Source: a virus
Reading direction: 5' to 3' (one strand)
DNA length: 22,594 nt
IMG/VR virus record: IMGVR_UViG_3300046817_000643
Location: 1 to 22,594 of that record
Part shown: positions 1 through 22,594 of the stretch, piece after piece
Layout: each line of letters opens with the position of its first letter
How positions within the stretch are numbered: the stretch's first letter is position 1
The notes under the pieces: generated by a model
Databases searched by the model: none
What the model was told of the DNA's origin: nothing
Seen by the model: only the letters and a program-made list of their open reading frames with translations
Made by a program: the position numbers and the translations under genes

Positions 1-59
1 AGAACTTCCTTCATATCGCCGTCTTTAGAACAGCGTAGCCCGTCGAGAATTGTTCGCAT
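1..59 (-). CDS. 5' end of an unidentified gene, cut by the window edge
   Basis: Only the first 19 complete codons are visible (begins MRTILDGLRC). The ATG at 59-57 is preceded by GGAGTCAGTTG, a strong ribosome site that overlaps the stop codon of the ATPase gene that precedes it in transcription (70..1254). The reading frame is open to the left edge. Too little is visible to assign a function. Confidence 0.6.
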   Translation of the reverse strand, partial: MRTILDGLRCSKDGDMKEV

Positions 60-69
60 CAACTGACTC

Positions 70-1254
70 CTAAAGCGGATTGGGAATCCATTCACCGGGG
101 AGAAGGCTTCGTCGGATTCGTCCAGTTTTCTCCATAGCGGTTATCAAACTGCTAATCTTATCATGGGGGCATTTGTCTTCAAAAACCTTCCAGAGTTCCC
201 GGTCGGAAATAGGTTTGCGTTGCTTTTCGTCGATGTTGTTGTATTTGACATAGATTGTGTGGTGTGCGTCTTGAAGTAATTGGGTGTCGGATTTCTGCGC
301 CATCGCACGAAACACGTCGGGCATGGTTTCTTCAGCTTCGAAAAGCCATTTCTGGGCTCTTCGAAAGTCGAACTCGGTTACGATTTGTCCGTGACCACCC
401 GCAGCAGCGGAGATCATGGCGAGTTTCATAATATGGACATCTCTCCGGCCCTTGTAATTTACCAGTCTTCCGTAGGTTGGCACTGGCGCCATCTTTTCGA
501 TGTTGAACCAGGTTTCCATTGCGGTCTGGGCTGGCGGTTCCCATTCGACTTCACCGTGAAGTTCGTCGTACATTTCTTTGAGACCGATTTCGAGGCTGGA
601 AACATCTACGTTCTTTCGCTTTTTGAAAATGTGTCGGGTTTGCTCTGGAGCAGTACCATAGATAAAGACGAGTCGGGAAGTGAAGCCCTGGCCCCAAGCT
701 GACTCGGGAATGATGTCGCCTATGGCATCGGGGGTGGCGGCGGCCAGGATGTTAACTGTGGGGGCTTCGACATTAATTGATTTGGACACTCTTCTTGGCG
801 CGTCGAAGGTATCGGGATTGTCGTAAAGAGTGGTTAGGTTTGCAACGAAATCTTTGTCGTATTTGGAAATAAGAACTCCGAGTTCCATGCACATAACAGA
901 CATGGCAGAGTACATGTCCATGCCCATTCCATTGATGGACATTTTGGTTGATTTTTCCAAATAGTCGAGAAAAGCTGCCGGAGAGGTATTGTCGGGACCG
1001 AGAAAAATTCCCACCGGCCCGGCAAGTTTAGCGAGGAGTCGTTTGGCAAACGTGACCATGAGGGTTTTTCCCGACGCCGGACCACCAGATAAAATCGTAT
1101 ACATGTTGGGATAAAGTCGGTCCTGATCTGTTTCGATCCAGACCCTTCGTTCCAGGACCGAGGAAATTGTAGTTATGGCTGTCCATAACCGAAACGATTC
1201 GGGCGAGCGGATGCCCTCAGTTAACGACATGAACTCGTCGATCCAGTCGGTCAA
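70..1254 (-). CDS. DUF3987-like P-loop ATPase, probable replicative helicase/primase-helicase component
   Basis: This 394-residue protein has a clear Walker A motif GGPASGKT at residues 57-64, then a hydrophobic/acidic stretch around MELGVLIS that fits the Walker B position of DUF3987-type ATPases, and an SRLVFIYG segment typical of the same group. DUF3987 proteins occur in phages and plasmids next to primase and polymerase genes and are thought to act as helicase-like ATPases in replication. No primase domain is fused here; the only primase-like gene in the window is the zinc-finger protein at 9112..9729. The start is a TTG preceded by AAAGG at 9 nt; no ATG in frame gives the full N-terminal domain. 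The family call is by recalled pattern and the helicase role is inference. Confidence 0.75.
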   Translation of the reverse strand: MTDWIDEFMSLTEGIRSPESFRLWTAITTISSVLERRVWIETDQDRLYPNMYTILSGGPASGKTLMVTFAKRLLAKLAGPVGIFLGPDNTSPAAFLDYLEKSTKMSINGMGMDMYSAMSVMCMELGVLISKYDKDFVANLTTLYDNPDTFDAPRRVSKSINVEAPTVNILAAATPDAIGDIIPESAWGQGFTSRLVFIYGTAPEQTRHIFKKRKNVDVSSLEIGLKEMYDELHGEVEWEPPAQTAMETWFNIEKMAPVPTYGRLVNYKGRRDVHIMKLAMISAAAGGHGQIVTEFDFRRAQKWLFEAEETMPDVFRAMAQKSDTQLLQDAHHTIYVKYNNIDEKQRKPISDRELWKVFEDKCPHDKISSLITAMEKTGRIRRSLLPGEWIPNPL

Positions 1255-1278
1255 AGTTCGGAACCTTTATTTGTCTTG

Positions 1279-1473
1279 TTAGTAGCGGTAAGGTCTTCCT
1301 TCAGAATGGTATTTTCGAAGCCGTTCAGCGTGGCAGGTTCGGCATCTGATTCTTACTCCCCCGGTTCTGTAGTCGACTTCAACAATACCGTTCTTTCGGC
1401 TGTGGCCTCGATGACATTTTCGGTTCTTGAGTCGAGCAGCTCTACTGGAAAGGGATTCGGATTTCTTTATCAT
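1279..1473 (-). CDS. small zinc-finger protein, HNH-associated type
   Basis: This 64-residue basic protein carries a CHRGH...N...CRTCHAERLRKYH pattern. The CxxGH + N + CRxCxxxRxRxY signature is common in phages as the zinc-binding part of HNH endonucleases or as a stand-alone zinc finger. No complete HNH catalytic core is visible, so a DNA-binding zinc finger or a remnant of a homing-type nuclease is more likely than an active enzyme. The ATG at 1473 overlaps the dNMP kinase stop as ATGA, with GGAGTATTGGAA upstream, which sets the start. Confidence 0.7.
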   Translation of the reverse strand: MIKKSESLSSRAARLKNRKCHRGHSRKNGIVEVDYRTGGVRIRCRTCHAERLRKYHSEGRPYRY

Positions 1474-2012
1474 TTCCAATACTCCATGATCGAACCAAGG
1501 TTCGTTAGCATTTGCTCCGGGGTTGAGTCGTTAACGATCGCCCCGTCGTAAGAGATTTCGAGATATTCTTTCTCTGAAGCGTGGGTTCCGGGGCCGGTGC
1601 CGGGACGGGTTATCAGAATCACTTTTCCATTGAAGTTCCGTACTGCTCTTGCTTCGTGAAGAAAGCGAAGATCGTCGACGAGAATCTTGGTCCCGGAAGG
1701 ATAAGATCTGATGTTCCTTTTCCAGGCTTCGGTCCAAAGTTCCTTGTCGACAAGATTGCGCCATTCGGTGCCGAGAGTCTGCATCGCCCAGCGGGGTGTT
1801 TGGCCGCAGAGAAATTCGGTTCGGGTTTCTTTCAGATCGCCGTTGAGCATTTGGTCGACGGAATGATTGTCGGCGCCCTGGTAGAGAAGCAAGGTTCGCA
1901 TCATCGACTTGATTGGTTGGGCGAAGCCGGTGCGTTTCCAACCGACATTAACAAGCAAATTGGCAAGGGTGGACTTGCCTGAGCCTTTCGGGCCGGCTAT
2001 TCCGAGGATCAT
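1470..2012 (-). CDS. deoxynucleoside monophosphate kinase
   Basis: This 180-residue P-loop kinase begins MILGIAGPKGSGKST, with Walker A GPKGSGKST at residues 7-15. It also has LGTEWRNLVDKELWTEAWKR (residues 80-99) and a DDLRFLHEA block (113-121), both diagnostic of phage dNMP kinases of the T4 gp1/T5 type. These convert dNMPs, including modified ones in some phages, to dNDPs. The reading frame stays open far upstream, but the ATG at 2012 has AGGAGTC upstream and sits at the start of the P-loop domain, so the longer frame is rejected. It follows the deoxyribosyltransferase-like genes in one operon. Confidence 0.88.
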   Translation of the reverse strand: MILGIAGPKGSGKSTLANLLVNVGWKRTGFAQPIKSMMRTLLLYQGADNHSVDQMLNGDLKETRTEFLCGQTPRWAMQTLGTEWRNLVDKELWTEAWKRNIRSYPSGTKILVDDLRFLHEARAVRNFNGKVILITRPGTGPGTHASEKEYLEISYDGAIVNDSTPEQMLTNLGSIMEYWK

Positions 2013-2023
2013 GGAACTGACTC

Positions 2024-2353
2024 CTATTCTGGATTCTTGCCGATCCGGCGATACTCCACTGGGATTTTCGACTTGTTTGCCCTGTCGATTCCGGTTTGCA
2101 TTCCGTCGGAGACGCCGTAGTCGACATAAGCGACTGTGAGTTCCGCTACCTCCATCCAAGCGAATCCGGCGTTCATTCCTTTCAATCGTTCCTTTGGCTT
2201 GGAATCGTTGAGAACTTGGGTGTATAACAGATGTGATGCACTGGGGGCTTCGCCCCGAGACAGTGAGTCGGCAAGGGCTCGCCGAGCGTAGAGGGTGTTG
2301 CGTTCGATGTCGCCGGAATAGGGCGACTCGATGATGACTCGAAGTAGTTTCAT
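2024..2353 (-). CDS. nucleoside 2-deoxyribosyltransferase-like protein (DUF7768-type)
   Basis: This 109-residue protein opens with a strand followed by ESPYSGDIERN and has ARRALADSLSRGEAPSASHL, GFAWMEVAEL and YVDYGVSDGMQTGIDRA. This is the pattern of the phage family related to nucleoside 2-deoxyribosyltransferases (annotated as DUF7768 as far as I recall). The fold binds a nucleoside or nucleotide; transfer or hydrolysis activity has not been shown for most members. The ATG overlaps the preceding gene's stop as ATGA, and GGAAGGG lies just upstream. It is adjacent to a second protein of the same general fold and to dNMP kinase, which supports a precursor-metabolism role. Confidence 0.78.
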   Translation of the reverse strand: MKLLRVIIESPYSGDIERNTLYARRALADSLSRGEAPSASHLLYTQVLNDSKPKERLKGMNAGFAWMEVAELTVAYVDYGVSDGMQTGIDRANKSKIPVEYRRIGKNPE

Positions 2354-2742
2354 AGCCCTTCCACTTTCTCCAGAATGGTTTCGATGGCGTCGAGTCCGAT
2401 AAGTTCGCCGAGCCAGGGTTCGGAACCGAGTCTCCGGTCGTCGTTTTCCCAGAGCCAGAAGACTCTCTTTCCCCTGATCCTGGCCCAGCGGAGTTCTCGG
2501 GAAGAAGATTCTCCCAGATATCCGTTGACGTTGAGCATGACGACCCCGACCGAATCTTCGATCTTGGCGAAATGCAACAGGTCAAGGGTCCATTTCTGGT
2601 CGTCTGTGTACCAGGTCTTTTCGCCTTCGATGGATGGATAGGTCATCAAGGCAAAGGAATGATGTCCTGCGAGTCCGAGTTGTTTGTTGGTTTCGTGCCA
2701 GATTTTCTCGAACCTGGCCGAGCCGCAGAGAGTAAGAATCAT
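2350..2742 (-). CDS. DUF4406/deoxyribosyltransferase-like nucleotide-binding protein
   Basis: This 130-residue protein starts MILTLCGSARFEKIW, contains KWTLDLLHFAKIEDSVGVVMLNVNGYLGESSSREL (broken here as KWTLDLLHFAKI, then VVMLNVNGYLGES), and ends in an acidic helix. The CGSxRF start and the GYxGESxxRE block match phage and bacterial proteins of the nucleoside 2-deoxyribosyltransferase/DUF4406 group, where the Glu of GES is the presumed nucleophile position. The start shares one base with the previous stop (TAATG), so translation is probably coupled. Substrate is unknown. Confidence 0.75.
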   Translation of the reverse strand: MILTLCGSARFEKIWHETNKQLGLAGHHSFALMTYPSIEGEKTWYTDDQKWTLDLLHFAKIEDSVGVVMLNVNGYLGESSSRELRWARIRGKRVFWLWENDDRRLGSEPWLGELIGLDAIETILEKVEGL

Positions 2743-3074
2743 TAGTCTTCTCCGATTTGTAGGTGAGGGGCACCCTTTCGTAAACAGACTTTGTTATATG
2801 AACCAATGGTAGCTCCTTCGGCACTGATGTTTAGATTTTCAGCAAGAAGAAGAAAATAGGCTATTGAGTCGCCAACTTCTTCGACCATCGCAGCATGATA
2901 GTCCCGGCTTGGCTCGCGGTTCTTTTTCTTGATGATGTTGGCGAGTTCGCCGATTTCGCCAACAAGGGCTGTGAGCCAATCGGAACGGGTCCAATTCTGG
3001 CATTCGGGAAACAGTTCCCGACTTCTCGCTGCCATCTTGATTTGAAGATCGTCGAGAGACATAACTGGTCGCAT
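2742..3074 (-). CDS. MazG-like nucleotide pyrophosphohydrolase
   Basis: This 110-residue all-helical protein has ALVGEIGELANIIKKK followed about 20 residues later by MVEEVGDSIAYFLLLAE. This ExxE...ExxD arrangement is the metal-binding signature of the MazG/dUTPase-like all-alpha NTP pyrophosphohydrolases. Such phage enzymes hydrolyse (d)NTPs, or possibly alarmones, to monophosphates and so fit beside dNMP kinase and the deoxyribosyltransferase-like genes. The ATG at 3074 has GGAAGGAT about 9 nt upstream; an internal ATG at 3061 lacks a ribosome site. The substrate cannot be read from sequence. Confidence 0.85.
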   Translation of the reverse strand: MRPVMSLDDLQIKMAARSRELFPECQNWTRSDWLTALVGEIGELANIIKKKNREPSRDYHAAMVEEVGDSIAYFLLLAENLNISAEGATIGSYNKVCLRKGAPHLQIGED

Positions 3075-3077
3075 GAG

Positions 3078-3266
3078 TCAGATCCTTCCGTTTGCCACTA
3101 GGGCATGGAGAAAGTTCGTCAATTCTTGCTCATACACCCGGCGAAATTCGGGGTATGAGTCGTCAACGATCGGGGGTAAAGAAACAAAGGCTTTGTTGAG
3201 TCTTCTCAACGCCGCGAACTCGTTGCGTTGGGCTTCCATTCTGGGATCAACAGGTTGAACGCTCAT
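3078..3266 (-). CDS. hypothetical small protein
   Basis: A 62-residue, mostly helical charged protein with no motif I recognise (begins MSVQPVDPRMEAQRNEF). It is supported by a very strong ribosome site (AAGGAGACTCCAAC before the ATG) and by fitting exactly between its neighbours. Position in the nucleotide-metabolism operon is the only hint of function. Confidence 0.65.
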   Translation of the reverse strand: MSVQPVDPRMEAQRNEFAALRRLNKAFVSLPPIVDDSYPEFRRVYEQELTNFLHALVANGRI

Positions 3267-3278
3267 GTTGGAGTCTCC

Positions 3279-3776
3279 TTAAAACAGATCTTCCAGAATA
3301 GCTTCCACAACAACTTTGTATGTTGGGAATTTGGCTTTTAGTTTAGCCAAATGTTCGCTGTGTCTGTAATTCTCCAAATACACTGTCAATCTTTTCTCGC
3401 GAACGTCTTTCAAGAATTCTTCCGTTAGAATCCAGGTTTTGGTTAGGGGGTCATAGGCGACTCGGCATATGCCCACGTCGAAGTGACTAAGAACTTCAAG
3501 AACATCGTTTCTGTCGAATCTGTGTTGTATTATTTGAAATTTTGCGTCGTTTTCTATAACATCCTTACAACGAAATCCAGTTTTGTATTCCTGGAATCCT
3601 TCAGATTCTGAATTGGACTCTGAGTCAAGATTGAATCCTGGAATGAAGATGTCTACGTCGGCTATAGGAAGCCCTAGAATAAGGTCTCTACACGCACCAC
3701 CAGCAATAATTCCGCCGACTTCTAGCGCTTTATCACACCAGTTGGTTGGGAGAGTAGTAGGGATCATGAGAGTCAT
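3279..3776 (-). CDS. nucleotidyltransferase of the CCA-adding/poly(A) polymerase head type
   Basis: This 165-residue protein has GGIIAGGACRDLILGLPIADVDIFI near the N-terminus (GGxxRDxxLG followed by DxD), the nucleotide- and metal-binding signature of class II nucleotidyltransferases. It has only the head domain and lacks the tRNA-binding domains of true CCA enzymes, as is usual for phage versions. A Ser/Glu-rich insert (DSESNSESEG) lies between the active-site strand and the rest and resembles the dispersed repeat seen elsewhere in the window. The ATG at 3776 has AAAGGAACT upstream, overlapping the polymerase stop. Substrate unknown. Confidence 0.72.
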   Translation of the reverse strand: MTLMIPTTLPTNWCDKALEVGGIIAGGACRDLILGLPIADVDIFIPGFNLDSESNSESEGFQEYKTGFRCKDVIENDAKFQIIQHRFDRNDVLEVLSHFDVGICRVAYDPLTKTWILTEEFLKDVREKRLTVYLENYRHSEHLAKLKAKFPTYKVVVEAILEDLF

Positions 3777-3789
3777 TGAGAGAGTTCCT

Positions 3790-5301
3790 TTAGTTGATTC
3801 TGATTCCTTGGAGTCCTTTGGGGTTCCAATCTTCTCGACTACCATCCTCAAGTAAGCGAAACCTGTGAGCCCAGTTGTACCCGGCTACGGCTTCGCCGGG
3901 AATGGTCATGGAACGGTTGGCGAACTTCTGGGTGACTTGGATGCAGTCGAGAGCTTGTCGGAGCCAGTCCTGTTCCTCGGTTTCGTTGGTTTCCGGCATC
4001 TGGAAATACACGGCGTCATGTAGCTGACTCAGAATTTGGACCGGGCCTGTGCCCATCTTTTTCCAGAGACGGTAGAGTCCGAGGTTGAGACAGTCGCCCG
4101 TGGCGGACTGGAACAAGTACGCTATTCCGCCCTTTAGTGTGTCTGGGTCGTTCGGCCTGTCGAAGAAGTCTCGCTTTCTTCCAAAGGAATTGACCAAGAA
4201 TCTTTCCCGCTGAAGTTGTTGCGCTACCCATTCGTGCATCCGACGAATACATGGAAATGCTGTGAAGTATCTTTCCTGAAATTCCTCGACTAAGTTCTGT
4301 GGGATTCGAGTTTGTCGAGAGATTTCTCTAGGTGAGCCATAATAATTAGTAGCGTGACCGAGCCGTTTCGAAGCATCACGGAACGTAAATAGCCGATAGA
4401 ACCGCCTTTCGGCAATTTGGCGATCCTTTTTAAGATCGCCCGTCCAATCCCAATCTGGGTACAATAGACGCGTAACCGCAGTATGCAAATCTCCAGACTC
4501 ACACGCGTCCAGATAGCTCCAATCACCAAACATAATGCCACAGAACCAGCCCACATCGCGCGCTTCAGATTGCGCTTTGTCGATCCCGTAGAGTTTGAAT
4601 CCGAGGTCGGGAATAAAGACACGGCGAAGCTCCTCGGTTATGTTTTGGAAGTTGTTTCCGGTCTGTTTCCAGGCTTGGGACTCTTCGACGAAGGCCATGA
4701 AGGGGGATTTTGACGAAGAGAACCGGCCTGTAGTCGTTCCACCGATGTTGTAGGAACACCTCCATCGCCAGTCGGGGTCGATTTGAGTTTCAAGAACCTG
4801 AAGGGATTTCTTTAGATCTCGGTCGAGAAGAATTGCGTTGATGATGGGTTCGGCAAACTGGTCGGAAAGGGACAACTTTTCTAAAGTTTCCCGGTTCATG
4901 GGGCGTTTAACTTCGCCGTCGAGAACTCGCTCAATCGGTTTGAGTCCCATTCGGGAATAGAAAAGCTCTTGGAGTTGTTTCGGCGAGTTGGAAAGTTTGT
5001 TGGTATAGGATGCTCCAGTGGCGCTGACGAAGGCGGAAAGAATCCGTTCAAGGGAGTCTTGTTTTTCTTTCAGAATGATGATTGCGTTTTCTCTTTCGTG
5101 CATGTCAACCCGGAAACCACGACCCATCATTTCGAGGACCGGGCCTTGCATGGCGCGTTCGAGGTCATAGATCAGCGTGTCGTTTTCCCTTAACGCTTCG
5201 CGAGCCTGATCTATCTCGAACGTGAGAGCACAGTCGTAACCATTATAGACAGCCTGATTGCCAGCGTCGATAGGTAGGTCGTGTGCCTGTATAACTGGCA
5301 T
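3790..5301 (-). CDS. family A DNA polymerase, polymerase chain lacking most of its exonuclease domain
   Basis: This 503-residue chain carries all three family A polymerase motifs: TGRFSSS (191-197); motif A with D241 in YGIDKAQSEAR; motif B R308...K312...Y320/Y321-G; and motif C QLHDA (426-430), where the usual HDE is HDA. The position equivalent to E. coli Phe762 is His316. The first residues contain YNGYDCALTFEI (Y19, D23), which matches the Exo III YxxxD motif of the proofreading domain, but Exo I and Exo II are absent; they are on the UDG-exo protein at 6372..7673. A TTG lies directly before the chosen ATG at 5301. The ribosome site is weak, and the ATG overlaps the stop of a 22-codon ORF (TGATG), suggesting coupled translation. 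Confidence 0.93.
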   Translation of the reverse strand: MPVIQAHDLPIDAGNQAVYNGYDCALTFEIDQAREALRENDTLIYDLERAMQGPVLEMMGRGFRVDMHERENAIIILKEKQDSLERILSAFVSATGASYTNKLSNSPKQLQELFYSRMGLKPIERVLDGEVKRPMNRETLEKLSLSDQFAEPIINAILLDRDLKKSLQVLETQIDPDWRWRCSYNIGGTTTGRFSSSKSPFMAFVEESQAWKQTGNNFQNITEELRRVFIPDLGFKLYGIDKAQSEARDVGWFCGIMFGDWSYLDACESGDLHTAVTRLLYPDWDWTGDLKKDRQIAERRFYRLFTFRDASKRLGHATNYYGSPREISRQTRIPQNLVEEFQERYFTAFPCIRRMHEWVAQQLQRERFLVNSFGRKRDFFDRPNDPDTLKGGIAYLFQSATGDCLNLGLYRLWKKMGTGPVQILSQLHDAVYFQMPETNETEEQDWLRQALDCIQVTQKFANRSMTIPGEAVAGYNWAHRFRLLEDGSREDWNPKGLQGIRIN

Positions 5302-5369
5302 CAAATGCTCTCATTCAAGAGTTGTTGAGCCTCCCATTGCGACTTCCTGTACCCTAAGTACCGTCGCAT
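5301..5369 (-). CDS. 22-residue micro-gene coupled to the polymerase gene
   Basis: A 22-codon ORF (begins MRRYLGYRKSQW, then an amphipathic EAQQLLNE stretch) fills the gap between the SLOG-like gene and the polymerase exactly. Its ATG overlaps the upstream stop as TGATG, and its own TGA overlaps the polymerase ATG as TGATG. This double coupling explains why the polymerase ATG has only a weak ribosome site. It may be a real basic micropeptide or only a translational coupler; no homologue is known to me. Confidence 0.55.
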   Translation of the reverse strand: MRRYLGYRKSQWEAQQLLNESI

Positions 5370-5887
5370 CAGGGAATCCCGAGTTCGATTTTGAAGGCCC
5401 GGACGAGGAATGTCTTACATGCAAGAAAGATTCCCGGATTGGTGCGTTCTCTGTTTCCAGCGACGTTTAAGGTGTCCCAGTCTTCGTACTGATTCAACCA
5501 GACTCGAAACGGTTCGGTTGCTGAGAACCAGTCGTCGTCGGTAATTGGTATGGCTTGGCGCGGCACCCAGGGAACGAAGAAATGGTCCTTGCCATGTTTG
5601 AAACAGAGACGTTGAGTCAGTTTCGTTCCAGGAGAATGCAAGTTGCCAAAGAGAAAGGTCGCCCCGGAAATTTGGACGTTGAGTTCTGTCCTGGGAGGGT
5701 AGGAAAAGCTTTCATGCTCTTTCATGTTGTAGAGTTGTTTGAAGTCGAGTCTTGCGCCGTCGTCGGTACGGAAACCTTTTGGCATCCAACCGCCAGTTTC
5801 AAGGCCAAGTTCTTTTCCGGCTGCGAGTCCGGCTTGGTCGGCCCCCGTTTGTCCGCCAGAGATGATTTTGGTAACATGAAACGGCAT
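5369..5887 (-). CDS. SLOG-superfamily protein, 'putative molybdenum carrier' type
   Basis: This 172-residue protein opens with KIISGGQTGADQAGLAAGKE, followed by LETGGWMPKGFRTDDG. This is the phosphate/nucleotide-binding signature of the Rossmann-like SLOG family labelled putative molybdenum carrier. Members are thought to bind or process a nucleotide-derived ligand; a molybdenum role in a phage is unlikely. The ATG at 5887 has AAGGAACT upstream. An in-frame GTG at 5953 (TAGTG junction with the previous gene) would add 22 residues, but these lie before the conserved domain. It is one of the genes that separate the exonuclease and polymerase parts of the replicase. Confidence 0.8.
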   Translation of the reverse strand: MPFHVTKIISGGQTGADQAGLAAGKELGLETGGWMPKGFRTDDGARLDFKQLYNMKEHESFSYPPRTELNVQISGATFLFGNLHSPGTKLTQRLCFKHGKDHFFVPWVPRQAIPITDDDWFSATEPFRVWLNQYEDWDTLNVAGNRERTNPGIFLACKTFLVRAFKIELGIP

Positions 5888-5900
5888 TCGGAGTTCCTTG

Positions 5901-5917
5901 TTAGATTTCAAATCTAA
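5901..5917. promoter_or_regulatory. 17-bp palindrome upstream of the SLOG-like gene
   Basis: TTAGATTTCAAATCTAA is a perfect inverted repeat (8-bp arms around one base). It lies immediately upstream of the AAGGAACT ribosome site for the gene that starts at 5887, in a 65-nt gap that is long for this tightly packed region. It could be an operator, or an RNA hairpin that limits ribosome access. No promoter elements are evident around it. Confidence 0.35.
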
Positions 5918-5952
5918 GAAACTTGTCTTCGTTGAGATGGCGAAATTTTTCA

Positions 5953-6150
5953 CTAGATGAGTCCCTTATCTTTCGCCAACCATTCAGGCATGGTCATGGT
6001 TCCAGAGAATGGTTTGCGATCGCTCTCATCCCATTCGACTTGAGATTTTGGCAGCCAGACGGTAGTTGTTCCGTCATAGAAGCGGAACGCCTTTTCGGTT
6101 TCGTAGGGAGTTACGAGTTCGCCGGCAATGTCGACAAGGGAGGAAGACAT
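5953..6150 (-). CDS. small conserved-looking phage protein
   Basis: A 65-residue protein with FRFYDGTTTVWLPKSQVEW in the middle and MPEWLAKDKGLI at the C-terminus. This layout (a short beta segment with WLPKSQ, then a PEWLAxxKGL tail) resembles small proteins common in phage replication regions, but their function is unknown. The ATG at 6150 is 8 nt from AGGAG. It ends with TAG, 65 nt before the next chosen start. Confidence 0.7.
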   Translation of the reverse strand: MSSSLVDIAGELVTPYETEKAFRFYDGTTTVWLPKSQVEWDESDRKPFSGTMTMPEWLAKDKGLI

Positions 6151-6161
6151 TTTCAAAGCTC

Positions 6162-6362
6162 CTAAACTGCAAGTTTGAAAAGCTGACGAAGTTTCTCATA
6201 GCTCTCGGGAGTTAAAGCAGAAATGGTTGTTTTGAGTTCTGCGTCGGAGCGGAAGTGGAATGTTGCTGTGTCGTGAGATAAAACAACGATTGCCACTTCG
6301 TCGAGGTTGACGTAGGTCTTGGTTGTAGATGTTCCGGTGCTTAGTTCGAGAAACCTGGCCAT
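6162..6362 (-). CDS. hypothetical small beta-rich protein
   Basis: A 66-residue protein (begins MARFLELSTG) with alternating strands, KTYVNLDEVAIVVL and TATFHFRSDAELKTTI, followed by a helix. The layout is typical of small phage proteins of unknown function. AGGAGACTCC lies directly before the ATG. It sits between the UDG-exonuclease gene and the other genes that divide the replicase. Confidence 0.68.
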   Translation of the reverse strand: MARFLELSTGTSTTKTYVNLDEVAIVVLSHDTATFHFRSDAELKTTISALTPESYEKLRQLFKLAV

Positions 6363-6371
6363 TGGAGTCTC

Positions 6372-7673
6372 CTATTCGTCTCGTTTCAGATTGTCGGCAC
6401 GGCTCATTTGTTTCCAGGCGATGTCGTTGGCGTAGATAGAGCCCAGGTATCCGAGAGTCTTTGGAAGCTCTGGATATCTCGAATGATGCCAGAGCATTGT
6501 GTCGTGAGCAGCGTTTCGAGGATGGATGCCCATTCGGATGAAATGACTCATGTCATAAACGCCATTTTGGAAAATTTTTTCACAGTCCGACTCTTCGATT
6601 TCCTGAACCAGTTTCCAGGCTTGGAACTCTAGGTTCTCGTTCTGCCAGAAGTTGATCCCGTTTTCTGGAAAGCCTATCGAGGCAGCTATCCGTCCGATGT
6701 CGATGATTTTTCCGTCTTTGGTATGAGCATCACGGAAAGGAATGACCAAGGCGTTGGAAGGACTTGAGGCAAAGCCAACGATGGAAATTTGACCTCTAAG
6801 GGTTTCAATATCGTTTGCAAGTTTCCGATGACGATTAGAGTCGATCCAGGCTCGTATTTTATGGAGACCGTCCTGAGTTGGAGCGGGAATGGTTATGAAA
6901 CGAAAGGGGCGTCGGATCTCCGGAAAGTTCCGCTCCCGAGAAGCCTTTTGGAAGTCGGCAATGGAAGTAACGCGGAGCTTGTTGTTTCTGAGAACTGCGG
7001 CGGGATGAAAACTGGGGAGAACTTTAAAGTCCAATCCAGTTAATTCTGTGTTGGTCCTGGAAACTGTGCCTCGAAGAGTGGTGATCTTTGTCTGACCTAA
7101 AAGCGCCCAACAGGCAGCATTTCCCAAGGCTACGATCAACGTTGGGTTTAAGTCCCCAAGTCTCGCCCAGAGGGGTTTGACGTGTTTCTGGTAAAATTCA
7201 TCCTTCACGTGAGTTCCGCGGGAATGTTGACTCGCTTTCCACGGCGGCATTGGAGTCTCTTTTTCGGTTGAAAAGAACCAGCCGAGATCGTTGGATCGAA
7301 TACTTTTTGATTTACAGTCCTTGCAGCTTGGCTTTCCGAAGAGGTTGATATTGTGACTTCCGCAGTTGTTACAAACTTCCGGTGGATGTTCGTTGAAGAC
7401 GTTGGTAACGAACAAATCCTGCGTCTGTTGCATCACTTTCCAATGATGAACCAGGTTGAGTTCATTTGGCCAAGTGTATTCGTGGCAGAAGGTACACCTT
7501 CCGTCGAGGAACTCTGTCTCTCTCTTACATTCCCGACAAAGAAGTTTCATGTACGGGGCGAAGTTGGCCGCACCGAGTTGGAGAGTGAGTTCCCTTCCTG
7601 TTGGACCGACAAGGGCGTGTTGAAGCTGGGCTTCTCTTCTTCCCCACGCCTCACCGACGAATACAGTCCTCAC
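6372..7673 (-). CDS. uracil-DNA glycosylase-like domain fused to a family A-type 3'-5' exonuclease domain
   Basis: This 433-residue protein has two parts. Residues 1-250 look like a family 4/5 uracil-DNA glycosylase: VGEAWGRREAQ (6-16), LVGPTG (21-26), ALGNAACWALLG (182-193) and PSFHPAAVLRN (220-230). Two zinc-knuckle-like pairs are inserted: C46/C49-C60/C63 and C101/C104-C117/C120. Residues 265-433 are a DnaQ-fold proofreading domain: Exo I D288/E290 (NDIET), Exo II N370/D374 (QNGVYD), then HDTM and a PELPKTLGYL block as in family A polymerases. Exo III is missing and appears at the N-terminus of the polymerase chain at 3790..5301. SPO1-type phage polymerases are known to carry an N-terminal UDG-like domain, so this looks like the front part of such a polymerase. 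The GTG start overlaps the previous stop (GTGA) with AAGGAT upstream. Confidence 0.87.
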   Translation of the reverse strand: MRTVFVGEAWGRREAQLQHALVGPTGRELTLQLGAANFAPYMKLLCRECKRETEFLDGRCTFCHEYTWPNELNLVHHWKVMQQTQDLFVTNVFNEHPPEVCNNCGSHNINLFGKPSCKDCKSKSIRSNDLGWFFSTEKETPMPPWKASQHSRGTHVKDEFYQKHVKPLWARLGDLNPTLIVALGNAACWALLGQTKITTLRGTVSRTNTELTGLDFKVLPSFHPAAVLRNNKLRVTSIADFQKASRERNFPEIRRPFRFITIPAPTQDGLHKIRAWIDSNRHRKLANDIETLRGQISIVGFASSPSNALVIPFRDAHTKDGKIIDIGRIAASIGFPENGINFWQNENLEFQAWKLVQEIEESDCEKIFQNGVYDMSHFIRMGIHPRNAAHDTMLWHHSRYPELPKTLGYLGSIYANDIAWKQMSRADNLKRDE

Positions 7674-9115
7674 AACTTGATCCTTCGAAGAATCCGGGCT
7701 TGATTTATCGAGGAGTTGGCCCGTTCAACGTAGTCTTTGTTGGTGTCGAGGCCGAGGATCTTTCTACAGCCGAGTTCTTCTGCTGCTCTCAAGGCAGCGC
7801 CAGAGCCACAGGTCGGATCGAAGACGTCCGTTGTTTCGTCGATGAGCATTCCGAAAAAGTGCTTCAGCATGGGCTCTGATTTCTGACTTGGGTGGATGGC
7901 ATTATTCGGCAAAGGCGATGGATAACAATTCGCCAGGCTTCTGACTAAAGGCCGCCTCCCTCTGGAACACAAAAGGGCAGTTTCATAAACTCGCCGAGGA
8001 TACTGGTTGTCCCGACCGGGAATGATACCAGCGTTGTCGGACTTGAACCAGATGAGAGGATGCCGATGGACAAATAAGCCCACCGAATCAAGTTTGGTTC
8101 GGGTAGCCTCATAAAATTCCATCGAAAACCAAAACATGATGTGAGCTGAATAGGAAGCAAAGCGGTCGAGATTATGAATGAATCCATCGAGGAGTTCCCA
8201 GTAGTTTTTGGATTCGTAGTCTTCTTCGGTGCTAGAAATACTTTCCGCATAGGCTTTGTATTCAACGTTGTAGGGAAAATCGACATGGATTAGGTTGAAC
8301 TTCGGGCCGGAATAGGAAGAAATCCAGTCGAGAAAATCGGCTTGGATCACGGGGTTCTGAGGCTCTTTTGGAGCTTCAGGAGCCGGCTGGATAGGCGAAA
8401 CAGGAACATGCTCATGATTTTTCGGGCTAGGAATAGGGTTAGTTTCTGAGTCAGGAACAAGGCCGGGAGTAAGAAGAATTTCCCCAATTTGTTCAGCTTC
8501 TGGACTCGATGCAGGTATAGGCGTTGGTTCTGGAACTGGTTCTGTTCCGGTTTCGCTAAAAATCTGCTTCCCAGCATTGATGATGTCTCCGAGAATTTGT
8601 CCGGTTTTGCGTTCAGCAGCGAGTTGGAGAAGGTTGTACGCTTGGGAAATGCTTCCGGCATCTTTTAAAATGGGGGAGTCGAGATTCTTTCGGACCATCA
8701 GGCAAATTCGAATCCAACGTTCGGAAGTTGAGATTGCTTCGGCGGTTTTGCTCAAGTCCCAAGTTGGTTCTTCGGCCCGCTTGGTTTCGTGGATTTCGGC
8801 AATGCCGAGAATATGGTCCCGCCACGGGAGTTCGGATCTTTTGATGTTCTCTTCGAGTTCGGCGACTCGGGCTTCGGTTGGGGATAGGTTTTCGATGAAG
8901 CGGAAGTGGACATTTTCAATCAACGGGTTTGTTTCTAGGGCTGTGAGGGCGGCCAGTCGCCGCCCTCCAACGACAAGATGGATTTCGTCGTTTTCTTTTC
9001 TCACCACGATCGGTTGAATCAGTCGGCGCTTTACCGAACTGATGAAATGTTCGTCGATGTCGACAGATTTTCTCTGTCGATTTTTGACGATGATGGAGGA
9101 GGGATCGAGGTTCAT
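7670..9115 (-). CDS. ParB/Srx-like domain fused to a DNA methyltransferase
   Basis: This 481-residue protein has an N-terminal ParB-type nuclease/CTP-binding-like domain with GGRRLAAL (50-57) and ELEENIKRSELPW (87-98). A flexible Pro/Glu-rich linker covers about 185-258. The C-terminal methyltransferase has DFPY (279-282) in the motif IV position, HPSQKSEPM (408-416) as motif X, and FDPTCGSGAAL (432-442) as motif I, so the order IV-X-I fits the beta class of amino-methyltransferases. DFPY in place of DPPY is less common. It probably methylates adenine N6 or cytosine N4 in a sequence-specific way, protecting phage DNA or marking it for replication. No cognate restriction enzyme is present. The next gene overlaps it by 4 nt. 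Confidence 0.88.
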   Translation of the reverse strand: MNLDPSSIIVKNRQRKSVDIDEHFISSVKRRLIQPIVVRKENDEIHLVVGGRRLAALTALETNPLIENVHFRFIENLSPTEARVAELEENIKRSELPWRDHILGIAEIHETKRAEEPTWDLSKTAEAISTSERWIRICLMVRKNLDSPILKDAGSISQAYNLLQLAAERKTGQILGDIINAGKQIFSETGTEPVPEPTPIPASSPEAEQIGEILLTPGLVPDSETNPIPSPKNHEHVPVSPIQPAPEAPKEPQNPVIQADFLDWISSYSGPKFNLIHVDFPYNVEYKAYAESISSTEEDYESKNYWELLDGFIHNLDRFASYSAHIMFWFSMEFYEATRTKLDSVGLFVHRHPLIWFKSDNAGIIPGRDNQYPRRVYETALLCSRGRRPLVRSLANCYPSPLPNNAIHPSQKSEPMLKHFFGMLIDETTDVFDPTCGSGAALRAAEELGCRKILGLDTNKDYVERANSSINQARILRRIKL

Positions 9116-9729
9116 GATTTTTTTCCAATTCCTTGAACAAAGAGTCCAGCGATTCGATAGGCAGTTGAGGTCGAGGTTCCAAATAATTCACAAGTTCCTA
9201 CTACCCATTCAGCAATTCGCTTATCGGAACTTAGTTCGTTGATTGGCTGAAAGTCAGCAATGTTGGCCGTTTCGCGAAGGACTTCGTTTTCTTCTAAAAG
9301 AAGCTCATAGTCTTCTCGAAGGTTTATATAAACTTGACAGTCCTGTTCGCAGATTCCGACCCTGCTCGCAGGTTGCTCGGGAAGGGCGACAGAACCGGGG
9401 CCTGATTTAGAGTCGGGAAGTATTTCCCGCTGTAGCATTTCGCCAAGTTTATTGATTGCTTCGTGATAGCCAAGTTTGTCGGAAGTTTTGAGATAGTTAA
9501 AAATGTCGCCGCTTGCGCCACAACCGAAACAGTGAAATCTTGCCCTACCTGACTTCGCCATGAATAGATGAAAACTTGGAGTCTTTTCTTCATGAAAAGG
9601 GCAAAGGCCGAAGTCGGAGTCGTTGAGAGATACTTTCTCTGCCACTACTATACGGAGAAGATCAAGACTCTTTGTCAACCTTTCTGTTCCAACTGCTTCG
9701 CGAAGTACCGGCGGAGATTTTCCAAACAC
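9112..9729 (-). CDS. CHC2 zinc-finger primase-like protein without TOPRIM domain
   Basis: The 205-residue protein has a CHC2 zinc finger with C43, H46, C67 and C70 (CPFHEEKTPSF...FHCFGCGASGDIF), the DNA-recognition domain of DnaG-type primases. The rest is a helical region with no TOPRIM catalytic motifs, so on its own it should not synthesise primers. It may recruit or regulate a primase encoded elsewhere, or work with the DUF3987-like ATPase. The start is taken as GTG at 9729, with CAGGAG 9 nt upstream; a longer frame to 9798 has no ribosome site and crosses a palindrome. Its stop overlaps the ParB-methyltransferase ATG. Confidence 0.85.
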   Translation of the reverse strand: MFGKSPPVLREAVGTERLTKSLDLLRIVVAEKVSLNDSDFGLCPFHEEKTPSFHLFMAKSGRARFHCFGCGASGDIFNYLKTSDKLGYHEAINKLGEMLQREILPDSKSGPGSVALPEQPASRVGICEQDCQVYINLREDYELLLEENEVLRETANIADFQPINELSSDKRIAEWVVGTCELFGTSTSTAYRIAGLFVQGIGKKS

Positions 9730-9775
9730 GTTACTTTCTCCTGAGCGACCTGCGAGAAGGTGTCTGAAACAGGAA

Positions 9776-9790
9776 GGGACCTCTGGTCCC
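9776..9790. promoter_or_regulatory. perfect GGGACC-TCT-GGTCCC palindrome in the 151-nt gap before the primase gene
   Basis: The gap 9730-9880 is one of the longest noncoding stretches in the window. It holds a perfect 6-bp inverted repeat with a 3-nt centre. On the coding (minus) strand it is preceded by TTGACG, a good -35-like hexamer, and followed by TTCCTGTTTC. It could be a weak terminator for the upstream recombination block, or an operator beside a promoter for the primase-polymerase block; no good -10 hexamer is visible at 17 nt. The rest of the gap shows nothing I can support. Confidence 0.35.
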
Positions 9791-9880
9791 CACGTCAAGC
9801 CTGGTTACGATCACGGGTCCGCGGCTTTCCGTTGCCGACTCAGGAACTGTCCCCCGGCAGCTCCGAGTAGGGTAGTGACT

Positions 9881-10408
9881 CTAGGACGGGGTTGGCGACC
9901 CCTCCGACTTCTTCACTACGCCTGCCATCGAGTCGACGTTCTGGAGGTAGACCTTCCCGTTGTCGGCCGCTTCCGGAGTCCGGATGATCACGTCCCGGTC
10001 ACGGAAGACTTCCTGGGTCTCGGCGGTTGGGTTACCGTCGGTGTCGATCTTCATGTTGGTTCGGACCGACACGGCGGGGGAAAAGCCCAGGGTTTCCAGA
10101 AACCGACGCAAAATCTTCATTGCGTTCGGAGTCAGGTAGAAGTTCGCCGATGCCTCGTAGTCGGAAAGAGCGAAGCCCTGCGATTTCAAGTCTTCGATGA
10201 CCTTCGCCGGCACGTCGGCGCCGGGGTCGGTCAACTTCGCCGTGAACCGATACAGTGGCGTTTCCTTTCGGGAACTCCGGTCGGCGTAGACCCCGGTGAT
10301 CTTGCCGTAGAAGGTCTTCTTTGGGGGCAGGTCTGGTAAGTCGAGGAACTCCCCCATCGGCTTGTCGAGAAGGCCAGCGAGATCGACGGGTTCGGTAGGA
10401 TCGGACAT
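9881..10408 (-). CDS. phage protein, possibly single-stranded-DNA-associated
   Basis: A 175-residue protein starting MSDPTEPVDLAGLLDKPMGEF, with a beta-rich core (KTFYGKITGVYADRSSRKETPLYRFTAKL) and a MKILRRFLETLGF helix. A short strand opening FYGKI and followed by a conserved YRF block is reminiscent of OB-fold-like phage proteins placed beside Erf recombinases and primases. I do not recognise a defined family, so ssDNA binding is an inference from position and strand pattern. AAGGAAAC lies 8 nt before the ATG. GC content is visibly higher here than in the flanking genes. Confidence 0.62.
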   Translation of the reverse strand: MSDPTEPVDLAGLLDKPMGEFLDLPDLPPKKTFYGKITGVYADRSSRKETPLYRFTAKLTDPGADVPAKVIEDLKSQGFALSDYEASANFYLTPNAMKILRRFLETLGFSPAVSVRTNMKIDTDGNPTAETQEVFRDRDVIIRTPEAADNGKVYLQNVDSMAGVVKKSEGSPTPS

Positions 10409-10452
10409 GAGATTGTTTCCTTGTTGAAGTTGAAAAAACGTCTGTGTCGGAA

Positions 10453-11034
10453 TTAGGAAGAGGGTTCAGATTTTGATTCTGGTCCTCCTTCCGTTTCCGT
10501 TTCGGGTTTTGGATTCAGCAACTCGTTGGCGAGCTGGGTTTTCGCTTCGATCTCGTCTCTGAGTTGGAGAATGGCGCGGGGGTAGTTTTCGACTTCGAGG
10601 GTTCCGTAGCCCCGAGTGGTTTTGATTTGGAGTCGTTTGAGCAAGTCTTCAGCTTCGAGCCACGCCTTGCGGAGTTCAGCGGTTCGGGCGATCAAGGCTC
10701 GGGTCTGAATGGTATTGGGATAGATATGGTCGCCTACTTCGGCGCCGGTGATGGAATTGGAGCGGCGGTTGATGCGGTCGATTTCGATGATGTGGCCATT
10801 GGAGTTCACAACCCGTGCTGAGAATTTAAGATTCTTCATTTCGAGTTGGCGGGTCTCGTTGGCTCGCTTCTCGACTTCTTGGCAGGCGGCCCTGAAGGAA
10901 TCGCAAACCAGATACTTCCCGTCGAACTCAGGGCCGTCGACGTTCCAGGCCAGATCGTCTCGAAGGGTTATGGTATGTCCCATAAACCTGCGGACATAAA
11001 ACGGCATCTTTTCGATTTGTTCGGAATCAGGCAT
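10453..11034 (-). CDS. hypothetical protein with Glu/Ser-rich tail, recombination block
   Basis: A 193-residue, mostly helical protein (begins MPDSEQIEKMPFYVRRF) with a central KFSARVVNSNGHIIEIDRINRR stretch and a C-terminus of about 20 residues rich in Glu, Ser and Pro. No known motif is seen. It lies directly downstream of the Erf gene and upstream of the putative ssDNA-associated gene, so a role in recombination or replication is plausible but unproven. AAAGGGACTC precedes the ATG. Confidence 0.65.
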   Translation of the reverse strand: MPDSEQIEKMPFYVRRFMGHTITLRDDLAWNVDGPEFDGKYLVCDSFRAACQEVEKRANETRQLEMKNLKFSARVVNSNGHIIEIDRINRRSNSITGAEVGDHIYPNTIQTRALIARTAELRKAWLEAEDLLKRLQIKTTRGYGTLEVENYPRAILQLRDEIEAKTQLANELLNPKPETETEGGPESKSEPSS

Positions 11035-11073
11035 GGAAAGAGTCCCTTTCTGGAGTCGGAGGATACAAAAGCC

Positions 11074-11715
11074 CTATCTTTTTCCGAAACCCTGCGGGGC
11101 TTTGACGCCGGATTTCTTGCCGTCGGTATCTTCGCCCTCGCGGACGATGTTCAACAGCATTTCGGCGGTATATCTCTTCCCGTAGGAAAGCGTTGATCCC
11201 ATTGCCTGGTTTGTGTTTCTGCCCGGGCCGGAATCGAGCTGAAGGGTCATTGACGCTGAACGAGAATGCCCGTCTTTGTGGGACAGGATTCCGGTGACTC
11301 GAATTCCGGTATTGGTGTCCATGCTGTCGAAGCCCAAGACAAAGCCGAACTCGGCCATGAGTGGTCGGATGATCTTGTCCATGTCTTCCCATTTGGCAAA
11401 AGGATAACTTCCCTTTCCTTCCCCCAGGGAAACTCGCCCGTTCTTTGGAATCTGGGGCATCTTGGCGGCCAACTGGGCTAGATCCCGACTGAATGAAATC
11501 TCTCCCTGTCGAACCTCCATTTTGTGTTGCATGTCCAAGAGAACTTGAAGTTTCTGGATGTCTAGGGAATCGTCCCGGGCCATCGACAGAATTACTGCCA
11601 GAACTTTCTCTGGGTTAGATTCAGATACAGCTCCTGATTCAGATACTGTTGGTAGGCTCTGGGGCGAGGATTCTGAGTCGGTAATCTTCGCTGGGAGGTT
11701 CTCGGTTTCAGGCAT
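11074..11715 (-). CDS. Erf-family single-strand annealing recombinase
   Basis: This 213-residue protein has the Erf core: a helical SFSRDLAQLAAKMPQIPKNGRV segment (in part 75-94), KWEDMDKIIRPLMAEFGF (108-125), SHKDGHS, and the signature GSTLSYGKRYTAEMLLNI (173-190). Erf proteins form rings that anneal complementary single strands during phage recombination and circularisation. The N-terminal 40 residues are a Ser/Glu linker (TVSESGAVSESN) encoded by a copy of the dispersed repeat. The ATG at 11715 has AAGGACG upstream and overlaps the previous stop by 8 nt (ATGCCTGA). It likely works with the Cas4-like nuclease at 12607..13704. Confidence 0.87.
   Translation of the reverse strand: MPETENLPAKITDSESSPQSLPTVSESGAVSESNPEKVLAVILSMARDDSLDIQKLQVLLDMQHKMEVRQGEISFSRDLAQLAAKMPQIPKNGRVSLGEGKGSYPFAKWEDMDKIIRPLMAEFGFVLGFDSMDTNTGIRVTGILSHKDGHSRSASMTLQLDSGPGRNTNQAMGSTLSYGKRYTAEMLLNIVREGEDTDGKKSGVKAPQGFGKR
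11616..11663. repeat. dispersed Ser-Glu-coding repeat, copy in the Erf gene
   Basis: Plus-strand CAGATACAG and CAGATACTG units are followed by ctgttggtaggctctggg (11646-11663). The latter matches 19464-19481 in the acidic AAA+ partner gene at 16 of 18 positions by eye. It encodes the N-terminal linker of Erf. Confidence 0.6.
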
Positions 11716-11893
11716 TGGGGTCGTCCTTGGGAATCTCACCAGCGAGATTTTTTATGTGCTCTCCGTAGCCTCGCAGACAGCTCGCAACGGCTCGCGGCAA
11801 GGCGGCCAAGTCCTTTGCGTGCCAATAATGTCCGCGGGGGTCGTGGACCTGGATTTTGTTTTCTTTGTCGATGATGATTTCAAGACGTATCAT
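11708..11893 (-). CDS. hypothetical small protein
   Basis: A 61-residue protein (begins MIRLEIIIDKENKIQVHD) with a short beta hairpin, a helix with ALPRAVASCLRGYG, and an acidic end. No family recognised. AAGGACTCC precedes the ATG, which overlaps the previous stop by 4 nt. It overlaps the Erf start by 8 nt, so the two are probably co-translated. Confidence 0.65.
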   Translation of the reverse strand: MIRLEIIIDKENKIQVHDPRGHYWHAKDLAALPRAVASCLRGYGEHIKNLAGEIPKDDPNA

Positions 11894-12078
11894 GGGGAGG
11901 AGTCCTTCTCCGTTTCTAACTCAAATTCCATAAACTCCCAGACTTCTTGGAGTGCTCTTAACTCTCCGCAAGCATATCCGTTGCCGTAGGAGCCTTGAGC
12001 GACTCGTTGGGAAGTCTGTTGGTCGTCGCGGGCTTGGACGATCTTGTCCTCTAGCCAGGATTGGAGGTCTTTAGACAT
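11890..12078 (-). CDS. hypothetical small helical protein
   Basis: A 62-residue acidic, helical protein (begins MSKDLQSWLEDKIVQARD). The chosen ATG at 12078 overlaps the previous stop by 8 nt (ATGTCTAA), the same junction geometry as several neighbours. An upstream in-frame ATG at 12135 has no ribosome site and would add an unlikely Pro/Gly-rich segment. No family recognised. Confidence 0.6.
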   Translation of the reverse strand: MSKDLQSWLEDKIVQARDDQQTSQRVAQGSYGNGYACGELRALQEVWEFMEFELETEKDSSP

Positions 12079-12382
12079 TTTCACTACCCCACCAGGCGTC
12101 GGATCGGGCTTCTGTCCAACCCAGGTTGTGGACATGGTGCCATTTCAGTAAAGTTTTAATCGGAACTTTGTCGTAGATGGCGCGCATGATTGGGTGGATA
12201 TAGGTATGTTTCCTGTTGGGAGCCCAATCGTCGTAGTTGGATGGTTTTAAGTCGGATAAGTCTTCGGGCCAATTCCAGAAATTAAATGTGTTCCACCAAC
12301 GACAGAGGGTTTCTTCCGACTGGTCGAGGTCGATTGCCCAGAGGTCGAGGATTTTCATGTCGAGGACTTTCGTTTCAGCCAT
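12071..12382 (-). CDS. tryptophan-rich hypothetical protein
   Basis: A 103-residue protein unusually rich in aromatic residues: nine Trp, including RWWNTFNFWNW and DAWWGSE. No motif I can name. The ATG at 12382 overlaps the preceding stop by 8 nt (ATGGCTGA); an ATG 12 nt further upstream is possible. The Trp clusters suggest a protein-interaction or nucleic-acid stacking surface, which is inference. Confidence 0.6.
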   Translation of the reverse strand: MAETKVLDMKILDLWAIDLDQSEETLCRWWNTFNFWNWPEDLSDLKPSNYDDWAPNRKHTYIHPIMRAIYDKVPIKTLLKWHHVHNLGWTEARSDAWWGSENV

Positions 12383-12593
12383 CGTATTTCTCATAGGTTT
12401 GAGACCTGGCTGCTAGATTGAGTCGGTTAAGCCAACTCATTAGCTCGTTTTGGTCGAGAAAATGAATGGTCAGTTGGTCGTTGTCTTGGATGTCGATTTC
12501 GATTCGAACCGCATTGGTTGTGTCACGACGAACTACCCGAACCGCTCCGGATACTCCAGGATGGATGTCGCCAATTTCAATTTCGATCTTCAT
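12375..12593 (-). CDS. hypothetical small beta-rich protein
   Basis: A 72-residue protein (begins MKIEIEIGD) with alternating strands, AVRIEIDI and QLTIHFL, then a helix (NELMSWLNRLNLAAR). Its layout is like other small phage proteins that bind nucleic acid or protein, but no family is recognised. AAGGAT lies about 10 nt before the ATG. Confidence 0.63.
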   Translation of the reverse strand: MKIEIEIGDIHPGVSGAVRVVRRDTTNAVRIEIDIQDNDQLTIHFLDQNELMSWLNRLNLAARSQTYEKYDG

Positions 12594-12606
12594 TGGAGTT
12601 GGATCC

Positions 12607-13704
12607 TTATCGAGGGATTAAGGGGTCCCAGATTCTCTTTGGATAGAAGTTTTCTAGGATTTCGGGCCGAGAAGCTGGGTCAGCAGAGCACACGGGGCGA
12701 AATTGGCATTGCATGTAGCCGAAGCCGCAGCTGGTTTCTCGCATGGGCCAGTCATTTAATCTGACATTCTCTTCCAGTTCGGAGATGTATCGTTTGAAGC
12801 CCTTGAGAAATTCTTCGAAGTGTTCAGGAACACGTAATGCCTCGCGTCTTCGAAATCTGGTTCCGTTTACAAGAACCTGACATCCGTCGACAATTATGCC
12901 TCCGACTTCGTCCGGGAAAATTACTTGGGCCGCGAGAGAATAGAGCGTCATTTGAATGTCGGGGGAGTATTGATCGAAATAATTGTCATCGAGGGCGTAT
13001 TTGGTTGTCTTTTTGTCGAGGACGTAGATTAAACTCCCGATCCTGACGACTCGGTCCATATGACCGCAAAGAAGATACTCTTCCCCGCTGGGGGCAAGGA
13101 AGTCTTCGTCTTCGAGAAGGTCGTTGAGTGGGAAGCGGAAAGATAATTCAACTGCTGGCTTGCCGTTTTCGAGAGTTAGGGTTTCTAGCTTTTCGTCCTT
13201 GAAATAGTCGAGATACCAGATGGTTGTTCGGAGAAGGGTTTTCAGAGACTTTGTTGGTTCGGTACTGATCCAGGGGGACTTGTTCTTATGGTCGAAGGAA
13301 TAGTAGAGTAGCCACCTGACAACTACTAAGATCGCATCGTCGTGGCCGATGCCGGACCTGATGCTTCGGAGGAATTTTTCTTCGAGACCAGTCTTTCGAA
13401 GTTGACGATACAGCTTCCAGTCCCAATTTCCAATTACCAACTTTGTGTAAAGTTCTGTTCCAGCGTGGAATAAGGTTCCGAAAAATAAATGCGGATTTAG
13501 TCCTGTTCCGGAAAGGCTATGACCCAAGACGATGGAGTAGTAGTAGTTCCGCCAGCACTTTTTTCCGGCTTTGATGGAAGTGGAGTCATGGGCGATCTGG
13601 AGATGGGGAATGGTTGCTGAGAAGCTGGAATTGAGACTGACACCGAGGAGTATTTCGGTTTCATGTTCAACCGCTTCTACTGTGTCGAGGAGGTTTACGA
13701 GCAT
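12607..13704 (-). CDS. Cas4/RecB-like PD-(D/E)XK nuclease with probable Fe-S cluster
   Basis: This 365-residue protein has the layout of Cas4/AddB-type nucleases. GTLFHAG (76-82) gives the motif I His, VELSF (E186) and GHMDR (D217) the acidic residues, DKKTTK (230-235) the catalytic D-x-K, and QMTLYSLAA (251-259) the QxxxY motif. Four Cys (C50, C326, C333, C339 in CGFGYMQCQFRPVC) are placed as in Fe-S-containing family members, with one N-terminal and three C-terminal. It is probably a DNA end-processing exonuclease that makes single-stranded tails for the Erf annealing protein. The ATG overlaps the preceding gene by 10 nt. Confidence 0.85.
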   Translation of the reverse strand: MLVNLLDTVEAVEHETEILLGVSLNSSFSATIPHLQIAHDSTSIKAGKKCWRNYYYSIVLGHSLSGTGLNPHLFFGTLFHAGTELYTKLVIGNWDWKLYRQLRKTGLEEKFLRSIRSGIGHDDAILVVVRWLLYYSFDHKNKSPWISTEPTKSLKTLLRTTIWYLDYFKDEKLETLTLENGKPAVELSFRFPLNDLLEDEDFLAPSGEEYLLCGHMDRVVRIGSLIYVLDKKTTKYALDDNYFDQYSPDIQMTLYSLAAQVIFPDEVGGIIVDGCQVLVNGTRFRRREALRVPEHFEEFLKGFKRYISELEENVRLNDWPMRETSCGFGYMQCQFRPVCSADPASRPEILENFYPKRIWDPLIPR

Positions 13705-13898
13705 TTTCTGTCTCGTAGCATTTGGTATATTTTATCTCTCATAACGCGAACTTTTTCTTGTTGAGAGTTTGTATACCATTGAGGTTCGCGCGCTAGCATA
13801 TTATCGAATGCTAGTTTGATTTCCTCCATTTCGTTTTGAGTGATGTTCAAGCTAAATGTTCTTTGTTGCGGAGGAGGGGTTGTCTCTTTGATGTCCAT
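13695..13898 (-). CDS. hypothetical small helical protein
   Basis: A 67-residue protein (begins MDIKETTPPPQQ) with a helical ITQNEMEEIKLAFDNMLAREPQWY segment and a basic end. No family recognised. The ATG at 13898 has TAAGGAACC upstream; the frame continues further upstream but would overlap the small membrane peptide gene and lacks a ribosome site. Confidence 0.62.
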   Translation of the reverse strand: MDIKETTPPPQQRTFSLNITQNEMEEIKLAFDNMLAREPQWYTNSQQEKVRVMRDKIYQMLRDRKCS

Positions 13899-13911
13899 TG
13901 TGATTGGTTCC

Positions 13912-13995
13912 TTACCTTCGCCGGGTCCAAGTGGCGATGCCGACAACGGCAAGGCCGAGAAGAAGGATGTAATGAATCAGCATCAGGTCGCGCAT
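13912..13995 (-). CDS. 27-residue single-helix membrane peptide
   Basis: A 27-codon gene: MRDLMLIHYI, then a hydrophobic run of about 15 residues (ILLLGLAVVGIA), then TWTRRR. It is a textbook short transmembrane helix with a basic C-terminus. A very strong ribosome site (TAGGAGGACTCT) stands directly before the ATG, and the stop codon overlaps the ribosome site of the next gene, so it fills the gap exactly. Possible roles include holin-like or host membrane-protein modulation; none is shown. Confidence 0.75.
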   Translation of the reverse strand: MRDLMLIHYILLLGLAVVGIATWTRRR

Positions 13996-14004
13996 AGAGT
14001 CCTC

Positions 14005-14289
14005 CTACAGTTCGATGTCGACAGCTTGGGAGTGGGTTTTTCGTTCCCGAACTTTCGGGGTTTTGTTCTGGTCTTCTTGGGTCCAACGATAGGCTTGCGC
14101 CCGGACCATGTTGACGAAAGAGGTTAAGTCCTTGTCGGTAATTCGACCTGGAAGCCCAGCGACAAGGTTCTGGTTGATCCGATCCAGAAGTTCATCGACC
14201 GCTTTTGGATCTGCTTCGGAGAGGGGCGAGTCTCCGTCGAGAAGGTCGAGAGCACCGCGAAGGGCAGCGGTCAGGTTGGGATCAGCCAT
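14005..14289 (-). CDS. small protein with C-terminal AVDIEL tail
   Basis: A 94-residue helical protein (begins MADPNLTAALRGALDLL) with a basic region KVRERKTHSQ immediately before a C-terminal AVDIEL. The tail is one of seven near-identical C-termini in the window. A helical segment FVNMVRAQAYRW loosely resembles AVRALRAGRAWV in the N-terminal part of the AAA+ ATPase, which also carries the motif; whether these are paralogous is uncertain. CAGGAAAACC precedes the ATG. No family recognised. Confidence 0.7.
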   Translation of the reverse strand: MADPNLTAALRGALDLLDGDSPLSEADPKAVDELLDRINQNLVAGLPGRITDKDLTSFVNMVRAQAYRWTQEDQNKTPKVRERKTHSQAVDIEL

Positions 14290-14494
14290 TGGATGGTTTT
14301 CCTGGAGCTACGAAACGCCACTTGGTTTGGATACGGACGCCGTCCAGTTCGATAGTTACGTCGCCGTCTTGGAAGACTTCGATGACTTGACAGGGACGTG
14401 GACGGGCGGCAACTTGGTCGTAATAGAGTCCGGGCATGTCTCCAGTGACTCTGCCCATGCCCAGGTCGTAGCCAGCGCGTTCGATGGAAGGCAT
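14282..14494 (-). CDS. hypothetical small protein with a beta-barrel-like C-terminal half
   Basis: A 70-residue protein with RPCQVIEVFQDGDVTIELDGVRIQTKWRFV, a pattern of short strands with Gly turns, seen in small SH3-like or KOW-like phage proteins. The function is unknown. CCGGAGC lies 9 nt before the ATG, and its stop overlaps the next gene's start by 8 nt. Confidence 0.62.
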   Translation of the reverse strand: MPSIERAGYDLGMGRVTGDMPGLYYDQVAARPRPCQVIEVFQDGDVTIELDGVRIQTKWRFVAPGKPSNG

Positions 14495-14498
14495 TTGG

Positions 14499-14729
14499 TT
14501 ATGCTCCGGGAATAGTGTCTTGGCCGAGACCTTTGAGTTCTACGTTTTTCCAGTAGTCAAGAATCACGAGAAGCTCTTGTCGGACTCGGGCAATTCGCGC
14601 GGCTTCAGAAGCGTTCGGACGGATCTGTTTTAGGGACTGATCCAGATGGTCAAGTCTTCGTTGGATGTCGGAGAGGAATTCGTCCTTGAGTTCGGAGATG
14701 GTTCTGGCGTGGGAGACGTATTGGGCCAT
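14499..14729 (-). CDS. hypothetical small helical protein
   Basis: A 76-residue protein that is almost wholly helical (SELKDEFLSDIQRRLDHLDQ and RVRQELLVILDYW) and could form a coiled coil. No family recognised. It has a strong ribosome site, AAAGGACTCCCTCC, before the ATG. Confidence 0.65.
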   Translation of the reverse strand: MAQYVSHARTISELKDEFLSDIQRRLDHLDQSLKQIRPNASEAARIARVRQELLVILDYWKNVELKGLGQDTIPGA

Positions 14730-14742
14730 GGAGGGAGTCCTT

Positions 14743-14940
14743 TCAGCTTTCTATCTTGTCCAAGGCTTCGCGCTGCTTTGCTTTCATCTGAAGCACAACG
14801 GAATGGACCATCTGTCGGATGATGGCATTTTCGCCCGATCCGCCGGAGCTGGCGATTTCTCGGATGAATTCCAAGTCGTCTTCCCAAAGCCTATGACAGA
14901 CTCGGACTTTGGGTACATCGCGGTCGGAAGAAGCGGGCAT
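14743..14940 (-). CDS. possible ribbon-helix-helix-type small protein
   Basis: A 65-residue protein with a basic strand KVRVCHRLW followed by two predicted helices (DDLEFIREIASS and ENAIIRQMVHSVVLQM). This strand-helix-helix order and size fit Arc/MetJ-type DNA-binding proteins, though no signature is conclusive. If correct, it would be the only visible candidate repressor. AAAAGGAACTCCTG precedes the ATG. Confidence 0.62.
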   Translation of the reverse strand: MPASSDRDVPKVRVCHRLWEDDLEFIREIASSGGSGENAIIRQMVHSVVLQMKAKQREALDKIES

Positions 14941-15128
14941 CAGGAGTTCCTTTTGGAGTCGAAGTCACCGGAACGGATTCTGTGCATAAATTTTAGAATG
15001 GCGTTTTCGGTTAGATTATATGGCGGATCATGGTTGAGCAAAAGATGTTCCAATGCTTCTGGAGTCATGCCTGTTGGAGCATAACCAAACCATAACAATG
15101 CCCATTCAAGTAATAGAGCGTAACTCAA
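14940..15128 (-). CDS. hypothetical small protein, TTG start
   Basis: A 62-residue protein (begins MSYALLLEWALLWFGY) with a hydrophobic first 15 residues and then a polar helical region. The TTG at 15128 overlaps the preceding stop by 4 nt (TTGA), with GGAG 9 nt upstream, matching the GTGA/ATGA junctions used elsewhere. An internal ATG at 15068 has no ribosome site. The N-terminus could associate with a membrane. No family recognised. Confidence 0.55.
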   Translation of the reverse strand: MSYALLLEWALLWFGYAPTGMTPEALEHLLLNHDPPYNLTENAILKFMHRIRSGDFDSKRNS

Positions 15129-15430
15129 AGGTCGATCTCCACTTCGTCTTTTTCGGGGTTTTCGTCCGGGTCGTCTGGCATAGGGACGTTGGGAGTGTTG
15201 ATGACCCAGATTTTGTTTTCGGGTTCAGTGGGATGTAACCGGACTTGAATGTGTTGCCAGTCTCGATTTTCTTTCTTAAACCGATACAATATCTGTTTTG
15301 CTCTAAGGGCTGGGGAGGGAAGGTCGCCGACGACTTCGACCTTGACTTCGAGTCCGATGTCAGACATCGCGGCCCGAGTCAGAATCTGTCGAGCGTTTTG
15401 GGCGAGGAGTGAGTTGTTGTCGGAAGGCAT
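15125..15430 (-). CDS. small protein with C-terminal VEIDL tail
   Basis: A 101-residue protein with a helix (LLAQNARQILTRAAM), then beta strands (IGLEVKVEVVG and HIQVRLHPTEPENKIWVI), and an acidic Pro-rich end DPDENPEKDEVEIDL. The last five residues match the shared tail of other small proteins here, although the preceding stretch is acidic rather than basic. GGAG lies 10 nt before the ATG. No family recognised. Confidence 0.66.
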   Translation of the reverse strand: MPSDNNSLLAQNARQILTRAAMSDIGLEVKVEVVGDLPSPALRAKQILYRFKKENRDWQHIQVRLHPTEPENKIWVINTPNVPMPDDPDENPEKDEVEIDL

Positions 15431-15433
15431 GGT

Positions 15434-15694
15434 TCAGATGCTCCACTCTGGCGCTTTGATAACGACCAGTCCTGTTGGATCATCGAGGAGTCCGAGGCCG
15501 ATTAGTCTATCACCACAAATGGAATTGAAATCTTGTTGAAGGATTATTGTCGGTTCGAGTTCGGAGACCCAATGCTGGAGCATTTGGTAGATCATAAACT
15601 CTCGCCGAAGATTTATCGACCGAGCGAGACGATTGGTATGCTGACTCAGGAGGTCTGAGTCTACCATTGGTGGAAGGGGTTTAAGACTGAACAT
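15434..15694 (-). CDS. hypothetical small protein
   Basis: An 86-residue protein (begins MFSLKPLPPMVDSDLL) with a helical REFMIYQMLQHWVSELEP segment and a hydrophobic C-terminal part (IGLGLLDDPTGLVVIKAPEW). No family recognised. The ribosome site is weak (ATAAGACTCTT). It fits between its neighbours with gaps of a few bases. Confidence 0.6.
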   Translation of the reverse strand: MFSLKPLPPMVDSDLLSQHTNRLARSINLRREFMIYQMLQHWVSELEPTIILQQDFNSICGDRLIGLGLLDDPTGLVVIKAPEWSI

Positions 15695-15701
15695 AAGAGT
15701 C

Positions 15702-15995
15702 TTATCCCAGTTCGATGTCGATGGCGTTGGAATATTCGAGTCGGAGTTCTAGGCCGATCGCCGCGAGGGATTGGGAATAGGCGTCGACTTTTGCTTCGAC
15801 GCGGGTCTTGGCTCGTTCGATGATGGAGGGGTCGATGGAAAGCAGCTGGTCGATGTGGATTTCTAGGGCTGAGTCCTTGGGAAGCGGGAGTGGCGGGTCG
15901 AGCTTGGATAATTTATCCTCGATGATTGCGGTCGCTAACGCCCGAGCTTCGCGGGAGATTAGGTCTTCGAGACTTGCTTTTTTGGTATTGGCCAT
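15702..15995 (-). CDS. small protein with C-terminal AIDIELG tail
   Basis: A 97-residue helical protein (LEDLISREARALATAIIEDKLSKL early; IIERAKTRVEAKVDAYSQSL later) that ends NAIDIELG. The tail belongs to the shared C-terminal motif family and is here followed by one Gly. TAGGAAT precedes the ATG. No family recognised. Confidence 0.68.
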   Translation of the reverse strand: MANTKKASLEDLISREARALATAIIEDKLSKLDPPLPLPKDSALEIHIDQLLSIDPSIIERAKTRVEAKVDAYSQSLAAIGLELRLEYSNAIDIELG

Positions 15996-16004
15996 TTTTT
16001 ATTC

Positions 16005-16412
16005 CTAGAGAAGAGAATCCAGGTCGATGTCGATAGCTTGGTTTTTTCTTTTTGGTTTTTTATCGGCGGCCCGTAGGTCTCGAACTTGGTCTTCGATGCT
16101 TGGTTCGCCGAAGAAGATTCCGGCCTCGCGCTGTTTGACTTGCCAGGAAAGGCTGACAGAAAAGGAAAGAGACAAGGCTCGAATCTCGTCGGAACTTGGC
16201 GGTTCGTCGAGGATGATGTGGAGGTTGTATCCCCGATCGAGGATGGCGAATCTTCCGGACTTGAGGGGAATTACAAGAACCGCGACGTTGGAATACTTTA
16301 GCGACAGGGCTTCTTGAGCATCTGGGTTTGTGACCGGGTCGAGGTCAGGATTAAGTTCCTGATCCTCTACCAGTTCGAGTTGGAGTTCCTCTGAGTCGGT
16401 AATGTTGGCCAT
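16005..16412 (-). CDS. small protein with C-terminal AIDIDLDSLL tail
   Basis: A 135-residue protein with an acidic N-terminus (EELQLELVEDQEL), a central beta-rich block (NVAVLVIPLKSGRFAILDRGYNLHIIL), and a basic segment KKPKRKNQ directly before AIDIDLDSLL at the C-terminus. The basic-polar-AIDIDLD arrangement parallels KRRKSQDINIDLDD inside the AAA+ ATPase. The ribosome site is weak (ATAGGC). The upstream 85-nt gap contains a direct repeat. No family recognised. Confidence 0.67.
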   Translation of the reverse strand: MANITDSEELQLELVEDQELNPDLDPVTNPDAQEALSLKYSNVAVLVIPLKSGRFAILDRGYNLHIILDEPPSSDEIRALSLSFSVSLSWQVKQREAGIFFGEPSIEDQVRDLRAADKKPKRKNQAIDIDLDSLL

Positions 16413-16497
16413 CTGTCGGTTAGCCTATCATGGGGAGGGGAGGTAGGCAAGGGGAAGGAAAGAGGCATACATGGAAGGGGCTTCAGTAGGCATACAT
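16413..16497. other. 85-nt gap with 10-bp direct repeat and G-rich tract
   Basis: The coding strand carries ATGTATGCCT twice, at 16488-16497 and 16463-16472, spaced by 15 nt. A pyrimidine-rich run follows, whose complement on the plus strand (16432-16465) is G-rich with several GG and GGGG runs. The first repeat reads as a 4-codon ORF and the second as a 14-codon ORF, neither with a ribosome site. It may regulate expression of the gene at 16005..16412, but no promoter is evident. Confidence 0.4.
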
Positions 16498-16728
16498 TTA
16501 TTTTACGACTCTTAACTTTGGTTTCTTCTCTAGGTCACGCCAAGGTGTGATAGGTTTGCTTACACGAACGTCACGGAGAGAGTCGAACAACAAGTCTTCT
16601 GGAGGACGATTGCCGCCAAAAGTTTCTAGATTGGTTATGATACAGTTTCGGATTTCGGCGAAGTCGACTCCTGTTGGTACTTTGAATTCCAAGAGAACTT
16701 GGATTGTTTTCAATCGTTCTTTTCTCAT
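16498..16728 (-). CDS. hypothetical small protein
   Basis: A 76-residue protein (begins MRKERLKTIQVLLEFKVP) with a beta strand, a helix (DFAEIRNCIITNLETF) and another strand, DVRVSKPI. The order resembles a small ferredoxin-like fold, but no family is recognised. CCGGAG lies 10 nt before the ATG. Confidence 0.62.
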   Translation of the reverse strand: MRKERLKTIQVLLEFKVPTGVDFAEIRNCIITNLETFGGNRPPEDLLFDSLRDVRVSKPITPWRDLEKKPKLRVVK

Positions 16729-16749
16729 TTCTTTTTCTCCGGGAGAGCT

Positions 16750-16797
16750 TTAAGGGCGGCGTCTATTGGACGACGGAAAATTCCTTGGCCATTGCAT
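16750..16797 (-). CDS. possible 15-residue coupled mini-ORF
   Basis: Fifteen codons (begins MQWPRNFP, ends with a basic NRRRP) whose ATG overlaps the preceding stop as TGATG and whose TAA falls just before the ribosome site of the next gene. Geometry is the same as for the 22-codon micro-gene at 5301..5369, but with only 15 codons and no conserved content it may be chance. Confidence 0.25.
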   Translation of the reverse strand: MQWPRNFPSSNRRRP

Positions 16798-17141
16798 CAA
16801 AGGTCCAGGTCGATGTCGATTGCTGAGGAATGTTTTTCTTTTTGTTTTTCTTTTCGGGGCTTGGATCCAGAGCCAGACTCAGACACAGACACAGACACAG
16901 ATTCAGATTTATGCACTGGGGAGGGATTTTCTTTCGGGTCGGATAGCTTTCGCCCCGTCTTGGGTTCGGTGATGTTGGCGAAACGAGTCGCCAGTTCTTT
17001 GATTTCGTGAAGGTAGGCTGTTACTTTCATCTCCGCCCGGTCTCGTTGGTCGCGGAGACTCTCGGCGAGTGAAATTACGGCTTCGATGTTGCCGGCGTCG
17101 AGAAGGGCTCGAATGGCTGAGTTAAGCGAGGGTTCAGACAT
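16797..17141 (-). CDS. small protein with Ser-Glu repeat and C-terminal AIDIDLDL tail
   Basis: A 114-residue protein with an N-terminal helical domain (IRALLDAGNIEAVISLAESL; DRAEMKVTAYLHEIKELATR), then a repeat-derived linker SESVSVSVSESGSGS, a basic stretch KPRKEKQKEKHSS, and the tail AIDIDLDL. It shows the modular order domain-flexible linker-basic-tail most clearly. The ATG at 17141 has GGAGAAG upstream and overlaps the preceding stop by 8 nt (ATGTCTGA). No family recognised for the helical domain. Confidence 0.72.
   Translation of the reverse strand: MSEPSLNSAIRALLDAGNIEAVISLAESLRDQRDRAEMKVTAYLHEIKELATRFANITEPKTGRKLSDPKENPSPVHKSESVSVSVSESGSGSKPRKEKQKEKHSSAIDIDLDL
16874..16920. repeat. 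dispersed Ser-Glu-coding repeat, copy 2
   Basis: Plus-strand CAGACTCAGACACAGACACAG-type units (16876 onward) end in CAGATT, followed a few bases later by GCACTGGG (16913-16920). It encodes the Ser-Glu-Val linker of the tail-bearing protein at 16797..17141. The GCACTGGG block is read in a different frame here than in the copy at 19435..19481. Confidence 0.6.
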
Positions 17142-17361
17142 TGTTCTTCTCCAGAATTTGGCGCGATTTCTGGGCGGCTTCAATGTAGCCTTTGTGATCG
17201 GTGTCGATCAGAAGCTGAAGCAGGTCGTTAGCAAGGAAGAAGTCGAGGTCGAGATGGTTTTTGTTGAAGATGTCGAGGAGCTTTTCGAGGCGCTCTCGGT
17301 TTCTTGGCTCAGAGTAGGATTCGATGCGTTCGGGAGTCATGATGATGCTGGGTTGAGACAT
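17134..17361 (-). CDS. hypothetical small helical protein
   Basis: A 75-residue protein (begins MSQPSIIMTPERIESY) with helices RERLEKLLDIFNKNH, FFLANDLLQLLI and GYIEAAQKSRQILEK. It looks like a small helical bundle. GCGGAG lies 12 nt upstream of the ATG. Its stop overlaps the next gene by 8 nt. No family recognised. Confidence 0.63.
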   Translation of the reverse strand: MSQPSIIMTPERIESYSEPRNRERLEKLLDIFNKNHLDLDFFLANDLLQLLIDTDHKGYIEAAQKSRQILEKNNV

Positions 17362-17366
17362 TGGAA

Positions 17367-17453
17367 TTAAAACTCCGCAAAGAGGGCAAAGAGGGCGGCA
17401 ATGAGAACGACTCCCGCCAGGAAGTTGATGACGTTGTTGAAGAGATTGGTCAT
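17367..17453 (-). CDS. 28-residue single-helix membrane peptide
   Basis: A 28-codon gene (MTNLFNNVINFL, then AGVVLIAALFALFAEF) that is mostly one hydrophobic helix. TAAAGGAACTTCA precedes the ATG at 17453, which overlaps the previous stop by 4 nt (ATGA). A longer reading of the frame would add an Arg/Ser-rich segment that belongs to the overlapping gene in another frame. It is the second tiny membrane peptide in this block. Role unknown. Confidence 0.7.
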   Translation of the reverse strand: MTNLFNNVINFLAGVVLIAALFALFAEF

Positions 17454-17638
17454 TGAAGTTCCTTTAGAATTGCGTCGCGAATTCGATAGAAGCGGATTTT
17501 GAGGTCTGTTGGCACCTCGGCTTCGTTGACTTCGACGTCGAAGTTGGAGATTTTCCGCCAACGTCCACCAACATCGCGGGAGCTGGCACGGAAGTTCCAG
17601 TCATTCGATCGAAGATCGAGACCAAAAAGCTCTTTCAT
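17450..17638 (-). CDS. hypothetical small protein
   Basis: A 62-residue protein (begins MKELFGLDLRSNDWNFR) with a short beta region (VGGRWRKISNFDVEV) and a C-terminal helix (KIRFYRIRDAILKELQ). No family recognised. AAAGGAAAAGGACTC precedes the ATG; 4-nt overlaps exist with the genes on both sides. Confidence 0.64.
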   Translation of the reverse strand: MKELFGLDLRSNDWNFRASSRDVGGRWRKISNFDVEVNEAEVPTDLKIRFYRIRDAILKELQ

Positions 17639-18252
17639 GAGTCCTTTTCCTTTCTCTCAAAGGTTCCGAGAAGTCTGTCATAGAGGAAGAATTTCAATCC
17701 TTCGTAGTTTCCTTTTTCTACGTCGGCAAGTTTGCCCGAGCGGATTTCGCCGTTGAGGAAATAGATTACGTTTTTGGTTTCGTAGGAAATGACTCGAATG
17801 TCCATGAAACCGAGTTCGACCAAGGCGTCGAGGACGGCGCGGAGATTGCCAACGATAGTTGTTCCGGCCTTCGTCGGGTCGATGATGATTATTGTAACCG
17901 CGAGATTCTGTATCCCGACTTGTTCTTCAGGCTTTTTTAAATTTATTTCTGAGGGATAATAGGCTACCATGAGTCCGGACAAATCTGGTCTCATGAAGTC
18001 TTCGCCCAGGCCGGATTTCCAGGCACAAGCGAAGGTAGAGCAGGCGACAGGTCTACTTTCGTAGATCGAGCATCGTTTGCACGGATCGGTTCCGTCGAGC
18101 TTGGAACAAGATTGGTTTGGGTATTTTTTCAAGGCTTCAATGCCGACAACGACACAACAGGCATAGCATTCCCCGCAAGGACGGAGGTTCAACCCAGATT
18201 CAGACACAGATACAGATTCAGATTCAGGCACTGGGGCTTCAGTTTCAGACAT
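17635..18252 (-). CDS. YkgJ-type CxxCxxCC metal-binding protein
   Basis: This 205-residue protein has C26GECYAC32C33, then C49, C58/C61 and C71, C76 in a context (SKLDGTDPCKRCSIYESRPVAC) that matches the zinc/iron-chelating CxxCxxCC domain family typified by YkgJ. The N-terminal 20 residues are a Ser-Glu linker (VPESESVSVSESG) encoded by the dispersed repeat. The C-terminal half is beta-rich with a hydrophobic VTIIIIDP strand and no known motif. Possible roles are metal sensing or Fe-S related chemistry; biochemical function of the family is poorly defined. CAAGGAAAC lies upstream of the ATG. Confidence 0.82.
   Translation of the reverse strand: MSETEAPVPESESVSVSESGLNLRPCGECYACCVVVGIEALKKYPNQSCSKLDGTDPCKRCSIYESRPVACSTFACAWKSGLGEDFMRPDLSGLMVAYYPSEINLKKPEEQVGIQNLAVTIIIIDPTKAGTTIVGNLRAVLDALVELGFMDIRVISYETKNVIYFLNGEIRSGKLADVEKGNYEGLKFFLYDRLLGTFERKEKDS
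18195..18236. repeat. dispersed Ser-Glu-coding repeat, copy 3
   Basis: Plus-strand CAGATTCAGACACAGATACA units followed directly by GCACTGGGG (18228-18236). It encodes the N-terminal linker of the CxxCxxCC protein. Confidence 0.6.
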
Positions 18253-18256
18253 GGCT

Positions 18257-18544
18257 TCAGTTTCCTTGAAAGATCAGAAGGAGAATTGTTGCTTGGATTT
18301 TGTTGAAGATTTCTGGGACTTCTTCCATGTCCGATCGGCCGTGGATTGAGAGAACTTTTCCGAGCAGGTTGGAGAGAAGTTCGCAGATTTCGTGAGCGGT
18401 TCGGATGTCGTGTTTTTCGAGGATTTCGACGATTTCGATTCCGACTGTTCCGATCCGATTTATTCTAGCGGCTTCTTCATCCGTACGTCCGGTTTCTTCG
18501 GCCCGGGAAATTAGGGTTTTGAGTTCGTCGATTCGGGTGGTCAT
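18257..18544 (-). CDS. hypothetical helical protein
   Basis: A 95-residue, wholly helical protein (IDELKTLISRAEETGRTDEE; GIEIVEILEKHDIRTAHEICELLSNLL read as separate helices). It could form a bundle or coiled coil. The ATG overlaps the stop of the acidic AAA+ partner gene as ATGA, so all three genes from 21374 down are probably co-translated. No family recognised. Confidence 0.65.
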   Translation of the reverse strand: MTTRIDELKTLISRAEETGRTDEEAARINRIGTVGIEIVEILEKHDIRTAHEICELLSNLLGKVLSIHGRSDMEEVPEIFNKIQATILLLIFQGN

Positions 18545-19866
18545 GGAGTCTGTCTTTCCATTCTGAGGGATTTGAGAAGAGATTCTGCTGCAACTTCGAC
18601 GGCGAGGTTGGCGGATTCTGGGGTTTCGGAACCCTTACTTCCGGGGACGAAAATCGTGTTGGGATTGGTGTCGTTGCGGTCATGGACTGGGATGCCGTAC
18701 CAGCCTTTGAGGTCTGATTCAAGTTCTTTCGTTTGTTCCAACAGAGCAAAAGCGAGTCTTCGCATCGACGCTGGATGGGCAATGGCAAATGCTGCCCGGT
18801 CGATGTCGAGATATTCGCCGGCCTTTTTATACACGATAGAATAGCGCCAAGTTTTGCTGCCTGACCTGGTGTTCCCGATGATTCGGAGTTCGGTTGAGAT
18901 GCCTTGGGCTTCGAGTCGAGAAGCGAGGCTCAAGACCGCTGCGCCCCGAAGCATCATGTCATTCACGGTAACGTAGGCGCTGATCCAGTGGTTGTAGTCA
19001 ATTCGAACGATTGGCTTGGAGGTTCGATGGTCCGCTCCAGGATCAACAGCCATACAGCTTGGATCACCGGAACAATAGACTGGAACGATTGGGTATCCTC
19101 CAGCAACGGAGAATTCGATGGTTGGATAATAGGTTGGCCGAGGAGATACGCGGGCGAAACTGTCAGTCAGTAGTTTTCGCCCCTCGGGCCAGCCGGTTGA
19201 AACGGCCATAGTCACCGCTTCGTCGAAGGTTTTGGTTCCGAACCAAGATTCATCTTTCCTTTCATGGCTGGTACAGTTTTCTTTTTTCCAGGTTCGTAAA
19301 CTCTGGTCCAAGACGCATTTGACGAAATTGCTCCAGGAATCAAATTCCCTATGAACACAGGTAGAATTTCGTTCCGAATAGGTCCAGCTCCAGTCGTCAG
19401 GGTTTGGGTCCTGGCCTCCCGAGATTTTTCCTTCAGGTTCAGATACAGATTCAGAGTCAGATTCTGTTGGTATGCACTGGGAATCTAGATCTTCTTCAGA
19501 ATCGGTTTCAGACTCTGAGTCAGGGTCGAACTCATCGCCGTTGGGGAGGTCGCCATCATCTGGGTCTGAGCCGGCTTCTGAATCAGAATCTTCGTCAGAT
19601 TCCTCTCCTTCTTCTGGCCCCACTTCCTGACCTTCGGCATCGCCGCTCTCTCCCGCATCTCGTGCTTCCGAGTCATCTTCGTTCTCCTCTGAATCTTGGT
19701 CTTGATCCTGACCTGAACCTCCGCCCGAGTTAGGCGGTTCTGGCCAGCCAAATAGGGCGAACCAGGCAGCGGCGGAAGTTAGGTCAGAAAAAGCCCCGAT
19801 CGTCTTGTGTGCCCAGCGTGGGTCTGGATCGGAGGAAATTGGTTCTGGTTTGTTGTCTAGGGGCAT
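18541..19866 (-). CDS. acidic partner of the AAA+ ATPase, CobT/VWA-like (DUF7192-type)
   Basis: This 441-residue protein has an N-terminal hydrophobic patch (30-45), then about 100 residues (50-147) made almost entirely of Asp, Glu, Ser, Gly and Gln, then a folded region beginning HREFDSWSNFVKCVLD. The folded part has SWFGTKTFDEAV, GWPEGRK, YPIVPVYCSGDP and a RGAAVLSLASRLEAQGISTELRII block, which I associate with a phage family annotated DUF7192. The last block has a strand-helix-strand pattern like the von Willebrand A fold, but the DxSxS metal site is not evident. An acidic linker before a VWA-like domain, and co-translation with a MoxR/CobS-type ATPase (TGATG junction), recall CobT. The ATG has GGAGGGAG upstream. 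Confidence 0.7.
   Translation of the reverse strand: MPLDNKPEPISSDPDPRWAHKTIGAFSDLTSAAAWFALFGWPEPPNSGGGSGQDQDQDSEENEDDSEARDAGESGDAEGQEVGPEEGEESDEDSDSEAGSDPDDGDLPNGDEFDPDSESETDSEEDLDSQCIPTESDSESVSEPEGKISGGQDPNPDDWSWTYSERNSTCVHREFDSWSNFVKCVLDQSLRTWKKENCTSHERKDESWFGTKTFDEAVTMAVSTGWPEGRKLLTDSFARVSPRPTYYPTIEFSVAGGYPIVPVYCSGDPSCMAVDPGADHRTSKPIVRIDYNHWISAYVTVNDMMLRGAAVLSLASRLEAQGISTELRIIGNTRSGSKTWRYSIVYKKAGEYLDIDRAAFAIAHPASMRRLAFALLEQTKELESDLKGWYGIPVHDRNDTNPNTIFVPGSKGSETPESANLAVEVAAESLLKSLRMERQTP
19435..19481. repeat. dispersed Ser-Glu-coding repeat, copy 4
   Basis: Plus-strand CAGATACAGATTCAGAGTCAG followed by ctgttggtatgcactggg (19464-19481). The 15-mer cagattcagagtcag (19446-19460) occurs identically at 21707-21721, where it is read in another frame. 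Encodes part of the acidic segment of the AAA+ partner. Confidence 0.62.
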
Positions 19867-21374
19867 CAATTTACTCCCTCCAACTCCAGCTCCTGATCCT
19901 GGGTCCTGTTCTCAGGTTGCTCAGGAGGAAGAAGTAACTCAAATTTCCCAGCAATGTTAACTATGCGGGAAACTGTGTCGGGATCGAGGCCGCGCCAGAG
20001 TTGGGCTTTACAGACTTCGTCGGCCCCGTCACCGTCACGGATGTCTTGGAGTCCGCGAGCAGAAGCGCGCATGGAGACGATATGATCCAGTCTTAACTGA
20101 GCTATGGCTCCGCGAACTTTCTGGACGTACTTTATCCAGGGATGATTTCCATAGATTTGGATTTCGAGAGCCGGATCATAGTCCACGACCTCATAGGCAA
20201 ACCGGTCCAGGCTCGCTGCGTCGAGTGGGTTTCGCCCCTGGTATTGCATGGTGGCGCCGTGTCCGTAAGTGTTGGCGGCGACAATACATCTGAACCGAGG
20301 GTGAACTTTCAGGATTCCGTTGGGGAATGCGCCGAAGTCGTTGGCGAGGATGGAATTTAGTGCTCCAAGGGCAGCGGCGGCCCACATGTCGGCTTCGTCA
20401 ATACATAACAGTCCGCCGTCTCGAACACACTCGTAAACTAGAGTTTCGATGTATTCTCCGGTTGGCGACTTGAAGCCTTTTACGTCGTACTTGGTCAGGG
20501 CTTGATCTATTGGGAAGAATTCGGTTTCGAGGTTATAGCCTGCTCCGACACAAACCTGTTTGAACAAATGGGTCTTGCCGGTTCCTGCGCCGCCGACCAT
20601 GTAGACGTGCTGTCCGCGAAGGATCCGCTTCAGAATCCGTGGAAACGCTTCATGCCTTGGTTCTGCGTCGAGATTTATGATTTCTTTATTATTGATTTTT
20701 ATTTCTAGCCGCCTCGGCAGGTTCTTGTTGATGATGTCTTCTGCAACTGCGTGGGCAACTTCTGCTCCTGCATCGCTCGCGAGTCCAACGATCTTGGATT
20801 TCATATCCTCGGACAAGGTCAGCACCGCTTCGCGCAACTTCGAACTCAGCTGAGAATCGACCTGGAGTCGAAGGTCTTGGGTTGCTTTGTTGAGTCGGGG
20901 AACGATGACCGCCTCGGCTGCGCGGGCGATGGCGCGCTCGTCGATGACCAGATTTCGCTTCTGATTCTGGTCCTGATTCTGCTCCGTGTTGGGAGGCTCA
21001 GGAAACTGGTCTTTAAATGGACTCGGAACTTCGCTTCCCTCGTCTAAAAGACCGTTGATCTCGTCGTCCAGGTCGATGTTAATGTCCTGACTTTTTCGCC
21101 GTTTTGGCACGTTTCCAAAACGCTTGTTCAAGTCTTCGTTGACGATGTTGTTGGTCACCCAGGCTCTTCCGGCCCTGAGAGCCCTGACTGCTCCTTCATT
21201 CGACATGGAAATGGTTTTGCGCTCGGAAACGCCGAGAGTCTGGAGCCATTCGTTGATGAGGAAGCGGGTATTTTCTGTCAGAGCTGGAATTGGTTTCCAC
21301 GAAGGATCGCCTGGAGAGAGCGAAACCAGTTTCAAGCTGTCTTCGAGGGATTTGAGGCGTTCTAGGTCGGCCAT
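19866..21374 (-). CDS. MoxR/CobS-like AAA+ ATPase with internal INIDLD motif
   Basis: This 502-residue protein has a C-terminal AAA+ module: Walker A GGAGTGKT (261-268), Walker B LLCIDEAD (322-329), sensor-like IVAANTYGHG (364-373) and an arginine-finger region DAASLDRF (385-392). The sequence style is that of MoxR/CobS/gas-vesicle GvpN ATPases, which remodel partner complexes through a VWA-type protein. Residues 145-215 are long helices. The N-terminal 110 residues are not part of the AAA+ fold and contain KRRKSQDINIDLDDEI (91-106), which matches the C-terminal tails of seven small proteins here. The next gene is coupled by TGATG. AAAGGTACG precedes the ATG. Confidence 0.87.
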   Translation of the reverse strand: MADLERLKSLEDSLKLVSLSPGDPSWKPIPALTENTRFLINEWLQTLGVSERKTISMSNEGAVRALRAGRAWVTNNIVNEDLNKRFGNVPKRRKSQDINIDLDDEINGLLDEGSEVPSPFKDQFPEPPNTEQNQDQNQKRNLVIDERAIARAAEAVIVPRLNKATQDLRLQVDSQLSSKLREAVLTLSEDMKSKIVGLASDAGAEVAHAVAEDIINKNLPRRLEIKINNKEIINLDAEPRHEAFPRILKRILRGQHVYMVGGAGTGKTHLFKQVCVGAGYNLETEFFPIDQALTKYDVKGFKSPTGEYIETLVYECVRDGGLLCIDEADMWAAAALGALNSILANDFGAFPNGILKVHPRFRCIVAANTYGHGATMQYQGRNPLDAASLDRFAYEVVDYDPALEIQIYGNHPWIKYVQKVRGAIAQLRLDHIVSMRASARGLQDIRDGDGADEVCKAQLWRGLDPDTVSRIVNIAGKFELLLPPEQPENRTQDQELELEGVN

Positions 21375-21389
21375 TGCACGTACCTTTGT

Positions 21390-21644
21390 TTAAGAGTTGT
21401 AGGGGCAGGAACTCAGATCATGGGAATTGGAGTCAGAACAAAGCACGTTGTGAATGAACAGTTCCCGGTGGAAGTTGGGTTCGTGGTCGGACAGGTCTTT
21501 CGCAAAGTCTTTGACAAATTCGATAAAGTTGGGGAGCACGTCTTCGTACGGTCCCCAGGAGTAAGTCGAGTTTTTGGCCCGAACTAGACCTTTTTGCAAG
21601 ATCTTTGTCAGGGTTTCGTAATCTCTTTTGGAGAAATGGGACAT
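21390..21644 (-). CDS. small phage protein with DxxFxRExF-type end
   Basis: An 84-residue protein (begins MSHFSKRDYETLTKIL) with NFIEFVKDFAKDLSDHEPNFHRELFIHNV. The last block resembles the NPxFxxxRF helix of small helical proteins common in phage early regions, whose function is unknown. The start at 21644 lies just past the preceding stop. The frame is open further upstream, but that part overlaps the tail-bearing gene and is rejected. Confidence 0.65.
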   Translation of the reverse strand: MSHFSKRDYETLTKILQKGLVRAKNSTYSWGPYEDVLPNFIEFVKDFAKDLSDHEPNFHRELFIHNVLCSDSNSHDLSSCPYNS

Positions 21645-21649
21645 GGAAT

Positions 21650-21889
21650 CTATAGCTCGATGTCGATGACGGAGTTTCTGGAAACTTGTCTTGCCGTGTG
21701 GCGTTTCAGATTCAGAGTCAGTGTCTTGTTGTCGATGAAGAGGTTTCTTCGCGACATTGCGGCTTCTGGAAAGGCTTCTAAAGCCGCCTTTCTCGACTCG
21801 AAGGCCCATTTCCAAGTTCCGAAACGAGGATGGAATATGGTCCAGAGCCCTGGAATTGGCTGTTTGATTTTGAGTTCGGTGAGATTCAC
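21650..21889 (-). CDS. small protein with C-terminal VIDIEL tail
   Basis: A 79-residue protein (begins with GTG; NLTELKIKQPIPGLWTIF) with a beta-rich N-terminal half, GTWKWAFESRKAALEAF in the middle, a basic stretch LKRHTARQVSRNS, and the tail VIDIEL. The dispersed repeat 15-mer lies inside this gene and is read as LTLNL rather than Ser-Glu. The GTG overlaps the preceding stop by 4 nt (GTGA). No family recognised. Confidence 0.66.
   Translation of the reverse strand: MNLTELKIKQPIPGLWTIFHPRFGTWKWAFESRKAALEAFPEAAMSRRNLFIDNKTLTLNLKRHTARQVSRNSVIDIEL
21707..21721. repeat. short copy of the dispersed repeat, read in another frame
   Basis: cagattcagagtcag is identical to 19446-19460. Here it encodes LTLNL within the tail-bearing protein at 21650..21889, not Ser-Glu. 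Confidence 0.5.
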
Positions 21890-22062
21890 GACTTGAGTAT
21901 CCGCTTATAGGCTTCCATGAGTCTGTCAAACTCAGCAGCGCACCGCATGATGTTGGCAGCTTTCCGGACCTCCTCTTGAAGATAGAGGCCGTCGTGATAG
22001 CATTGGAACAAGAATGCAGCTGTTGTTCGTGGCGACGGCGGCTTTACAGATTTGGTTTTCAT
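21886..22062 (-). CDS. hypothetical small protein
   Basis: A 58-residue basic helical protein (begins MKTKSVKPPSPRTTAAFLF) with HDGLYLQEEVRKAANI and EFDRLMEAYKRILKS. No family recognised. TAAAGGACTCCAAACC precedes the ATG at 22062; the frame is open upstream but has no supporting ribosome site and overlaps the tail-bearing neighbour. Confidence 0.65.
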   Translation of the reverse strand: MKTKSVKPPSPRTTAAFLFQCYHDGLYLQEEVRKAANIMRCAAEFDRLMEAYKRILKS

Positions 22063-22075
22063 GGTTTGGAGTCCT

Positions 22076-22594
22076 TTAGAGGTCAATCTCGATGGCGTCA
22101 TCGAACGAGCCAGAAGTTGGGATCTTTCCGCCGATCTTTTTGGGAGCTTTTGAATTAGTTTCTTTTTGTGGATTGTAACTGACTGAAACACCGTTCGCCA
22201 TGACTTCGATCCGACGCGGGCGGCGAGCGGCGGGAATTACTTTGTTGGCTAGGGTTATGTCTTTGTGGTCAGAGACGATGCCCCGCCAAATATCCTGAGA
22301 ACGTCTTAGTTCTGCCTGCTCGCGACGTTCGAGCATCTTTTGCTTTTCGTCTTCGCTGGCATTGTCGAATTTCTTTTGCCAGTCGCTAATGTGGGCGGCC
22401 CTGGCTTCAGCAATTCGCTGTTCTCTAACAACTTGTGGGTCGAGACGTTCTGTTGTGGTCGGGGCGGGTTTCGCCGCCTTGGCTTTTGATAAAAGTTCGA
22501 CCAGAGCGGCTTGAATCCCTGCGGGGAGATCGTTGAAGGAAATTCCTTCGATCTTGTCCCGAGCTGCTCCGCCTTGGCCCGGCGCTTCACAGAT
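22076..22594 (-). CDS. 3' part of a gene for a protein with C-terminal AIEIDL tail, cut by the window edge
   Basis: The frame is open from the right edge to the stop at 22076, giving at least 172 residues with no start needed inside the window. An internal ATG at 22336 lies within a helical Arg/Glu-rich region (EKQKMLERREQAELRRSQ) and is not the likely start. The visible part is Ala/Lys/Glu-rich and helical, then a basic, Pro-rich stretch (PQKETNSKAPKKIGGKIP), then GSFDDAIEIDL. The tail is the seventh C-terminal copy of the shared motif. No family recognised. Confidence 0.72.
   Translation of the reverse strand: MCEAPGQGGAARDKIEGISFNDLPAGIQAALVELLSKAKAAKPAPTTTERLDPQVVREQRIAEARAAHISDWQKKFDNASEDEKQKMLERREQAELRRSQDIWRGIVSDHKDITLANKVIPAARRPRRIEVMANGVSVSYNPQKETNSKAPKKIGGKIPTSGSFDDAIEIDL

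What the first reader, a model, noticed from the sequence alone, without database searches (positions are those of the whole stretch)
3790..7673. DNA polymerase split inside its proofreading active site
Exo I (D288/E290) and Exo II (D374) lie on the UDG-fusion protein, which ends shortly after its HDTM and PELPKTLGYL blocks. The polymerase chain begins with YNGYDCALTFEI, which fits Exo III (YxxxD; Y497/D501 in E. coli Pol I). Joined end to end, the two would make a SPO1-like UDG-exo-pol polymerase. Four small genes lie between the two parts. The two chains would have to assemble in trans to rebuild the exonuclease site. Split family A polymerases are not something I recall with the break at this point.
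Basis: partly seen in the sequence, partly recalled or inferred. Interest (0 to 1): 0.78.

Follow-up and report, generated by a model that had tools for sequence, protein, structure and literature searches.

The report
DNA polymerase split inside proofreading site
A large, mostly uncultured group of phages makes its DNA-copying enzyme as two separate proteins cut through the middle of the proofreading site, so error-correction should only work when the two pieces come together; this break point seems not to have been described before.

Summary
Confirmed and extended. The window is a 22.6-kb phage contig. A UDG-exonuclease chain (7673-6372, -) carries Exo I (D288/E290) and Exo II (D374); the family A polymerase chain (5301-3790, -) carries Exo III (Y19/D23). 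Three genes, not four, lie between. This is no local break. In 74 distinct split pairs (IMG/VR, plus cultured Caulobacter phage Kuura), Exo I and II sit on the first chain wherever sequenced (73/73 and 74/74) and Exo III on the second (D 74/74, Y 73/74). The split clade is monophyletic (SH-aLRT 100) with no fused member found; the nearest relatives are fused (79 of 80). The gap runs from a 4-nt ATGA overlap to 4.6 kb; the two chains co-diverge (r 0.80). A stop-read-through model of one pair (AlphaFold pLDDT 89, pTM 0.86) superposes on E. coli Klenow 325-928 (Z 30, 3.2 Å, 561 residues). No other DNA polymerase was found in sampled relatives. Best reading: a two-subunit Klenow-like replicase whose proofreading site forms only at the subunit interface. 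Split phage polymerases are known (family B gp43A/B; family A splits elsewhere), but I found none with this break. Complex formation and activity are inferred, not measured.

The parts
6372..7673 (-). UDG-exonuclease chain (433 aa, GTG start overlapping the stop of the upstream methyltransferase gene): family 4-like UDG fold plus the first three quarters of a Klenow-type 3'-5' exonuclease domain (Exo I D288/E290, Exo II D374)
   Evidence: residue conservation
3790..5301 (-). Polymerase chain (503 aa, ATG 5301): last helix of the exonuclease domain with Exo III (Y19, D23), then thumb, palm and fingers of family A
   Evidence: structural tiling
6810..6812 (-). Exo I Asp (D288); E290 at 6804-6806
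   Evidence: sequence; conserved 73/73
6552..6554 (-). Exo II Asp (D374)
   Evidence: sequence; conserved 74/74
5233..5247 (-). Exo III YNGYD (Y19...D23) on the polymerase chain
   Evidence: sequence; Y 73/74, D 74/74
6162..6362 (-). Intervening small gene, 66 aa, no family above a curated cut-off
5953..6156 (-). Intervening small gene, 67 aa, phrog_8389; a homologue is the only gene in the gap of L075
5369..5953 (-). Intervening gene, up to 194 aa, cpYpsA (PF12694); found in this gap only in the window lineage

Best explanation
The phage's sole identified DNA polymerase is a two-subunit family A enzyme. Subunit 1 is UDG plus an exonuclease domain that lacks its last helix; subunit 2 is that last helix plus thumb, palm and fingers. 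The break falls in a loop of the exonuclease domain, between the block that follows Exo II and the Exo III helix, which stays attached to the thumb. Shown: the partition of catalytic residues, its conservation over a large clade, one split clade with no fused members found, co-divergence, and a model in which the two chains together reproduce the Klenow fold. Inferred: the chains bind after translation, the Exo III helix of subunit 2 packs against the sheet of subunit 1, and D288, E290, D374 and D23 (with Y19) form one two-metal site, so neither chain proofreads alone. Origin (inferred): a single fission of a UDG-exo-pol gene, possibly through a homing endonuclease or a stop with re-initiation, after which the gap became an insertion spot for small genes.
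For: Residue partition in 74 distinct pairs. Same partition in cultured Caulobacter phage Kuura, genes 029 and 026. PF01612 hits on exo chains truncated at position 120-129 of 173. Tree: 46 split rows on one side of a branch, SH-aLRT 100. Sister clade 79 of 80 fused, and 69 of 69 further loci of the split clade with both parts are split. Mirror-tree r 0.80 against a permutation maximum of 0.16, n = 73. ATGA overlap in L029, L037, L144, gap 2 nt in L019 and 29 nt in L010. Read-through model of L075, built from split-clade rows only, pLDDT 89.2, pTM 0.86, only the exo tail and out-of-frame linker disordered; superposes on E. coli Pol I 8oo6_A Z 30.3, rmsd 3.2, 561 aligned, model 223-922 = Klenow 325-928, and on T7 polymerase Z 28.5. 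More residues are aligned than the pol part holds (about 480), so the exo part is included in the same superposition. One family A polymerase gene per record in 24 of 25 records by Pfam, no family B or C polymerase in 19.
Against: No biochemical data. The model joins the chains by a nonsense linker and AlphaFold may recall the Klenow arrangement; it gives no PAE or distances here. The window is a partial genome, so another polymerase outside it cannot be excluded. One lineage (L146) has Arg in place of the Exo III Tyr.
Confidence: 0.86

Rival explanations
1. The parts are joined into one protein: group I intron, intein, trans-splicing or frameshifting.
For: Introns in phage DNA polymerase genes are well known (cited in PMC10580990).
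Against: Three complete genes lie in the window gap; several relatives have ATGA overlaps or a 2-nt gap with no room for an intron or intein; no Rfam match in window, L010, L144, L075, L019. The pol chain has its own start codon, with a Shine-Dalgarno-like AAAGGGGAA ahead of it in L010.
Confidence: 0.04
2. The exo chain is an independent nuclease or repair protein (UDG plus degenerate exonuclease) that no longer works with the polymerase; Exo III is retained on the pol chain only as a structural helix.
For: The exo chain alone is predicted to fold well (pLDDT 91).
Against: Exo I, II and III residues are all kept in both chains across large divergence, which is unexpected if the site is never assembled; the exo chain lacks the last quarter of the domain profile.
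Confidence: 0.08
3. Assembly or sequencing artefact, or a decaying gene.
For: Most members are metagenomic contigs.
Against: Seen in 74 distinct lineages and in cultured Kuura, whose assembly was checked by BamHI digest (PMC9959647); all catalytic residues intact.
Confidence: 0.01

Closest known systems
Caulobacter phage Kuura genes 029 (hypothetical protein) and 026 (DNA polymerase), OQ067476, PMC9959647
   Same: Same split with two small genes between; 37% (exo) and 41% (pol) identical
   Different: The paper reports only 'a DNA polymerase' and its text has no mention of split or exonuclease; gene 029 is annotated as hypothetical
Fused UDG-exo-pol phage polymerases (Microcystis phage Mel-JY34, MW202489; domain order as in SPO1, the latter from memory)
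   Same: Same domain order and motifs; nearest group on the tree
   Different: One polypeptide in 79 of 80 loci of this sister group
T4-like gp43A/gp43B (Aeromonas phages 25 and 44RR)
   Same: Phage replicative polymerase split in two genes; the halves of phage 25 co-purify and have polymerase activity (reviewed in PMC2988022)
   Different: Family B, unrelated polymerase, different break
OM43 phages MEP401/402 (PMC10580990), Vibrio phage VS-ABTNL-3, contig L061
   Same: Phage family A polymerase on two ORFs with a small ORF between in MEP401/402 and VS-ABTNL-3
   Different: Break lies inside the polymerase domain; exonuclease domain on one chain; MEP401 authors suspect an intron
MW202554 (spring metagenome podovirus)
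   Same: UDG-exo and pol on separate genes
   Different: Exo III stays on the exo chain (RRYNCLDTIATYR), so the exonuclease motifs are complete on one chain
ExnV1 (PDB 7r0t, PMC9629493)
   Same: Stand-alone Pol I-type 3'-5' exonuclease from a thermophilic virus metagenome
   Different: Keeps its own Asp501/Tyr497 equivalents; authors regard it as a truncated gene

Membership tests
Family A DNA polymerase (PF00476) | PF00476 match above the gathering score | tested here: met
   82.6 bits against 34.3
Family A DNA polymerase (PF00476) | Catalytic Asp of motifs A and C; Lys and Tyr of the O helix | tested here: met
   D241 73/73, D429 in 69/70 ungapped rows, K312 72/73, Y320 mostly Y/F. Motif C reads HDA/HDS rather than HDE
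Klenow-type DEDDy 3'-5' exonuclease | Asp/Glu, Asp, Asp and Tyr of Exo I, II, III present | tested here: met
   All present over the two chains
Klenow-type DEDDy 3'-5' exonuclease | All motifs on one polypeptide | tested here: not met
   Exo III on the other chain in 74/74 pairs
Klenow-type DEDDy 3'-5' exonuclease | 3'-5' exonuclease activity | not testable with these tools
   Needs purified proteins
Family 4 uracil-DNA glycosylase | UDG superfamily fold and PF03167 match | tested here: met
   32.8 bits against 24.3; structure match to family 4/UdgX Z 15-16
Family 4 uracil-DNA glycosylase | NCBIfam family 4 curated cut-off | tested here: not met
   TIGR00758 46.6 bits against 125.3; so UDG-like, not filed as family 4
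T4-type split gp43 | Family B polymerase (PF00136) | tested here: not met
   No PF00136 match in the window or 18 related records
Intron- or intein-interrupted polymerase gene | Intron or intein at the junction | tested here: not met
   No Rfam hit; 4-nt overlap or 2-nt gap in some relatives

The most novel reading that the evidence does not exclude
The split is not just tolerated but used: proofreading is a detachable subunit of a family A replicase (working like the epsilon subunit of Pol III), so that the ratio of the two chains sets fidelity or strand displacement. A second, independent fission at the same loop (L208 in the otherwise fused sister group, in-frame TAA followed by a start codon with a Shine-Dalgarno sequence) would mean the break is favoured.
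Probability: 0.2. Interest if true: 0.85.

Novelty: new variant of a known kind. Interest (0 to 1): 0.64.

Why it matters
It gives a natural, clade-wide example of an active site shared between two proteins in a replicative polymerase, with a cultured member (Kuura) for tests. [quoted passage not shown] here it becomes directly testable, with fused relatives as controls. It also means the exo halves can go unrecognised as hypothetical proteins, as in Kuura, and that searches for whole polymerases miss them.

Tried and rejected
Intron search with Rfam: no hits. Looking for literature on this break: split polymerase papers found concern other breaks or other families; the library lacks most subscription journals. 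A first alignment of the read-through protein with half-length rows put exo chains on the polymerase (A4) and was discarded; rebuilt with same-frame read-through rows (A5) after checking that the catalytic columns line up. A true two-chain co-fold was not available; the read-through of L075 was used as a proxy. Prophage carriers: the genome scan gave MAG contigs, those of the split clade mostly short, and no clear prophage. The YxxD segment SIYANDIAW in the exo chain was considered as a private Exo III and rejected: in fused relatives it aligns to the SLYCEDHVHWKD block ahead of the real Exo III.

Full report
WHAT IS THERE. The window is a complete IMG/VR record of 22,594 bases, a phage fragment; all the genes discussed here are on the minus strand. 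The UDG-exonuclease chain runs from GTG 7673 to 6372 and the polymerase chain from ATG 5301 to 3790. PF00476 covers the second, PF03167 the first. Both map to consecutive parts of the same phage polymerase family, phrog_17 548-786 and 809-1232.

THE BREAK. Exo I (D288, E290) and Exo II (D374) are on the first chain and Exo III (Y19, D23) on the second. The exo chain ends 12 residues after a conserved WK, in fused relatives the start of a loop of roughly 14-30 residues that leads into YNxxD. NCBIfam Pol I and DpoZ profiles start to match the pol chain at residue 18, just before Y19. PF01612 hits on exo chains of seven related records end at profile position 120-129 of 173. So the break is inside the exonuclease domain.

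HOW WIDESPREAD. Scans of IMG/VR and a profile-based classification gave 122 loci with the two parts on different ORFs; two of these (L003, L061) are split elsewhere, inside the polymerase domain. The remaining 120 reduce to 74 distinct lineages. In these, D288 and E290 are kept in 73 of 73 rows that cover them, D374 in 74 of 74, pol D23 in 74 of 74 and Y19 in 73 of 74. A further scan gave 69 of 69 informative loci split (not deduplicated against the first set). Among 50,697 GenBank phages the clade seems to hold only Caulobacter phage Kuura (not every weaker hit was inspected), where the halves are Kuura_029 (hypothetical) and Kuura_026; its paper does not mention the split.

EVOLUTION. On a tree of 61 polymerase chains all 46 split rows form one side of a branch (SH-aLRT 100), with no fused row among them (quick method; the root is not inferred, so clade status rests on the fused relatives being outside). 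The sister group is fused in 79 of 80 loci. The exception, L208, carries an in-frame TAA directly after a GGAGGA and three bases before an ATG, in the same loop: either a second fission at the same point or a sequencing error. Exo and pol chains co-diverge (r 0.80, permutation maximum 0.16). The gap ranges from a 4-base ATGA overlap (L029, L037, L144) through 2 and 29 bases to 4.6 kb. A gene whose sequence resembles the DUF7768 protein of the window occurs in the gap in 28 of 74 lineages and HNH-like genes in 8 (by sequence resemblance, not by Pfam). An HNH-driven origin is therefore possible but not shown.

STRUCTURE. In L075 the two genes share a frame with about 190 bases between. Read through its three TGA codons this gives a 943-residue chain. 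With an alignment of split-clade rows only, some of them same-frame read-throughs (A5), AlphaFold gave pLDDT 89.2 and pTM 0.86; only the exo tail and the out-of-frame linker are disordered. The best PDB matches are family A polymerases: E. coli Pol I 8oo6_A with Z 30.3, rmsd 3.2 over 561 residues, model 223-922 on Klenow 325-928; T7 polymerase Z 28.5; Foldseek E 9.5e-26. The pol part alone has about 480 residues in that range, so the superposition includes the exo part. The window exo chain alone folds as UDG plus exonuclease (pLDDT 91.2); UDG matches family 4/UdgX at Z 15-16 and Foldseek also finds Klenow with it. Coordinates and PAE were not available, so metal-site distances are not measured.

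MECHANISM. Best supported: two subunits made from one gene cluster assemble into a Klenow-like holoenzyme. The Exo III helix, attached to the thumb of the polymerase chain, completes the exonuclease domain of the partner. Steps shown: partition, conservation, co-divergence, no second polymerase in sampled relatives (one PF00476 gene per record in 24 of 25, none of family B or C in 19), fold tiling. Steps inferred: binding, joint metal site, dependence of proofreading on both chains. The UDG domain keeps E8 and the HP motif in most members, but its activity is unknown and it scores below the family 4 cut-off.

NOVELTY. Split replicative polymerases of phages are known: family B gp43A/43B co-purify and work (PMC2988022), MEP401-type family A polymerases are split in the polymerase domain (PMC10580990), MW202554 is split after Exo III. 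I found no report of a break between Exo II and Exo III, though the library lacks most subscription journals. I rate it a new variant of a known kind.

Noticed in passing
window 14005-14289, 15702-15995, 16005-16412, 16797-17183, 21650-21889, 22076-22594 (all -); also 15125-15430; relatives L179, L172: Short proteins, mostly without mutual similarity, end in a common tail (A/V)(I/V)(D/E)I(D/E)L. All six six-frame occurrences of the motif in the window lie 0-4 residues from a C-terminus. A related phage (L179) has four proteins ending in IDIDL, one of them HNH-like. May be a docking or targeting signal; partner unknown.
   Followed up: partly
window 18541-19869 and 19866-21374 (-): MoxR/CobS-like AAA ATPase (phrog_249, PF07728) next to a gene for a very acidic 442-aa protein with a possible VWA/CobT-like part (not tested); the ATPase contains an internal QDINIDLDDEINGLL like the C-terminal tails.
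   Followed up: no
L208 3244-3260: A member of the fused sister group with an in-frame TAA and a start codon with Shine-Dalgarno sequence at the same loop: possible independent fission.
   Followed up: partly
gap between exo and pol genes in 74 lineages: Recurrent insertion spot: a DUF7768-like gene in 28, HNH-like genes in 8, MazG-like in about 3, cpYpsA only in the window.
   Followed up: partly
pol chain motif C, window residues 428-430 (4020-4012 on the - strand): HDA or HDS instead of the usual HDE of family A polymerases throughout the clade; HDS also in fused relatives.
   Followed up: no
end of exo chain, window residues 426-433: Conserved basic-acidic tail (LKRDE, IKKED) in most split exo chains (70 of 76), disordered in the models; may help docking on the pol chain.
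   Followed up: no
L148 (MW202554) 1727-4364; L003 (VS-ABTNL-3); L061: Other family A phage polymerases split at different points: after Exo III, and before motif A in the polymerase domain.
   Followed up: partly
window 7670-9115 (-): ParB-like N-terminal part fused to a DNA methyltransferase, coupled by a GTGA overlap to the exo gene.
   Followed up: no

Follow-up and report, generated by a model that had tools for sequence, protein, structure and literature searches.

PCNA PIP boxes and bacterial clamp motifs are short motifs, preceded by basic or flexible segments, that many unrelated client proteins of a single hub carry. In phage T7, the acidic C-terminal tail of gp2.5 docks on the polymerase gp5. 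The acidic C-terminal tail of T7 gp4 docks on the family A phage polymerase (PMC12593628). The C-terminal tip of SSB (DDDIPF), which is acidic-hydrophobic and follows a disordered linker, organises many proteins of DNA metabolism (PMC7145534, PMC5872125). In phage T4, unrelated small basic internal proteins have a common short terminal targeting peptide, and other proteins with ends resembling this capsid targeting sequence (CTS) occur in related phages (PMC9026906, PMC9391042).

We analysed a stretch of 22,594 nucleotides (the window; IMG/VR record IMGVR_UViG_3300046817_000643, positions 1 to 22,594), in which a preliminary description had noted a shared C-terminal tail on seven unrelated small proteins. 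All seven tails were found on the minus strand, in frame with the ends of their open reading frames, which are named here by their stop codons (14005, 15125, 15702, 16005, 16797, 21650 and 22076). Four tails (14005, 15125, 21650 and 22076) end exactly at the stop, and the remaining three continue beyond the motif by one (G), two (DL) or four (DSLL) residues. The strict pattern [AVI][IV][DEN]I[DE]L held for six of the seven; the tail of 15125 departs from it and fits the core [IV][DE]I[DE]L only. When the C-terminal 25 residues in each of 45 proteins were shuffled 20,000 times, 0.0025 C-terminal carriers were expected (maximum seen, 1) against the six observed; whole-protein shuffling gave an expectation of 0.002. 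With the relaxed motif, six-frame translation of the window returned on the coding strand those C-termini and a single internal copy. The tail observation is confirmed: it is real and far beyond chance. It withstood the two checks that the preliminary description had set as able to refute it, the comparison with shuffled proteins and the search for the tail in homologues.

Apart from the internal copy, which lies in the linker of an AAA+ ATPase, all copies are C-terminal or at most about 25 residues from the C-terminus. The linkers before the tails are basic (+1.9) and the tails acidic (-2.4), compared with 0.0 for all proteins. No convincing common sequence was detected among the carriers after removal of their last 12 residues (best pair, 14005 and 16797, E=0.014), in agreement with the preliminary description. 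In the AF2 model of 15125, residues 8-78 form a folded core and the tail a low-confidence extension; comparison of this model with the PDB gave no significant match. Most tail carriers are without known function. Note that the true start of 16797 is probably internal and that 22076 is truncated at its 5' end by the contig edge.

Table 1. Tails, internal motif copy and candidate hub proteins in the window.
Feature	Position	Strand	Remarks
Family A DNA polymerase, untagged, candidate hub	3790..5304	-	Pfam 3.6e-23
OB-fold ssDNA-binding protein, untagged, without own acidic tail, candidate hub	9881..10408	-	AF2 pLDDT 90.6
PD-(D/E)XK (Cas4-like) nuclease, four invariant Cys, untagged, candidate hub	12607..13704	-	near w14005 gene
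Tail AVDIEL	14008..14025	-	94-aa protein 14005-14289, family w14005
Tail EVEIDL	15128..15145	-	101-aa protein 15125-15430
Tail AIDIELG	15705..15725	-	97-aa protein 15702-15995
Tail AIDIDLDSLL	16008..16037	-	135-aa protein 16005-16412
Tail AIDIDLDL	16800..16823	-	128-aa ORF 16797-17183
AAA_5 / CobS-like ATPase, tag carrier (internal copy)	19866..21374	-	Pfam AAA_5 3.5e-8, PHROG 249 5e-43
Internal copy DINIDL, KRRKSQDINIDLDDEINGLL	21069..21086	-	ATPase linker, N-terminal domain to AAA+ domain
Tail VIDIEL	21653..21670	-	79-aa protein 21650-21889
Tail AIEIDL	22079..22096	-	172+-aa protein 22076-22594

As proposed for the present tails, those of T7 gp4 and gp2.5 are acidic C-terminal peptides that tether proteins to one hub in a phage with a family A polymerase. 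In T7, however, the tails sit on the helicase and the SSB themselves, whereas in the present phages many accessory proteins have the tail and the core enzymes do not. T7 tails have a fixed aromatic residue, while the present tails end in Leu or vary: a terminal aromatic after acidic residues is absent from the window, where tails end in L or G, and from most of the tail versions of related phages, although that of G025 does end in ..DEEDAGF. SSB offers one tip to many pockets; here many tips would presumably meet one pocket. Homologues of the phage OB-fold SSB (w9881) have no acidic tip or tail. At position 1, where the clamp motifs QL[SD]LF and QLxLxL have Gln, the window has A, V, E or D, and no clamp family was found among the window proteins scanned. 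Unlike PIP and clamp motifs, the tail sequence differs completely between related phages. Among the annotated hits there was no encapsulin shell gene. Resemblances to clamp motifs, FtsZ tails and SUMO motifs were rejected, as the defining residues or the partner are absent. No known phage was matched by megablast with the window, queries with the AAA+ protein and the polymerase alone returned close copies or distant polymerases only, a scan of genome contigs found no prophage relatives, and a search of open-access papers found no report of such a tag. A search for proteomics of the related phage Kuura likewise gave no result.

In diverged homologues the tail still aligns in register and has changed conservatively (AVDIEL/VIDVEI, AIDIDL/AIEIEI and AIDIEL/PIDIDL in aligned pairs). 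The w14005 family, whose gene normally lies directly upstream of the PD-(D/E)XK nuclease gene, kept a tail in the relatives examined. Homologues of 15125 carry ALEIDL in G010 and DEIDL in G011, and the tail is lost in G001. Those of 15702 have VIEIEI.., PIDIDL and ALDLDIDP; those of 16005 have AIEIEIPLDD.., AIDIDL and DDLAIDL, with VIDITL in a similar protein of L123; and those of 16797 have VIEVEIGDI, AIDIDL and LSLALDL. The G011 homologue of 22076 ends in LTLAIDL, and proteins of similar type occur in G010 (AVDITDLF), G016 (ADESVL) and G024 (ISVEKIL). Codon choice differs among the window tails, as had been described, and diverges within single phages: GCC ATC GAC ATC GAC CTC and GCT ATA GAC ATT GAT CTA both occur in G010, and GAC CTC GAT CTC GAC CTA and GAA TTG GAT TTG GAT TTA in L159. 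Since the codons differ freely, it is the peptide on which selection acts. By sequence comparison, the tail is also modular across carriers. The HNH endonuclease of G010 ends in AIDIDL and a similar HNH protein of G011 is without a tail; an RHH-like protein has the tag in L123 and lacks it in the window. A SprT-like protease of G019 carries ELSLDDLED.

Each related phage has its own version of the tail, or dialect, common to several of its non-homologous proteins. Examples are LTLADLGL, LSLDLGELKL, ELDLSDLDD, DEEDAGF and VIDITL, together with the helix-like DELLEMFK and DADELLAGLE and, in one clade, basic tags such as LRRRF. Tail matches were more frequent within genomes (29/970) than between them (94/15302; p=1e-10), and permutation gave a mean of 7.6 same-genome matches (maximum 25 in 100,000) against the 29 observed. 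The same held in 27 new loci (15/4074 within and 5/12619 between genomes, p=2.7e-6). Co-evolution of the tag with a single receptor encoded by the phage would be expected to give such an excess. An unbiased C-terminal pair scan of single genomes gave a weak signal in G001, G010 and G011, with noise from paralogues and low-complexity ends as the probable cause; seed-based and non-homologous-pair tests resolved this weakness. These patterns suggest that the tail is a private address label bringing proteins to one partner inside the infected cell.

The preliminary description had proposed a docking tag that brings the proteins to one hub, such as the AAA+ complex, a polymerase, a scaffold or a host target. 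There is good support for the interpretation as a short docking tag recognised by a single hub: the tail is kept in homologues, modular, encoded by differing codons and present in per-phage versions on unrelated proteins. The polymerase remains one of several candidate hubs, while the AAA+ complex, scaffold or capsid and a conserved host target fared poorly. With an AAA+/VWA-like (CobS/CobT-like) pair as hub, the tails might mark substrates or adaptors of a remodelling ATPase of the phage; MIDAS domains bind acidic residues, and in the window, G010 and G011 the cluster of tag genes includes the AAA_5 ATPase and its partner. However, the ATPase linker is itself tagged, with the motif at about position 21086 (SQDINIDLDDEINGLL; SQDINIDLDD) in the window and TSAAIDIGDAF (SRRRTSAAIDIGDAF) at the corresponding place in G010, so the ATPase would be a client. 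It is moreover absent from the clearly tagged G019, G021, G022 and G023 and from the complete phage Kuura, the partner in the window (DUF7192) has no canonical MIDAS sequence by eye, and the CobT-like protein of G010, whose tag is almost identical, is a different one that contains DNSGSM. We consider such a hub highly unlikely. Binding to the prohead core, scaffold or portal, with tagged proteins packaged and injected with the DNA, has a direct precedent in the T4 CTS, a short terminal peptide on otherwise unrelated small proteins (IPI-IPIII, Alt) whose carrier sets differ between related phages, as they do here (PMC9026906, PMC9391042). Like the T4 internal proteins, the present carriers are small ORFans that change fast and include a basic segment, and a few are encoded within or next to the structural gene cluster (G010 15662-15919, G010 32842, G011 64151 and G025 1898), a placement that a pure replication role does not need and that we count against it. 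The T4 CTS, however, is N-terminal, cleaved by gp21 and read by the prohead core, whereas the present tails are C-terminal and nearly all carriers lie in the early operon amid replication genes; a motif internal to a large AAA+ ATPase also fits a capsid route poorly. Tag type did not follow the head or scaffold module, as it would for a T4-like CTS: in the pairs compared, G011, G013, G016 and G024 have 10-29 homologous structural genes yet unlike tags, and G001 and G010 have no structural homologues in common yet similar tags. Because phages with 12-29 structural genes in common have dissimilar tags, a scaffold or capsid hub is disfavoured, and packaging is doubtful, if the least improbable of the alternatives.

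Homotypic binding, for example by beta-strand stacking, would account for uniformity within genomes and divergence between them without any separate receptor. The hydrophobic/acidic alternation of the strand-like tails fits this, and acidic tails after basic linkers could pair with neighbours, but net acidic tails should repel one another, and self-complementarity is not obvious in the helix-like and basic dialects; we regard it as unlikely. No more probable is a docking partner supplied by the host (protease adaptor, sliding clamp or RNA polymerase), with tags differing as hosts differ. Lytic phages commonly bind host hubs of these kinds, and AIDIDL has a superficial likeness to clamp-binding motifs in their hexapeptide form. 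The conserved Gln of those motifs is nevertheless absent from the tails, and conserved host surfaces leave the charge reversal and strong tag divergence among related phages unexplained; tags that differ strongly from phage to phage but are uniform inside each one fit poorly with a conserved host target. A DNA-level element at gene ends (recombinational or regulatory) translated by chance, or recent duplication of gene ends, could be read from ATCGACATCGA, common to several window tails, and from the favoured codons ATC and GAC. Yet codons diverge while the peptide holds within each dialect, homologue changes are conservative amino-acid replacements, and no copy of the element lies out of the coding frame. 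A DNA-level repeat is ruled out for most dialects by synonymous divergence, and is extremely improbable overall.

We propose that the tail is a short linear docking motif borne on a flexible basic linker, and that its single receptor is a product of the phage and probably co-evolves with the tag. The alternation of hydrophobic and acidic residues suggests that the tail adds as a beta-strand in this phage subgroup. The receptor most likely belongs to the phage replication core; our best guess is the SSB, the family A polymerase or the PD-(D/E)XK nuclease, because these are universal in the phages compared (15/15 genomes) and never tagged, the core replication proteins giving no match when scanned for their own genome's dialect. 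The tags would then anchor to replicating phage DNA a set of accessory proteins that in part handle DNA (RHH-like, HNH, SprT-like protease, AAA+ ATPase and many ORFans), after the model of PIP boxes, SSB tips and the acidic tails of T7 gp4 and gp2.5. As a whole explanation, a docking motif with a phage-encoded receptor, most likely in the replication core, has about an even chance of being correct. Tag similarity correlated to much the same degree with every core protein (rho 0.22-0.44), singling out no hub, and did not correlate with polymerase identity across 11 genomes. In a charge-complementarity search of seven core proteins, the nuclease (p=6e-4) and the w15125 family (p=0.02) stood out, and in the basic-tag clade the net charge of the nuclease moves in the opposite direction to that of the tag. 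Since the basic-tag phages form one clade and the acid-tag group alone shows no such trend, this shift counts as one event and a hint only. The AF2 model of the OB-fold protein best matched PrgE in the PDB (8s4s, E=3e-5), with SSBs next.

More broadly, it seems somewhat likelier than otherwise that private C-terminal address peptides are in use across a wide group of lytic phages. Each phage would label a fast-changing set of unrelated proteins with its own dialect, to be gathered on one hub by a co-evolving phage-encoded receptor whose charge preference would even be reversed in one clade, and new genes would be recruited simply by gaining a tail. Most phage genes are small ORFans without a functional handle. 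A tag specific to each phage sorts many of them together in one step, predicts that carriers act at one place and gives a simple rule for finding more. The receptor should be findable as a phage protein that prefers its own genome's dialect. The tag would reveal how a phage connects freshly gained genes to machinery already in place, and the dialects offer many naturally diversified peptide/receptor pairs for study. Putative tags of the Caulobacter phage Kuura are AELNIDDLFSE in gene 036 and ADLSIDDLLSTL in gene 051.

All seven tails of the preliminary description, short C-terminal peptides of the pattern [AVI][IV][DEN]I[DE]L, were located at their assigned positions in the window, a complete 22.6-kb IMG/VR virus contig with every gene on the minus strand. 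The predicted enrichment at C-termini was observed: the pattern lies within ten residues of the end in 6 of the 45 window proteins, against 0.0025 expected, and occurs nowhere else in them. A relaxed six-frame scan of the window added one coding-strand copy, KRRKSQDINIDLDDEINGLL, located in the AAA_5/CobS-like ATPase, within its linker. As described, the carrier bodies show no convincing relationship, and a basic stretch precedes the tail (mean charge +1.9 at residues -30 to -10); the last ten residues average -2.4, compared to 0.0 for all proteins. In an AF2 model of the 15125 protein (carrier families are named by stop-codon position), the tail is a low-confidence extension beyond a well-predicted domain.

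Most carriers have homologues in three related contigs (G001, G010 and G011; polymerase identity 79%, 65% and 65%), and there the tail stays in register while its residues change conservatively; the table lists tails of four families from the window and these relatives. In family 15125, the tail persists in G010 and G011; the G001 homologue has lost it. About ten carriers are encoded by G010, among them an HNH endonuclease with the terminus AIDIDL and an HTH-like fragment in its structural cluster ending in AIDIGDLFE; its AAA+ linker copy reads AIDIGDAF.

Features of the window and of related contigs (window positions unless a contig is named)
Feature	Position	Observation
Family 14005	14005	AVDIEL, VIDVEIPEF, AIDIGDLFQ, AVDLNLAMDL
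Family 15702	15702	AIDIELG, VIEIEI, PIDIDL, ALDLDI
Family 16005	16005	AIDIDLDSLL, AIEIEIPLDD, AIDIDL, DDLAIDL
Family 16797	16797	AIDIDLDL, VIEVEIGDI, AIDIDL, LSLALDL
Family A polymerase domain	3790-5304	protein separate from UDG
UDG-family-4 protein	6372-7673	additional region, probably exonuclease
ParB-methylase fusion	7670-9115	N6/N4 DNA methylase, ParB N-terminal domain; kept in most members of the phage group
SSB	9881-10408	OB fold; lacks the acidic tip usual in SSBs
PD-(D/E)XK nuclease	12607-13704	invariant C50, C326, C333, C339; Fe-S cluster pattern like Cas4/AddB
ATPase	19866-21374	CobS-like AAA_5
DUF7192 protein	18541-19869	long acidic low-complexity N-terminus; gene after ATPase
Several neighbouring proteins	16797-17183, 17635-18252, 18541-19869, 21390-21929	Ser runs alternating with Glu/Asp/Val (SESVSVSESGSGS)
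Upstream early-operon carriers	22076-22594; G010 35690-36217; G011 66961-67698; G016 59053-59445; G024 44146-44526	look like one diverged family
85-aa phage protein	G019 38051-38308 (L048:1071-1328)	C-terminal DLDDEIPF, near-perfect bacterial SSB tip

Distant relatives, mostly uncultivated contigs, were fetched via the nuclease adjoining family 14005, ten of them as full contigs, and genes were called with our own simple caller. In an unbiased C-terminus comparison, individual tails emerged for related phages, each common to several non-homologous proteins of the phage: LTLADLGL (G022), LSLDLGELKL (G023), ELDLSDLDD/ELSLDDLED (G019, on a SprT-like protease among others), LSVSVADIL (G024), DEEDAGF (G025), DESIL (G016) and SLSDIGL (G021). 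Three formal tests, which unlike the per-genome regular expressions were not devised after inspection, agree that tails match more within a genome than between genomes. With family 14005 seeds, 29 of 970 own-genome proteins matched versus 94 of 15302 from other genomes; when genome labels were shuffled, matches averaged 7.6 and never exceeded 25. For non-homologous pairs at 27 newly fetched loci, the all-pairs test yielded 15/4074 versus 5/12619 (p=2.7e-6), and 1/4074 with internal segments. Codons diverge freely inside such a dialect; thus, the peptide is selected and not the DNA.

New dialects included VIDITL/VIDIDL on four proteins (L123), TIEDLGL (L114), LELDLDL (L159) and, in one clade, the basic ends LRRRF, IKRRF and GLRRI. 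Basic tails of one clade of loci, L136-L171 (KRRF, FRRL, LRRI), often follow a DLxxLGL element, suggesting that the tail may comprise two separable elements. Similar tail sets occur in two isolates, Microcystis phage Mel-JY34 and Caulobacter phage Kuura, as well as in the Manatee Spring genome MW202489, although some of the carriers in Mel-JY34 and MW202489 look paralogous to each other. A scan of the genome contigs found no prophage relatives.

Closest among known systems are the capsid targeting sequences of phage T4 (PMC9026906, PMC9391042), the SSB tip (PMC7145534) and the T7 replisome acidic tails on polymerase (PMC12593628). Their logic is partly common, but for each of them one or more defining features are absent from the tails of these phages. 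Within the open-access literature, we found no precedent for a C-terminal tag that is used phage-wide and differs as a dialect from phage to phage.

Uniformity within and divergence between genomes are as co-evolution with a single, putative phage-encoded receptor would give. Of the hubs suggested earlier, the AAA+ complex is excluded as a general one, because the ATPase is itself tagged and many phages with tags do not encode it. A scaffold or capsid is disfavoured, since tag likeness does not follow shared structural genes: G011, G013, G016 and G024 have these in common with unlike tags, whereas G001 and G010 resemble each other in their tags without a single structural gene in common. All 15 genomes encode the nuclease, SSB and polymerase, and no core protein of the examined genomes was found to carry its own genome's tag. 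With the ATPase excluded, the capsid disfavoured and the core universal and untagged, we propose docking on the replication core, with about an even chance of being correct and no subunit named. In the basic-tag clade, the nuclease is the sole large core protein with a charge shift opposite to that of the tag, and its gene adjoins that of the near-universal carrier, but the shift represents a single evolutionary event.

The window replication module encodes a DUF3987 protein, family A polymerase, UDG-exonuclease-like protein, ParB-methylase fusion, CHC2 zinc-finger protein, OB-fold SSB, ERF and the nuclease, with a string of small genes transcriptionally upstream. The DUF7192 protein looks like a VWA domain without canonical MIDAS; in place of this protein and its CobS-like ATPase, G010 encodes a CobT-like protein containing DNSGSM and an ATPase of true CobS type (TIGR01650, 2.4e-126).
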